DNA of 44,670 nucleotides, taken from IMG/VR virus record IMGVR_UViG_3300025065_000185, positions 1 to 44,670 of that record; one strand, given 5' to 3'. Of the stretch, positions 1 to 44,670 are shown piece after piece; position 1 is the stretch's first letter; each line of letters begins with the position of its first letter. The stretch comes from a virus. The translations under genes were made by a program, and so were the position numbers. Below the pieces are notes generated by a model, which was not told the origin of the DNA, searched no databases, and saw nothing but the letters and a program-made list of their open reading frames with translations.

Positions 1-64
1 GGGGTCGAGGTCGGGGTCGTGGTCGGGGTCGAGGTCGGGGTCGTGGTCGGGGTCGTGGTCGAGG
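1..64. repeat. Hexamer array GNGGTC, left edge
   Basis: Ten tandem hexamers of the form G(G/A/T)GGTC fill positions 1-60, followed by a degenerate GAGGTA. Mostly a GGGGTC unit alternates with GAGGTC or GTGGTC, giving a 12-bp superunit. All three plus-strand frames are open through the array; the frame that joins the gene at 78 reads Gly-Arg repeats. The same array in the same orientation forms the right edge, so the two ends are most simply the two halves of one array in a circular or circularly permuted genome. True array length cannot be read here. Confidence 0.9.
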
Positions 65-77
65 TAATTTTTACATT

Positions 78-689
78 ATGGCAACCAATCAGAAATCAAA
101 GGCAGAGCTTCTAGTCCGCTCAGAGCCTACAGTGGTTACTCCACCGGAGAGTGAGGTGGAAGCAATAAGCAGGTTCAGAGAAATGTTGGCAAACTGGGTG
201 CGAAAAGGAATGGATGAGAAAATGGGAGCCAAGGTTTTAAGAGCAATAGATTCAATTGCTCAGAAAGTAATAGTTGCAATTGTAGTGTTGCTAGGAACTG
301 AGGCAGAAGCTCACGATTTGCCAGAGCTAATCCAAGAGGTTGACGTAGATAGAATAGAGATCAATCATGCTTATTCCGTAGAAGGACAACATACTGAAAA
401 AGTATTTGATCAGACGATATTTTGGAACTGGAGGCAGGGAGTAGTAGATGGACAGGAGGGAGAGTTTATTGCTGACAAGTACGTCATGGGAGAGAAAACT
501 CTAACCTTCCGTGCAGGTTATTATCATGTTTTCGCGTTTGATAAAGGACAGATGTATAAAGTTCGATCGCGCTATCTAATAGAAACATGGTCACGCAATG
601 ACTACGGGCACGGTGGCGATCCAGAAAGGATAAATAAAGTAAAGTTTCCTGATGTTAAAAGGAGAGGCATTTTCCCACGTAAGAAATGA
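78..689 (+). CDS. Hypothetical protein, possibly the C-terminal part of a Gly-Arg-repeat protein
   Basis: The first in-frame ATG in the window is at 78, giving 203 aa, but the frame is open upstream to the edge and reads (Gly-Arg)n-Gly-Asn-Phe-Tyr-Ile before that Met. If the edges join, the gene would start at ATG 44573. The folded part has an amphipathic N-terminal stretch, one hydrophobic segment (about residues 62-74), then a soluble region rich in aromatic residues (about 100-170) and a basic C-terminus. No family recognised. A GAGG at 61-64 is about 13 nt from ATG 78, too far for a convincing ribosome site. The stop overlaps the next gene (ATGA). Confidence 0.75.
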   Translation: MATNQKSKAELLVRSEPTVVTPPESEVEAISRFREMLANWVRKGMDEKMGAKVLRAIDSIAQKVIVAIVVLLGTEAEAHDLPELIQEVDVDRIEINHAYSVEGQHTEKVFDQTIFWNWRQGVVDGQEGEFIADKYVMGEKTLTFRAGYYHVFAFDKGQMYKVRSRYLIETWSRNDYGHGGDPERINKVKFPDVKRRGIFPRKK

Positions 690-835
690 GGAGAAAATGT
701 ATCAACTGTAGGCATCGGGACAATAAGGAGTCCAGCAGTGGAGTTCCACCCTCAAGGTGTGAAAAATGTATCCGTGGAATCATGCGTCAGATCAGACAAA
801 TGCGCTTTATGAAACATGTCTCTATGGATAAGTAA
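686..835 (+). CDS. Small CxxC-type zinc-binding protein (49 aa)
   Basis: Starts on an ATGA overlap with the stop of the upstream gene, so it is probably translationally coupled. Two Cys pairs, C-x2-C near residue 5 and C-x2-C near residue 25, suggest a single structural zinc site; the rest is Arg/Lys/Met rich. It is the last gene before a strong terminator hairpin. No family recognised; the zinc site is inferred from the cysteine spacing. Confidence 0.6.
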   Translation: MRRKCINCRHRDNKESSSGVPPSRCEKCIRGIMRQIRQMRFMKHVSMDK

Positions 836-890
836 AAACAGCCCCCCACCCCTTTTGCGTTTAGGAGAAAACTAAATCGGGGGGCTGTTT
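836..890. terminator. Strong hairpin terminator
   Basis: A perfect 12-bp stem (AAACAGCCCCCC with GGGGGGCTGTTT) encloses a roughly 31-nt loop containing a smaller TTTAG/CTAAA stem. The flanking A and T tracts suit a rho-independent terminator in either direction. It begins on the last base after the stop of the 49-aa zinc protein and separates the array-linked genes from the next promoter. Confidence 0.8.
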
Positions 891-951
891 ATGCTCATAA
901 ATAGCCATAGCGTAATCCTATGTATTATGAAGCCTTGTCAAGCTGTTTACT

Positions 952-986
952 TTGACTTACCTTTAGATACTAACTACATTATAACC
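952..986 (+). promoter_or_regulatory. Leaderless sigma70-type promoter
   Basis: TTGACT at 952-957, a 17-nt spacer, TACATT at 975-980, then 6 nt to ATG 987. Transcription would begin at or next to the start codon. This is the clearest complete -35/-10 example of the leaderless pattern found throughout the window. Confidence 0.7.
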
Positions 987-1139
987 ATGCCAACTCAAAA
1001 GAAGCACGTCCGAACTTATATATCTAAAGAACTGTTCGATGAACTAGAAGAGTACAGGTTGTCACTGGATATCAGACCAACCATATCCTCCCTAGTAGAA
1101 CATATAATTGAAAAATTTATCCGTAACCGCTCTAAATAA
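987..1139 (+). CDS. Putative ribbon-helix-helix DNA-binding protein (50 aa)
   Basis: ATG 987 is preferred to the upstream in-frame ATG because an ideal -35/-10 pair ends 6 nt before it. After a basic N-terminus a short beta-like strand (RTYISKELFDEL) leads into two helices, the layout of CopG/Arc-type regulators. It is the first gene after the terminator and may control its own promoter or the operon that follows. Assignment is by fold pattern only. Confidence 0.6.
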   Translation: MPTQKKHVRTYISKELFDELEEYRLSLDIRPTISSLVEHIIEKFIRNRSK

Positions 1140-1158
1140 TGTCCCCCCCTAAATAATC

Positions 1159-1347
1159 ATGGATGCCGAACTACCCAAAATTATCGAAAAGTTCGATAAA
1201 GCACAGGAGAAGTTACGCGATCTATTTCAAGTAATGCTCAAAGGTGAAAAGTACGATGAGCTTGAAGACCTAATAAAAATACAAGGTGATATCTTCTCTG
1301 CCACTTCTGATCTTAGAGGCTATCAGCTTACTCACTTGTGGAAATAA
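1159..1347 (+). CDS. Hypothetical helical protein (62 aa)
   Basis: Entirely helical-looking, acidic/basic, with no cysteines and no membrane segment. It follows the RHH gene by about 20 nt; the gap is a C-run leader (CCCCCCCTAAATAATC) with no purine-rich ribosome site. No family recognised. Confidence 0.65.
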   Translation: MDAELPKIIEKFDKAQEKLRDLFQVMLKGEKYDELEDLIKIQGDIFSATSDLRGYQLTHLWK

Positions 1348-1368
1348 TCTCCTTACCCCCTCTTAAAA

Positions 1369-1845
1369 ATGCCATTCATTAAAAAAGAAGACCTGATAAA
1401 CGGCTCTATCAACTTCAAGTATCACGGGCACATTGGCCCCGAAGAAAAGATATCAAAAGCTGGTAAGCCGTACAGTGTCTACACGTTCGATCTACAAGTT
1501 GGCGATGATAGAAGGCAGTACGATATCTCACAAAAGAGTGCCGAGTTTGGGAAGATAACCCAAGCTAACCGAGGTGACACAGTTCAGGCATATCTAAATG
1601 GAGAATGGGTAAACTGGAAACTTATTCCAGGTGTCTCAGAGCCAGATGGAATGCCACACAATAATGCAAAGGAAATAAAGACGGAGAGGGAATTCGTCAA
1701 TCACGATAAGATGAGAACCCGCTCAATTTTATTCCAAAGTTTCGCTAAAGAATTCATACGCTGCAATCTCTCTGTAGATGATGTAGACAAATTCACAAGA
1801 GAAATGATTGCTAAACATGACCAATATCTTTCTGAACTATTATGA
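1369..1845 (+). CDS. Putative OB-fold/ssDNA-binding-like protein
   Basis: 158 aa. The N-terminal half (residues 15-70) looks beta-rich with Gly/aromatic strands (SVYTFDLQVGD, GDTVQAYLNGEWVNW), as in OB-fold nucleic-acid-binding proteins. A linker and a helical C-terminal third follow. It lacks the acidic tail of classical SSBs. Leader is CTTACCCCCTCTTAAAA before the ATG. SSB-like is an inference from strand pattern; it could be another small beta protein. Confidence 0.55.
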   Translation: MPFIKKEDLINGSINFKYHGHIGPEEKISKAGKPYSVYTFDLQVGDDRRQYDISQKSAEFGKITQANRGDTVQAYLNGEWVNWKLIPGVSEPDGMPHNNAKEIKTEREFVNHDKMRTRSILFQSFAKEFIRCNLSVDDVDKFTREMIAKHDQYLSELL

Positions 1846-2054
1846 CAGACCCCTCCGACATTTTCTTCATTTTCATGGCTTGTCTCTTAGGAATTATGCT
1901 AATTATATTCGCTCCTCGATCTTTATATGTCGATGCAAAATGCAAGGAATTGGGATGGAAAAATTCGAGCATCACATGGAACTTAAAAGCCTATTGCATT
2001 AGAGAAGAAAATGAATATGAAATAACTAAACCCCTTTCCGAGCTTCTAAAGTGA
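1842..2054 (+). CDS. Small membrane protein (70 aa)
   Basis: Starts by ATGA overlap with the previous stop. Residues about 6-28 form one strongly hydrophobic segment with small residues; the remainder is soluble and charged. Probably an inner-membrane protein with a cytoplasmic or periplasmic tail. No family recognised. Confidence 0.6.
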   Translation: MTDPSDIFFIFMACLLGIMLIIFAPRSLYVDAKCKELGWKNSSITWNLKAYCIREENEYEITKPLSELLK

Positions 2055-2314
2055 CCACCATCCAAATGTCACTCACTGGCGATCATAAAGTAGAGCTACA
2101 GCTAACTGATCTACTCAGAGAATACAGAAATGCTTACCCGCATATACATGACTTCTATGAACTGTTAGAGAAAATGATTGCTGGCAAGTTTAAGCTATGG
2201 GGCATGTTAAGTGAGGATGAAAAGCTAAAACTCTCAGCCTTCATAAAAAAGATTCCTGATTTGCAGAGGATAAACAGAGATTTAGAAAGCAAAGCTCGTT
2301 CTGATTCTATTTAA
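2051..2314 (+). CDS. Hypothetical protein (87 aa)
   Basis: Starts with GTG in a GTGA overlap with the previous stop. A short beta-like N-terminus is followed by charged helices; no cysteines or membrane segment. No family recognised. Confidence 0.6.
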   Translation: MTTIQMSLTGDHKVELQLTDLLREYRNAYPHIHDFYELLEKMIAGKFKLWGMLSEDEKLKLSAFIKKIPDLQRINRDLESKARSDSI

Positions 2315-2330
2315 TTTCCCCTTTTTTATT

Positions 2331-2765
2331 ATGGACTGGAAAGATGTCAAATTATCAAACTGGATAAATGCAGGGTTCGTTATTGCGATGATCTGTATAA
2401 CATTTATTATTGTAGAAATAAATAAAAAAGAGGAATGGAGGAAAATTCCTGAGAGAACAAAAATTGGCATGGTTTGTCCTGCGGATGGGGGATATTGCAT
2501 GGATTTGATAGAAGAAATTGAAGACTTGCAAAAAAAGCTGAGAGGTATACCGTCCTCAGACAACCTTAATTGTTTGGCAGAGTTTCGCAGGGCAATCTTT
2601 TTTGAAAAGACATATGGGGAAAATTACTCTTACTCAGATACGTGCATGGATAATCCGTATGCTACACCGTCAATGTCTGGCGGAGTTGTAGGATGGAGGG
2701 TTGACCCGCAAGACTGGGGAAACGGCTCCCCAAAATTCTGCAAGAAGTTACCATGCAAACCGTAA
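2331..2765 (+). CDS. Signal-anchored exported protein (144 aa)
   Basis: One N-terminal transmembrane anchor (about residues 13-31, after a charged start) followed by an outward-facing domain with about eight cysteines, several spaced for disulfides, and a Gly/Trp/Pro-rich C-terminus. Leader is TTTCCCCTTTTTTATT. Probably faces the periplasm or cell surface. Function unknown; superinfection immunity or lysis timing are possible but unproven. Confidence 0.6.
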   Translation: MDWKDVKLSNWINAGFVIAMICITFIIVEINKKEEWRKIPERTKIGMVCPADGGYCMDLIEEIEDLQKKLRGIPSSDNLNCLAEFRRAIFFEKTYGENYSYSDTCMDNPYATPSMSGGVVGWRVDPQDWGNGSPKFCKKLPCKP

Positions 2766-2766
2766 C

Positions 2767-3051
2767 ATGGACATCCAAGCATTCCTCCAGAGATCGGCAG
2801 AGCTTCACGCTGATATAGCTAAGATACTCAGCTACACATCTCCACAGGATATAGAAGAAGAGATACAAGCCAGAGCAGATTTTCGGCAGGACTTGTTAGT
2901 AGTAATCAATAAGTTAAAAGACAAGATCGTAGAACTGGAAACTCTTACCCGTAAGCTAAGACAAGAAAGCTCTCAGCAGCGCGTAGATTCAGAGAAATTA
3001 ACTAATCAGAAGATTTTAATCTATTCCGAAAGGAAGCGCCAGAATTTATAA
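2767..3051 (+). CDS. Coiled-coil protein (94 aa)
   Basis: Start taken at ATG 2767, one base after the previous stop (TAA C ATG). Residues about 35-80 are a heptad-like coiled coil rich in Lys, Glu, Leu and Arg. No family recognised. Its stop overlaps the next start (TAATG). Confidence 0.55.
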   Translation: MDIQAFLQRSAELHADIAKILSYTSPQDIEEEIQARADFRQDLLVVINKLKDKIVELETLTRKLRQESSQQRVDSEKLTNQKILIYSERKRQNL

Positions 3052-3191
3052 TGTATCACTTCTCCCTTTCCCTCCTTATCTCGGCACTTCCAGCTCTACT
3101 GCTTATTTATATAGTCCCTAAATATGATCCCATCACAATCTTCGTAATCACCTTCATTGTTTCTTTTATTTACGTTCGCTTGTTCAAATGA
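3051..3191 (+). CDS. Very small two-span membrane protein (46 aa)
   Basis: Starts on a TAATG overlap and ends on an ATGA overlap with the next gene, so it sits exactly in the coupled chain. Two hydrophobic segments (about 4-22 and 28-42) are separated by a short polar turn (PKYD). Size and topology resemble small holin or anti-holin proteins, but no family can be named. Confidence 0.55.
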   Translation: MYHFSLSLLISALPALLLIYIVPKYDPITIFVITFIVSFIYVRLFK

Positions 3192-3400
3192 CAATTTTCC
3201 TCACCCTCTTAGCGCTCTCTTTCTTCTTCTTTTGTTTCTATCTGTTTGCACATATAATTCCTACTATTCTTTTTGGATTTCGGGTAAAACGATTAAACAT
3301 GCCGATCTATGGATATTTCGATGTAATTAGAGATAGGCTCTGGAAGCCCTGCTTAATTGCTGCGGGGTATTTTCTGATTCTTTCACTTTTGTTCCTCTAG
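3188..3400 (+). CDS. Two-span membrane protein (70 aa)
   Basis: ATGA overlap with the previous small membrane protein. Hydrophobic Phe-rich segment at residues 2-24, a short basic loop (RVKRL), and a second segment at about 52-70. Forms a pair with its neighbour; possibly a membrane complex. Confidence 0.55.
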   Translation: MTIFLTLLALSFFFFCFYLFAHIIPTILFGFRVKRLNMPIYGYFDVIRDRLWKPCLIAAGYFLILSLLFL

Positions 3401-3401
3401 C

Positions 3402-4148
3402 ATGTTAGACAAACCCCCCAAAGGCACTCATCCAGTCTTCTGCTTTATGTGTGGGAAGAAGTATATGGACGTGGAACATCTAGGAGGAGAGAACAAATTA
3501 GAATGGTGTGAGTATTGTTCTAGGATTCCGCATTATTGTTTGGATTGTTTTCGGGAAACCGCTACAGAAGTAAAAATCAAAGAAAACTGTGCAAGGGCAA
3601 GAAATGAGAATTGGAAGCCAAACAAAGAAATGCTAGAGGAGATAGAAAAAAGATATGAAGAGGAGCCACAAGAGGATTCTTTCGAACAGTGCCCCGCAAT
3701 GCCAGAAGGTTATGGTCATACTTTCAAGGAAGGTGATCCAACTGAGACATGCGTAAAATGTTACAAATCATTCGGGAGAAATAATGAGAAAAAACTACTC
3801 CTACTCATCAAAAGAAACTCAGACAATATAGAAAAGCTGGATAGTAGGCAGGAGGATTACTACACAAAGGAGGGGGTTGATAAGAAAATTGAAGAAGAGC
3901 ACGGTGTAATGATTAGGGGGACACTTACGCCATCGGAAATTGAGAATAGGATATTTGCGAGCACAAAAAATGCTGCCATGGAAGCATTTGCGATGCTTGA
4001 GAAAAAATGGTTGCAAGGCAGAGAAGAAGAAAAAGAATGGAGAAAGGCATTGTTGGATTATCTTGCTTTACCGAACATGGGGCATCGCGGAGAACATATA
4101 ACAATAGATAGACTTGCTATGGAGCTAAATGATCTTCGATCTAAATAA
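3402..4148 (+). CDS. Multi-zinc-site hypothetical protein (248 aa)
   Basis: The N-terminal 55 residues contain three Cys pairs (CFMC, CEYC, CLDC), and a fourth pair (CVKC) lies near residue 115, consistent with two zinc ribbons. The C-terminal half is acidic/basic and probably a coiled coil. Start follows the previous TAG by one base. No catalytic motif seen; a nucleic-acid or protein adaptor is an inference. Confidence 0.6.
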   Translation: MLDKPPKGTHPVFCFMCGKKYMDVEHLGGENKLEWCEYCSRIPHYCLDCFRETATEVKIKENCARARNENWKPNKEMLEEIEKRYEEEPQEDSFEQCPAMPEGYGHTFKEGDPTETCVKCYKSFGRNNEKKLLLLIKRNSDNIEKLDSRQEDYYTKEGVDKKIEEEHGVMIRGTLTPSEIENRIFASTKNAAMEAFAMLEKKWLQGREEEKEWRKALLDYLALPNMGHRGEHITIDRLAMELNDLRSK

Positions 4149-4150
4149 AC

Positions 4151-4561
4151 ATGAACGATCCCGCTGCATTCTCAGAGGCAGACTATAGAGCAATTTATGG
4201 AGAGATTGACAAATGCCTTAGGTGTGGGAAGCCAGCTAAAGATGCTCATCATATTCTTAAGCGAGCTGTACCGCGCAGGTTATATGATATAATCTCAACC
4301 AAGAAATTGAGAAAAATAATGTCCAGCACCTACAACTTGATGCCAAGTTGTGATGGGTGCCACAAGAGGGGGGATAAGCACTATGAACCTATAGAAGTTG
4401 GCCTACTACACAAAGCTATGGCAAATGTAGATAAGGCAGTACTAGATGGTCGCTATCGCTTAAAAGAAGAAGATCGTCAGTTCCGTGCAAGGTTCCAAAA
4501 ATTCTACTTGTCTCCATCTCCTTTTGTGTCCTCTTCCCTTTCCAAAGATGTTCAAGAGTAG
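4151..4561 (+). CDS. HNH-type endonuclease-like protein (136 aa)
   Basis: A CxxC pair at about 21-24, then D-A-H-H-I-L and later N-L-M-P-S-C-x2-C-H match the treble-clef HNH layout: first His in AHH, Asn in NLM, last His in CHKR. Such small HNH proteins are common in phages, where they nick DNA or assist packaging. Here it is far from the terminase genes and read on the opposite strand. Starts 2 nt after the preceding stop. Confidence 0.65.
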   Translation: MNDPAAFSEADYRAIYGEIDKCLRCGKPAKDAHHILKRAVPRRLYDIISTKKLRKIMSSTYNLMPSCDGCHKRGDKHYEPIEVGLLHKAMANVDKAVLDGRYRLKEEDRQFRARFQKFYLSPSPFVSSSLSKDVQE

Positions 4562-5372
4562 GAAAATAGGTAGTACGGACATACGCCCTCAATTTCCAGG
4601 CTGGATGTCTATAACCGCAGTAGTGGTACTACTGGGGTGTATGTTTGCGGCAGATGTCTTAGCTGCCCCCTCTCGTTCCCTTATTAGCTTAGAACGAAAA
4701 AGGGATCGTATATTACGTTTAGCAGAAAAGGAGAAAGCTAATTCCGAACAAACCGTTGTACAGTTACAGCAGATCGCTAAGAATATCGAGCAGCGCAGTA
4801 ACGAGTTCCAAGCTACTATCCGTATCTTAATAGAACAAATGGATCAACAGTTGTGTGTTTTAGGGTTGGGTAAATTTTGTGAGGAGGAGAAAGTAGAAAT
4901 CCCCACTGTATCGCAAGGACACACCATGCTCATCAAGATAGGACGTATGGCAGCCTCGATGTACAACAACGAACGCCGTCAAACAGATGATTCCCCTTGC
5001 TTCAGTGGAGGTAGAAATATTTGCGAGGCGTATAAACAGGGCAAAAATCCTATTGCCATATCAAGAGACGTTTTTGGTTATCCCTTTAGGCGCGGAGATC
5101 GTGTGATGCTAGGGTCTCTCAGTAAACAACCTGAGTGTATGGCTTATGATAAAAAGGTAATGACGGTTATGGATACATTAGCTGAATGCCTCGAAAAGCG
5201 CCGTGACCCACGCACTGGGAGGTGTGATCCGAATTATCTGATAAAGAATCAAATTGACATATTTTACCCATGCGAGAAACCAGATGGGGAACCAGATCGC
5301 TGCATACAAGCCAATGCCCACGCCAATGTATTTGGATTTGGCAAGTGTTATTATGATGTTACAAAGCTATGA
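4548..5372 (+). CDS. Exported protein with signal peptide and coiled coil (274 aa)
   Basis: Start taken at ATG 4548, inside the end of the HNH gene, because a C-rich stretch (CTCTTCCCTTTCCAAAG) precedes it; Met at codon 19 is an alternative. A hydrophobic segment (about residues 19-38) ends in an A-A-D-V-L-A-A-P-like cleavage region. A coiled coil (45-100) and a Cys-containing globular domain with possible disulfides follow. Likely periplasmic or cell-surface. Not recognised; spanin-like or exclusion roles are speculative. Confidence 0.6.
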   Translation: MFKSRKIGSTDIRPQFPGWMSITAVVVLLGCMFAADVLAAPSRSLISLERKRDRILRLAEKEKANSEQTVVQLQQIAKNIEQRSNEFQATIRILIEQMDQQLCVLGLGKFCEEEKVEIPTVSQGHTMLIKIGRMAASMYNNERRQTDDSPCFSGGRNICEAYKQGKNPIAISRDVFGYPFRRGDRVMLGSLSKQPECMAYDKKVMTVMDTLAECLEKRRDPRTGRCDPNYLIKNQIDIFYPCEKPDGEPDRCIQANAHANVFGFGKCYYDVTKL

Positions 5373-5977
5373 GTAAAACTTGTTCTATCAAAGGCTGTAA
5401 TTCCACTACGAAGGCAAGGGGATGGTGTGGAATGCATTATTATAGGTGGAAAAGAATGGGCAATCCATTAAGCTTAAAGAAACGGAGTCACAAGACGCCG
5501 TCGCCATGTATCATTGAAAATGATATCGTGTATATCCAACTACCACATGGTAAATTCGCGATTGTAGATATTAAGGATTACGCAAAAATAAAAAATTATA
5601 ATTGGTCTCTGAATCATGGGTATGCAGCGAGAAATGAAGGAGGAAAAACTATTTATTTACATAGATTAATCCTGTCTCCGAAAGAAGGCTATGAAACAGA
5701 CCATATAAATAGAAATAAACTTGACTGTAGATCATCAAATTTAAGGATATGTACAAGCAAGCAAAATCAATTTAACAAATCTGGCAAAAAAGGAATATCA
5801 AAGTATAAAGGAGTGTCATTCTCTGCGGGGATGAAAAAGCCTTGGAAAGCGATGATTTTTTGGTGTGGCAAACAAAAGAATCTGGGCTTTTTTGCCTCTG
5901 AGAGATCGGCTGCAAGTTCCTATAACAAAGCTGCTAAAGAATTATTTGGAGAATTCGCGTATCTTAATCCAGTCTAA
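5369..5977 (+). CDS. HNH homing endonuclease with AP2 domain
   Basis: 202 aa. N-terminal zinc knuckle (C5, C10, C20, H23), a central HNH domain with LHR and E-T-D-H-I-N-R-N-x-L-D-C-R followed by NLR, and a C-terminal AP2-type DNA-binding domain beginning SKYKGVSF and ending near LFGEFAYLN. This order is typical of free-standing phage homing endonucleases that cut a specific site and spread by repair. It overlaps the previous stop (ATGA), an unusually neat integration for a mobile gene. Confidence 0.85.
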   Translation: MSKTCSIKGCNSTTKARGWCGMHYYRWKRMGNPLSLKKRSHKTPSPCIIENDIVYIQLPHGKFAIVDIKDYAKIKNYNWSLNHGYAARNEGGKTIYLHRLILSPKEGYETDHINRNKLDCRSSNLRICTSKQNQFNKSGKKGISKYKGVSFSAGMKKPWKAMIFWCGKQKNLGFFASERSAASSYNKAAKELFGEFAYLNPV

Positions 5978-5991
5978 ATGTATCCATATTT

Positions 5992-6093
5992 ATGGACATT
6001 CTCTCTCTATCATCTACTAACTTCGCTCTCCTGTCAGCAGGAGCAGTAACTGCATCTACTATATTGTTATTAGCTTATTTACGAAAATCCTAA
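5992..6093 (+). CDS. Tiny single-span membrane protein (33 aa)
   Basis: ATG 5992 starts a 33-codon frame: a polar N-terminus, one hydrophobic helix (about 11-30, LLSAGAVTASTILLLAYL) and a basic end (RKS). It fills the gap between the homing endonuclease and the next gene. Coding status rests on this topology and on the otherwise gene-dense operon; an overlapping 23-codon frame at 5979 looks random. Confidence 0.45.
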   Translation: MDILSLSSTNFALLSAGAVTASTILLLAYLRKS

Positions 6094-6111
6094 TCTCTTA
6101 CCCCCTTCACT

Positions 6112-6396
6112 ATGAAACTCTTATGTATCATCATCGGCATCTGCGCTGCTGCTTGGTTAATTCTTAAAATTGTTCCTGAGGCACAGGCAGCACACTGGTA
6201 TAACAAAACTGATAATAGATATTGCACCCGTACCTTAGACGGTTGGACTGTATCTGATAATGCAATCTGGCAAATCAAAAGAGTACATCAGGGCAAGTGG
6301 ATGCGTGATACTACGGCAACCAGATTAATCATAAAGAAGAACATTAAGAATCTCGAAAGGATTTGTTCTTTTGCAAGGAGGTTCCCCAGGCGCTAA
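6112..6396 (+). CDS. Secreted basic protein with signal peptide (94 aa)
   Basis: Leader is CTTACCCCCTTCACT before ATG. Residues 1-26 are a signal peptide with a likely cut after A-Q-A; the mature part is basic, with two Cys that could form a disulfide. Ends on a TAATG overlap with the next gene. Probably periplasmic or surface; function unknown. Confidence 0.6.
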   Translation: MKLLCIIIGICAAAWLILKIVPEAQAAHWYNKTDNRYCTRTLDGWTVSDNAIWQIKRVHQGKWMRDTTATRLIIKKNIKNLERICSFARRFPRR

Positions 6397-6818
6397 TGGG
6401 TTCTTACTTGATCTCGGCTATTGCTTTTACAGTTCTTTCTATTCCCCAGATAGGACTTAGAGAAAGTGTGATGCACTGTTCCTCTGCTATGGAGCCTGCT
6501 GTGGATAGGTGTCTAAAAGATTACACAGTGGTTAAGCAAGGTTCATTTAATATACTTTTGGGGCATTCACACACTAAATTTAATAGGATTAAGAGATTAA
6601 ATGTAGGGGATCGCTTCCGTTACGGAAGAAAAGTCTATAAAATTTATTATAGAAAAGTAGTTTTTCCGTCAGAAATTTGGGTAATGGATAGACCAAAAGA
6701 CGAAATTGCTCTGATGACTTGTGCCTGGGGAACCAGGAGGCGTTTTGTTATACTAGCACGTGATGTCAAATCCTCAAGGCGCATTCAGGGAAAAATCTCA
6801 AAAAAAATGGACAGGTAG
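6396..6818 (+). CDS. Membrane-anchored basic protein (140 aa)
   Basis: Start set at the TAATG overlap (ATG 6396). An N-terminal hydrophobic helix (about 2-18) precedes a beta-rich, strongly basic domain with three Cys (about residues 28, 37, 109). Looks like a partner of the preceding secreted protein. No family recognised. Confidence 0.55.
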   Translation: MGSYLISAIAFTVLSIPQIGLRESVMHCSSAMEPAVDRCLKDYTVVKQGSFNILLGHSHTKFNRIKRLNVGDRFRYGRKVYKIYYRKVVFPSEIWVMDRPKDEIALMTCAWGTRRRFVILARDVKSSRRIQGKISKKMDR

Positions 6819-6927
6819 TGCGGAAATCTACAGGCGCTCTCACATGCCTAAAATACACGTGAATCGGTACTGCACAAAGTGCAAGCAAAGCTACCAGTTG
6901 GAGGAGGGGCATGATTGTCCTATGTAG
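6763..6927 (+). CDS. Small zinc-binding protein (54 aa)
   Basis: A frame overlapping the end of the previous gene by 56 nt. The N-terminus is basic; the C-terminus carries C-x2-C near residue 37 and H-x-C near residue 51, a compact zinc knuckle. A TATACT lies 8 nt before the ATG. It is the last gene of the plus-strand block and its end overlaps that of the holin-like gene on the other strand. Confidence 0.45.
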   Translation: MSNPQGAFREKSQKKWTGSAEIYRRSHMPKIHVNRYCTKCKQSYQLEEGHDCPM

Positions 6928-7135
6928 AGTGCTCGATCTTCCTGCCAATCCCAAGAACAGACAGACCTCCAGTCATAACGAGGAACATTTGAATCACAAG
7001 TTCAAAATCCCCGTCACCTAGAAGAAACTTACCAAGTGCGGTAACAAATCCTCCTACACCGACAAGGAATGCTCCCCAGCCAGCTAGTGCGGTTGTATAG
7101 CCTTTAGGGATAAATGGTACATCACAGAGCTTCAT
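6920..7135 (-). CDS. Putative holin (71 aa, two membrane spans)
   Basis: Two hydrophobic segments (about 13-36 and 45-63) separated by a short acidic turn (GDGDFE), with a basic/polar C-terminus, match class II holins. It lies directly downstream of the amidase in the same direction and ends the late operon, the usual place for lysis genes. Leader is CATTTCCTAAACTTCCATT. Confidence 0.6.
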   Translation of the reverse strand: MKLCDVPFIPKGYTTALAGWGAFLVGVGGFVTALGKFLLGDGDFELVIQMFLVMTGGLSVLGIGRKIEHST

Positions 7136-7144
7136 AATGGAAGT

Positions 7145-7687
7145 TTAGGAAATGGATAAAAGTCGCCTTTCCAGGCGGTTCAACAGTCGTTGTAGAACCT
7201 TTCCCGAGAACCTGTTTTTCGCTCTCTCGATAGCCCTCAACCACTTTTTCTTGCTTGGTGAGGGGGTAGGTACCTCGAAGGGGTCTAAATACGTTTTAAG
7301 GTCAATTCCAGGGCACGCTGTGGGTTTTAGCTGTCTGTGCAACTTTACATCCTTTGGATCAATCCCATATCTCTGTTGAAGTCTACTAACCAATCTAACC
7401 ATTGCCTTTAGTTGTTTTGTAGTGGGCTTCTGCTGTGTAAAGTCTCCAGCTAGGCAAATGCCAATAGATTTGAGATTATAGTCCTTAGTATCGCAATGCG
7501 CCCCTTTTTCCTCGTCCCATCTATATTGCCCTGCATAACCGTCTTTTTCGATAACATAGTGATATCCAACCCAATATCCTAATTTAGATCGAGGAAACCT
7601 ACGAATTCTATGCCACGAGTTTATAGCTTTCCACTGGTGGTTTTCTGTTGTAGCCCCACTATGATGGAGAATTATATATTCTTTCAC
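7145..7687 (-). CDS. N-acetylmuramoyl-L-alanine amidase (endolysin)
   Basis: 180 aa. Amidase_2/PGRP-type fold: ILHHSG at residues 6-11 (His8/His9), GYHYVI (His43), SIGICLAGDF at 74-83, and LHRQLKPTACPG with His117 and Cys125, giving the His-His-Cys zinc set. It cleaves the amide bond between muramic acid and the stem peptide to lyse the cell. The C-terminal 40 residues are very basic and may bind the cell wall or membrane. No signal peptide, so release depends on the holin. Starts with GTG, 10 nt after a TAAAAT hexamer. Confidence 0.85.
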   Translation of the reverse strand: MKEYIILHHSGATTENHQWKAINSWHRIRRFPRSKLGYWVGYHYVIEKDGYAGQYRWDEEKGAHCDTKDYNLKSIGICLAGDFTQQKPTTKQLKAMVRLVSRLQQRYGIDPKDVKLHRQLKPTACPGIDLKTYLDPFEVPTPSPSKKKWLRAIERAKNRFSGKVLQRLLNRLERRLLSIS

Positions 7688-7697
7688 TTCTTGTTCT

Positions 7698-7703
7698 ATT
7701 TTA
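7698..7703 (-). promoter_or_regulatory. Near-leaderless promoter of the endolysin gene
   Basis: Minus-strand TAAAAT preceded by TGG (an extended -10) lies 10 nt before the GTG start of the amidase, so its RNA would have a leader of only a few nucleotides. This could give the lysis genes a promoter separate from the long late transcript. Confidence 0.45.
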
Positions 7704-7708
7704 CCACA

Positions 7709-7900
7709 TTATTTAGAAATAATATTTATCACAGGAGTCACTTGATTTGCCTTCAGGATTATACCAGCATCCAGCTGGCAGTTGTGTTTCTGTAGCGTCT
7801 TGTTAATTTCAGTCTTACATTCATCTTCTCGCTTTTTCTTTTCCTTTATGAGAGTTTTTTTTGCTTCTTCGGTAGAAACATCAGCTTTAGCTTTTGACAT
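7709..7900 (-). CDS. Small coiled-coil protein next to lysis genes (63 aa)
   Basis: ATG 7900 follows a typical leader (CTTACCCCCATTGATT). Residues 8-40 are Lys/Glu-rich helix; two Cys (about 28 and 41) and a hydrophobic C-terminal patch follow. Lies between the glycosyltransferase fusion and the endolysin. Function unknown. Confidence 0.5.
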   Translation of the reverse strand: MSKAKADVSTEEAKKTLIKEKKKREDECKTEINKTLQKHNCQLDAGIILKANQVTPVINIISK

Positions 7901-7902
7901 AA

Positions 7903-9243
7903 TCAATGGGGGTAAGTCAAGTCAAGCATACCACAAGCATCGAATATCTGGGAGGCATCAATTTTTAGCCTATACCAGGGCCAGTTGTTATAGTACTCCT
8001 CACAGTTTTTTAGCCATGTGTTTATATGTTTTGGACTCATGTCACGCTTTAAGTAGCTTTGTTCAACAGCTTTCATATCCTTCGTAATCCATAGGAGTAT
8101 GGGATGGTATGGTTCAAAGTATCTGAGCCAATAGGGGAAAGCTCCCTTGGCAAAGCGGGGGTCTTTTATAATCCAGGGCTGTTCAAAGCTTTTTAAGGCT
8201 TTTCTAGCAGCTTTCTCATCCAATATCCCAGCCCTTAATATCCTGTTGTTCAATGCTCTTATATTTACACTCTCTGCAAACTCCTCATCAGCATCACCAA
8301 GATTCCAGCCTAATGTCCCGAGCTGTTTTGCGGTGATGGTTGTGTTGGAATGCCCCACTCCTAATACAACTATATTCATACAAATATCATCAAGAGTTAT
8401 CCTTTTTTCTACTCCTATGCTTGTTTGTGGACAAATTGGACGCTCTCTGATGTTCCATTTTTCGCAGAACTGTTTTTCCACTTCCTTGTCTCTAAACCTT
8501 CCCCTCTTCTCTTTGTAAATGTCGTTAGTCCCACGGTAATTTCCCAGAATTACTGATGGAGTGAAATAAGTTTTCCTACCACGCTCTTTCATTGTGAGAA
8601 AGAAGTCCATGTGTTCATATCCTATCTTCCATTGTGAATCCCAGGGTATTAGTCTGTCTTTGCGAGCTGCAAAGAAATTGAGTGCAAGATCAGTTCTTCG
8701 GTAAGGAGCATCACCCATTACTTTCCATCTTGAAGACAATGCATTAATTAGGATTCTGTCATTATCTCTCCGCAGATGTCCGCTCCAGTGCTTAGCCACC
8801 TCTCCATCTACTCTCACCGCACCACCTATTACATCAACATTCGTATCATGCTGCAAAATTTCCAATAGTTTTTCTATTTTAGTTTCCTCAGTAAAAACAA
8901 AATCATCATCACAAAGTATTACATATTCGGATTTGCTTGCCTGCACCGCTTGATTTCTGCCCTCTGCTAGTCCTACATCATAGGGAAGCTCAATCCATTT
9001 AACGTTCTTAATGTTCTTAAGATATTTAGGAGGTTTAGTCTTAGAATCGTCTGCGACAATAATCTTCGCATGTGGATAGAACCAGCGTATCGAGCGGATC
9101 AGCCTTTCCAGACATTCAAATCTCTCGAAGCTCTTAATCAGGATTTCACAATCTGGCATTTCATCACCAATCCACACACGTTTCCAGACGCGCTTTTTCT
9201 CGCCAGGATACTTTGGCTTCCAAATGTAGGACACATTATTCAA
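7903..9243 (-). CDS. Glycosyltransferase (GT2-like) fused to a sulfotransferase-like domain
   Basis: 446 aa. Residues about 30-250 form a GT-A glycosyltransferase: ILIKSFERF start, nucleotide-site IIVADDS (61-67), GLAEGRNQAV (91-100) and metal-binding DDD at 112-114, closest in style to GT2/GT12 N-acetylgalactosaminyl-type enzymes. Residues about 288-446 form a second domain that begins IVVLGVGHSNTT (a 5'-phosphosulfate-type loop, 291-302) and has KDPR at 360-363, as in PAPS-dependent sulfotransferases. Inferred product: sulfated sugar on a virion protein or host glycan. It sits between tail-fibre genes and lysis genes. Overlaps the previous gene by a few bases. Confidence 0.75.
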   Translation of the reverse strand: MNNVSYIWKPKYPGEKKRVWKRVWIGDEMPDCEILIKSFERFECLERLIRSIRWFYPHAKIIVADDSKTKPPKYLKNIKNVKWIELPYDVGLAEGRNQAVQASKSEYVILCDDDFVFTEETKIEKLLEILQHDTNVDVIGGAVRVDGEVAKHWSGHLRRDNDRILINALSSRWKVMGDAPYRRTDLALNFFAARKDRLIPWDSQWKIGYEHMDFFLTMKERGRKTYFTPSVILGNYRGTNDIYKEKRGRFRDKEVEKQFCEKWNIRERPICPQTSIGVEKRITLDDICMNIVVLGVGHSNTTITAKQLGTLGWNLGDADEEFAESVNIRALNNRILRAGILDEKAARKALKSFEQPWIIKDPRFAKGAFPYWLRYFEPYHPILLWITKDMKAVEQSYLKRDMSPKHINTWLKNCEEYYNNWPWYRLKIDASQIFDACGMLDLTYPH

Positions 9244-9481
9244 CTGTAAGAGTGATTTTGTCTATGCTTGGCATGGCTCGCTCAGCCTCTCTTATTTCCA
9301 ACTTATGAACTTTGTTTATAATAAGTTGAGCAAGTCTTCTTTTTGCGAAAACTATTTTAGTTCCAGGATTGGGAATTTCAACCCCTTCTTCATCTGTAAT
9401 AGTTTCTTGATAATCTATTCCAAAAGCATCAATCAATCTATTTGCATCGTCAGTTGATAAGTTGTAAGTAAGTTTTGGCAT
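9236..9481 (-). CDS. Hypothetical protein next to the tail fibre (81 aa)
   Basis: Start placed at ATG 9481, which follows the fibre stop by 16 nt with leader TTTTTACCTACACAAC. Helical, acidic/basic and without cysteines. May be a fibre chaperone given its position directly after the fibre gene, but no family is recognised. Confidence 0.5.
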   Translation of the reverse strand: MPKLTYNLSTDDANRLIDAFGIDYQETITDEEGVEIPNPGTKIVFAKRRLAQLIINKVHKLEIREAERAMPSIDKITLTVE

Positions 9482-9497
9482 GTTGTGTAGGTAAAAA

Positions 9498-11573
9498 TTA
9501 ATCAGACATACGGAAGTATTGTACATAAGCACCCCATTCAATAGTAGTGGCAGCCACACCAGTAACAGAAACTAGTACACTATTTCCACTAACTGTAAAC
9601 GTGGCATCCCAATTTGCGTCACTTTCTGCCGAGTGAACAGTGGTTTGCCCTTGAACCGTAGCCCCCCCTCCCCCAGTTCGATACACGGTTGCTACAAGAT
9701 TATATGAAGCTCTTTGCGAACCATCACTCTTAACTCCAATAACACGAGCCTCTATGTGATAAGTGTACTCATCTACCATCCCAAGTGAATATAAAGTAGT
9801 TTGTGTTGCATCTGTTGTCTGGACTTCATACGGCTCTGTAAAGTTGTATCCATCAGTTTTTGTACCTATGTCCAAACTAAACGATGTGTCGGGGGTAATG
9901 TTATTAACCCCAACCCTTGCGTTATTCCCATCAACAAACAGAACTTTAGTATTGTTATCAGAACCAAAGGCAATATCTCTGGCTCCCACCCCCTGAAAAG
10001 TTAAGTCTCCCGCGCTGTTAAAGAGTCTACCAATCTCAGTTGTCCCATCTGCCCCACCAATATAAAAGGAGTTATTTCCACTAATTCTAAAGTCGGCATC
10101 AGCTACATCTATGGTGTCAGGCGCAGCCGTGGAATCAAATTCTAGTCTTGCATTGTTGGGAGAATCTATACCAATCCAAGCGTCATCATCTATTTGTATA
10201 TTGCCTCCTGTGAATTTGAAATCCCCACTTCCCACCTCTCGACTATTGAAAACCATGTCTGTACCGTCATATGTTATCGAGGAATCAAATCCAGTACCGA
10301 AGTATGCTTTTTTGGCGTCCACTATATTAAGTGCCTGCGACAGAATGACATCTCCATCAGCTTCAATTTGAATTGCGTCAGTATCAGAAGCAGAACCTAT
10401 ATAGCGAGCATCTCCAATTATCAGATCGTTAAATGTGCCATTCCCTGTAGTAACAAGATTATCTGAAGCATTTGTCCAATCTATGTGTTCGTTTGCTACA
10501 AAATCCGAAAATCCATCATGGAAAGCTCCACCTGCATAAGCGATTTCTCTGTCATCACCTGCATCAGTAGTAAAGTACAACTCATTAGGAGTTGCTGTAT
10601 TAACCCATATCTGTCCATAGGCTGCTGTGTCAGCGCTCGCATCGGCCTGTTCTTTAATATACAACGGATACTCAAGAACCAATCCTGTTGCAGAAAATTC
10701 GGCACGGTCAATATTTTGGACTTGAAAAATGACGGTTCCTGCTCCATCAGCTGTATTTATCAATACATCACCCCCGGCGCTAACCCCTCCTAAATCTTCA
10801 CCCTGAAGAGTTATTACTGCTCCAGTGGTATCGCCCGAAGTGCTACCTCCTGAAAGATATATAAAATTTGTGGCATTATCAGTCTGCAACCCAATCCATG
10901 TATCACCTATAATCGCATTCCCTCCACCGCTATCATAAAGCTCAAGGTTTCCTTTTATTTTAACTTTGGGCGTACTTGTATCAACTACCAAAACATCATC
11001 ATTCACTCCATCCTGCTCAACATGTAGTGCCGTACCTGAATTGACATTTATCTTTTGAGCTCCTGTCCATGTGTTATTTGTGGAAAAATCCCAAGAAAGA
11101 GTGTCATCTGTTAGAACAATAGGTGATGTCACGGCAAGGTTTGTATCGTCAGAAATATCCACTGTGGTAGCAACAGTTAGTGCCCCTGTCCCTCCTGTAG
11201 TTTTAACAAATCCATTGGTTGTGAGTTCTGAGAAAATGTAATCACCTTTGTAGATACTGGAGTTGGTTTGGAACTCTATATCATCACCACTTTGTGTTCC
11301 TCCAATCAATACCTGCCCCCCAGCCCTGCCAGCCAAGAGCATATATTGAGAATGATCATCATCTGTTAGCCCACCAAGGGAGCCGTGATCTACTGCCGAT
11401 TGATCTAAACTCAATGTATCATCCGTTAGAACAATAGGTGAGGAGACTGCAAGATTTGTGTCATCTGAAATATCTATTTGCCCCAGTGTGATCTTCTGCC
11501 CTGTTAGGGAGAGATAATCATAGCTTGATGTATCGAGCTGTATCGGTGCATGGAACTTACGAATACTTGGCAT
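9498..11573 (-). CDS. Tail fibre / receptor-binding protein
   Basis: 691 aa, beta-rich, with Gly/Asp/Asn/Thr repeats. Two copies of an Asp-Ile-Ser-Asp-Asp-Thr-Asn-Leu-Ala-Val unit occur near residues 33 and 137, and the first is followed by GLTDDDHSQYMLLAGR, a segment often seen in phage fibres (GLxDDDHxQYLL). The middle consists of many short IxIDDDAWIGI-like strands typical of trimeric beta-helical shafts. The C-terminal about 110 residues look like a globular tip. Probably binds the host surface. Confidence 0.8.
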   Translation of the reverse strand: MPSIRKFHAPIQLDTSSYDYLSLTGQKITLGQIDISDDTNLAVSSPIVLTDDTLSLDQSAVDHGSLGGLTDDDHSQYMLLAGRAGGQVLIGGTQSGDDIEFQTNSSIYKGDYIFSELTTNGFVKTTGGTGALTVATTVDISDDTNLAVTSPIVLTDDTLSWDFSTNNTWTGAQKINVNSGTALHVEQDGVNDDVLVVDTSTPKVKIKGNLELYDSGGGNAIIGDTWIGLQTDNATNFIYLSGGSTSGDTTGAVITLQGEDLGGVSAGGDVLINTADGAGTVIFQVQNIDRAEFSATGLVLEYPLYIKEQADASADTAAYGQIWVNTATPNELYFTTDAGDDREIAYAGGAFHDGFSDFVANEHIDWTNASDNLVTTGNGTFNDLIIGDARYIGSASDTDAIQIEADGDVILSQALNIVDAKKAYFGTGFDSSITYDGTDMVFNSREVGSGDFKFTGGNIQIDDDAWIGIDSPNNARLEFDSTAAPDTIDVADADFRISGNNSFYIGGADGTTEIGRLFNSAGDLTFQGVGARDIAFGSDNNTKVLFVDGNNARVGVNNITPDTSFSLDIGTKTDGYNFTEPYEVQTTDATQTTLYSLGMVDEYTYHIEARVIGVKSDGSQRASYNLVATVYRTGGGGATVQGQTTVHSAESDANWDATFTVSGNSVLVSVTGVAATTIEWGAYVQYFRMSD

Positions 11574-11575
11574 AA

Positions 11576-12523
11576 TTAAACAAGTAAAGCGCCTTTCCAG
11601 AAATTCTGGGAAGCAGACGCACCAACAACATAAACTGCATTGGTTCCATCCTGATAATCAATTTCTACTGATTCTCCTGGCACAAGGATAGTAAAAGCAT
11701 TTGCACCAGTGTTCGTTACATTGGATTCTCCGACATAAAGATTCGCGGTGTTAGATGGGTCAGCAGTAATAGTTATTGATCTAGTTGTTCCAGTAAAAGT
11801 TGCTTCTACGGCAGTAGTTCCCACAGAGATTTTCCCTCCTCCTTCCATATCGCTGGAGAATGCTCCACTATCGTATTCTTCAACAGATACCTTAAAATTA
11901 CCTCCTGCTGTAGCCTGCACAGGCACAAAATCACCACTTCCTGCGGCTTGTGCAATAATTGCGCTCTTCATAATCTGTGCACTTCTATCTGGAGAGGCAT
12001 CATCTACAATCCTATGAATTGATGTAAGCTGATTAGCTGTGTGTAATATGGTTTGTACACGGAATGCGCTTTGTGCCCCTGATCCATTCGTATAAACAAT
12101 ACGGAAGTATCTTGCTGTTATAGGGAATTGGAATCTCCTTGTGTCAGAAGATGAAACATTCATTGTAAATGTATACACATCATCCCAGTTTGAATTATCT
12201 GTAGAAAACTGGAACGTCATGCCATCTGTTGCAGAATCAACATCCGCATATAGAGTTGTACATACAGTTGAATATCCTAGAAGATCAGTTCCAGTGCCAG
12301 TATAGACCGCACTTCCTGTTAAAGGTGTTGTTGTAGAGTTGTTACTATCCACGGCACTACCTGCGATTACTGAAGAAAGTACATCTATTTGTAAATGACC
12401 ATCTGTATCCGTTCTTATATCTTGCTGTGCGCCTGCCCCATCCTTCCCTGCTACGAGGGTTCCCTTGTCGGCGGCTGTTGAGCCGTCATCGCCGATGGAA
12501 GGATTAAGATTAGCATTAGCCAT
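11576..12523 (-). CDS. Tail/fibre-associated structural protein (315 aa)
   Basis: Begins with a segment (DDGSTAADKGTLVAGKDG, then DTDGHLQIDVLSS) common in phage tail-associated structural proteins. The rest is beta-rich with a probable carbohydrate-binding or jelly-roll domain (about 85-165) and a C-terminal beta domain. Its stop is 2 nt before the fibre start, so expression is tightly coupled. Likely baseplate or fibre-attachment protein. Confidence 0.6.
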   Translation of the reverse strand: MANANLNPSIGDDGSTAADKGTLVAGKDGAGAQQDIRTDTDGHLQIDVLSSVIAGSAVDSNNSTTTPLTGSAVYTGTGTDLLGYSTVCTTLYADVDSATDGMTFQFSTDNSNWDDVYTFTMNVSSSDTRRFQFPITARYFRIVYTNGSGAQSAFRVQTILHTANQLTSIHRIVDDASPDRSAQIMKSAIIAQAAGSGDFVPVQATAGGNFKVSVEEYDSGAFSSDMEGGGKISVGTTAVEATFTGTTRSITITADPSNTANLYVGESNVTNTGANAFTILVPGESVEIDYQDGTNAVYVVGASASQNFWKGALLV

Positions 12524-12804
12524 TATTTAGGGATGTAACCAAGTTTTTTATAGAGAACTTGATCTAGTTTTTCTTCAATTCTTTCTACAAGGTGTGCAAA
12601 ATTGGCTATATCAGCGTCTTGGTGTGCGTTTACTTCTGAGTTTAGAGTTGAGCGACCTTCTACATCTTTTATATCAGTTTTAATGTCCCTGATCTGTGCC
12701 GTTGCAAGTAGGACTGTTACTCCCCACAATGCCGAGATAATTAGCAACATTATCGTATTTGGGGTTATTTTGCCGTTTCTAGGGGTTTTAAGCGAGGTTG
12801 ACAT
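12523..12804 (-). CDS. Small membrane protein with coiled coil (93 aa)
   Basis: One hydrophobic helix (about 17-36) followed by a Leu/Glu/Asp-rich coiled coil (40-85). Topology fits a membrane-anchored spanin-like, holin-like or ejection accessory protein. Leader is ACACACCTCCTAACCA, which contains CCTCC rather than a Shine-Dalgarno site. A minus-strand TATACT (12821-12826) could supply its own short transcript. Confidence 0.55.
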   Translation of the reverse strand: MSTSLKTPRNGKITPNTIMLLIISALWGVTVLLATAQIRDIKTDIKDVEGRSTLNSEVNAHQDADIANFAHLVERIEEKLDQVLYKKLGYIPK

Positions 12805-12819
12805 TGGTTAGGAGGTGTG

Positions 12820-12826
12820 TAGTATA
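12820..12826. promoter_or_regulatory. Overlapping divergent -10 elements
   Basis: TAGTATA reads as TAGTAT on the plus strand (12820-12825; TTGACA at 12798-12803, spacer 16, then 7 nt to ATG 12833) and as TATACT on the minus strand (12821-12826), 16 nt ahead of the gene starting at 12804. It resembles the two bidirectional promoters at 40.08 and 41.79 kb, but the minus side has a C-rich leader. Confidence 0.4.
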
Positions 12827-12832
12827 GTTGAC

Positions 12833-12916
12833 ATGATGTGGTTAGTTGCTATCGGCATTGTGTTCCTATTCATGCTTATTGTTGGGGACGAGTGGGAGAA
12901 ATATCGGGAACGTTAG
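12833..12916 (+). CDS. Tiny antisense-oriented membrane protein (27 aa)
   Basis: A 27-codon plus-strand frame with a hydrophobic helix (residues 3-17) and a charged tail (DEWEKYRER). It lies in the 71-nt gap between two late minus-strand genes and overlaps the 3' end of the next one. A good -35/-10 pair ends 7 nt before its ATG, which is the main support. It may instead be chance, or make an antisense RNA. Confidence 0.35.
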   Translation: MMWLVAIGIVFLFMLIVGDEWEKYRER

Positions 12917-14801
12917 CCCTTTCGGGAACTAAAACTGCCTCACGTAGAGTTGCATCCATTTCACGGATCATATTGTTAAATATAGAGACTTGGCGCGGCG
13001 TTAATGGAATTCCTTTTCTTATTCTTCTTGTCATTGCATTTATAGTATTTAATGCAATCCCCTTTGTTTTTCCATAAAACTTCAGCAACGGAACCGCAAT
13101 AGTTGGGTTGGCCATAACTGCAGCAATTATTAGAGATGGCCTACCAGAAAAGACTCCCCCTACAACAGTCCCAGCACGGATATATGTACCAACCTTATTC
13201 CCAGAGGCGTCGGTAACATCCTCGATAGCTTTAAGTATATTCACCTGCTCATCAATATTTGGAATTTCTTTTCTCAATAGTTCCAACGCCCTTTCTTTCC
13301 CTCTGCCGGTAAGATTCGCTATCTTACTGAAGGCCGTAGATTTTAGCTCTCCTGTCCTTGGGTCAATAAATTCTCTTTCCAATCTGTTAAGCTCGTCTCG
13401 TAGTGGGCCAAACTCCGCATCCAATTTTTCTAGCCCCTTAATACCTCCTCTTGATCGAGTGTTTAATTCATTTCTCATGCCCTTTGCAATTCTATCTAAC
13501 TGCTGACTTCTAACACCCGTTTGCTCGAATCTAGCCAATTTTGTGAGCCTATCCCTTAATCTAAGGAATTGATTTGCGTTTACCGTCTCGTCCAACACAT
13601 CAAAATCATCAAGGAATCCCTTTAACTTAGAAAATTCAGACGGATCAAGTTGTGGTGTATCAAAATCTATTGGGCCTAACTTACCATCATCAGTAAATTT
13701 GAATCCTTCTTCTTGCAAGATATTCCTAAATATATCCTTGTCAACAGTCGTAACCTGCTTACTATCTCTTATTGGCTTATATTCACTGCCAAGCTCGGAA
13801 GCCTCATCTTGAACTTTTCTTATAGACCTGAAAACTTTATCTGCTAAAGAAATCCTAGTAACACCAGCCCTCTGCGCCTCTTCAAACTTTGCTGCTTTGT
13901 TAATAATAGTTCCAAGGGTCGTGGGATTCATTCCTGTAACTTCAGATATAGCAAATTTCCCTGTTCCAACTGTTGCTTTAGCAAGTCTAGTAGTAGTACC
14001 ACGCAGCACACTAAAAGCCCTTTCTATGGGGTCAACTAGTGAGGCGGCTCTCTGTGCTGCCTGGCCAGCTCTCACTGCAGTAGTACCAGCTTGTCCTAAG
14101 ACTGCAGTAGCTGACTCCAATGGTACAGCAGCTACACCTCCAGCTCTCGCCAATGCCCCAGCCTGAGCAATCCTCCCAGTCACCCTTGAAACTCCTCCTA
14201 CAATAGAAAGCAATCCTGCTAAATCAGCAGCAAATCCTACAGGATCGGTTTCGACAGTGTTCTTGATATTTTCTACACCTCCATATCTCTCGGCAAAGAA
14301 GTCTCCTACGGCAGAGGCTATTTGCTCACTAGGAAGGTCAAAAATTTGCTCTGCATTCTCAGCCCCAGCCATCCCTGCAACAGTTTCTATAGTGTTTGCA
14401 GCTCCTCCAACGGCTACATCTGCAAGCGCCCCAGCGGTTTGAAATGGATGTCTTACAGCTTCAAATAGCGCCCCAGCGAACTCTTTAGCACTTCCTGGGA
14501 TATTTCTGATGGTTCTGCCCACAAAACTTCCCGTTGGCTCCTCTGGAGGTTGTAGTTCCATAACAGAAGAAACCATTTGTGTTGTTTCTGGTACCAGCGG
14601 TTCTTCAGCCTTTATTCCAAAGTGAATATCTATCATTGATTTGGCGAAATTAGCTTCCTCTAGTGCGGACATATTAGGATTGGCAGTTCTAACATTCCTC
14701 ACCTTCTCTCTAAATCCTGCATCGCTCTTATTCATGTAATTGAATATAGAGTCATCATCTGTTGTCTCGCGAAGCCTTTGGATGTCTTGTTTAGTAAACA
14801 T
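12876..14801 (-). CDS. Putative internal virion / DNA-ejection protein (641 aa)
   Basis: Mostly helical with Ala/Gly-rich amphipathic stretches (residues about 95-260), a central charged coiled region (300-520), and a hydrophobic patch near 560-595 (GVFSGRPSLIIAAVMANPTIAVPLL). Its place after the nozzle-like gene and its membrane-active composition resemble inner-core proteins of podoviruses that enter the host envelope with the DNA. No enzymatic domain seen. Confidence 0.5.
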   Translation of the reverse strand: MFTKQDIQRLRETTDDDSIFNYMNKSDAGFREKVRNVRTANPNMSALEEANFAKSMIDIHFGIKAEEPLVPETTQMVSSVMELQPPEEPTGSFVGRTIRNIPGSAKEFAGALFEAVRHPFQTAGALADVAVGGAANTIETVAGMAGAENAEQIFDLPSEQIASAVGDFFAERYGGVENIKNTVETDPVGFAADLAGLLSIVGGVSRVTGRIAQAGALARAGGVAAVPLESATAVLGQAGTTAVRAGQAAQRAASLVDPIERAFSVLRGTTTRLAKATVGTGKFAISEVTGMNPTTLGTIINKAAKFEEAQRAGVTRISLADKVFRSIRKVQDEASELGSEYKPIRDSKQVTTVDKDIFRNILQEEGFKFTDDGKLGPIDFDTPQLDPSEFSKLKGFLDDFDVLDETVNANQFLRLRDRLTKLARFEQTGVRSQQLDRIAKGMRNELNTRSRGGIKGLEKLDAEFGPLRDELNRLEREFIDPRTGELKSTAFSKIANLTGRGKERALELLRKEIPNIDEQVNILKAIEDVTDASGNKVGTYIRAGTVVGGVFSGRPSLIIAAVMANPTIAVPLLKFYGKTKGIALNTINAMTRRIRKGIPLTPRQVSIFNNMIREMDATLREAVLVPERANVPDISPTRPQQ

Positions 14802-14803
14802 GT

Positions 14804-17593
14804 TTATGGGGAAAATGCTTGAGCAACACCTCTAATAAATGGATTTGCTATGTTTCTACCTGCAAATTGCAAAATATCTGCAACTGCTTCGGCTCCACCA
14901 TGGAAAATTTCTCCTGGGAATCTAATAGCTTGGATTCCCATCATTTGAGCAAATAGTCTTACATCTTCGGCAGAGAATCTAGGATCATTTATGACATCTT
15001 GCTGTGTTTTTTCTCCAGTCTTTACCTTATCTACCTCTTGTTGTATCTCCTCTCTCTTTTTAGGAGTTACTTGTGTGGAAGCTATGAACATATCGTCCTG
15101 TGGTGCTATGGAGCTATTAGCTAAGAAGCTCCCATCACTCCCCTCTTTCTTGCTCATTTCCACAACAACTCCTGCTTTTTGCTCTAGTGTTAAGCTATTC
15201 CAATCACTTCTTGACATTGCAGTGTGAGTCCATCTTTGATGCCCCTTGCCAGTGTAAAAACCTATCTTGTCAATTACTTTTATTGTTTGTGCTATAGGGT
15301 CTCCAATAATCCTTGCAGTCTTTAGATTTGGATTCTTTGGAAATGGGTCACCCACTTCATAATCAACGCCCTCAACTAATCCTGCCTGCCTTGCTATGTC
15401 TATAGTAAACGCAGTTGGGTTATTGTGTCTGTCTGTTCTGAATTTACCAGTGCCAAATGAGCCATCAGGCAAACTACTCCCAAAGCTAACATCCTCTCCT
15501 CCTGCCTGCATCTTCCATTGGTCGATGGTTGCAGTCGGTAGCACAGGAATAAGATTCCTCGGAAGGATTTGATCTAGCCTAATTGGTGTTTCAACTCCTG
15601 GCTGGCTGTTGAATGTATCTACATCAATAATATAAGGCTGTATATCTCTTGCTAATTGAGACTTATATTCCTTGGCTATCACAGAAGCTGCATCTCTTAG
15701 CTCTCTACGTGCGTCTGGCTCCAAAACACCACCTTCTTGCACCCTCCTATACAAAGCCTCAAATCTTTGCATCATCGAAAGCCCAGCAGCGCTACGTGCG
15801 AACTCTGATTCTCTAACAACTGACGTAGGATCAGTAATCTTGTTAAACAGGTTAATCATTGCCTGATCTGCGAAGTTCTTTTGTGTAACATCGCCAGATT
15901 TCTCTGCCTCTTCTACAAAAGCAAGCGCAGACTCTATTGATCTAAAGCGAGTATCTACCTGTCTTGCCTCTGAAATAAACTTGTTGGCAGTTATTTCCTT
16001 TCTTATGTTCTGAGCAAACTCTAGCGAGTCTTTGGTCTTAATAATTCCTTTGCGCTGCTCTTGTAACATCTCCATGTTCATCTTATTTACATCAGTTGCA
16101 AAGTCTAAGATCATTTTTGCCTTCCCTCTCCTCGCCTCCCCAACCTCATCTGCAAACTTAGTAGCAGCATCCAGTACAGACTTGCTCATAGCGTCTTCGT
16201 TAGCTGCAAACTGTAAGTCTAGTATATCTAGCCTATTCCCGTAGTTTTGTAGGCTAGTAAGCCACTTCTGTTGGAAGTTATCTTCTGCTTGGTTCTGTAG
16301 GGCGGTGAATTGCATGGAAACATCCGCTCTTTCAAAGCCAAACTCCTTTTGCATGTCTATTAGGGCTTGTTCACCTCTAAACTCAGCCTCACTTATCTCT
16401 GCTAGGCCGCTTGTTGAGCCAAATCCACCCCTAAGAGCAAGGGAAGCTGTTAATTGGTCTATTTGCTTGGTTAATAGCCTCCTTTGGTCTCTTTCAAGTT
16501 TCCCCTGTTCAAAGATAGATTGTTTGTTGAAGTTGTCCTGCTGTTGAGCAAGTAATTTGCTCTGTCTTTCCCTCGAATTCTCAAGCATTTGAGCAGTAGA
16601 GTTGAATATATCGGCTGCACGCTGGGAAGCTGCTCCGAAGATGTCATTTTTACGATTAAATACCCCTTCTGCAAGAGCCATAGACTGATTTCTAAGCCCA
16701 AATTGAGCTGCGATAGATTGATCCTGAGCATTTAGAGCGTTCTGCACCGCTGTACCAAGTCCTTCCATTCCTTCTGGCAAGGAAGCCATTATTTGTGATA
16801 GTGCAGCATCTTCTATTCCTTGTGCTGTGTTTCCTAATGCGTCTTCTTGTGAGACGGCTGCGCCTGCTGCTGTCCCAGCAGCTTGACGCTGTGCGCGCTC
16901 TGTTTCCTGAGTCTGTCTTATTTGTGCGATCTCCTCTGCACGGGCTAGTAATTCGGCATTCTGTGCCCTTCTCGCGGCTTTTTCTTCCTCTGTGGTGTCT
17001 GGATCATCAGGAATGTTCACACGACCTCCTAGCTCCTTAATTATATCCTCTACATTAGTAGCTCTTGCAAATGCTTCTCTACCTAACGGGCTGGTTGGTA
17101 ATTGAATAGGGATAGGTTCTCTGCCCACTCGACCAACCTGCTCTCCAATTTCTAGGTCTGGAGCACCCTCGGGAAGTCTTTTGATAGCTCCTTGGGCTAG
17201 TGCGATAGCCCTATCAACCGCACTTCCCTGTTGGGCTGTGATTAAGTCAGCAGGATCAGGCTCTCTTCCCTCTGCTATCGCTTGCCTCGCCCTCTCACGC
17301 TTATCAAATAAGTCTTGTAAACGTCCAATATCAGTAATTCCTTTTGGTTGTGCGCTTGGCCCTTCTCTTCCCCCAGTGAATACTTCTACAGGGGCTTTTA
17401 TTAGTTTTACTGGTTTTGGTGCTCCCGCGGGGCTAGTAGCTTGTCCTTGCGGGGCTGCAACTCTAGCTGGGACTGGTCTTTTCCTTGTAATTCTCGTAGA
17501 GCCAGTTACAGGTGTTAATTTCTTGGCCCGTGCAGTCTTTCTGGCTTCTAGCCTCTTTTTAACAGCAGCCTTTCGTGTTCTGCGAGTAGCCAT
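14804..17593 (-). CDS. Large coiled-coil internal virion-like protein (929 aa)
   Basis: The first about 50 residues are extremely basic (Arg/Lys/Ala/Thr), a candidate DNA- or protein-binding tail. Residues about 200-560 are a long Gln/Ala-rich coiled coil, followed by a mixed globular C-terminal region. It could be a tape-measure or an inner-core protein. The lack of recognisable tail-tube and sheath genes favours the inner-core reading. Stop and start are linked by TAATG to its upstream neighbour. Confidence 0.5.
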   Translation of the reverse strand: MATRRTRKAAVKKRLEARKTARAKKLTPVTGSTRITRKRPVPARVAAPQGQATSPAGAPKPVKLIKAPVEVFTGGREGPSAQPKGITDIGRLQDLFDKRERARQAIAEGREPDPADLITAQQGSAVDRAIALAQGAIKRLPEGAPDLEIGEQVGRVGREPIPIQLPTSPLGREAFARATNVEDIIKELGGRVNIPDDPDTTEEEKAARRAQNAELLARAEEIAQIRQTQETERAQRQAAGTAAGAAVSQEDALGNTAQGIEDAALSQIMASLPEGMEGLGTAVQNALNAQDQSIAAQFGLRNQSMALAEGVFNRKNDIFGAASQRAADIFNSTAQMLENSRERQSKLLAQQQDNFNKQSIFEQGKLERDQRRLLTKQIDQLTASLALRGGFGSTSGLAEISEAEFRGEQALIDMQKEFGFERADVSMQFTALQNQAEDNFQQKWLTSLQNYGNRLDILDLQFAANEDAMSKSVLDAATKFADEVGEARRGKAKMILDFATDVNKMNMEMLQEQRKGIIKTKDSLEFAQNIRKEITANKFISEARQVDTRFRSIESALAFVEEAEKSGDVTQKNFADQAMINLFNKITDPTSVVRESEFARSAAGLSMMQRFEALYRRVQEGGVLEPDARRELRDAASVIAKEYKSQLARDIQPYIIDVDTFNSQPGVETPIRLDQILPRNLIPVLPTATIDQWKMQAGGEDVSFGSSLPDGSFGTGKFRTDRHNNPTAFTIDIARQAGLVEGVDYEVGDPFPKNPNLKTARIIGDPIAQTIKVIDKIGFYTGKGHQRWTHTAMSRSDWNSLTLEQKAGVVVEMSKKEGSDGSFLANSSIAPQDDMFIASTQVTPKKREEIQQEVDKVKTGEKTQQDVINDPRFSAEDVRLFAQMMGIQAIRFPGEIFHGGAEAVADILQFAGRNIANPFIRGVAQAFSP

Positions 17594-18951
17594 TATCTAA
17601 TGCGGACAGCTTGGAAGGCACAACGCTCAGTAGCACAAGCCAAATCCCAGTCAGTACCGTTCTGTATTCGGTAGACTGGCTGAACGGTTAAAGTTCCACC
17701 TGTTAGAACTCTGTGATAAGTAGAAACAGTGACAGCGGCCACACTTGCCGTACATATATCGTTAAATGTATGTGTGCCATATGATGTGTTGTCAACCGTT
17801 CCACCATCCACCTGAAAGCCTAAAGCAATTCTTGTACAACCATTTGTGCCATCATTCCCAGCAACGTGTAGAGTCATATGAAGCAGGTCTCCAACATTTA
17901 AGCCCATTGTTCCGCTAAGAGATGAGCTAATTTGTGCAAAAGTTGCTGAGTTCAAATCATTCGTATCAGATATAAGCTCATCATCAATATCAAGATTTGC
18001 TCCTGATCCTACGGAAAGGTTAGTTAATGTTGTCCATCCGCTTCCTGTTACGACTTTAGTATTGTCATTGGTCGGATTCCCTCTTGCTATACAAGAAGAG
18101 TCTAAAAATCCTGTTCCAGATAGGGTACAAAGTTTTCCTGAGTCAGCACTTCCGCTTGATTGGGCGACAATATCTTTAACAGCAGGGACAAGAGATGTAG
18201 CACTTCCGCTTGCTGTTGCTGCAAGTATTTCGGCAGGAGTAGCAAGTTCTACAACCCCCCTATTCTGAAATCCTGCATTTTGTAATGTTGTCCCTGTTTG
18301 GGAGAGGTTTAACCAGTTTGCGCCATCATAAACTTGTGTTGTACCTAGTGTTTCGTTGTAGATCAAGTCACCCTTCTCAGTCTCCTCAAATGATCCCCTC
18401 TCTGCAGTTGTTACATTCACTAGTCTCATACTTGCACTACCCGAAGCAGTCTTCTCAATTCTTCCACTTCCTGTTAGTACATTTATATTATTCTTAAACA
18501 TTGTCTGTTCTGCTTGTTGTACAGACCAGATAAGCTCAACTACTGACCCAGAAGGAAAAGCTAATCCATCTCCTTGTGAGGTCAAATCTGTACCATCTGA
18601 GTGTGACAAGTAGCGTGTGACTGTACCGAGAGTAACAGTAGAACTACTTTGAGAGGCAGATGCCACCCCTATAAGTTCAACCCAAGTCTTGTTTCCTGCT
18701 TTTCTGCTCACTCTTAAAATATGATTCCCTGTAGGCCAAGTTACAGCAGCGGTACCTGCGGGGGTTCTGTAAGTATCAGCAGTTACTGTTATACCTGTAG
18801 ATTGAGTGGCAGTGATCTTGGAAGTCAGTCTCCCAGTTATATTAGCTGCATAATCAGTAGGAGTTTGCTGAAAAGCTCCTACGATTTTCGGAAGAAAAAA
18901 GATAAATATAGCGATTATCAGTATGCCTATTACGATATGTGATCTTTTCAT
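17593..18951 (-). CDS. Signal-anchored beta-rich structural protein (452 aa)
   Basis: N-terminal hydrophobic helix (about residues 7-25, after MKRSH) like a signal anchor, then long Ser/Gly/Thr-rich beta repeats such as TGSGRIEKTASGSASM and TSQGDG. A Cys-containing C-terminal domain looks lectin-like. A membrane segment is odd for a virion protein in this operon; it may be a spike or be displayed on the infected cell. TAATG couplings on both sides. Confidence 0.5.
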   Translation of the reverse strand: MKRSHIVIGILIIAIFIFFLPKIVGAFQQTPTDYAANITGRLTSKITATQSTGITVTADTYRTPAGTAAVTWPTGNHILRVSRKAGNKTWVELIGVASASQSSSTVTLGTVTRYLSHSDGTDLTSQGDGLAFPSGSVVELIWSVQQAEQTMFKNNINVLTGSGRIEKTASGSASMRLVNVTTAERGSFEETEKGDLIYNETLGTTQVYDGANWLNLSQTGTTLQNAGFQNRGVVELATPAEILAATASGSATSLVPAVKDIVAQSSGSADSGKLCTLSGTGFLDSSCIARGNPTNDNTKVVTGSGWTTLTNLSVGSGANLDIDDELISDTNDLNSATFAQISSSLSGTMGLNVGDLLHMTLHVAGNDGTNGCTRIALGFQVDGGTVDNTSYGTHTFNDICTASVAAVTVSTYHRVLTGGTLTVQPVYRIQNGTDWDLACATERCAFQAVRIR

Positions 18952-20750
18952 TATTCAAGAGTGGTAAGTGATGAAGGAAGGGGAATTAAACGAATAAGAT
19001 AGGATTTCCATGTAAAAGCACCACTACTTACTAGCTTTGGTTGAAAACTTTTACCGTAAGTAGTTGGTGCAATGCGGAATCTCTTTTCCCAGTTAGCTAT
19101 GTTCTCAATTGCTGCGCCTCCACCAATTATTAAACTTCCAATATCAACAGCATCAAACGATGTCCCGCCAGTAAAAGCATAATCAGTAGATACAATTTCT
19201 TTTGCAGTAGACGTTCCTTCGCCCACACTCCCTGTCCATTCGATAGTAGTGTCTTGTGTAATACTTCCCGATAGCTCCATCTCCTTCCATTCAGAAGTAA
19301 GCCTTCCTCCTTCAAACTCAAACACTCCTAAAGCCATTTGGAAATCAACCTCTATTCCTTCATCCTGATTCCCTATATTCATTTGATAGATCGTATCGTC
19401 TGTTAAATCAGTAGCGTATAGGAACCCATCCTTTTCATAGTAACTTCCAAATACTTTATTTGTGTCAGGTGGAAGCCATCTCTGTTTGTTGTTGTCGTAT
19501 ACAAAAGTTACCCATGCTGCCTCGACTTTTAGCTGGAAGTAACAGAGTCGTTCCCCTGCGTGGTAAAAAACATGTGCATCCTCTTGGTCATCATCCATAA
19601 TTTCTAGTGTATTTCGCACATCTTGGTCAAATAATTCATCAGGGAATACGATTGTTGCTCCAGTATCCGTGGCAATTCTTATTGCGATTATACGTTTATT
19701 CTGAGTTACAAACGCAATAACACCGTTTCCTAAATCAGCAGCAGAGTCTTCATTCAAACAACCGTATTGCTTACTTAGTAGTTGAGGAAACGTAGCCCCT
19801 GTAGTCGCATTTACGTCTGCAACAGCAGAGAAGTAAGTCTCAGTGTTAGTAAAGTAATAAATATAATCCCTCGTAGCGATTACATTTGTTACCCTACCTC
19901 CTTTTCCGACCTGTTCAATAGTTGCCGTCCCAGAAGTATCAAAATCAATTACATTCTCTAATACGTCTCTCGTAGCAAATTTAGACATATAAACTACGTT
20001 TGTTGCATCGTCTATCGCCTTAGAATCGTAAGTGTTTTGGTCATCTATCACTCCCCACACAATCATCCTCTCTTTCCAAAAGGTAATACCTGATCCAAAT
20101 GGCTTGTTAGAACTAATGTCTTCAACAGTGTAGACGATAGTGTTATCGCTTACATCCGCATCTAGTGTGTTTGTTAAAGTAATAACGCCTGTTGCAGCCA
20201 CGGCAGTATAAGCCTCTGTAAATTGCGTAGTATTAGCGATTCTTAGAGTTCCTGTCGTGTCAGAGAATGCTCTTAATCTACCTGCTAGATGTTGATCAAC
20301 TTTGATATCCCCATCCCCAGAATCAGCAGAAGTCTCGTTTACTCTCCCCATGTGTATCTGCCTAAGCCCGTCTGTTCGGTTGGTTAAATAAATATCTCCA
20401 GCGTATTCTGCAAATCTTGTATTTAATCCGTCGGTATCTGTAAGCGATAAACCAGTATCTATGACATTATCAGAATTATTATGGTCAACAAATTTAACCT
20501 TCCCATTAAGACAGAAGAACGTCACATCCCATCTCTCTACATGAAATGCGCGTGCAACTTTAGATGCTTCACTTAGATCAATAGTTGTATCTTCATATCC
20601 TGGTCTTGTGTAAGCCTCTCCTCCACGCGTAATACGCACATTCACACTAGGAGAGCTAAGCACAGCCTCTCCTTTCTTGCCGAAGGCATTTCTTGTGTCG
20701 TCTACATATCCGACGAATCTGTTACCCGATAATAGAATTTCTTTAGGCAT
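18951..20750 (-). CDS. Putative tail nozzle / tail tubular protein B-like
   Basis: 599 aa, beta-rich throughout, with repeated blades ending in hydrophobic-Asp-Gly and Asp-Asp-Thr turns, as in the beta-propeller nozzles of short-tailed phages. It lies directly after the adaptor-like gene, the order seen in podoviruses (portal, scaffold, capsid, adaptor, nozzle). Family assignment is by size, composition and order only. Confidence 0.55.
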   Translation of the reverse strand: MPKEILLSGNRFVGYVDDTRNAFGKKGEAVLSSPSVNVRITRGGEAYTRPGYEDTTIDLSEASKVARAFHVERWDVTFFCLNGKVKFVDHNNSDNVIDTGLSLTDTDGLNTRFAEYAGDIYLTNRTDGLRQIHMGRVNETSADSGDGDIKVDQHLAGRLRAFSDTTGTLRIANTTQFTEAYTAVAATGVITLTNTLDADVSDNTIVYTVEDISSNKPFGSGITFWKERMIVWGVIDDQNTYDSKAIDDATNVVYMSKFATRDVLENVIDFDTSGTATIEQVGKGGRVTNVIATRDYIYYFTNTETYFSAVADVNATTGATFPQLLSKQYGCLNEDSAADLGNGVIAFVTQNKRIIAIRIATDTGATIVFPDELFDQDVRNTLEIMDDDQEDAHVFYHAGERLCYFQLKVEAAWVTFVYDNNKQRWLPPDTNKVFGSYYEKDGFLYATDLTDDTIYQMNIGNQDEGIEVDFQMALGVFEFEGGRLTSEWKEMELSGSITQDTTIEWTGSVGEGTSTAKEIVSTDYAFTGGTSFDAVDIGSLIIGGGAAIENIANWEKRFRIAPTTYGKSFQPKLVSSGAFTWKSYLIRLIPLPSSLTTLE

Positions 20751-21652
20751 TATCTATAGAATCCTCTTACTCCTGCACGGGGGTTATAAAATGAAACACG
20801 GAAATTATCAGAGGACATGTCGATCCTTCTACTTGCAAGCTTGACTCTCTTGCCCTGAGTACGCTTCTTTAATTCGTCAGCCAAGATTTTAATTGCTCTT
20901 GACTCGGCGAGATCAATCCCATCAACTCCCAGTACCTCTCTGCCGTAAGCTACTAATCTCCATACTAAGTACCACTGGTTCTCAGGTTCTGTGTCTGGGA
21001 TATCTACAGTATCAGTAGTGTCATCAATAGTTGTTGTAGTTTTGTTATAAATCACTGAGTAATCCCCACTTAGGTCTCGTGGAAACCACAAGTATTTAGT
21101 TCCAGCGTTGTCGTAGATCGTAAACTGCCCTGCTCCTGGATCACCAGAAACAAATCTAAATTCTGATCCTTCTACTATCAGTCCATCCTTGTATCCGTCT
21201 TCTTCTCTTAAATCTCTAAAATCGGTAGGAAGGGCGTATAGATTATAAACTGCCGCATTATCACTCTTGTCGAACCCTATACCAGTTACACCACTGAATA
21301 CATTTGCGGTATTACCTGTATATGGGTGAACATCAGGCATGTCATTCTCATAGGTAACTATTGCCCCACTAGAAGGAAACTCTGAGGAGTCATCAACAGT
21401 TATTGTTGTGTCAGTAGTTAATACACCACTGGAATCATTCACATTAGTACCAGAAATAAGTGTCCCTCCAGTTTCAGCTTGCATGTATTCTGGCGGTTCT
21501 CCACCACCCTTTTTATGCGCTTCAATCCAGTCAGCGTTTGCCTTGTCAAGAACCGCCAGCAGTTGAGTTTCTTCTAGCCCAGGAATCCCTATATTATCCC
21601 TATCTATTTTTAGGATACCTTCCGCCCTTGTAAGAACAGTTGAGGCAAGCAT
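20750..21652 (-). CDS. Putative head-tail adaptor (300 aa)
   Basis: Helical N-terminus (residues 1-50) with an inserted beta-rich region (60-190), then helices that include LVWRLVAYGREVLGVDGIDLAESRA-like heptads. This helix-beta-helix plan and the place just before the nozzle-like gene suggest the ring that joins portal and tail. Linked by TAATG to both neighbours. Confidence 0.5.
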   Translation of the reverse strand: MLASTVLTRAEGILKIDRDNIGIPGLEETQLLAVLDKANADWIEAHKKGGGEPPEYMQAETGGTLISGTNVNDSSGVLTTDTTITVDDSSEFPSSGAIVTYENDMPDVHPYTGNTANVFSGVTGIGFDKSDNAAVYNLYALPTDFRDLREEDGYKDGLIVEGSEFRFVSGDPGAGQFTIYDNAGTKYLWFPRDLSGDYSVIYNKTTTTIDDTTDTVDIPDTEPENQWYLVWRLVAYGREVLGVDGIDLAESRAIKILADELKKRTQGKRVKLASRRIDMSSDNFRVSFYNPRAGVRGFYR

Positions 21653-22005
21653 TATTCACAGTTGGAAGAACATGCAGAAGCTTTGCAAACCCACGCGGTT
21701 CCAGCTTGATCAACATAACAACACGAATCACCAGCATTATTATTTCTTCTCATGGTGATACACGAACCCGTGCCCTGTCCCGTTAGCCTAAGTGCCCCAC
21801 TAAAAGCAGTTGTGCCACTCGCAGTAATGACTCCTTTTTGTTTGTCGTTGTAATCGTCCCATCTTTGGATTTCATCTCCAGATTGTCCTGCCTTTACAAC
21901 TAAAGTAATCCCCGCGGAAAGTGTGATAAGTGCCGCAGCAGCGATAGAAGCTGCTCGCCATATTCCTTGCGGCTCGAAGATGTTACCTCGTACATTGAGT
22001 GCCAT
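21652..22005 (-). CDS. Membrane-anchored Cys-rich small protein (117 aa)
   Basis: One hydrophobic helix (about 17-38) followed by a soluble domain with six Cys in the last about 35 residues (positions near 81, 94, 95, 106, 111, 115), consistent with disulfides outside the cytoplasm. It resembles the other two signal-anchored proteins in this late operon. Unrecognised. Confidence 0.5.
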   Translation of the reverse strand: MALNVRGNIFEPQGIWRAASIAAAALITLSAGITLVVKAGQSGDEIQRWDDYNDKQKGVITASGTTAFSGALRLTGQGTGSCITMRRNNNAGDSCCYVDQAGTAWVCKASACSSNCE

Positions 22006-22228
22006 GATTAGTATTGGTTAAGGAATCAAGTTCTGCCGAAAGGACAGATATTTTGCTTTCAAGTTCTCGCAGTTTTGCCACGAGATTGGTGATCGAGTTT
22101 CGATCTTTGTTTCCTTCTGCTGTTCTTAGGCTGATTTTGCATTCATAGTGGTCTTTTTCGGCCAGTTTTATGCGCTGCTGCAAGTGATTCTTCTGCTCAT
22201 CGATGGAAAGGTATTTATAATCATTCAT
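21983..22228 (-). CDS. Coiled-coil protein (81 aa)
   Basis: Start at ATG 22228 overlaps the previous stop (TATGAATGA). Nearly all coiled coil, ending in a Ser/Thr/Asn tail, and overlaps the following gene. Possibly an accessory head or tail component. Confidence 0.5.
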   Translation of the reverse strand: MNDYKYLSIDEQKNHLQQRIKLAEKDHYECKISLRTAEGNKDRNSITNLVAKLRELESKISVLSAELDSLTNTNHGTQCTR

Positions 22229-22997
22229 ACTTAAAGAAAGTAATCGGGTAGGCCTCTTTTTTGTCGAAGGCTGCGAATAATAGATATACACCACCTTTAC
22301 TTTGAATGCTCACGGTTCCCTCGTATCCAGCCTTGTCCTTAACACCTATGTCAACGTTCGGAACTGTGTCTAATACAACATAAAACTTATCACTCTTTGC
22401 GAACTCCTTACCCTTTCGGGGTTGTTTTACGTCATCCTTATCAATAACGACTAACTCAACGTGTCTGTTGTCCACTTTGCTCAAGGTTTTCTCCAACTTC
22501 TTAATCTCTGCCTTCAGCTCCTTAATCTCTTTGGAGTAATCGGGGATTTCAATAGCATCAACCTCTGCCCCAAGCTCGTTCAATTCTCTTTCTATTCCTG
22601 CGTGTGAGTGATCTCTGAGAGCAAGGTGTTTTGTGAGTAATCTCTTAATCTCTGGACTGTGCTCAAGACGAGCAAGCGGTAGCTTTCCATCTAAGTCTTT
22701 AAGAGAATGTTTGTGGCTCTTCTTAGCATAGTCTGTAGGTACTTCAACTTTAGGAATTCTTCCGTCTATAAACTCATCCAACCCCTTAATATCAGCAATA
22801 GAAACGACTTTTCCTTTCTTCTCAAACTCATCAAAATCGGGGAGCTTTGGAAGTGGGGGGATTTCTGGCATGGGCGGTTCCCAATCCTTCAGCACCGCAT
22901 TCACTATCTTTACAACATCGGAATAGGTGCGAATGTCCTTTTTGGCTAATGTAAGCGTTCTACGGGTGGCCTTTGGTGGGATGATGTCAATGTTCAT
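22221..22997 (-). CDS. Structural protein with central coiled coil (258 aa)
   Basis: An N-terminal segment, a Pro/Asp-rich linker (PPMPEIPPLPKLPDFDEF near 44-60), a long coiled coil (about 130-190) and a small C-terminal beta domain. The layout suggests a trimeric fibre or spike. Begins on an ATGA overlap. Confidence 0.5.
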   Translation of the reverse strand: MNIDIIPPKATRRTLTLAKKDIRTYSDVVKIVNAVLKDWEPPMPEIPPLPKLPDFDEFEKKGKVVSIADIKGLDEFIDGRIPKVEVPTDYAKKSHKHSLKDLDGKLPLARLEHSPEIKRLLTKHLALRDHSHAGIERELNELGAEVDAIEIPDYSKEIKELKAEIKKLEKTLSKVDNRHVELVVIDKDDVKQPRKGKEFAKSDKFYVVLDTVPNVDIGVKDKAGYEGTVSIQSKGGVYLLFAAFDKKEAYPITFFKYE

Positions 22998-23392
22998 GAT
23001 GAGCGGGAGCGTAAAGTGGCTGTGTATTCCCCATATGCACCTGGGGTATTAGTCTCAAGAGCGCGGAGCCTTAAATGAGTTCCTGTAGCTTCAAACACAA
23101 TAGGAACCAAGTCTTGATCGGCAGTTCCTGCTGAAGTGTCTGATATTGTATATGCCTGCTCGCTTAATGTGCCTGACGAGTTTGTGTACTGCCCATATAC
23201 ATGCCAAGTTGTTCCACCATCGTGACTAACATCTATCTGCACGTTTATAGCATTAGTAGAATTAGTATCTGGGGCATACGTTATGAATAACGTGTGATGG
23301 CTTGCACCATGTATAGGAGCACTTATTGTGCTAGCGACATAACTAGCTGTAAGAGTTACGTTGTTGGAGAGGATAGCGGCTGTTCCTGACAT
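22994..23392 (-). CDS. Beta-rich hypothetical structural protein (132 aa)
   Basis: Compact beta protein (HHTLFITYAPDTNSTNAINV, DVSHDGGTTWHVYGQY) resembling small Ig-like or jelly-roll decoration domains of phage heads or fibres. Leader is AATTCTTTCCCCTATAAATC. No exact family recognised. Confidence 0.5.
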   Translation of the reverse strand: MSGTAAILSNNVTLTASYVASTISAPIHGASHHTLFITYAPDTNSTNAINVQIDVSHDGGTTWHVYGQYTNSSGTLSEQAYTISDTSAGTADQDLVPIVFEATGTHLRLRALETNTPGAYGEYTATLRSRSS

Positions 23393-23410
23393 GATTTATA
23401 GGGGAAAGAA

Positions 23411-23812
23411 TTAGGATTTCTTGGGTCTGCCACGTTTTTTGGTCTTCTTTTTGGCCTTCTCTTTTGCTTTCTCGATCTCTTTCTTAGCTTCTTCTTCTGT
23501 TTTTGGCTTCACCCTGCGAGTTTCTGGATCGGAGGTTCTCTTCATTGCCTCCTCAGTCGGCTCTTCACCGCCTCTTTTTACTGCTTTTGGCTCAGTTTCC
23601 TCTCTTTCCTCTTTCTTTTTCAGCTGAACTTTCCATATACGCTCATAAACTTCAACATAATGATCATATTGTTCTGTTCCCTCAAATGAGCGAAGGAATT
23701 GCTTTATAATCGCAAGCTGCTCTGGGATATTGGGATTTAGCCTCCCTTTCTGGAAGATGGGTAGATACCTTGGGCCGTTGCCCGTTGCGAATGGATTGAT
23801 AGTGTCTGGCAT
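23411..23812 (-). CDS. Basic-tailed hypothetical protein (133 aa)
   Basis: ATG 23812 is preferred to ATG 23851 because the leader TTCATTCCCTACCCTAATC precedes it. The N-terminal half may be a small domain (GNGPRYLPIFQKGR). From about residue 65 the chain is a Lys/Glu/Arg repeat and ends in an AT-hook-like KRGRPKK. Probably binds DNA or packs with it. Confidence 0.55.
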   Translation of the reverse strand: MPDTINPFATGNGPRYLPIFQKGRLNPNIPEQLAIIKQFLRSFEGTEQYDHYVEVYERIWKVQLKKKEEREETEPKAVKRGGEEPTEEAMKRTSDPETRRVKPKTEEEAKKEIEKAKEKAKKKTKKRGRPKKS

Positions 23813-23833
23813 GATTAGGGTAGGGAATGAAAT

Positions 23834-23875
23834 GCGGGGGGTCCCGCTCATCTTTCCGCTCCTAAAAGCGGAAAG
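23834..23875 (-). promoter_or_regulatory. Paired hairpins between capsid-region genes
   Basis: On the minus strand CTTTCCGCT and AGCGGAAAG (23852-23875) form a perfect 9-bp stem, followed by a GCGGG/CCCGC stem (23834-23847). They precede the gene starting at 23812 and follow the 179-aa protein. There is no U-tract, so RNA processing or attenuation is more likely than clean termination. Confidence 0.45.
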
Positions 23876-23883
23876 TCAGAGGG

Positions 23884-24423
23884 CTAGTTCTTGTAAACAT
23901 CACGAATAACTGCCTTAATTCTTGCGTCAACAGTCCCTGGGTCAGCAGTTGTAGCGCAGTTTATGATTGTGCTGTTCCTGATGAGAATACTCCCAGAGAG
24001 ATTATGTAGGACTGATCCAGTCGCGAATGTTCTGTTTTGGAATCCAGGTACCGCTGTTGTTCCAGTGGCTGAGGTAGTAATACCCGCCGCCAAACCATAA
24101 GAACAGTCCATAGTCGTAGCTGTTCCTACACCTGTAGCCTCAATGAACAAGTCCATAAGAAGTCCTGAGCCAGAACGCGGGTTCGTGAAAGAGCACGTTC
24201 TGTGATTCGATGAAGCTCCTGTTGAAGTGCATGTTTCAACAACCATAGTCGACATACTTTCTGTATCTACAATGATTGAAGGTGAATCAGTACGACCAGT
24301 TGTATCGTAGATGATATCCCCTCTCGTGAAGAAGGAATTTGAGACCGCAGCCGTTACAGTTGCGGTTGCAATTACTCCTAGCGCCGCTGCCGTGAATGTC
24401 GTGATTCTCGTATAATTAGCCAT
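23884..24423 (-). CDS. Secreted-looking protein after the capsid gene (179 aa)
   Basis: N-terminal hydrophobic Ala-rich segment (about 9-29) like a signal peptide or anchor; mature part is beta-rich, Thr/Gly/Ser-rich, with Cys near 65, 74, 105 and 156. Immediately follows the capsid gene with a C-rich leader (CCTAACCCTTAACCGCTA). Possibly a minor head or spike protein, or exported to the envelope. Unrecognised. Confidence 0.5.
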   Translation of the reverse strand: MANYTRITTFTAAALGVIATATVTAAVSNSFFTRGDIIYDTTGRTDSPSIIVDTESMSTMVVETCTSTGASSNHRTCSFTNPRSGSGLLMDLFIEATGVGTATTMDCSYGLAAGITTSATGTTAVPGFQNRTFATGSVLHNLSGSILIRNSTIINCATTADPGTVDARIKAVIRDVYKN

Positions 24424-24436
24424 TAGCGGTTAAGGG

Positions 24437-25444
24437 TTAGGAAGTAGGTGCGGTTGTCGAGAGCGAGAATACAAATCCCTGCCATCGAACTGCTGCGAAT
24501 GCAGCGAATTGGGTTACAAGAATAGAAGCGAGTATGTTGTCCTCGTTTATAAACTTCTGCTCGGTTGTTGGTGATTCAGCCATTTGGAGCTGGAGAGCAC
24601 CGCGAGCCATCTCTGAGTCCATAATCACCCATCTGTAACGGTTTGCAGAAGCTACTGTTCCGACCATGTTCTTCTGACCATGTTTGAGAACAACGAGCTT
24701 CATTGCTCCGTTGTAGACGTTGACTGCATTGTTTGAATTTTCTGGGATCAACGAAGAGCCAAGCATCTCACGCGCTTTGCGTTCCATGTTGGCATCTTGG
24801 GCGATTACAAGAGTATTAAAGTTCGGGGACAGGTAAGTTCCCTGATCGTCAACTGTGTTCTGCTCGCCTGTGGCCATAGCAGAAGTCATGTTGTCCATCG
24901 AAAGGGCTCCTGCCCCCGATAGCACATTGCTGAACGTAGAACCTGCTGCGCCATTAACTGTGTGGCTAGCTGATGCAAAGGCCAACGTGTCGGCAGTTGC
25001 TATGCTCACAGCAGCTTTTCCAGGAGGTGTCATTGTAGTCTGATCAGCCTCACCGAAGCATTGCTGTGTCAACTCTAGGTCAAGTACGTTCTTGAGACGA
25101 TTTGCGAGTGCAGGTGCATCAAACTTAGCAACCGCGTAACGGTTGTTGAATTTGGCCATCCTGCGAGTGATGGTGAGTTTGTCACCGTATTGAATCTGAG
25201 TTTTATCGAGTTCATCCCCAAGCGTGGGGTCAATCATTGGGTAGTTCTCGTTTTCATCAACGCGACCAGCGAATCCTGAGAGAGCCACAGAGTTAAAAGT
25301 AACTCTATCTGGGTCTCCAGGCGACCAGGGCACAGGCATGTAGAGGCCTCTAACCATGTCTGGTTTTGCCTCTTTGACTTGCGCCATGACCGACCGCTCA
25401 GTGTTGTCAACGAACTCCGAGAATGCTGTTGAATTATAAGCCAT
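24437..25444 (-). CDS. Major capsid protein
   Basis: 335 aa, Ala/Met/Asn-rich, with an N-arm, a long alternating helix-strand core, and short C-terminal beta strands. It follows scaffold and decoration genes in the standard head order. HK97-fold assignment is by length, composition and order; I see no single diagnostic motif. Leader is CTAATTTCAACCCTCCAAT. Confidence 0.75.
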   Translation of the reverse strand: MAYNSTAFSEFVDNTERSVMAQVKEAKPDMVRGLYMPVPWSPGDPDRVTFNSVALSGFAGRVDENENYPMIDPTLGDELDKTQIQYGDKLTITRRMAKFNNRYAVAKFDAPALANRLKNVLDLELTQQCFGEADQTTMTPPGKAAVSIATADTLAFASASHTVNGAAGSTFSNVLSGAGALSMDNMTSAMATGEQNTVDDQGTYLSPNFNTLVIAQDANMERKAREMLGSSLIPENSNNAVNVYNGAMKLVVLKHGQKNMVGTVASANRYRWVIMDSEMARGALQLQMAESPTTEQKFINEDNILASILVTQFAAFAAVRWQGFVFSLSTTAPTS

Positions 25445-25475
25445 ATTGGAGGGTTGAAATTAGGAAATAAAAAAA

Positions 25476-25883
25476 CTAAGCGGCAATCGTAGTAGATGCT
25501 GGCTTCATGTATTGCCCGTAACAACGGGATGTGGTTACGCCGTCCCATGATGTGATGAGGACGTCGTTGTTTGACTCTGTGAGAGTTAGACCGCTTGCTG
25601 GCGTTCCGTGAATATCTGCCTCTTCACCGACTTCGGCTGCTGCCATGGTGCCGGTTCCGATGGTAAATTCCCAGATGTCACCAGGTAGAGCGATATCAAC
25701 AAGACAGTTCGTAGATGATGTTGCTGCGTTCACAGCTACACCCAAAATCGCCTTGCCTGTTGCGCCCACGGCTACCTCCCCATTTTCGTCAAACTGCACT
25801 GGATCACCAGCTGCAATCGTCCCAGACGATGCGTATTCTCTATAATTGCTGTGTCCAGTCATGCGTCTTATTACTGCAGGCAT
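25476..25883 (-). CDS. Capsid decoration/cement protein (DUF2190-like)
   Basis: 135 aa of small beta structure. Carries AAGDPVQFDENGEVAVGATGKA, a segment (split here by a turn) typical of DUF2190-type capsid cement proteins that stabilise the shell. Sits between scaffold and capsid genes. Leader is TTCTTACCCCCCACAGAAC. Confidence 0.6.
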   Translation of the reverse strand: MPAVIRRMTGHSNYREYASSGTIAAGDPVQFDENGEVAVGATGKAILGVAVNAATSSTNCLVDIALPGDIWEFTIGTGTMAAAEVGEEADIHGTPASGLTLTESNNDVLITSWDGVTTSRCYGQYMKPASTTIAA

Positions 25884-25906
25884 GTTCTGTGGGGGGTAAG
25901 AAATAC

Positions 25907-26518
25907 TTACGCCCCTTGTTGTCTTTCAGCTTTCAGCTTCTTGTGCTCTTTGAGGATTTCTTCGTCATACCCCCAAAATTCCATATCAGCACGCTCTTTT
26001 TCGGTAACATCAGAAGCTGGTTCGCGATTGACAGATGCCGCAGGCTGTCCTGCGGATATCTGGCGCAAATGCTCGGAAATGTTTGACTCGGTAATGCCCT
26101 TATCATCGAGAGCGAGACGCAATGCGAGTTCTGGCTTAACGCCGTCACTGGTATATTTGTCATACTCTTCCTGACAGAGATCGATCTTATCCTGATTCTT
26201 GATTTCCCATTTAAGTAGAGACTTTTCGTCTTCGGTGAAGCCTTTTGCTTCTTCGACTTTTTCCTCTTGCTTTTTAGGTTCATCATCAACAATAGCAGAT
26301 TTAAGACGTTTGACCTCTTTGGCTTTATCCTGCAAACCGCGATGCAGCTCGGCTGATCGCTCTTTTTCTTGGTTAAGGGCTTCTTCCAATTCTTGAACCT
26401 TGGATGACTGTGAATCTTCCGAAGATTCTTCAGTGTCTTTGGCTTTAGAAGTTTCCTGATTGCCTTCGGCGTCAGGAGGGGAAACGCTGCCGTCCTTTAC
26501 AGGATCGTCAGTAGTCAT
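25907..26518 (-). CDS. Scaffolding protein
   Basis: 203 aa, highly charged (Glu, Lys, Asp, Ser, Gln), with an unstructured acidic N-terminus and a coiled coil (about 35-95). It ends in a basic C-terminal helix (LKEHKKLKAERQQ), the usual capsid-binding end of scaffolds. Order is portal, two small genes, scaffold, decoration, capsid. Leader is TTCTAACCAGCTTTTACT. Confidence 0.75.
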   Translation of the reverse strand: MTTDDPVKDGSVSPPDAEGNQETSKAKDTEESSEDSQSSKVQELEEALNQEKERSAELHRGLQDKAKEVKRLKSAIVDDEPKKQEEKVEEAKGFTEDEKSLLKWEIKNQDKIDLCQEEYDKYTSDGVKPELALRLALDDKGITESNISEHLRQISAGQPAASVNREPASDVTEKERADMEFWGYDEEILKEHKKLKAERQQGA

Positions 26519-26547
26519 AGTAAAAGCTGGTTAGAAAACAAATCGAG

Positions 26548-26645
26548 CACGGAGGCTCAGGTTTACTCTCCGAGAGAACAAACCTTAACCTCCATGCGTT
26601 TGCGCCGTTGATGACAAGGAGCTATTAAAAGTTTGTACTCCTTGT
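26548..26645 (-). promoter_or_regulatory. Two long hairpins upstream of the scaffold gene
   Basis: The gap between 26518 and 26668 holds a long imperfect hairpin at 26548-26596 (CAYGGAGG with CCTCCRTG, AGGTTT with AAACCT, plus a CTCTC/GAGAG top) and a perfect 8-bp stem ACAAGGAG/CTCCTTGT with a 16-nt loop (26614-26645). They lie in the RNA upstream of the head genes. Possible attenuator, processing site or protein-binding site. Confidence 0.5.
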
Positions 26646-26667
26646 TCTGTAAATAGAACCACGTTCG

Positions 26668-26862
26668 TTACACATACGGCCACTCTCGAAATGTTGCTAT
26701 TTCGTCAATATCGATAAATATATTTTGCCTATTCTTAACCTTAAAGTAATAATCTTCTTTGAACCGTCTTCCCTTTCTTAGCTTCATTTCATCGAATGAG
26801 CACTGTATGCAGCCAGGGACATGTCCACCTTTCGTTGATATTTCTAAGTATTCTTCTTTCAT
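26668..26862 (-). CDS. Small protein with private leaderless promoter (64 aa)
   Basis: ATG 26862 is the supported start because TATAAT ends 6 nt upstream; the frame extends further but without support. Beta-rich, with a Cys pair-like G-C-I-Q-C near 15-20. Lies in the late operon but has its own promoter, so it may be made early. Confidence 0.5.
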   Translation of the reverse strand: MKEEYLEISTKGGHVPGCIQCSFDEMKLRKGRRFKEDYYFKVKNRQNIFIDIDEIATFREWPYV

Positions 26863-26874
26863 AAATCCATTATA
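26863..26874 (-). promoter_or_regulatory. Leaderless promoter (TATAAT-N6-ATG)
   Basis: Minus-strand TATAAT occupies 26869-26874, followed by GGATTT and the ATG at 26862. It lies inside the 3' end of the upstream gene. Confidence 0.6.
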
Positions 26875-27070
26875 CACTTATTCCTTTCTCTGCAATCCGA
26901 TAAATAACCATCCGTATTGCCTTCTCATCTCTTCCAAGCGCAGCAGCAGCAATCTTAATCTTCTCAAAATGCCTTACACAAGCCAAAACTTCGCGTTGCC
27001 AGGGTGTGAGCTTGTCCCACTCAGTGAGCTTTATTTTTTCTTTGCCTATTATATTTAACACAATACTCAT
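26870..27070 (-). CDS. Helix-turn-helix-like protein (66 aa)
   Basis: Residues 20-62 look like a sigma-region-4/LuxR-type HTH (TPWQREVLACVRHF, then IAAAALGRDEKAIRMVIYRIAEKG). Begins on an ATGA overlap with the previous gene. Could regulate late genes or bind a pac site; an inference from fold pattern. Confidence 0.55.
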   Translation of the reverse strand: MSIVLNIIGKEKIKLTEWDKLTPWQREVLACVRHFEKIKIAAAALGRDEKAIRMVIYRIAEKGISV

Positions 27071-27372
27071 AGTAGTTTAGTCAAGCCGAGTTTTTTATCA
27101 GTAGAAAGGAGATTATTTTTCGATAGCGTGTCTTTTCTCCACTCGCCCTTTAACTGATTGGCAGCCTTGCGGACGTTCTCGTCATCAATAGTGAAGCGCT
27201 TGCAATCAAACCAGCTTAGGATTGTTTCTCTCTGCTTACTGGAGAGGCGTTGCAAAACGCTGTTCTGTGTTTGAGACAGACGGAGCCTCTCTAGTGGCAA
27301 GGCTTTCCGGTGTAGCAGGATTGGGAGCAGTACCAGCAGGACTAGATTCAAGAGGAGACTGAAGTAGAGCAT
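27067..27372 (-). CDS. Small membrane-anchored protein overlapping the portal gene (101 aa)
   Basis: Read in a different frame, its first about 45 codons overlap the portal 3' end by 137 nt. An ideal hydrophobic helix (residues 3-20, LLLNLVLLVLLPILL) starts right after ATG 27372, which is preceded by TTTATTCCCCACAATCCAAA, the same C-rich leader type, here inside portal coding sequence. The C-terminal part is basic and helical. A later start (for example TTG near 27250) would lose the membrane segment. Confidence 0.45.
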   Translation of the reverse strand: MLYFSLLLNLVLLVLLPILLHRKALPLERLRLSQTQNSVLQRLSSKQRETILSWFDCKRFTIDDENVRKAANQLKGEWRKDTLSKNNLLSTDKKLGLTKLL

Positions 27373-29362
27373 TTTGGATTGTGGGGAATAAAGATTCTTC
27401 CGCCTCTTCGATATCTTTACGCAAATCCATAGCTACTCCACCTTCGTCCTTCATAACATCCTCTTCTGGTAGATCAACAACTCTTGTATATTCCTTTTCT
27501 AGTTTCTGTAGATCGAACTGTGTTCCTTCTGGGTCTTCCATTGCTCGTGTTCTTGCTAATTCCATAAGCGCATTTACTTTAGCGAATTTCAGGTCTTTAT
27601 CATCAGCCAACATCCTCATTCCTTTAGCGTATACATCTGGTATTCCGCCTCTTTCTATGTATTCTTGGCTCCATAGATACTCAGGAGCAGCGGGGATGAA
27701 GCTGTCTGTTAGTCCTTTGAGTTTCTTATTTTCGATAAGAGTATTGTCCGTTGAATTGATATCGAACTTGCGCTTCTTATTTGTTGTAGAGTCGAACTTC
27801 TCCGAGAAGGCACGATCTTTTACACGGATCATAGTTCTAACCTTCTTCCTTCCAATCTTCCCGTTCACTAGTTCAAAATCTTCACCTGTTATCTCGCCTG
27901 CTTTTATCTTCTTTGCATACTTCTCTACCTCCTTCTCGGTAATATCCTCATAGTCCTCAACAGTAAGCTCAGACATCGCACCCGATAGAGTCAGTTGGCC
28001 TAGCTTACGGAAGCAGCCATTCTCTAGCACCTTCAGCTTGCTTTCAAACCTTCTATTTTGTGCTCTTATTCTTTGTGAGAGTTCAAACGCCGTTCTTGCT
28101 GTCTCTCCCTGTAGTTGTTTGAAGTTGACACCAGTCAAATAAATACACCAGTTGTCTAGCATCTCCATCATTACCTGATATTCGCCTGTTCTTGGCTGCC
28201 CAAAGGGATGAACCCCTATCTCTCCGTCAATAAAGTCACCTGAGTAGAAGTCTCTCGCGTCTAAATCTATCTGTGACGTCCCATCAAATGGCCTGTAACT
28301 AATTCCTACTGTGTTTGACAGTCTTACGTTATCAACCTGCATATTTGTAAGTGCCTGATACAGAGCATCAAACCCTCTCATTGTGAACGGTAATCCCATT
28401 GGGTACAAAGCTGTTGTTCTTAGGTTGTCATCGTACTGCATTTCGTTGGGGCCGAAACAGAAGGAGTGAACTCCTAGTGCGTTCATACCCGCTGTCCTTC
28501 TACCATCAGCCATTTCTTTCATTTGTAGCATTCCGTTCATTATTGGTACACCGTTTGCATAAACTCTTACGGAGTCGTTTTCCTCATCCTGTATCTTCCC
28601 TACTACGATCTTGTCCTTCTTTTCAATCTCTCGGTACATAAGCTCGTCTTGGTCTCCGAAGCCCATTGAAAGTCCAGGCTTTACATGTTCTGTGTTCTCG
28701 TATCTTGGTTTGGTTGTGCCATCTGCATTAAATACTACTGCGTGAGTGTATCTACGCTTGAATTCTAGCTCTGTTAGGTACTCCTCATCATAAACCTTCC
28801 TAACTTCCTGTAAGTTTGGTGATGATGGGTCTAACCACACTTCAAATGGGTTTCTGTGTCGTACCTCAATCTTCTCCCTTCGATAATCTCTTTTAACAAT
28901 AGGCTCCATCTTCCCCCCTTTTGTGGGCATTTGCACTGTTCTTACAGGATATTGATTAACAACCTCGTAAGTTCCCATATTCAGGTAGGTAAAGTCTGTT
29001 AGGAACTGGTGTTGTTTGGAGTCAAAGTTAGACATATCTAGGATATGGTCTATTGCACTACCCCAGAACACTGTTTTCTTGTAATCAGAAGCCGCTCCAG
29101 GCCTAAATCCAAATTCAGGCCTGCCTTCGTTTAGTGCTGCAATACTAGCTTCGCCAATCATCCTTGCAATTCCTATAAAAATGTTGGATGTATCACTTCT
29201 TGGTGTGGGATCAGCGATCATATTCGCAGCTTTAGCACCCATTTCCATTTGATCCTCAAAAGGCTGTCTGTATGTCTTAAAATGCTCAACCATCTCTTGA
29301 TCCTCCCGCATCAGTGTCTGCTGCTGAGGAGAAAGAATAATGGTTGGTTTATCAAGGGGCAT
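27236..29362 (-). CDS. Portal protein
   Basis: 708 aa, the usual size of a P22-like portal. Helical N-terminal region, a beta/mixed wing (about 150-330), a stem/clip region with TALYPMGLPFTMRGFDALYQAL (split by short loops), and a long acidic C-terminal tail (about 560-690). It follows TerL and accessory genes and precedes the head genes. Forms the dodecameric DNA channel. Starts inside the end of the zinc-ribbon gene. Confidence 0.75.
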   Translation of the reverse strand: MPLDKPTIILSPQQQTLMREDQEMVEHFKTYRQPFEDQMEMGAKAANMIADPTPRSDTSNIFIGIARMIGEASIAALNEGRPEFGFRPGAASDYKKTVFWGSAIDHILDMSNFDSKQHQFLTDFTYLNMGTYEVVNQYPVRTVQMPTKGGKMEPIVKRDYRREKIEVRHRNPFEVWLDPSSPNLQEVRKVYDEEYLTELEFKRRYTHAVVFNADGTTKPRYENTEHVKPGLSMGFGDQDELMYREIEKKDKIVVGKIQDEENDSVRVYANGVPIMNGMLQMKEMADGRRTAGMNALGVHSFCFGPNEMQYDDNLRTTALYPMGLPFTMRGFDALYQALTNMQVDNVRLSNTVGISYRPFDGTSQIDLDARDFYSGDFIDGEIGVHPFGQPRTGEYQVMMEMLDNWCIYLTGVNFKQLQGETARTAFELSQRIRAQNRRFESKLKVLENGCFRKLGQLTLSGAMSELTVEDYEDITEKEVEKYAKKIKAGEITGEDFELVNGKIGRKKVRTMIRVKDRAFSEKFDSTTNKKRKFDINSTDNTLIENKKLKGLTDSFIPAAPEYLWSQEYIERGGIPDVYAKGMRMLADDKDLKFAKVNALMELARTRAMEDPEGTQFDLQKLEKEYTRVVDLPEEDVMKDEGGVAMDLRKDIEEAEESLFPTIQNALLQSPLESSPAGTAPNPATPESLATREAPSVSNTEQRFATPLQ

Positions 29363-29765
29363 GACGGTTTCCTATTTTACACCTACTTACAAGAGACTTC
29401 AAATGGTTAAACAGTGCAACACGAAATGAGACTTTACCACCGCTCTTTGGATTCTCCTTCCTCGACCACGCATCCCTATCCTCCCGCCTCTTAATCTCCT
29501 CTTTCTCACACCATTTGTCATATTCTACTTGGTGTTCTAGTGGAGCAGTTACAGGAGGAGCATTGTATGTCTTCTCGTAATCCCAATCGTTCCATGATTT
29601 TGTGAAGCCCACTCCCAAGAAGCGTACAGGAGGCGAGTAAATCACTTTGTGCATTTCCCTTAACCACAGACAGAACGGACAGCGAAAGGATTCGGGGCTA
29701 CTTTCGAACTCTGCCTTAAGCTCTTTTTCGTAGCCGCATTTGCATCTGTAGGTGTAGATTGGCAT
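29352..29765 (-). CDS. FmdB-type zinc-ribbon protein (137 aa)
   Basis: Starts MPIYTYRCKCGYEKE and has a second pair CPFC at about 29-32, the FmdB/zinc_ribbon_8 pattern (MPxYxYxCxxCG). The rest is a Trp/Asp/Tyr-rich segment and a basic tail. Such proteins occur next to phage terminase and portal genes; role unknown. Overlaps both neighbours. Confidence 0.75.
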   Translation of the reverse strand: MPIYTYRCKCGYEKELKAEFESSPESFRCPFCLWLREMHKVIYSPPVRFLGVGFTKSWNDWDYEKTYNAPPVTAPLEHQVEYDKWCEKEEIKRREDRDAWSRKENPKSGGKVSFRVALFNHLKSLVSRCKIGNRHAP

Positions 29766-30211
29766 GTCCTACCCGTAATTAGTTTCAAAGGATTCTCGAA
29801 CCCATCATCCTCCAATTCCTTAATAAAGCCAAGCCTTTCAAATAACAGGCTTTTGTACCCCTTTGGCATAGGGCTATCGTCGTGCATTTCTTTCCACTCT
29901 CTTATCAGCGTAGCAGGATTCATCCTCTCCCATTCATCCCCCCATTGCTTAACGGTAATCCCAAATAATCTATGAGCGATGATCAGCCCCTTGTATCTCT
30001 CCCAGTCATCTACCTGCTCCTTCGCACATTCGATTCCCTTGTCTGTCATTAAAAAGTACGCCTCCTCTGCTGAGATTCTTTTGCCGTTGTATGGTTTTCC
30101 CCTCCTGGTTGATCTATAGAACCCTGCATCGTTACACTTCAGCCTCTTCTCTGGTAGTTGTGAGATAAAGTGCTCTAGCTTGGCCAGTGCTTTCTTATGC
30201 TTTCTCTTCAT
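29660..30211 (-). CDS. Hypothetical protein (183 aa)
   Basis: ATG 30211 overlaps the previous gene by 17 nt. Basic N-terminus (MKRKHKKALAKLEHF), then an alpha/beta body. Its last about 35 codons overlap the zinc-ribbon gene in another frame. No family recognised. Confidence 0.55.
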   Translation of the reverse strand: MKRKHKKALAKLEHFISQLPEKRLKCNDAGFYRSTRRGKPYNGKRISAEEAYFLMTDKGIECAKEQVDDWERYKGLIIAHRLFGITVKQWGDEWERMNPATLIREWKEMHDDSPMPKGYKSLLFERLGFIKELEDDGFENPLKLITGRTCQSTPTDANAATKKSLRQSSKVAPNPFAVRSVCG

Positions 30212-30389
30212 CTTCAATAAGTTCTGCTCTCAATTCCTTGAGAACATCTTTCAAAACTTCTCCAGCATCAGCACCTTCGGCAACTCTTTGTACAGCGTCA
30301 GTAAGTATGCCAAGCCTTACCATTTGGCCATAAAGAGCGCCGTACTCATTATTTACAAGACGGAGAAGGGTTTGTAGATTGGAGTCCAT
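30195..30389 (-). CDS. Hypothetical helical protein (64 aa)
   Basis: All-helical, acidic C-terminus. Leader is CTTCCCCCTAATTCCT, formed by the end of the upstream gene. Unrecognised. Confidence 0.55.
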   Translation of the reverse strand: MDSNLQTLLRLVNNEYGALYGQMVRLGILTDAVQRVAEGADAGEVLKDVLKELRAELIEDEEKA

Positions 30390-30394
30390 AGGAA

Positions 30395-30634
30395 TTAGGG
30401 GGAAGGAGAATATTCTTCAATATAATTTATTCTATCGGGGCGAAGATAAAGGGTTTTTCCATTTTTACCTGTGAATTTAACAAACCTTTCCTTTGATTTG
30501 ATCTTCTTTAGCACTTCTTCATGGCTTTCGCGGACATCTGCAACTTGTACGTATGATGACTTGTTCTCTCTAAAGTAAATCTGTGTTTTGAGAAATTCTT
30601 CATATGGCCGCTCCTCTGGCTTTCTTCCGAACAT
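30395..30634 (-). CDS. Hypothetical protein (79 aa)
   Basis: Basic N-terminus and a short beta domain (KFTGKNGKTLYLRPDRINYIEEY). Possibly a small DNA-binding or head protein. Preceded by TATAAG close to the ATG but no clear promoter. Confidence 0.5.
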   Translation of the reverse strand: MFGRKPEERPYEEFLKTQIYFRENKSSYVQVADVRESHEEVLKKIKSKERFVKFTGKNGKTLYLRPDRINYIEEYSPSP

Positions 30635-30654
30635 ACGCTTATAGCCTACACCTC

Positions 30655-31038
30655 TTATTCTCTAGTTCTATTGACAGAATATTTATTCTCTTGCGAGATC
30701 AAATAGAAGCCATCACCCTTCTCAAATATAACCTTCTTAGGCTTGTCAATCTCCTCTTGTGTGATCTTCATGTTCTCACCGATTTTCTCAGCAAGTATGT
30801 GTGCCAGCTCTTCCCAATCCCAATCCATATACTCACATATTAGCTCTCTTAGTCTCTCAAAGGAATGGTGAAGATTCGTCTTACATAAGCTAAAATCTTT
30901 TCTTACCTCATTAGTATCATAAAACTTCTGCCCTTCTAACTTCTCTATTCTGGACAAAAGAGACTCAAGACAAGTATTAAGATCACAAGAGACATAGAAT
31001 ATGTAGTTGCTCAATCTTGTTGCCTCTCTTACATCCAT
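30655..31038 (-). CDS. Hypothetical helical protein (127 aa)
   Basis: Helical, with three Cys in the first half (near 15, 18 and 51) and a long charged C-terminus. Lies between terminase and portal genes. No family recognised. Confidence 0.5.
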   Translation of the reverse strand: MDVREATRLSNYIFYVSCDLNTCLESLLSRIEKLEGQKFYDTNEVRKDFSLCKTNLHHSFERLRELICEYMDWDWEELAHILAEKIGENMKITQEEIDKPKKVIFEKGDGFYLISQENKYSVNRTRE

Positions 31039-31042
31039 ATCC

Positions 31043-31258
31043 CTATCTTAACCTACTTCTAACAGACAACAAGACCGAATCCACATATGGCAATACCACC
31101 CTATACAGATTCTTAGAATAGTCAGCCACTGGAACAAACCTATCACCATCACGAGCTACATACGTACGCTCATTCCTAATCTCAATCTCACGCAGCCCAC
31201 ATGCCTTACACTTTCTCCTGCCACGTAAGAAAGGCGGAAAGTCATGGTTGCATGACAT
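31043..31258 (-). CDS. Small zinc-knuckle protein (71 aa)
   Basis: ATG 31258 is used; it follows the terminase stop by 7 nt. C3-x-H5, then C18-x2-C21 inside a basic segment (RGRRKCKACGLRE), matching a one-zinc knuckle. The remainder is beta-like and basic. May act with the terminase. Confidence 0.5.
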   Translation of the reverse strand: MSCNHDFPPFLRGRRKCKACGLREIEIRNERTYVARDGDRFVPVADYSKNLYRVVLPYVDSVLLSVRSRLR

Positions 31259-31265
31259 ACCCCCA

Positions 31266-32678
31266 TCATAGCCCCACCTGCTTCTGCCATCCAGTACTTG
31301 CACGGCGCTTCTTTTTCTTTTGTGACGGCTTCTCTGTAAGCAAAGGATAAAAGGTCATACACGCTGCATCCGCGATATCTGGCGAAGCTAACCCTCTCCT
31401 CTTCATATCCTCCTTTCTCTCCATTACAAGCTTTCCATTTGAATCAAAGCTGTAATAAATACCAATCGTATCTTCTCTAAATTCTTCTGTAAGCGACCCC
31501 TCATTCAACCATTGTTTATATCTCTTCCACAGTTCTGCTCTCATATTCTTACAATCTTCCATTCTTGGTTTTTCAGAGACATTTACTCCTATTACATCAA
31601 TCTTTTGCTCTTTCAGTCTATCCAGCACGCCTGCCCCAATACCAATTACATCGACGCAAACAAATGTATAGGGCTCACCTTCATAATCTGCTTGTTCTAT
31701 TGCATTTATAACTTGGCCAACTATCTGCATTGTATCTTGCCCCCTAAGCATTTTAATCAATCTCATTTCTTTACCCTTCCGCTCAACTAACACCGATCTA
31801 TCATTCCCAAACCTTGCAACGTCAACTCCTAATGTTTTAGGTTCATGTGGAAATGTTTGTACTTTGTTGTATAAAGCCTTTTCATATAACTCAGCAGAAA
31901 TGAATTGCTGCTCCTCCTGCTGTGGTGGCAATCCCAATACACGAACTCTATAAGGATCAGATGTCCTACCGTATTCACGCTCAATCTCAGTTATGTAACT
32001 TCTATCAACTCTTGGGACATCCAAGCAAGAAACAGTGAACGTATGCCATTTTCCTGAGTCTTTGCTGTCACCCTCTTGCCATTTATTAAGCCCAAAGCAC
32101 TCGTGGAACTTTCCAGTGTTCCGCGTCGGGTTTCCAAGTACTAACCATCTAGCACCTTTAGTAGTCATTGCCCCCGCCGATGTTTCCCAAATGATTTCAG
32201 GGATAGCAGAGGCTTCATCGAATACCATCAAGACATTCTCTTCGTGTGTTCCTGCAAACGCTTCAGGCTTCTCTTCTCTGTGTGGAACAGCAGAAGCAAA
32301 CCAAGTATCTGATCCTTTCATTGAGAACCTTGTAGCTGTTATTTCAAAAGCATCCTTGTTTACAGCGTTCTCATTTATCTTTGCGAGCTCTCTCCATGAT
32401 TTGTCTTTAAGTTGGGATTGTGTGTTAGCAGTGACCACGATTTGGGGATTTGCCCTTGTGGCAATGAACCAATGAATGACACTGGCCGCCAATCTTGTTT
32501 TTCCAACTCCATGCCCAGAGCGGATAGCAACTCGTCTATGTTGTTTGATGCTATCCAAAACCTTTTCTTGCCATTCGTCAGGAGTAAAGCGGAGGACAGC
32601 TCTACAATATCTTGCAGGATCATCTCTGAATTCTTTTGCGATAAAGGCCGAGACTTCTGCGACATCTGCTGGGTTCAC
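31266..32678 (-). CDS. terL: Terminase large subunit
   Basis: 470 aa. ATPase domain with Walker A GHGVGKT at 55-61 and Walker B VLMVFDEA at 149-156, then a coupling motif GNPTRNTGKF (182-191). C-terminal RNase H-like nuclease with GVDVARFGND (284-293, catalytic Asp286), a second acid in VCVDVIGIGAG (near 343) and SPDIADAACM near the end. It cuts and pumps DNA into the prohead through the portal. GTG start overlaps the TerS stop (GTGA). Confidence 0.9.
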   Translation of the reverse strand: MNPADVAEVSAFIAKEFRDDPARYCRAVLRFTPDEWQEKVLDSIKQHRRVAIRSGHGVGKTRLAASVIHWFIATRANPQIVVTANTQSQLKDKSWRELAKINENAVNKDAFEITATRFSMKGSDTWFASAVPHREEKPEAFAGTHEENVLMVFDEASAIPEIIWETSAGAMTTKGARWLVLGNPTRNTGKFHECFGLNKWQEGDSKDSGKWHTFTVSCLDVPRVDRSYITEIEREYGRTSDPYRVRVLGLPPQQEEQQFISAELYEKALYNKVQTFPHEPKTLGVDVARFGNDRSVLVERKGKEMRLIKMLRGQDTMQIVGQVINAIEQADYEGEPYTFVCVDVIGIGAGVLDRLKEQKIDVIGVNVSEKPRMEDCKNMRAELWKRYKQWLNEGSLTEEFREDTIGIYYSFDSNGKLVMERKEDMKRRGLASPDIADAACMTFYPLLTEKPSQKKKKRRASTGWQKQVGL

Positions 32679-33028
32679 TTGGTAGATTGTAGCTCCTCTT
32701 TAACCTTGTCCGCCACCGACACTGTGGCATTTATATTCTGATCTGGTTTTCCTTCCATCCTATCAGCAACCTTCTCAAACGCTTTAACATCTCCATCTTC
32801 CATCCTATTCCATATAGCATCAGCAGCTAACTCTTTTCTTGTCAGTTGATCTTTTTTCTGATCTGCAATCTTTACAAACAAGTCTCGCCAAGTCCAAGCA
32901 GAGTCAGGTCTTCCTTCTGGATTAGGACTCTTGCCCCCCTTCTCCCAAGCAGGATTACCTGCTAAGAGGTTTTTGTGTTTCGATTGTTTCTTTACTTTCT
33001 TTTCCTTTGTTGTCTCGTTCTTTTTCAT
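32675..33028 (-). CDS. Putative terminase small subunit / DUF5681-like protein
   Basis: 117 aa. Basic N-terminus, then GNPAWEKGGKSPNPEGRP (residues about 24-41), the hallmark of DUF5681-type proteins found next to TerL, then WRDLFVKIAD helices and ADRMEGKP near 91-98. Directly upstream of terL with a GTGA overlap, so a DNA-recognition role in packaging is likely. Starts leaderless. Confidence 0.65.
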   Translation of the reverse strand: MKKNETTKEKKVKKQSKHKNLLAGNPAWEKGGKSPNPEGRPDSAWTWRDLFVKIADQKKDQLTRKELAADAIWNRMEDGDVKAFEKVADRMEGKPDQNINATVSVADKVKEELQSTK

Positions 33029-33110
33029 GATTAGATTGTATCACATTTTCTGGGTCAATGATATTCCCAAATCCTCTTCTGTTGCCTAATTTGACTTGTA
33101 GCTTTTTCAT
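32955..33110 (-). CDS. Small basic protein overlapping the terminase small subunit (51 aa)
   Basis: Begins at an ATGA overlap with the previous gene's stop and runs 51 codons (MKKLQVKLGNRRGFGNI start), Lys/Glu-rich at the end. The last 74 nt overlap the TerS-like gene in another frame. The exact stop/start coupling supports it; the overlap weakens it. Confidence 0.35.
   Translation of the reverse strand: MKKLQVKLGNRRGFGNIIDPENVIQSNHEKERDNKGKESKETIETQKPLSR
33029..33040 (-). promoter_or_regulatory. Leaderless promoter before the terminase genes
   Basis: Minus-strand TACAAT at 33035-33040 preceded by TGA (extended -10), then CTAATC and ATG 33028. It lies inside the overlapping 51-codon frame. 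Confidence 0.6.
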
Positions 33111-33337
33111 TGTAGAAGTAGGTCAGCAGAGTCTAAAGCTATTCTAGCAGCTTCTTCCTTTTCATATTTACCATTAGCTAACATAGAGCTAAGGATTATA
33201 GCTGCTAGTTGTACTCTTTCTGGTAGGGCTTCGTCTAAGTATTGGTAAATCGCATCCAGCTTTTTGTGTGCTGTTTCAGCATCCTTTTTGTTGGAGTTGT
33301 AGATTTCTTTGATTTTGTCAGAAGGTTTTTTCATCAT
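33107..33337 (-). CDS. Hypothetical helical protein (76 aa)
   Basis: Two adjacent ATGs; TACTAT ends 5 nt before the first. Helical, Ala/Leu-rich, no cysteines. First of the small early-type genes upstream of the terminases. Unrecognised. Confidence 0.5.
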   Translation of the reverse strand: MMKKPSDKIKEIYNSNKKDAETAHKKLDAIYQYLDEALPERVQLAAIILSSMLANGKYEKEEAARIALDSADLLLQ

Positions 33338-33354
33338 GGGTTATAGTAACATTT

Positions 33355-33531
33355 TTAGATATTGAAACCCAGTAGGGCAAAGCATTCTTTTATGCTCTTT
33401 TTGCGTTTTGTTTTGTTGTTGTAAAAAGGGATTGATTTTATTGTAGTTTCTTTTCCCTTAACCTGGGCGCGTATTTCCAGCTTGTGCTCATCTACATGTA
33501 AGAAAGGATTAATACAGACTGTTTTTTTCAT
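33355..33531 (-). CDS. Small basic protein (58 aa)
   Basis: ATG 33531 is 6 nt after a TACAAT hexamer (33538-33543). Lys-rich, beta-like in the middle, ends in a hydrophobic helix. The start lies within the stop of the upstream gene (ATGA). Unrecognised. Confidence 0.5.
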   Translation of the reverse strand: MKKTVCINPFLHVDEHKLEIRAQVKGKETTIKSIPFYNNKTKRKKSIKECFALLGFNI

Positions 33532-33710
33532 GTGACTATTGTATTCCATATCTTCTTAACATGGAAGATGCTGGCATATGTTAGTAACGGCCAGCAGTAC
33601 CAAGGCAATCTCTTCCAATGGTCTAATATCCAATAGTATGGAGCCTTATGCAAAGTTCTGAGACTCGATCCTCTGCACATATGCATGTAGGGTAAGTCTC
33701 TTATCCTCAT
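33528..33710 (-). CDS. Trp/His-rich small protein (60 aa)
   Basis: Starts on ATGA overlap; TACAAT also ends exactly 6 nt before it (33717-33722, preceded by TGC), so it may be coupled and also have its own promoter. Rich in Trp, Tyr, His and Arg with several Cys; could be membrane-peripheral. Composition is unusual, so coding is only moderately supported. Confidence 0.4.
   Translation of the reverse strand: MRIRDLPYMHMCRGSSLRTLHKAPYYWILDHWKRLPWYCWPLLTYASIFHVKKIWNTIVT
33532..33543 (-). promoter_or_regulatory. Leaderless promoter (TACAAT-N6-ATG)
   Basis: TACAAT at 33538-33543, then AGTCAC and ATG 33531, embedded in the end of the preceding gene. Confidence 0.6.
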
Positions 33711-33895
33711 GCTTTCATTGTAGCAGTAATAGCAGTGGTTCCGCTAATATTCCAGTCTGGGTCTCTGTGGAACTGGTACATGTGGTCTTCTAACATTTCA
33801 ACAGCAAGGGAGGGGGTAGCAGCTCCTACTGACCAATCACAATGTTCACAGTCAATAAAGTGTACTGTTGCCGTCCTTGTTTTGCGGATTCTCAT
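33707..33895 (-). CDS. Small zinc-knuckle protein (62 aa)
   Basis: C-x2-C (CEHC near 16-19) and two His downstream (near 38 and 43), a C2H2-like spacing; basic N-terminus. Coupled by ATGA to the 14-aa peptide before it. May be a DNA-binding regulator. Confidence 0.5.
   Translation of the reverse strand: MRIRKTRTATVHFIDCEHCDWSVGAATPSLAVEMLEDHMYQFHRDPDWNISGTTAITATMKA
33711..33722 (-). promoter_or_regulatory. Leaderless promoter (TACAAT-N6-ATG)
   Basis: TACAAT at 33717-33722 with extended TGC, then GAAAGC and ATG 33710, inside the last codons of the preceding gene. Confidence 0.5.
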
Positions 33896-33936
33896 TTCTT
33901 TTTCTTAGAACGCCGCTTTTTTCCTTTGCAGGGCAT
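33892..33936 (-). CDS. 14-aa basic leader-type peptide
   Basis: MPCKGKKRRSKKKK, starting 6 nt after TACAAT and ending by ATGA overlap with the next gene. Extremely basic. It could be a short functional peptide or serve to deliver ribosomes to the next gene by leaderless initiation and reinitiation. Confidence 0.45.
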   Translation of the reverse strand: MPCKGKKRRSKKKK

Positions 33937-33948
33937 AGTTGTATTGTA
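33937..33948 (-). promoter_or_regulatory. Leaderless promoter (TACAAT-N6-ATG)
   Basis: TACAAT at 33943-33948, preceded by TGT (extended -10), then ACAACT and ATG 33936. It begins 6 nt after the CCA end of the tRNA. Confidence 0.6.
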
Positions 33949-33953
33949 ACACA

Positions 33954-34028
33954 TGGTGGACAACAGATGAATTGCACATCTTACCTCTCGGGTGTAGACC
34001 GAGCGCTCTGCTAATGAGCTAGTTGTCC
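33954..34028 (-). tRNA. Degenerate tRNA, anticodon TAC (Val) by standard numbering
   Basis: A full cloverleaf can be drawn: acceptor GGACAAC/GTTGTCC (7 bp) with discriminator A and encoded CCA, D stem GCTC/GAGC, anticodon stem CTCGG/CCGAG with loop TCTACAC, variable AGGTA, T stem AGATG/CATCT. Unusual: position 33 is C not U, the D loop (ATTAGCA) lacks the G18-G19 pair, and the T loop is TGCAATT with G at 55. All stems are perfect, so selection is on structure even though the elbow contacts are lost. Confidence 0.75.
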
Positions 34029-34035
34029 TAACAAA

Positions 34036-34082
34036 AGAGACAGCGACCAACGCCCAGCTGGAACTATTGGTTCGGTGTCTCT
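34036..34082 (-). terminator. Long hairpin before the tRNA, possible terminator
   Basis: AGAGACA pairs with TGTCTCT, and an inner CGA-CCAA/TTGG-TTCG stem continues it. Read on the minus strand it is followed by TTTTGTT and then the tRNA. It may terminate transcription from upstream, or be a tRNA-processing signal. Confidence 0.5.
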
Positions 34083-34127
34083 AGTATTACAACGATAAAC
34101 TGAAACAGGTGTTACAGTCAAGGTGTG

Positions 34128-34150
34128 TAATGTCTTTTTTATACGAAGTT
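34128..34150. repeat. Direct repeat, left copy
   Basis: TAATGTC-T6-ATACGAAGTT; a second copy with two fewer Ts is at 34611-34631. The two copies flank the gene at 34179-34526. The right copy includes the last codons (Tyr-Asn-Phe-Val-stop) of the next gene, so the left copy looks like a duplicated fragment of that gene's end. Confidence 0.6.
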
Positions 34151-34168
34151 CCCTTTCAGCACAGGTCA
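34148..34168. repeat. Inverted repeat, left copy
   Basis: 21 bp (GTTCCCTTTCAGCACAGGTCA) matching the reverse complement of 34564-34584 at 19 of 21 positions. With the direct repeat it frames a cassette of about 0.5 kb. Confidence 0.6.
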
Positions 34169-34178
34169 TAAATAAAAA

Positions 34179-34526
34179 TTAGCCTTGTGTTGGCTCCGCT
34201 TCCTTTGCCTTTAAGAAGGCATCATATTCTTTTGGTGTTTTCTTTTTGACCTCATTGACTTTTTCTTCCTGATAAATCTCCGACAACAGGAAATCTGATA
34301 GTGCGCCCTCCAATTCCTTCTTGGCGCAGGTAATGTAATCTCTGAACATTGTATCTGATACATAATCGAAGCGTATGCTTTCTAAGATTTCGTATGCCTC
34401 GATTATTTGTTTTTTAACAACTTCTGCTCTCGCCTTTGAAATCCTTGCTTCGCGCAAGTCTCTTCTCTTTTGCCTGATTAGTCTTTCTTCTTCTGTAATT
34501 GGTTCTGGTTTGGCTTCATGTTCCAT
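34179..34526 (-). CDS. Helical protein in repeat-flanked cassette (115 aa)
   Basis: ATG 34526 follows TAACCCATTTTTTATC, a leader of the C/T type, and a small hairpin (34544-34562). Acidic/basic helical, probably a coiled coil in residues 15-60. No family recognised. The only gene inside the repeat-bounded cassette. Confidence 0.55.
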   Translation of the reverse strand: MEHEAKPEPITEEERLIRQKRRDLREARISKARAEVVKKQIIEAYEILESIRFDYVSDTMFRDYITCAKKELEGALSDFLLSEIYQEEKVNEVKKKTPKEYDAFLKAKEAEPTQG

Positions 34527-34563
34527 GATAAAAAATGGGTTATCCCTATTCTTCCAATAGGGC

Positions 34564-34584
34564 TGACCTGTGCTGACAAGGAAC
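34564..34584. repeat. Inverted repeat, right copy
   Basis: TGACCTGTGCTGACAAGGAAC; inverted partner of 34148-34168 with two mismatches. Confidence 0.6.
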
Positions 34585-34593
34585 CGAGAATAG

Positions 34594-34599
34594 TATATC
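34594..34599 (-). promoter_or_regulatory. Promoter of the cassette gene
   Basis: TATACT preceded by TGA on the minus strand (extended -10), about 70 nt before the ATG at 34526. The RNA leader would contain half of the inverted repeat, the CCCTATT/AATAGGG hairpin (34544-34562) and a T-run. Confidence 0.4.
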
Positions 34600-34610
34600 A
34601 CAACTTCCAA

Positions 34611-34631
34611 TAATGTCTTTTATACGAAGTT
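34611..34631. repeat. Direct repeat, right copy
   Basis: TAATGTC-T4-ATACGAAGTT; overlaps the 3' end of the 53-aa gene. A chance resemblance to one loxP arm is explained by the codons for Tyr-Asn-Phe-Val-stop. Confidence 0.6.
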
Positions 34632-34781
34632 ATAGCGCCTCTGAAATTCATCGAATGTCATTGTTTCCCAAAAGACGGCATAACCGCGATCATTTGCTCT
34701 TTGGAAGCACCCACACTCTTTGCCTTCGCACTCGATATCGTGCTGAAATCCGTCCTGTGGTTCAAATGGATTGTTGGTCAT
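34620..34781 (-). CDS. Small Cys-rich protein coupled to the repressor (53 aa)
   Basis: ATG 34781 overlaps the XRE gene stop (ATGA). Three Cys (near 18, 23, 25) form a C-x4-C-x-C cluster; the rest is acidic and aromatic. As the second gene of the repressor operon it may be an antirepressor or partner. Confidence 0.5.
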   Translation of the reverse strand: MTNNPFEPQDGFQHDIECEGKECGCFQRANDRGYAVFWETMTFDEFQRRYNFV

Positions 34782-35074
34782 CTTTTTAGGATTAACATGA
34801 GAAGTGCATCCATAAAACCATTAATCTTATCCACAAGCTCTCGTTCCTCTTTGTTCGTTGTGCGCTCAAGGTCATCCTCGTTCCATTCAAATAGAATAGC
34901 TGGCACATTGTATCGATTGGCGAGATCAGTAAGTACAGCCCCGCTTGGCGTTTTGTACCCACCCTCAATCAAGCACAGATAAGAGGCAGATATTCCACAA
35001 TCCTCAGCCACCTCATCTTGCCTAAGATTCAATGATTCTCGTAGAAGCCGTAGGAGTTTGCCTTTCTTAATCAC
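34778..35074 (-). CDS. XRE-type helix-turn-helix regulator (98 aa)
   Basis: LLRLLRESLNLRQDEVAEDCGISASYLCLIEGGYKTPSGAVLTDLANRYNV (in parts) is a textbook Cro/C1-type HTH: recognition helix around residues 28-38, dimer/scaffold helix after it. Start GTG 35074 is 6 nt after TAATAT. An inverted repeat overlapping the promoter suggests autorepression. Likely controls early transcription or immunity, though no integrase is present. Confidence 0.75.
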   Translation of the reverse strand: MIKKGKLLRLLRESLNLRQDEVAEDCGISASYLCLIEGGYKTPSGAVLTDLANRYNVPAILFEWNEDDLERTTNKEERELVDKINGFMDALLMLILKR

Positions 35075-35080
35075 ACAGGC

Positions 35081-35105
35081 ATATTACCTTAACAAATAGT
35101 TAAAG
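35081..35105 (-). promoter_or_regulatory. Leaderless repressor promoter with operator
   Basis: TAATAT at 35081-35086 is followed by 6 nt and GTG 35074. Immediately upstream, CCTTAAC-AAATA-GTTAAAG (35087-35105) is an inverted repeat overlapping the promoter upstream region, a likely operator of the XRE protein. Confidence 0.55.
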
Positions 35106-35164
35106 CAAATAGATCATATTGACAATTCTTAATCTCTCATTGAAATATATTCGCATAAGGAGTG

Positions 35165-35260
35165 TTATACGCCAAAAGGCCGCAAGGCTAACACCAACAA
35201 TGGGGCAGCCATTACAACAACCATAAAAACCATTACTACAAAGAATTCTAAGTTTGACAT
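35165..35260 (-). CDS. Tiny membrane protein (31 aa)
   Basis: MSNLEFFVVMVFMVVVMAAP then a short hydrophobic/basic end. Single membrane span. ATG 35260 is 6 nt after TACACT (35267-35272, extended TGC). GGAGG is also present but touches the start codon, too close for normal pairing. Confidence 0.5.
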   Translation of the reverse strand: MSNLEFFVVMVFMVVVMAAPLLVLALRPFGV

Positions 35261-35275
35261 GCCTCCAGTGTAGCA

Positions 35276-35434
35276 CTACTGCCCCATTTCAAGATATTGC
35301 TTTGGACAAAAAAACCTCTTCCCATCTTTTTCCATAAGCACCAAGTCCTTTGTGAATTCCTCTCCAAGCCTGTCCCAAAAAGCCACTGTGAGGATGAGCA
35401 CTAGGTCATTCCACATGTTACTTAGAGATTTCAT
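35276..35434 (-). CDS. Hypothetical small protein (52 aa)
   Basis: ATG 35434 lies 6 nt after TATACT (35441-35446, extended TGC). Helical N-terminus, one Cys, basic middle. Unrecognised. Confidence 0.55.
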   Translation of the reverse strand: MKSLSNMWNDLVLILTVAFWDRLGEEFTKDLVLMEKDGKRFFCPKQYLEMGQ

Positions 35435-35446
35435 GCAAAGAGTATA
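35435..35446 (-). promoter_or_regulatory. Leaderless promoter (TATACT-N6-ATG)
   Basis: Extended -10 TGC-TATACT, then CTTTGC and ATG 35434. A CTTGATTTATACAA element lies upstream, shared with the next promoter. Confidence 0.6.
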
Positions 35447-35467
35447 GCAGAACTCCCCTTGTATAAA

Positions 35468-35680
35468 TCAAGCCACAGCTTTCATTTTAGCTATTTTTCT
35501 ATATGGAAGATGTGCCACAGAATTTCCTGTTGGATCAGTAACAGGCATCCATTGCATCCCACATCCACCGCAAAATATATAATAATTCCTGCGAGACAAT
35601 CTTAAATCCGAATGGCAACAAGCGACATCAGGCTCATGCTCCTCGTAGAACTCTGCTTCTGGCACTGGTTTTGAGAACAT
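35468..35680 (-). CDS. Zinc-ribbon protein (70 aa)
   Basis: C-C near 21-22 with a nearby His, then C-G-G-C (CGGCGMQWM near 37-44), consistent with one zinc site like phage replication or transcription-factor ribbons. ATG 35680 is 6 nt after TATAAT. Confidence 0.55.
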   Translation of the reverse strand: MFSKPVPEAEFYEEHEPDVACCHSDLRLSRRNYYIFCGGCGMQWMPVTDPTGNSVAHLPYRKIAKMKAVA

Positions 35681-35692
35681 ATCTCAATTATA
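35681..35692 (-). promoter_or_regulatory. Leaderless promoter (TATAAT-N6-ATG)
   Basis: TATAAT at 35687-35692 (consensus), TGAGAT, ATG 35680. The element CTTGATTTATACAA lies just upstream. Confidence 0.65.
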
Positions 35693-35709
35693 CACCCCTA
35701 TTGTATAAA

Positions 35710-35910
35710 TCAAGGCAACTCAACACTTCTCACCTCGTAGTCAATATCCAAGTGCTCATGCCCTTGGAGAAAATCAGCATACATTTCAGCGTATTCCTTA
35801 TCATAGAAAAACGCCAGACAGCCAAACTCTTTATTCTTGTGTGTAATATCTTTATCCCAGAAGGCTATATCTTCCTCTTCGCCAGTAGGGGTAACGTAGT
35901 GGACTTTCAT
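35710..35910 (-). CDS. Hypothetical acidic protein (66 aa)
   Basis: ATG 35910 is used because TGG-TATGCT ends 6 nt upstream; the frame stays open further 5' without support. Beta-alpha pattern (MKVHYVTPTGEEEDI) and Tyr/Asp/Glu-rich. Unrecognised. Confidence 0.5.
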   Translation of the reverse strand: MKVHYVTPTGEEEDIAFWDKDITHKNKEFGCLAFFYDKEYAEMYADFLQGHEHLDIDYEVRSVELP

Positions 35911-35922
35911 ACCCCTAGCATA
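35911..35922 (-). promoter_or_regulatory. Leaderless promoter (TATGCT-N6-ATG)
   Basis: Extended -10 TGG-TATGCT (35917-35922), AGGGGT, ATG 35910; the third CTTGATTTAT element overlaps it. Confidence 0.5.
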
Positions 35923-35950
35923 CCATAAATCAAGGGAGGGTGTAGGGGGG

Positions 35951-36142
35951 TCAACCAAATCCAGTATAAAGAATAGTTAAGGCGTGTTTTCTGTCTGGGG
36001 TTTTTTCCCATACACCAAAATCTCTTATGACTGCCCTAGCTTCTTTTAGATTGATTACTCGTCCTTTGAGTCTCATTTCCTTCTCCACCAATAGGCGAGC
36101 CATCTTTTCTTCCGTTGATTTCTTATCCTTAACAGTAAGCAT
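35951..36142 (-). CDS. Small basic helical protein (63 aa)
   Basis: ATG 36142 follows TACCAT (36149-36154, extended TGA) by 6 nt. Lys/Arg/Glu-rich helix then a short beta end. Could bind nucleic acid; unrecognised. Confidence 0.5.
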   Translation of the reverse strand: MLTVKDKKSTEEKMARLLVEKEMRLKGRVINLKEARAVIRDFGVWEKTPDRKHALTILYTGFG

Positions 36143-36154
36143 GGTTCTATGGTA
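36143..36154 (-). promoter_or_regulatory. Leaderless promoter (TACCAT-N6-ATG)
   Basis: TGA-TACCAT at 36149-36154, AGAACC, ATG 36142. Confidence 0.45.
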
Positions 36155-36182
36155 TCAAAAGTCAGAAGGAGGTGTAAGGGGA

Positions 36183-36371
36183 TTAATAATCCCCACTTTC
36201 ATAAAAAATAACCTTTGATTCAGATGTATCAACTTCTTTGACGTAAATCTCTTTTGTGTGGCTGATAGTCTCCTTCGCTATTTTCCTTGCCTCCTTCTTG
36301 TCTTTTGCAGCTATAACAAGACCACACGGAACAGGCCACATCGGGGAGAAATCAACAACAAATATCTTCAT
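36183..36371 (-). CDS. Small alpha/beta protein (62 aa)
   Basis: ATG 36371 (MKIFVVDF) is 6 nt after TAGACT; an in-frame GTG lies 6 nt upstream. A ferredoxin-like beta-alpha-beta pattern (KIFVVDF, GLVIAAKDKKEARKIAKE, EIYVKEV). Similar short phage proteins are common; function unknown. Confidence 0.55.
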   Translation of the reverse strand: MKIFVVDFSPMWPVPCGLVIAAKDKKEARKIAKETISHTKEIYVKEVDTSESKVIFYESGDY

Positions 36372-36383
36372 ATCCACAGTCTA
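36372..36383 (-). promoter_or_regulatory. Leaderless promoter (TAGACT-N6-ATG)
   Basis: TGG-TAGACT at 36378-36383, GTGGAT, ATG 36371. Confidence 0.5.
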
Positions 36384-36422
36384 CCAAAATAAAAGGGGAC
36401 TTGCTAGAGGTGTTTAGGTGGG

Positions 36423-36635
36423 TCAAGCCCAATAGATCACCACATTTCCGAAATTATCAAAATAGAATTCATAGGGGCTGACAACTCCTTCCTCGTCAAA
36501 AAACCTTTGAATTTCCGTTGCAACATTTTTTGGGAATTTCCCTTCTGCCTCAGAAAATAGTCTCCCAGATTCGGCAAAGACTAGAAACCTTGGGAATCGC
36601 GCCGCAAAGTGATGACGTGGATAAATCTTTCTCAT
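36423..36635 (-). CDS. Hypothetical protein (70 aa)
   Basis: ATGA overlap with the preceding gene. Basic N-terminus and beta-like C-terminal strands (VSPYEFYFDNFGNVVIYW). Unrecognised. Confidence 0.5.
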   Translation of the reverse strand: MRKIYPRHHFAARFPRFLVFAESGRLFSEAEGKFPKNVATEIQRFFDEEGVVSPYEFYFDNFGNVVIYWA

Positions 36636-36945
36636 TGCATCTCAAAAACTTCTACAAAACCATCCCCACGATTAAATGCCTTCACAGCTACCGACTCCTT
36701 AACTGTCATTTGCCTCCCTACGCCGTTAGTACAAAAAAGAGATTCAACCTCCGTGATAGCCTCTGATGAACTATAAACACCGTGCACGAAATAATGAGTC
36801 ATCCCCATTTCATAACGATCCTCAACATTGTCCTCATTGCCATCTGGAAGTTTCTTGCGCTGCTCCTTTACAATAACATAATAAGATCGCTCGATGGCGC
36901 CTAGCTCATTAGGACTTGTTAGTGATTCCTTGCTTGTTTTAGCCA
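36632..36945 (-). CDS. Hypothetical protein (104 aa)
   Basis: Start at ATG 36945 is chosen because it follows the C-rich leader CTTGCTTACCCACCTACATC; the frame is longer but its N-terminal extension overlaps the divergent replication gene. Beta-rich with a two-strand repeat. Unrecognised. Confidence 0.55.
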
Positions 36946-36977
36946 TGATGTAGGTGGGTAAGCAAGTAGGTGCTCGT

Positions 36978-36983
36978 ATCATA
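36978..36983 (-). promoter_or_regulatory. Promoter of the leadered gene at 36945
   Basis: Extended -10 TGC-TATGAT on the minus strand. About 7 nt later the RNA would begin and run through a leader of about 25 nt, ACCTACTTGCTTACCC..., showing what the C-rich leader looks like directly behind a promoter. Confidence 0.5.
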
Positions 36984-37025
36984 GCACATGTCAACCCACA
37001 AAAGAAAAGCCCCGACATTTTGGAT

Positions 37026-37055
37026 TTGACTCCACGCCTGTGGGGGGGGTAGGAT
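37026..37055 (+). promoter_or_regulatory. Promoter for the replication-type gene
   Basis: TTGACT (37026-37031), an 18-nt spacer containing eight Gs, TAGGAT (37050-37055). The RNA would carry a leader of about 105 nt that includes the dyads described next. Confidence 0.45.
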
Positions 37056-37065
37056 AGGGGGCGAT

Positions 37066-37151
37066 GCTTGCACACTTCACATCTACTTCGTCGGTTTTGA
37101 GCGGTGCGCACCAGTGTGCAAGCACTTTTTGGTGTGTGCCGCTCAGAGCCG
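37066..37151 (+). other. Complex dyad region, candidate origin or attenuator
   Basis: A large imperfect hairpin, 37092-37151 (CGG-GAGCGG-CACCA paired with TGGTG-CCGCTC-CCG), contains in its loop GTGTGCAAGC (37114-37123), which can instead pair with GCTTGCACAC at 37066-37075. The two folds exclude each other. It lies just upstream of the initiator-like gene, between divergent transcription units, a common place for a phage origin. The whole gap 36946-37166 has no gene. Confidence 0.5.
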
Positions 37152-37166
37152 ATGCCGTAATGTGAT

Positions 37167-37898
37167 ATGAACTCTTTTTGGTTCTCCCACGACTTCAATG
37201 CGCGAAACGACCCGCGAATGCTTGCACTACGAGCAGAGTTTGGTGCGGAAGGATACGGGATATTTTTCATGCTGATAGAGATAATGCACAATGAAAACGG
37301 GTATATAAAAATTGATAGTGGGATTGTTTTTGATGTTCGGGAAAGTGAAGCCGGATTAACAGAAAGGGTGGTTAAAGCCTGCCTAAAGCTAGGCTTATTT
37401 ATGGAGAACAAAAAGGGCGTGTATTCCCCCCGTGTTTTAAGGAATATAGAAACACGAAAAATACTTAGAGAGGCTGGAAGGCGTGGTGGAAAAAAAGGCA
37501 AGAGAAAGGGAAAAAACAAGCCACCCTCAAGCCCCCCTCAAGCCACCCCCCAAGCAAACAGACAGGATAAGACAGGACAAGATAAGATAAGACAGGATAT
37601 TAACGAGTGTAATTCGCTCACTCCAGCACAAGAAGCAAGGATGTTTTTTTCAGACGAGATTATTCAACAGAAAGTAATTGATTACCTATCGAATCAAGGA
37701 GCCGAGCGAGAAAATGCCCGCGCCGAGATTGACAAATTTGTTTCTTGGTGGACTGAGAAAAATAAAAGTGGAACCAAACAAAGATGGGAAATTGAAAAAA
37801 CCTTTGAAGTTAAGCGCAGGCTGAAAACATGGTTAGACAGATCGAAACAATTTAAGCCGTTCTCAGGGCAGGTAAAGCGTGTCCTTTTTGCAGGATGA
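37167..37898 (+). CDS. Replication-type protein with DUF4373 (Lin1244/Lin1753-like) domain
   Basis: 243 aa. Residues 4-90: FSHDFNARNDPRMLALRAEFGAEGYG then a winged-helix-like core, the pattern of DUF4373 domains found in phage replisome-organiser proteins. A basic linker (GKKGKRKGKNK) and Gln/Pro-rich hinge follow, then a C-terminal helical domain with a Trp-rich end (WWTEKNKSGTKQRWEIEKTF). Probably binds the adjacent dyad and recruits host replication enzymes, since the phage has none of its own. Confidence 0.65.
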   Translation: MNSFWFSHDFNARNDPRMLALRAEFGAEGYGIFFMLIEIMHNENGYIKIDSGIVFDVRESEAGLTERVVKACLKLGLFMENKKGVYSPRVLRNIETRKILREAGRRGGKKGKRKGKNKPPSSPPQATPQANRQDKTGQDKIRQDINECNSLTPAQEARMFFSDEIIQQKVIDYLSNQGAERENARAEIDKFVSWWTEKNKSGTKQRWEIEKTFEVKRRLKTWLDRSKQFKPFSGQVKRVLFAG

Positions 37899-38272
37899 GA
37901 TACATTGTATTTTTCTTTGACGGCACTACAAAACGGATTCCACAAGAAGCCGCGCCCGCCTTCATGGAAGCAATGCGGACAAAGGATGTGGTGTTTTATC
38001 GTGGCTCGTCTTATTCCGGCAGTGGAATATCCAAAGTTAAAACCCTGTATTCGTTTTACGAGGACAAAACACTGGAAGCTGAACAAGACGGAAAATTCTT
38101 TTGTAAGTACGGATGCCTCCATGATTCAAAACTTGATTGTGGATGCAGAGATGCAAAAAAAGAAAAAATGCTCTCACAGGAAGAAGTAGAAATCCTAAGA
38201 CTCCCCCCAGAAAAACGCCCTAATTCTTTACCCAAACCCCAAAATGACAAACTGTTGGCAATGTCAGAATAG
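37895..38272 (+). CDS. Hypothetical protein with Cys cluster (125 aa)
   Basis: ATGA overlap with the initiator gene. Beta-rich N-terminus, Cys cluster C-x3-C and later C-x-C near 73-88 that may bind zinc. Unrecognised. Confidence 0.5.
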   Translation: MRYIVFFFDGTTKRIPQEAAPAFMEAMRTKDVVFYRGSSYSGSGISKVKTLYSFYEDKTLEAEQDGKFFCKYGCLHDSKLDCGCRDAKKEKMLSQEEVEILRLPPEKRPNSLPKPQNDKLLAMSE

Positions 38273-38435
38273 GTACGATGACGACTCATGCCCCTACTGT
38301 GGTGCTCCAAAATGCAATCCTAAAGAGATTGTAGACGAAGCCGATAGGCGCACACTAGGCATACCAGAGCCAGAAGATGTAGGGCAAATGCAAAAACTTT
38401 CTGATATTCTTAAATCCCCAAGGAAACTATCTTAA
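38244..38435 (+). CDS. Zinc-ribbon protein (63 aa)
   Basis: C-x2-C (CWQC) at 4-7 and C-x2-C (CPYC) at 16-19, a compact zinc ribbon, followed by an acidic helical tail. Overlaps the previous gene by 29 nt. Confidence 0.6.
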   Translation: MTNCWQCQNRYDDDSCPYCGAPKCNPKEIVDEADRRTLGIPEPEDVGQMQKLSDILKSPRKLS

Positions 38436-38463
38436 CTATTCTGTCCTTTTCTCCAAAACTGTT

Positions 38464-38622
38464 ATGACCCAGCAAGACATCTACTACGCAGAACTTAGAC
38501 TTGATAAGCTGATACAAGAATACCTTAATGCGTGTCATCGTTTTAAGGGTTTCCAGCACTCTTCTGTCGGGTTAGCTCTTGCAAAGAAAATGAATGATTT
38601 ACAAAAGCTGACAGAAGATTAA
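38464..38622 (+). CDS. Hypothetical helical protein (52 aa)
   Basis: MTQQDIYYAELRLDKLIQEY start; all-helical. Leader is TGTCCTTTTCTCCAAAACTGTT. Unrecognised. Confidence 0.5.
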   Translation: MTQQDIYYAELRLDKLIQEYLNACHRFKGFQHSSVGLALAKKMNDLQKLTED

Positions 38623-38636
38623 ACCTATTTCCTTCC

Positions 38637-38849
38637 ATGCCACACTTTTCAAAAGCAATAGGCTATGTAGATGGAATGGGTGTTCCAATGCCCGATGCTT
38701 TTAGTTTGCAGTCGGGATATTATTATGACGCTCATTGCAGGAAATGTGGAGAAGAGCTTACTGCCTGCCAAGCCATATGCGAGCGTCCGTGTAGAAATTG
38801 TGGTTTTCCATGTCACAGATCGTTTCCTAGATTTATAAGTTTTGACTAA
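38637..38849 (+). CDS. Zinc-ribbon protein (70 aa)
   Basis: Two C-x2-C sites (CRKC near 35-38 and CRNC near 54-57) with additional Cys, a rubredoxin/knuckle-like spacing; leader is ACCTATTTCCTTCC. Confidence 0.55.
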   Translation: MPHFSKAIGYVDGMGVPMPDAFSLQSGYYYDAHCRKCGEELTACQAICERPCRNCGFPCHRSFPRFISFD

Positions 38850-38871
38850 CCTATTTCCTTCCTTCTGAGTT

Positions 38872-39105
38872 ATGGAAAAAACATGGATTAAAAAAATTGA
38901 TCCCAAGGTAATGGCAGAAGCAGAAAGACTTGCAAAATCAGTCTACAACGGCATTGAAAGAGATTGGGGATATTCTATGGCTACATGGTTTGGATTGGAT
39001 GCCAGCAAAATGACTGACGAACAGTTAATGGCTTGGGGCAAAGTTCCATTTCCTAAATCTGATACTTGCTACGAATGTGGACAAAAACTTCCCCAAAATC
39101 CTTAA
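38872..39105 (+). CDS. Hypothetical protein with C-terminal CxxC (77 aa)
   Basis: Helical body and a single CYEC pair five to ten residues from the end. Leader is CCTATTTCCTTCCTTCTGAGTT, nearly the same as that of the previous gene. Confidence 0.5.
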   Translation: MEKTWIKKIDPKVMAEAERLAKSVYNGIERDWGYSMATWFGLDASKMTDEQLMAWGKVPFPKSDTCYECGQKLPQNP

Positions 39106-39132
39106 TCCTAAACCTCTTCCCCATAACTAATT

Positions 39133-39282
39133 ATGGAACAAGTTATTGTTAATCCTCACGCTGGCTGGTCAAAGATTGAAGTGAATGAACCTGATCCTTT
39201 GTGGACTTTGTGGTTCTGGGGATCATTCCTGTTGACTGCATTCGTAGCTAGCTTATTACTTCCCAAATCTCTTCCCCAATAG
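39133..39282 (+). CDS. Small membrane protein (49 aa)
   Basis: A polar N-terminus with Trp residues, one membrane helix (about 27-43, LWFWGSFLLTAFVASLLL) and a short Pro/Lys tail. Leader is CTCTTCCCCATAACTAATT. Confidence 0.5.
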   Translation: MEQVIVNPHAGWSKIEVNEPDPLWTLWFWGSFLLTAFVASLLLPKSLPQ

Positions 39283-39309
39283 CTCTCTTATTTCTTTACG
39301 TTAAAGGTT

Positions 39310-39543
39310 ATGGAATGCACATGTCCAAAAGATGAAGAGACATATTGGTTTCTTCCTCCATGTAAACAACATGGTTCTCTAAACCCCAAAAATCCATTTG
39401 TTCAATATCGGAACAAAGCATGGATAGAAGGAATGAGGCTAAATGCTGAATCTGGATATACTGATTGTAACGGATTTAAGATGGACGATAAAATGAGGGC
39501 AAGTAATCTATTTACGGAAGCTCACACCACTCCTCCCCACTGA
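39310..39543 (+). CDS. Hypothetical Cys/His protein (77 aa)
   Basis: C3-x-C5 and later C17-x2-H20 near the N-terminus suggest a zinc site. Leader is CTCTTATTTCTTTACGTTAAAGGTT. Ends 2 nt before the next gene. Confidence 0.5.
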   Translation: MECTCPKDEETYWFLPPCKQHGSLNPKNPFVQYRNKAWIEGMRLNAESGYTDCNGFKMDDKMRASNLFTEAHTTPPH

Positions 39544-39545
39544 AT

Positions 39546-39728
39546 ATGACTTGCCAATGCCCAAAAGTGACAGAGGAAATGCACAAGCATAATCAAAAAT
39601 GTCCTGATTGTGGCAAGCGATCTCTGTATTCTTATGAACAAGAATCAGCCGAAGACGCTTTCATGAGAATCATGGAGGAGATGGGAGTTTCGTTTGAAGA
39701 TTGTACTATTGAAGAAAGCGGGGACTAG
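39546..39728 (+). CDS. Zinc-binding small protein (60 aa)
   Basis: C3-x-C5, then H13 and H15, and C19-x2-C22 make a plausible zinc site; acidic C-terminus. Its stop is inside the first hairpin of the structured intergenic region. Confidence 0.5.
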   Translation: MTCQCPKVTEEMHKHNQKCPDCGKRSLYSYEQESAEDAFMRIMEEMGVSFEDCTIEESGD

Positions 39729-39847
39729 CTTTCGCTAGCCCCCTAGGCAGTGCCTAACGCTCTTTACGCAACTCTATAGCATAGGCTACTCCTTTTACAG
39801 GGGACGGTTAGTAAAGAACGTAAATGGGGAGTTGCGAACAACTCCCC
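39720..39847. other. Structured intergenic region between convergent genes
   Basis: GGGG-CTAGC-TTTC-GCTAG-CCCC (39720-39742) and a perfect 9-bp stem GGGGAGTTG-CGAA-CAACTCCCC (39826-39847) bracket further pairable segments (CTCTTTAC with GTAAAGA; GCAACTC with GAGTTGC). 39729-39912 holds no gene. It may be two terminators for the convergent units, or one folded RNA. Confidence 0.5.
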
Positions 39848-39912
39848 GTGCCTCCCACAAGTTCCCAAAGGCGCAGTGATGCGTAGTTATTTTTGAAACT
39901 AGGAAGGCACAC

Positions 39913-40074
39913 TTATTTTAACACAGCGTCTTCAATTTTCTTCATACAGTCATCACAAAACACTTTCCAAATCTGGAACAATCCATTTAATGACTTCATT
40001 AAGATTGGCATGCCCGTGCCTCTGAACTCTTCGCCACAAGTTTCACACTCCATTTTTGTAATTTCTAAAAGCAT
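39913..40074 (-). CDS. Zinc-binding small protein (53 aa)
   Basis: CETC near 10-13 and CDDC near 40-43, a paired C-x2-C site, separated by a hydrophobic helix. ATG 40074 is 6 nt after TATGAT on the minus strand, in the bidirectional promoter. Confidence 0.55.
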   Translation of the reverse strand: MLLEITKMECETCGEEFRGTGMPILMKSLNGLFQIWKVFCDDCMKKIEDAVLK

Positions 40075-40088
40075 GCTATAATCATAGC
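40075..40088. promoter_or_regulatory. Bidirectional leaderless promoter
   Basis: The only 14 nt between divergent start codons, GCTATAATCATAGC, contain TATAAT (40077-40082, plus) and TATGAT (40081-40086, minus), each exactly 6 nt from its start codon. The TG of each extended -10 lies within the start codon of the opposite gene (CAT-G-C). Confidence 0.7.
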
Positions 40089-40358
40089 ATGAGATTACCT
40101 AGTGAAAGTTTATGGCAATTCGCTCATGGTAATGTTGAAATAACAGACGACCAACCAAACATAATAACTTCAATTCCTATCGACCCTCCTCCGAGAGATT
40201 GTTACAGAGAAGTCCGTGCAAGGGTTATGAAGGCTTTAGAGACGGGTTTGGCAGTAGATCGAGTAGAGGCTCAGAGCGCTATGGATATCGCCCTAAGATG
40301 TTCCCATATAAGCAAGATTCAATTCCAAAATCTTTCCCAACTTTTAAATGGAGCTTGA
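40089..40358 (+). CDS. Hypothetical protein (89 aa)
   Basis: Leaderless start. A short N-terminal region, then an Arg/Ala/Met-rich helical segment; no cysteine pairs. First gene of a three-gene plus-strand unit. Unrecognised. Confidence 0.5.
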   Translation: MRLPSESLWQFAHGNVEITDDQPNIITSIPIDPPPRDCYREVRARVMKALETGLAVDRVEAQSAMDIALRCSHISKIQFQNLSQLLNGA

Positions 40359-40530
40359 TTTCCAAGAAGAACACCGCGCCTTATCAGTACAAGCACTAAT
40401 ACAAAAAGGAGTGTTTCTGTCAAAGACTCCAGAACACGATGATATTTTAGAGCTAATAGACAGTTTCCGCTTTAGGAAAACAAAGGAGAAGCTCCGTAAA
40501 TTACTAGATGAACACACCCTCAATGAATGA
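40348..40530 (+). CDS. Hypothetical helical protein (60 aa)
   Basis: Overlaps the previous gene by 11 nt. Charged helices (FRFRKTKEKLRKLLDEH). Unrecognised. Confidence 0.5.
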   Translation: MELDFQEEHRALSVQALIQKGVFLSKTPEHDDILELIDSFRFRKTKEKLRKLLDEHTLNE

Positions 40531-40711
40531 AGAGCTAGAAGACTGGCAGATAGACCAACAAATTTACCGTGAGTTCTGGGGGGGCAAGATTTCACGGGAA
40601 GCTATTGAGATTGGCTGTATGAGAATACGAGAGCAGGCCAAAAATAGCGTTTATAGCTCCTTAGACGAAGAAAAAGAGGAAAAAAGTATCCCAGTACCAG
40701 AAACTACTTAA
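40508..40711 (+). CDS. Hypothetical acidic protein (67 aa)
   Basis: Overlaps the previous gene; a second Met (codon 6, at 40523) close to the ATGA-type junction may be the true start. Acidic, helical. Unrecognised. Confidence 0.5.
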   Translation: MNTPSMNEELEDWQIDQQIYREFWGGKISREAIEIGCMRIREQAKNSVYSSLDEEKEEKSIPVPETT

Positions 40712-40780
40712 AACGTGCCTATGAGAAGTTGCATCCAACACCCATTATGCTAGACTGAGTTCGCATAATAACGAGTTAGG

Positions 40781-40861
40781 ATGAAATATTTTCTAATGTG
40801 CCTACCCTCCGGCTACAAACAGCGCATAAACGCTGGAGGTTTATACACAATTGGTTTATGA
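40781..40861 (+). CDS. Possible 26-aa peptide
   Basis: A short frame behind TGC-TAGACT (40750-40755) and near an ATTATGC/GCATAAT inverted repeat. It spans the terminator hairpin, so it may be non-coding; listed only because a promoter-like hexamer precedes it. Confidence 0.2.
   Translation: MKYFLMCLPSGYKQRINAGGLYTIGL
40820..40835 (-). terminator. Terminator of the DUF3467-like operon
   Basis: On the minus strand CAGCG-TTTATG-CGCTG is followed by TTTGT, located about 30 nt past the stop at 40865. Confidence 0.5.
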
Positions 40862-40864
40862 CTC

Positions 40865-41128
40865 CTATTTCTTCTTTTTCTTTGGGCTTTGTTTTTGGGA
40901 CTTCCTTTTGTGTCTTTTTGGTTTTTCTGAAGCAGTGGCTTGATCGCTAGTTTCACCAAAGTACATCGTTTCTGCGTTATAAACCGTTCCTGCTTGTATG
41001 TCACCTTTTTTAGAATTGCCCTTACCTCTGGTGTTCTTCCATATCAATATTCCAGTAAAAATAGTATTTAACCCTGTATGAATTATATTCACATAATCTC
41101 CAGCCGAGCTTGGATCAAAAGGTGACAT
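40865..41128 (-). CDS. Hypothetical Lys-rich protein (87 aa)
   Basis: N-terminal half with an amphipathic or weakly hydrophobic segment (residues 10-30), C-terminal about 25 residues almost all Lys/Arg/Gln/Ser. Starts 2 nt after the previous stop. May bind DNA or RNA. Confidence 0.5.
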   Translation of the reverse strand: MSPFDPSSAGDYVNIIHTGLNTIFTGILIWKNTRGKGNSKKGDIQAGTVYNAETMYFGETSDQATASEKPKRHKRKSQKQSPKKKKK

Positions 41129-41130
41129 AC

Positions 41131-41397
41131 CTATTTGGCACGTTTCTTATGTGTATCAATCTTTTTTCCAGACTTCTTCTCATATTGCCCAATGGCATCA
41201 GTCATAGCTTCTGCTAGTCTCTTGAAATGACTTGGTGTAAATGCAAACGCAGAAAAAGTATTCCCACTTTGCAATATAAACAAAGCCTCTTCCTCAGTCA
41301 TGCGAATATTCGTTGAATTACAGTATTTAATATCTTCAATTGGTATTTCTTGAATCTCTGGAACAGATTGCTTTTTTCGAGATTTTTTCTTTGGCAT
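41131..41397 (-). CDS. DUF3467-like protein (88 aa)
   Basis: Basic N-terminus, then YCNSTNIRMTEEEALFILQS (split) and FTPSHFKRLAEAMTDAIGQYE, matching the DUF3467 layout (a helix-strand pair and a PxHxKRL helix). Leader is TTTCTTTACCCAATTTATC behind TGC-TACTCT. Role unknown in the family. Confidence 0.6.
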   Translation of the reverse strand: MPKKKSRKKQSVPEIQEIPIEDIKYCNSTNIRMTEEEALFILQSGNTFSAFAFTPSHFKRLAEAMTDAIGQYEKKSGKKIDTHKKRAK

Positions 41398-41425
41398 GAT
41401 AAATTGGGTAAAGAAATATAGTCAT

Positions 41426-41431
41426 AGAGTA
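41426..41431 (-). promoter_or_regulatory. Promoter for the DUF3467-like operon
   Basis: Extended -10 TGC-TACTCT with a predicted leader of about 25 nt ending in the C-rich motif. The gap 41398-41596 also has a consensus TATAAT at 41561-41566 (minus) and a GCCTTG/CAAGGC hairpin near 41571-41592. A GTG-started 79-codon frame at 41298-41537 overlaps the gene and is not convincing. Confidence 0.45.
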
Positions 41432-41596
41432 GCACTGACCTCCCCACCGGCACATTAGAAAATACATCACCTAACAGCGCCTGTGTGCGGTTCGGCTCGG
41501 AGTCTCTTGATATTTTAAGGTCGCCTCCTCGCCTCACCCAAATGCTACGGCTGTGGATACATTATACAGCCTTGCACTTCGCACAAGGCGCAGACG

Positions 41597-41788
41597 TTAT
41601 AAGCACATCTCCGATTCTTCCTCGTCATCAAACTCATCAGACTCTTGCTGCATCCAAACACCGCCTCGGTATTCTTCTGCTTTCATGGAGATGTCTTGAA
41701 CTTTTCCTGTGTTATTACACAGCCAGCATTCTTCATGGGAATTTATTATTCCCTCACATCCGGGGCACAAAGAATACCTCTTTGCCAT
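41597..41788 (-). CDS. Zinc-ribbon protein (63 aa)
   Basis: CPGC at 8-11 and CWLC at 21-24 (DnaJ-type CxxCxGxG-like context) make a zinc ribbon; long acidic C-terminus (QESDEFDDEEESE). ATG 41788 lies in the second bidirectional leaderless promoter. Confidence 0.6.
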   Translation of the reverse strand: MAKRYSLCPGCEGIINSHEECWLCNNTGKVQDISMKAEEYRGGVWMQQESDEFDDEEESEMCL

Positions 41789-41802
41789 GCTACAATCATA
41801 TC
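41789..41802. promoter_or_regulatory. Bidirectional leaderless promoter, second copy
   Basis: The 14 nt GCTACAATCATATC between divergent starts carry TACAAT (41791-41796, plus) and TATGAT (41795-41800, minus), each 6 nt from its start codon (GTG 41803; ATG 41788). It matches the 40075-40088 element at 12 of 14 positions. Confidence 0.7.
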
Positions 41803-42120
41803 GTGAAGGAGGGTCTAATACAACGCGCAGTCTTGGATTACTTGGCAGCTAAAAAAATCTTTGCCTATCGTTCTCAATCAGTAGGTGTTTGGGACTCTAA
41901 GAAAGGAGTCTATAGAACAAGTGGTGTTAAAGGGGTTCCAGATATAACTTGTATAATTGATGGGAAGTACATAGGAATAGAAGTCAAGACTCCGCGAGGA
42001 AAGTTAAGTCCTGCCCAAGAAGAGTTCTCTGACAGGATTGTAGAAGCTGGGGGTATTTATTTAGTAGCACATTCGGTGGATGAGCTAGAGTCAGATTTAC
42101 AGGAGCTTGGTCTGATATAA
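41803..42120 (+). CDS. VRR-NUC-type endonuclease
   Basis: 105 aa, leaderless GTG start. LIQRAVLDYL, then GVKGVPDITCIIDGKYIGIEVKTPRGKLSPAQEEF carries the PD...(D/E)xK nuclease residues (Asp in PDIT, Glu and Lys in EVK) and the Q-x2-F helix of VRR-NUC (restriction-endonuclease-like) domains. Small stand-alone VRR-NUC proteins are common in phages and may act on replication or packaging intermediates. Confidence 0.75.
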   Translation: MKEGLIQRAVLDYLAAKKIFAYRSQSVGVWDSKKGVYRTSGVKGVPDITCIIDGKYIGIEVKTPRGKLSPAQEEFSDRIVEAGGIYLVAHSVDELESDLQELGLI

Positions 42121-42266
42121 ACCTCATTAAATGGCGAATCGTCATTCCTTAACCCGTTATATCTTATTAGTCTTTCTACTTCTGTATAGTCGTGTACTTT
42201 GTGATGCTCACAAATAATAACCACCCATCCGTCTTTAACCTGTGTTGCTGTTAGAAGTTTTTTCAT
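42057..42266 (-). CDS. Hypothetical protein (69 aa)
   Basis: ATGA overlap with the previous gene. Alpha/beta (KKLLTATQVKDGWVVIICEHH) with His and Cys; Ser-rich C-terminus overlapping the VRR-NUC gene end by 64 nt on the other strand. Unrecognised. Confidence 0.5.
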   Translation of the reverse strand: MKKLLTATQVKDGWVVIICEHHKVHDYTEVERLIRYNGLRNDDSPFNEVYIRPSSCKSDSSSSTECATK

Positions 42267-42460
42267 TGTTCAAGTTGGGTAATACGCTCTTCCATCTCAA
42301 AAAGATTGATATATTCATCATCTATACAAATACCACCACTCCATTCTATCCTCTCTATCCTCTCTATCCTCTCGACATCTTCAGAAATACCCCGAAAGAA
42401 CAATGTGAAGAATAAAATAAAAATTAATGTCAAAGTAATAAAGGTGAGAATATTTTTCAT
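42263..42460 (-). CDS. Membrane-anchored coiled-coil protein (65 aa)
   Basis: Membrane helix at about 3-23, then ERIERIERIE heptad-like repeats encoded by a tandem TCTATCCTC microsatellite, then an acidic tail. The repeat could change length by slippage in 9-bp units. Begins on ATGA overlap. Confidence 0.5.
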   Translation of the reverse strand: MKNILTFITLTLIFILFFTLFFRGISEDVERIERIERIEWSGGICIDDEYINLFEMEERITQLEQ

Positions 42461-42588
42461 TTCTCTAACTTGGAAAGAGCTAGGCGCACAAGGGCGGAAA
42501 AGCTGAGCTTTTTCTTTTGAGCAAGTTTTTTGTACTTCTTATGATCATTCTTAGAAAGCACAATTTTGACGTAATTGGCGGAAGGCAT
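42457..42588 (-). CDS. Ribbon-helix-helix DNA-binding protein (43 aa)
   Basis: MPSANYVKIVLSKNDHKKYK then two helices (LAQKKKLSFSALVRLALSKLE), a minimal Arc/CopG-type regulator. First gene of a three-gene minus operon and next to two palindromic promoter spacers, so autoregulation is likely. Confidence 0.65.
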   Translation of the reverse strand: MPSANYVKIVLSKNDHKKYKKLAQKKKLSFSALVRLALSKLEK

Positions 42589-42606
42589 CAGTTGTAGCTT
42601 TGCACA

Positions 42607-42662
42607 GGGGGTTCCCCTTGTCAAGTCTAGTTATTTGCAATGGGGGTACTCCCATGTATAAT
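42607..42662. promoter_or_regulatory. Divergent promoters with palindromic operators (genetic switch)
   Basis: Plus: TTGCAA (42635-42640), 16-nt spacer, TATAAT (42657-42662); the spacer holds the near-palindrome ATGGGGGTACTCCCAT (42640-42655). Minus: TTGACA (42619-42624) with GGGG-GTT-CCCC (42607-42617) in its spacer. Both operators share a G4-5/C3-4 core, suiting a dimeric RHH repressor that controls both directions. Confidence 0.6.
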
Positions 42663-42686
42663 GCCCTTGTTCTTCCCTCATAAACC

Positions 42687-42923
42687 ATGAACTGCTATCC
42701 AATAACCAAGTTACACATTCCCCAAAAGAAATCCTCATTTTTTTCCTGTGGGGATGCAGAGATCGTGGAGAAAATCTCAAAAACCTGCCCACGTCATCGC
42801 CACCCCAAGCCCTGCCCCACTTGTAAAATGGTACAAAGGGTTCTTAGGCAGATGGGGTCTGTTAAGGGCACAAGGAAAGAAATGTTAGATCGTAAGTTTG
42901 GTTACCAGCTTAAATTGGTATGA
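42687..42923 (+). CDS. Zinc-binding basic protein (78 aa)
   Basis: C-x2-H-x-H and CPTC (near 34-47) form a zinc site in a basic context. Leader is CTTGTTCTTCCCTCATAAACC behind the regulated TATAAT. First gene of the right-hand plus operon. Possibly a regulator. Confidence 0.5.
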   Translation: MNCYPITKLHIPQKKSSFFSCGDAEIVEKISKTCPRHRHPKPCPTCKMVQRVLRQMGSVKGTRKEMLDRKFGYQLKLV

Positions 42924-43087
42924 CCAAATTCTCCTTTCAAGAACGTAGGCTAGAAGAACTGACAAATCTCCCCCCAGACGATACCTTTGAACAACCAAAG
43001 AAACCCAAAAGAATGATAAGAGGTAAAGAGAGAGAAGAGTCGTACTGGCCACCCTATCCACTAGATGAATTACACACTGGATTCTGA
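42920..43087 (+). CDS. Hypothetical basic protein (55 aa)
   Basis: MTKFSFQERRLEELTNLPPD start; basic, Pro-rich, no Cys. ATGA overlaps at its start; its stop overlaps the next start (TGATG). Unrecognised. Confidence 0.45.
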   Translation: MTKFSFQERRLEELTNLPPDDTFEQPKKPKRMIRGKEREESYWPPYPLDELHTGF

Positions 43088-43230
43088 TGGAAAAATTTAT
43101 CACCACTACCATTATCGTCATTTTAACCCTCGTGATTGGCGCCATTGGAGAACTCTTAGTAGGTATGAAGATTGAATTTTATCTACTACTTGTAATACTT
43201 TTTCATGTTATTAAGAATGATATAAAATGA
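43087..43230 (+). CDS. Two-span small membrane protein (47 aa)
   Basis: Hydrophobic segments at about 6-25 and 29-42; short charged ends. Overlaps both neighbours by stop/start. Next to the lipoprotein gene; could form an envelope complex. Confidence 0.5.
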   Translation: MEKFITTTIIVILTLVIGAIGELLVGMKIEFYLLLVILFHVIKNDIK

Positions 43231-43625
43231 AATACCTCCTCCCCCTCATAGGCTTGCTGTTAGCGGGTTGTTCTGGTTCGCCTTATGATGTGCAGAAAGA
43301 TTTATGTCTTCCTCCTGTTGTTGCAGCCGAAGAATTTAATCAATTCAAAGATTCTGTAGTCCGCGACCTCAAAGCAATCAAACAAGAGCTTACAGGCGTG
43401 GATACGGGATGTGAATTTGTGATTGAAAGTTGTGCATACTGTGATGACGAGAGAATTTACCTACTTGGTCACATCCCCCTCCTCCTCAAAGTAGCACGGG
43501 GGGCGTTGGAGCTTAAATCTGCTTTGGAAGAGATAAAGGATTCAGATGATTCCCCGCCATCTTGGTACAAAAATCATGCAAAAATAACCCTCTCCAATTT
43601 CGATTCCCTCCTTAACAATGACTGA
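43227..43625 (+). CDS. Lipoprotein (132 aa)
   Basis: Signal peptide MKYLLPLIGLLLAGCSG with lipobox L-A-G-C (Cys15 is the lipid-attachment site). Mature part acidic/helical with four more Cys. Phage lipoproteins often block superinfection or act in lysis; the neighbours are small membrane proteins. No exact family recognised. Confidence 0.75.
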   Translation: MKYLLPLIGLLLAGCSGSPYDVQKDLCLPPVVAAEEFNQFKDSVVRDLKAIKQELTGVDTGCEFVIESCAYCDDERIYLLGHIPLLLKVARGALELKSALEEIKDSDDSPPSWYKNHAKITLSNFDSLLNND

Positions 43626-44178
43626 TAAGCACAAGAAATGTTCGGCTTGCAATGAGGTTTTACCGCTTGATAAGTTTGGTATGGACAGGCAAAAATCTGA
43701 TGGGCTATACAGTAAGTGCAGGACGTGTAAGAGTGCAGATAATAAAAATTACATAGGAAATAAGGAGTCTGACGAACAAAGGCAAAAAAGATTGCTAAGG
43801 CTGGCGGAGTTTATGGGATATTCAGGAGAAGCACATTTATGCGAGGTACAAAAAATGGTTGCAGGGAATGTTGCTGGAGAAAAGGAGCACCATTGGTGCT
43901 GGGCAATGGAACATGCTTGGACAGGTGATCTTTGGTTTTTCAATCCTATGCACGATTGGAACCACTGGCGACAGGTGGAGGAGAAGGTGATGGAGGATGT
44001 TGTCTTACATGCAAGGTTTGAAGATAAGATGAATAGAAAATACTCCAAACTATTCATGTGTCCCGCCGACCTCTCCACACGTTGTAAGGCTCTTGTTTCC
44101 GTTCTTCCCCCCTTATGCTCCGATTGTGGAAGAAACCATGCAGGAGCTACAGGGTGTTTCCCCTCCTCAAATGACTGA
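43618..44178 (+). CDS. Endonuclease VII-like zinc-ribbon protein (186 aa)
   Basis: N-terminal KKCSACNEVLPLDKFGMDRQ then CRTCKSADNKNY is the classic zinc ribbon of phage HNH/endonuclease VII proteins. The middle has HHWCW and HDWNHW motifs (His/Trp-rich), and the C-terminus a further CSDCGRNH pair. Catalytic HNH residues are not certain. Overlaps the lipoprotein stop. Confidence 0.55.
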   Translation: MTDKHKKCSACNEVLPLDKFGMDRQKSDGLYSKCRTCKSADNKNYIGNKESDEQRQKRLLRLAEFMGYSGEAHLCEVQKMVAGNVAGEKEHHWCWAMEHAWTGDLWFFNPMHDWNHWRQVEEKVMEDVVLHARFEDKMNRKYSKLFMCPADLSTRCKALVSVLPPLCSDCGRNHAGATGCFPSSND

Positions 44179-44230
44179 ACTAAAAGAGCCACTGGCAATC
44201 CGCTCGCTAATTTCTTCCCCCCCCTATATC

Positions 44231-44548
44231 ATGGATGCAGAAACCATCCTCCTAGAACTTCTCCGAGATAAGCTCGGAAGCACATCATCGGTTCACCCAT
44301 TCAAAGTGGGTGAAAAGTATTATATCCGCACTGTTACCCATCATCAAACAGGTCGTGTAAAAGAAATACATGGCAAGTTTCTTGTATTGGAACAGGCTGC
44401 GTGGATAGCTGACAGTGGTAGATTTATGAATGCGATTATGAAAGGCGAATTAGACGAAGTGGAACCTGTATCAGAAGCTATTGTAAATATGGATACTATT
44501 GTCGATGCTTTTGTTTGGAATCACACTCTTCCCTCTTCCCAAAAATGA
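44231..44548 (+). CDS. Hypothetical protein (105 aa)
   Basis: ATG 44231 follows TTTCTTCCCCCCCCTATATC, the most C-rich leader in the window, and is preferred to the in-frame ATG 44171 that overlaps the previous gene. Beta-rich N-terminal half (YYIRTVTHHQTGRVKEIHGKFLV), helical C-terminus. Unrecognised. Confidence 0.55.
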   Translation: MDAETILLELLRDKLGSTSSVHPFKVGEKYYIRTVTHHQTGRVKEIHGKFLVLEQAAWIADSGRFMNAIMKGELDEVEPVSEAIVNMDTIVDAFVWNHTLPSSQK

Positions 44549-44670
44549 ACGGAGCTATTTTGCACATAGGTTATGATTGGTCGAGGTCGTGGTCGGGGTC
44601 GAGGTCGGGGTCGAGGTCGGGGTCGTGGTCGGGGTCGTGGTCGGGGTCGTGGTCGGGGTCGTGGTCGGGG
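44545..44670 (+). CDS. Partial frame entering the array as Ser-Arg/Trp/Gly repeats
   Basis: ATG 44545 follows CTCTTCCCTCTTCCCAAAA, a regular C-rich leader. Twelve ordinary residues (MNGAILHIGYDW) lead into Ser-x repeats where x is Arg, Trp or Gly, reading TCG-NGG codons. On a joined map this frame ends at TAA 65-67. It competes with the Gly-Arg frame that starts at 44573. Confidence 0.4.
   Translation, partial: MNGAILHIGYDWSRSWSGSRSGSRSGSWSGSWSGSWSGSWSG
44573..44670 (+). CDS. Partial N-terminus: Met-Ile-(Gly-Arg)15
   Basis: ATG ATT then GGT-CGN codons for the remaining 32 codons. Only this frame reads without a stop into the gene at 78-689 when the arrays at both edges are joined on hexamer phase. 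There is no promoter-like hexamer 6 nt upstream and no C-rich leader directly before it, so the start is less well supported than 44545. Confidence 0.45.
   Translation, partial: MIGRGRGRGRGRGRGRGRGRGRGRGRGRGRGR
44583..44670. repeat. Hexamer array GNGGTC, right edge
   Basis: Fourteen hexamers (GAGGTC, GTGGTC, GGGGTC) plus GGGG at the edge. Same orientation and unit as 1-64, but no unique overlap longer than GGGG, so an unknown number of units may be missing between the edges. Confidence 0.9.

Follow-up and report, generated by a model that had tools for sequence, protein, structure and literature searches.

Leaderless bacterial genes, with a TANNNT hexamer some 12 bp upstream of the start codon, have been described chiefly from Actinobacteria and Deinococcus-Thermus (PMC3160421). 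For Ca. Peribacter riflensis, loss of CCUCC from the 16S and a scarcity of Shine–Dalgarno (SD) sequences (7% SD) have been published (Table 4 of PMC10783764). In E. coli, bidirectional promoters prefer spacings of 18, 10 and 23 bp between their +1 sites (PMC12825309).

How does the present virus compare with these systems? The window analysed corresponds to a complete IMG/VR record (44,670 bases). The initial annotation had listed 17 starts, each preceded by TANNNT at a distance of exactly 6 nt, and this was borne out: the hexamer stands at that distance from RTG at all 17 (hereafter the N6 element). Eleven are minus-strand starts between 33028 and 36371:

32675..33028, minus strand: DUF5681 small-terminase-like gene heading the terminase/structural unit, predicted leaderless start, TGATACAAT-N6-ATG (Pfam DUF5681 at 6.9e-6, narrowly missing the cut-off; a homologue precedes the terminase in MW202647)
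33355..33531, minus strand: predicted leaderless small gene, 58 aa, TACAAT-N6-ATG
33528..33710, minus strand: predicted leaderless small gene, 60 aa, TGCTACAAT-N6-ATG
33892..33936, minus strand: predicted leaderless micro-ORF, 14 aa, MPCKGKKRRSKKKK, TGTTACAAT-N6-ATG (lysine/arginine-rich; TGA overlapping the ATG of the gene that follows, 33707–33895)
34778..35074, minus strand: HTH repressor-like gene, predicted leaderless GTG start, TAATAT-N6 (HTH_31 at 3.1e-10; phrog_8, transcriptional regulator)
35165..35260, minus strand: hydrophobic peptide, 31 aa, TGCTACACT-N6-ATG
35276..35434, minus strand: predicted leaderless small gene, 52 aa, TGCTATACT-N6-ATG
35468..35680, minus strand: predicted leaderless small gene, 70 aa, TATAAT-N6-ATG
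35710..35910, minus strand: predicted leaderless small gene, 66 aa, TGGTATGCT-N6-ATG
35951..36142, minus strand: predicted leaderless small gene, 63 aa, TGATACCAT-N6-ATG
36183..36371, minus strand: predicted leaderless small gene, 62 aa, TGGTAGACT-N6-ATG

The remaining six lie elsewhere, at 987 (+), 26862 (−), 40074 (−), 40089 (+), 41788 (−) and 41803 (+). The last four form two divergent pairs, described below; the other two are given here with one further start beyond the 17:

987..1139, plus strand: possible leaderless start, 50 aa, TACATT-N6-ATG, no TG
26668..26862, minus strand: predicted leaderless gene in the structural half, TATAAT-N6-ATG
30655..31038, minus strand: extra N6 start downstream of the terminase, 127 aa, TAAGAT-N6-ATG

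Among the 17 sites the extended -10 is frequent, with T at -15 in 11, G at -14 in 13 and the complete TG in 11. A pyrimidine (C or T) occupies -1 in 17 of 17, which places a pyrimidine–purine initiator at the start codon; the codon itself is GTG at 35074 and 41803. Genes were called by codon usage alone, without a promoter or ribosome-binding-site bonus, so as to avoid circularity. The N6 element then occurs at 12/74 called starts as against 41/2521 other RTG codons (Fisher p=1.2e-8), and as against 10/1250 internal sense RTG codons the enrichment is also pronounced (p=1.6e-10). At spacings of 2–5 and 7–12 nt TANNNT is not enriched before called starts, N6 being the sole enriched spacing. Paired -35 elements show no excess, promoter-like -35/-10 pairs in the region numbering 7 where 10.0 are expected, and no SD precedes the N6 starts. 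We conclude that the N6 pattern is real, and that its form is that expected with +1 at the first base of the start codon. Polymorphism is uninformative, since a near-identical contig shows 100% identity across window positions 13041–37050.

If the first genes of transcription units lack an SD, what of the leadered genes? Throughout the virus an SD-like core is found in only 2 of 76 called genes. Starts without N6 are also without SD and carry a positioned TTHCCC at -15 to -10; these non-leaderless starts often have T at -15/-14 and C at -12 to -10, and are depleted in G. One example is the following:

22994..23392, minus strand: leadered gene with C-rich signal and no SD, TTCTTTCCCCTATAAATC-ATG

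In each of the two divergent pairs, both starts share one palindromic -10:

40072..40091, both strands: putative bidirectional leaderless promoter CATGCTATAATCATAGCATG, starts 40074 (−) and 40089 (+), 14 nt between
39913..40074, minus strand: leftward gene of this promoter, 53 aa, weak zinc-ribbon-like matches below cut-off
40089..40358, plus strand: rightward gene of this promoter, 89 aa, N6 start
41786..41805, both strands: putative bidirectional leaderless promoter CATGCTACAATCATATCGTG, starts 41788 (−) and 41803 (+, GTG)
41597..41788, minus strand: leftward gene of this promoter, 63 aa, N6 start
41803..42120, plus strand: VRR-NUC nuclease gene (PF08774 at 8.5e-7), predicted leaderless GTG start

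At 40072..40091 two extended -10 elements on opposite strands overlap, and the TG of each overlaps the start codon of the opposite gene. With the start codons 14 nt apart, conventional leaders on both genes are difficult to accommodate unless each promoter is placed inside the opposite gene. The palindromic bidirectional -10 pattern has 2 matches in the window, where 0.01 are expected. A near-identical 20-bp palindrome, CATGCTATGATCATAGCATG, lies between the divergent tsaD and lgt of G045, a genome of the candidate host order considered below; the family models of these two genes start at residues 3 and 4, which confirms the start codons. The same divergent layout recurs in G068 (CCA-adding enzyme and endonuclease IV-like gene) and in G067 (two glycosyltransferases). 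Across 74 genomes the palindrome is found at 12 sites and its reversed control at 13, three of the palindrome sites sitting between two long divergent genes; in the absence of enrichment it is an occasional device there. The strict palindrome is present in 42 viral contigs, a few of which have two long divergent frames and most of which do not. A match to GCCTTGTGCGRAGTGCRAGG among viral contigs (L160) proved to be an unrelated coding match.

Which bacterium might read such starts? The C-rich motif was sought before rpsS in genome contigs of 84,980 species. Five genomes matched: L035 (a Peregrinibacteria bin), L038 (Peribacteria), L037 and two cyanobacteria, the last two apparently by chance. 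L035 and L037 belong to the same CPR order as L038, and the ribosomal genes of L035 and L037, together with several of L038, are pyrimidine-rich upstream and have no SD. We then examined start grammar in seven genomes of the order, in samples of 80–280 kb each. SD is almost absent from their operon-internal genes, with 0/68 cases in G020, 0/87 in G029 and 1/63 in G053; the exception among the seven is G016, with 4/11 in a small sample. The N6 TANNNT is found at operon-first genes in 23/131 cases in G020 (p=2e-23), 24/136 in G029 and 14/84 in G053, with its peak at N6, spread over N6–N8 in some genomes. The 84 pooled N6 sites of the order have the TGN extension, with G at -14 in 57% and a pyrimidine at -1 in 90%. 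A clear C-rich peak is present in G020 and G053; G029 (38% GC) has a weaker one, and none can be seen in G004 and G034, for which the samples are small. Virus and order thus share one start grammar.

A second line of comparison comes from related phages. MW202647, from Manatee Spring, is distantly related and shares the order of the structural genes; its capsid, portal and tail proteins are 30–38% identical. Its start profile is almost identical to that of the virus, SD being scarce and the C-rich TTHCCC signal present, but it shows little N6 signal. Other phages with related terminases have SD at 56/129 internal genes and N6 at 0/116 operon-first genes; in these controls N6 arises by chance at 7/129 operon-internal genes. 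Phages that have only the terminase in common use SD, so the start grammar does not go with the terminase lineage.

Direct searches for a host gave nothing convincing. The class yielded no close portal or terminase and no prophage among its few genomes, and no full match to the phage tRNA-Val. Window positions 25001–44670, searched as DNA against the few genomes of the order, gave no spacer-like match and a single match of 65 bp at 78% in G046. Another lead for a host link, L151, looked uninformative. Judged from grammar, the host is probably one of the uncultured, ultra-small CPR bacteria of Peribacteria/Peregrinibacteria type, or a near relative within the class. Class members beyond the order have SD at 1/38 internal genes and have N6 starts; the assignment is therefore to the class, with the order as best match.

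The 16S tail of the order is itself unusual. In 51 tails the sequence after helix 45 reads ATGGAACA, then CUUCC, UCUCC or UUUCC, then UUACC and finally AGGGA(A/G); CCUCC is missing from 48 of the 51 and kept in 3. The arms of the potential hairpin covary, UUCC facing GGGAA in 28 tails, CUCC facing GGGAG in 20, UUUC facing GGAAA in 1 and UUCC facing GAGGA in 1, with one exception, CUCC with GGGAA. This type of tail is nearly confined to the order; the hairpin could belong to the 16S precursor only. Might SD initiation have been rewired here? The former anti-SD (CUUCC/UCUCC) would be locked in the covarying 3'-terminal hairpin with AGGGA(A/G), and the C-rich mRNA motif (UUCCC/CUCCC) would act as a mirror-image SD, pairing with the GGG arm or opening the hairpin; leaderless first genes would be a bypass, and the phage would have adopted both modes. 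We regard this scheme as unlikely. If the mRNA motif paired strictly with the AGGGA(A/G) arm, GGGAG genomes should carry CTCCC and GGGAA genomes TTCCC. This covariation was not seen: G053, a GGGAA genome, has CTCCC 6 times and TTCCC 4 times.

The explanation that we favour, and hold to be quite probable, is that these are leaderless genes on extended -10 promoters, written in the start grammar of a probable Peribacteria/Peregrinibacteria-type CPR host. An extended -10 of sigma-70 type (TGNTANNNT, no -35) would set +1 at the A or G of the start codon, after a pyrimidine. Each small gene would be its own transcription unit, its mRNA beginning at the start codon, and because the virus has essentially no SD sites the ribosome would have to take the 5'-terminal RTG directly. 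Operon-internal genes would use the C/T-rich, G-poor TTHCCC signal instead, and in divergent one-gene units one palindromic -10 pair would drive both genes. The probable host, with a 16S tail without CCUCC, would likewise often have leaderless operon-first genes. The promoter density in 33–36.4 kb, with a promoter before most of the small genes there, would then arise because the cluster consists of one-gene units and not of a special regulon.

That density had been read by the initial annotation as a regulon, an early class of small genes. Its view of leaderless TANNNT genes with about one promoter per small gene agrees with the sequence; the regulon and the early class find no support in it. 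A phage-specific promoter class, switching on small genes together early, could draw on the promoter density and on the HTH repressor-like gene within the cluster, whose product (34778–35074) is a possible regulator of it. However, the element also stands at the head of the terminase unit (33028), before 31038 and 26862 in the structural half, at both divergent pairs (40074/40089 and 41788/41803) and, in the candidate-host genomes, before housekeeping genes such as tsaD/lgt and rpiB/tpiA. Nor was an operator-like motif common to the N6 set found beyond the -10, CTTGATTTAT being present in 3. We consider a dedicated early regulon improbable.

Could the host instead be one of the known leaderless groups, as the earlier reading had implied? 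Actinobacteria and Deinococcus-type bacteria are known to use SD in their leadered genes. The leadered genes of the window have almost none, so this setting fits poorly, and their C-rich signal is shared with Peregrinibacteria instead. The Peribacteria/Peregrinibacteria-type CPR bacteria fit much better, and a host from the former groups, common as TANNNT leaderless genes are in them (PMC3160421), seems very improbable. A less remote alternative is that the same grammar evolved in another SD-less lineage, be it another CPR class or an unsampled group. SD is missing from the rest of the class also, where N6 starts occur, so that the host could lie outside the order, and several further lineages are SD-scarce (PMC10783764). 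Against this, the rpsS signal, in some 85,000 genomes, matched three genomes of one order besides the two cyanobacteria. Such a host is conceivable, if on balance doubtful.

What follows for the probable Peribacteria/Peregrinibacteria-type assignment? Hosts could be proposed for orphan viruses from start-site grammar alone. It appears that a large group of uncultured bacteria has swapped SD initiation for leaderless mRNAs and a C-rich signal, and gene finders tuned to SD may place starts wrongly both in such genomes and in their phages. The paired elements would be compact, natural bidirectional leaderless promoters, usable for tests in standard expression systems. A literature search, with most subscription journals and preprints outside its scope, found no account of leaderless genes in this group, of the C-rich signal, of the covarying tail hairpin or of such a phage; priority is not established.

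The paired promoters resemble those of E. coli in their pseudo-symmetric -10 and divergent transcription, but differ in that the +1 spacing inferred for the phage is 15 bp and each +1 would coincide with a start codon (PMC12825309). Like the leaderless genes described previously, the N6 genes have their -10 hexamer immediately before the start codon and no SD; unlike them, they belong to a phage and to a CPR order whose leadered genes are also without SD (PMC3160421). Among SD-scarce organisms without CCUCC the same lineage is represented, loss of the canonical anti-SD having been recorded for one species (PMC10783764). The present case departs from that record in its N6 starts without leaders, its C-rich signal, the hairpin of covarying arms in the 16S tail and a phage that shares this grammar.

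In 48 of 51 16S 3′ tails from the Peribacteria/Peregrinibacteria, the candidate host order (entries L040–L070 and L091–L110), CCUCC is absent; by pairing with AGGGA(A/G), the tail in this order could fold into a hairpin whose arms covary. In two genomes of the same class that lie outside the order, G291 and G292, the tail retains ACCUCCUUUCU, followed by AGGGAG. The stretch at 41534–41598 (65 bp) is 78% identical to one upstream of fusA in a genome of the order (G046, C30:37964–38027), and had no Rfam match. The virus's distant relative MW202647 carries an abiF RNA (RF03085; L031:45725–45761) scoring above the gathering score.

Is the 20-bp bidirectional palindrome peculiar to this virus? It also lies between two long divergent frames, putative genes, in viral contigs L166, L168, L182, L175, L202 and L190; the device may therefore be wider.

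Further features were located:
33892–33936, K/R-rich micro-ORF of 14 aa, in leaderless position
33954–34028, tRNA-Val (TAC), CCA encoded, directly upstream of the 33936 promoter
34140, half-site of the loxP-like element
34600–34633, loxP-like site, ACAACTTCCAATA-ATGTCTTT-TATACGAAGTTAT

The micro-ORF's stop overlaps the start of the next gene, which suggests translational coupling. No full match to the tRNA was found in the class. The half-site and the loxP-like site flank a gene (34179–34610), and no Cre-like gene was recognised. The full site agrees with P1 loxP at 28 of 34 positions, and its right arm is identical.

Follow-up and report, generated by a model that had tools for sequence, protein, structure and literature searches.

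Two divergent genes of an uncultured tailed phage are separated by only 14 nt (GCTATAATCATAGC; positions 40075-40088 of the window, i.e. the whole stretch of 44,670 nt analysed here). In the best-supported reading, which we consider very likely to be correct, these 14 nt form a bidirectional sigma70-type promoter from which both genes are translated without a leader.

Anatomy of the 14-nt junction

The minus-strand ATG at 40074 (read as CAT at 40072-40074) and the plus-strand ATG at 40089-40091 have nothing between them but GCTATAATCATAGC, and these 14 nt together with both ATGs make up the 20-mer CATGCTATAATCATAGCATG (40072-40091). TGC-TATRAT is present on each strand exactly 6 nt from the start codon of that strand, i.e. 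the plus strand carries an extended -10 with the hexamer TATAAT (40077-40082; TG at 40074-40075) and the minus strand an extended -10 with the hexamer TATGAT (40081-40086; TG at 40089-40088), and the two hexamers overlap by 2 bp (40081-40082). On both strands the first T of the hexamer is at -12 relative to the start codon, and neither gene is preceded by a Shine-Dalgarno (SD) motif; in bacteria, leaderless genes are marked by a TANNNT whose first T lies approximately 12 bp before the start codon (PMC3160421). A clear -35 element was found on neither side of this junction. The 20-bp block is a perfect dyad with 8-bp arms, CATGCTAT-AATC-ATAGCATG, the symmetry of which derives almost wholly from the two mirrored promoters and the two ATGs.

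The sequence, coordinates and counts of the gap had been given exactly in the first-pass annotation of this DNA, and both extended -10s, with each hexamer 6 nt from its own start codon, were confirmed. The annotation also placed each TG within the opposing start codon; this is correct for the T (40074 and the complement of 40089) but not for the G (40075 and the complement of 40088), which is the first intergenic base.

The window contains two divergent pairs in which both -10s lie at 6 nt, and in both the gap is 14 nt. No pair of this kind exists in the window at any other gap between 6 and 40 nt, and none was found at any gap of 6-40 nt in 400 first-order Markov versions of the window (ORFs of at least 50 aa). 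The junction is a real and non-random feature.

Genes flanking the junction

The minus-strand gene (39913-40074) is predicted to be leaderless and to encode a zinc-ribbon-like protein of 53 aa with two Cys-x2-Cys pairs, for which only weak, sub-threshold zinc-ribbon matches were obtained. The plus-strand gene (40089-40358), also predicted to be leaderless, encodes a protein of 89 aa and is the first in a run of three small genes that overlap one another, the others encoding proteins of 60 aa (40348-40530) and 67 aa (40508-40711). No relatives of the 53-aa and 89-aa proteins were found in IMG/VR and phages, and the junction itself is seen in one genome only; a near-identical contig ends before it. 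The codon scores of the two flanking genes, at 0.096 and 0.092 nats per codon, are positive though modest, and both exceed that of the plus-strand ORF at 39893-40081 (0.012 nats per codon), which overlaps the minus-strand gene. Just before this convergent 53-aa gene, in window coordinates, a hairpin (GGGGACTAGC..GCTAGCCCC; 39720-39745) follows a run of plus-strand genes and is a possible terminator.

Both 40074 and 40089 are the earliest possible start codons of their frames. Leaderless translation had been held to be required on both sides; this does not strictly follow, as the 53-aa gene may start at Met8 (40053) and would then have a 21-nt leader without an SD motif. In the 89-aa gene, no alternative start is visible by eye in the first 18 codons.

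Leaderless signature across the phage

In the window there are 10 cases of a hexamer with at most one mismatch to TATAAT lying 6 nt before the ATG of an ORF of at least 50 aa, and 0-2 cases for any other spacing between 2 and 15 nt, whereas the Markov simulation averaged 0.4 at 6 nt and never exceeded 3; thus, this spacing is enriched more than 10-fold. The near-identical contig has seven hexamers at 6 nt. SD-like tetramers precede only 4 of the 44 ORFs of at least 100 aa in the window, which is about background, as opposed to 41 of 71 and 45 of 72 in two comparison phages (G006 and G007). One-sided leaderless promoters are predicted on the minus strand before the ATGs at 35680 (TATAAT, 35687-35692), 35434 (extended -10 TGC-TATACT, 35441-35446) and 33028 (TACAAT, 33035-33040), with a further candidate before the ATG at 33710 (extended -10 TGC-TACAAT, 33717-33722). 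The spacing peak together with the background-level SD motifs argues that leaderless initiation is a general habit of the phage rather than special pleading for one site and, judging from these sequence patterns, it is apparently the norm for many first genes. Moreover, the near-absence of SD motifs suggests that translation initiation in the host is unusual. The consecutive leaderless genes starting at 35434, 35680 and 35910 have a repeated element, TTGATTTATACAA/TTGATTTAT (35434-35930), upstream of them.

Searches with the terminase, capsid and portal proteins returned the one near-identical contig and distant terminase relatives, which mostly do not have the leaderless profile; in an attempt at host assignment, these terminase relatives were scattered over many phyla. 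About ten structural and packaging genes (14804-33028) have homologues with 29-39% identity in the distant, syntenic phage MW202647 from Manatee Spring, which is annotated as a podovirus and has this structural module in common with the window phage. MW202647 lacks the 6-nt leaderless peak, and its annotated 14-nt divergent pair (42653/42668) was rejected as an instance of the same layout because it has no -10 hexamers. The window also encodes a phage tRNA-Val (anticodon tac; 33954-34028, minus strand).

A second 14-nt junction in the same phage

The second divergent pair lies 1.7 kb from the first, with a minus-strand start at 41788 and a plus-strand start at 41803, and the 14 nt between them (GCTACAATCATATC, 41789-41802) are predicted to be a second bidirectional promoter, with the plus -10 TACAAT and the minus -10 TATGAT both at 6 nt. 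The minus-strand gene (41597-41788) encodes a 63-aa protein with Cys-x2-Cys pairs and the plus-strand gene (41803-42120) a 105-aa VRR-NUC nuclease (PF08774, E 8.5e-7) with a GTG start; both are predicted to be leaderless. Phage homologues of the nuclease align from residue 1, and its codon score is +16.6 from 41803 as against -2.7 from the upstream start at 41485. The likeness between the two junctions is confined to a 21-bp block (18 of 21 positions identical) while flanks and proteins are unrelated and, since similarity stops at the block, we rejected the possibility that the sites are repeat copies. Both -10s are retained at the second site, whereas three of the eight dyad pairs are broken (by TACAAT, the N of TGN and the GTG start).

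Occurrence in other viruses

The strict dyad CATGNTATNATNATANCATG occurs at 73 loci in IMG/VR, whereas a control dyad of matched composition occurs at 17. One gene family, encoding DexA/Rv2179c-like exonucleases, turns up repeatedly at these loci, several members with the identical 20-mer: CATGCTATAATCATAGCATG stands directly before such a gene in ten contigs (L054, L057, L060, L061, L066, L069, L080, L089, L093 and L099), and in nearly all of them there is no divergent gene on the opposite side. This recurrence, along with the perfect 8-bp arms, is what would be expected if the dyad were mainly an operator for a repressor of one promoter or of both, its symmetry suited to a dimeric protein. 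We consider this improbable because the second site loses three of the eight dyad pairs at positions where a promoter tolerates change and keeps both -10s, because the window has no second perfect dyad, and because mirrored promoters and two ATGs explain nearly all of the symmetry. A bidirectional promoter is therefore favoured over an operator, the second site having preserved the promoter elements and not the dyad.

The same loci bear on whether only one direction is a true promoter, the other -10 being a by-product of the symmetry of the -10 sequence and its gene either expressed from elsewhere or not a gene at all. With a threshold of 35 aa, 50 of the 73 other strict dyads in IMG/VR have an ORF on one side only and not one has ORFs on both; moreover, the 53-aa minus-strand ORF is short and its codon score modest. 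However, this ORF has zinc-ribbon-like cysteines and outscores the ORF opposite it in codon use, and ORFs are found on both sides, 6 nt from the -10, at the two window junctions as well as in the phage contigs L219 and L269. A one-directional promoter is in our view about as improbable as an operator.

A looser pattern matched at least 80 loci in IMG/VR and, among the matches listed, nine pass a permissive test for ORFs on both sides. The pair L219/L269 makes a convincing independent case and the sole one among the matches listed. In these two contigs, a GT8 glycosyltransferase gene (PF01501, 8.9e-27) and a gene for a 195-aa protein diverge across exactly 14 nt (TATAATTATA), with TATAAT at 6 nt on both strands, and both contigs have the 6-nt leaderless peak; the proteins are 88% and 77% identical between the contigs and the 20-bp junctions differ at one position. 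Exact gap, hexamer spacing and leaderless profile are thus as in the window phage. By contrast, L219 and L269 have unrelated genes, a GC content of 31-32% and SD motifs that they use, and their hexamers lack the extended -10 TG of the first window junction. Because the genes are unrelated and the phage is AT-rich, we regard the layout in L219/L269 as an independent occurrence. A scan of 200 further genomes, from the phylum to which a Chloroflexi MAG belongs, gave three looser matches, none with convincing genes on both sides. Another viral contig, L278 (9448 bases), has 13 leaderless-type promoters (e.g. at 460, 995, 1353, 5453, 7187, 7611 and 7882), most of which share TTGA...TTTCCCC..TAAA..C..TATACTaatagtATGAAAAA, a motif that continues into the start codon.

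That the 6-nt spacing is due to chance, with both genes led by distant promoters, would fit the absence of -35 elements, but it is extremely improbable given that no comparable pair arose in 400 simulated windows, that one phage has two instances and that the spacing is so strongly enriched.

Geometry and proposed mechanism

The claim of a bidirectional leaderless promoter thus stands as the best-supported reading, on the strength of the spacing peak, the lack of SD motifs, the second junction and the GT8 junction, although the site is not unique. The usual distance from a -10 to the start of transcription is 7 bp, and from the hexamer positions the two starts are predicted to fall on the two ATGs, 15 bp apart. 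We infer that the 14 bp act as one pseudo-symmetrical, extended -10 promoter of the sigma70 type, to which host RNA polymerase would bind either way. In one orientation it would produce the plus RNA from approximately 40089, and in the opposite orientation the minus RNA from approximately 40074; by steric exclusion, only a single polymerase at a time could occupy the 14 bp. Each RNA would start on its AUG or no more than 1-2 nt from it and would be translated leaderless.

At a gap of 14 nt, consensus hexamers overlap without conflict as TATA[AT]TATA and the T of each TG comes from the opposing ATG. The gap had been proposed to be close to the minimum for two divergent genes; it is near the minimum but is not a strict one, as by geometry gaps of 12 nt (abutting hexamers) and 11 nt (a hexamer T in common with the other ATG) would also be workable. 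Because a second junction lies 1.7 kb away and an unrelated pair of phage contigs has the same arrangement, we regard the 14-nt layout as a recurring compact design and not a coincidence. A bolder proposal, that phages have evolved dual leaderless junctions of 14 nt repeatedly and under selection, as a module making two genes mutually exclusive through RNA polymerase orientation, with neither a regulator nor an untranslated leader, is tentative and in our estimate rather unlikely.

If the bidirectional leaderless promoter is confirmed, 14 bp serve two divergent genes with a leader on neither side, start codons can furnish part of the opposing promoter, and the layout recurs in unrelated phages. 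The junction would then also be a very compact natural system in which to study how polymerase selects its orientation at a symmetrical promoter and how phage genes are translated without a leader.

Comparison with known systems

Bacterial bidirectional promoters, as described by Warman, Grainger and colleagues, are symmetrical sequences with pairs of divergent transcription start sites 7-25 bp apart (PMC10268837; PMC12825309), at which polymerases are unable to hold both orientations simultaneously (PMC12825309). The junction has in common with them overlapping symmetrical -10s on opposite strands, divergent genes and a predicted start separation within this range. It differs in that the 15 bp predicted from the 2-bp hexamer overlap is not among the commonest separations (18 bp, and also 10 and 23 bp; PMC12825309), which are a reported preference and not part of the definition of a bidirectional promoter. 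It also differs in that both predicted starts fall on start codons and in that it belongs to a phage and not to a plasmid or chromosome. With TA-led leaderless genes (Zheng et al. 2011, PMC3160421) and mycobacterial leaderless transcripts (PMC4633059) it shares TANNNT with the first T at -12 nt and the lack of an SD motif; unlike in those systems, two such genes lie back to back on one promoter. We found no description of a dual leaderless junction in the literature searched. Altogether, the junction joins two known phenomena, the bidirectional promoter and the leaderless gene, in a new combination.
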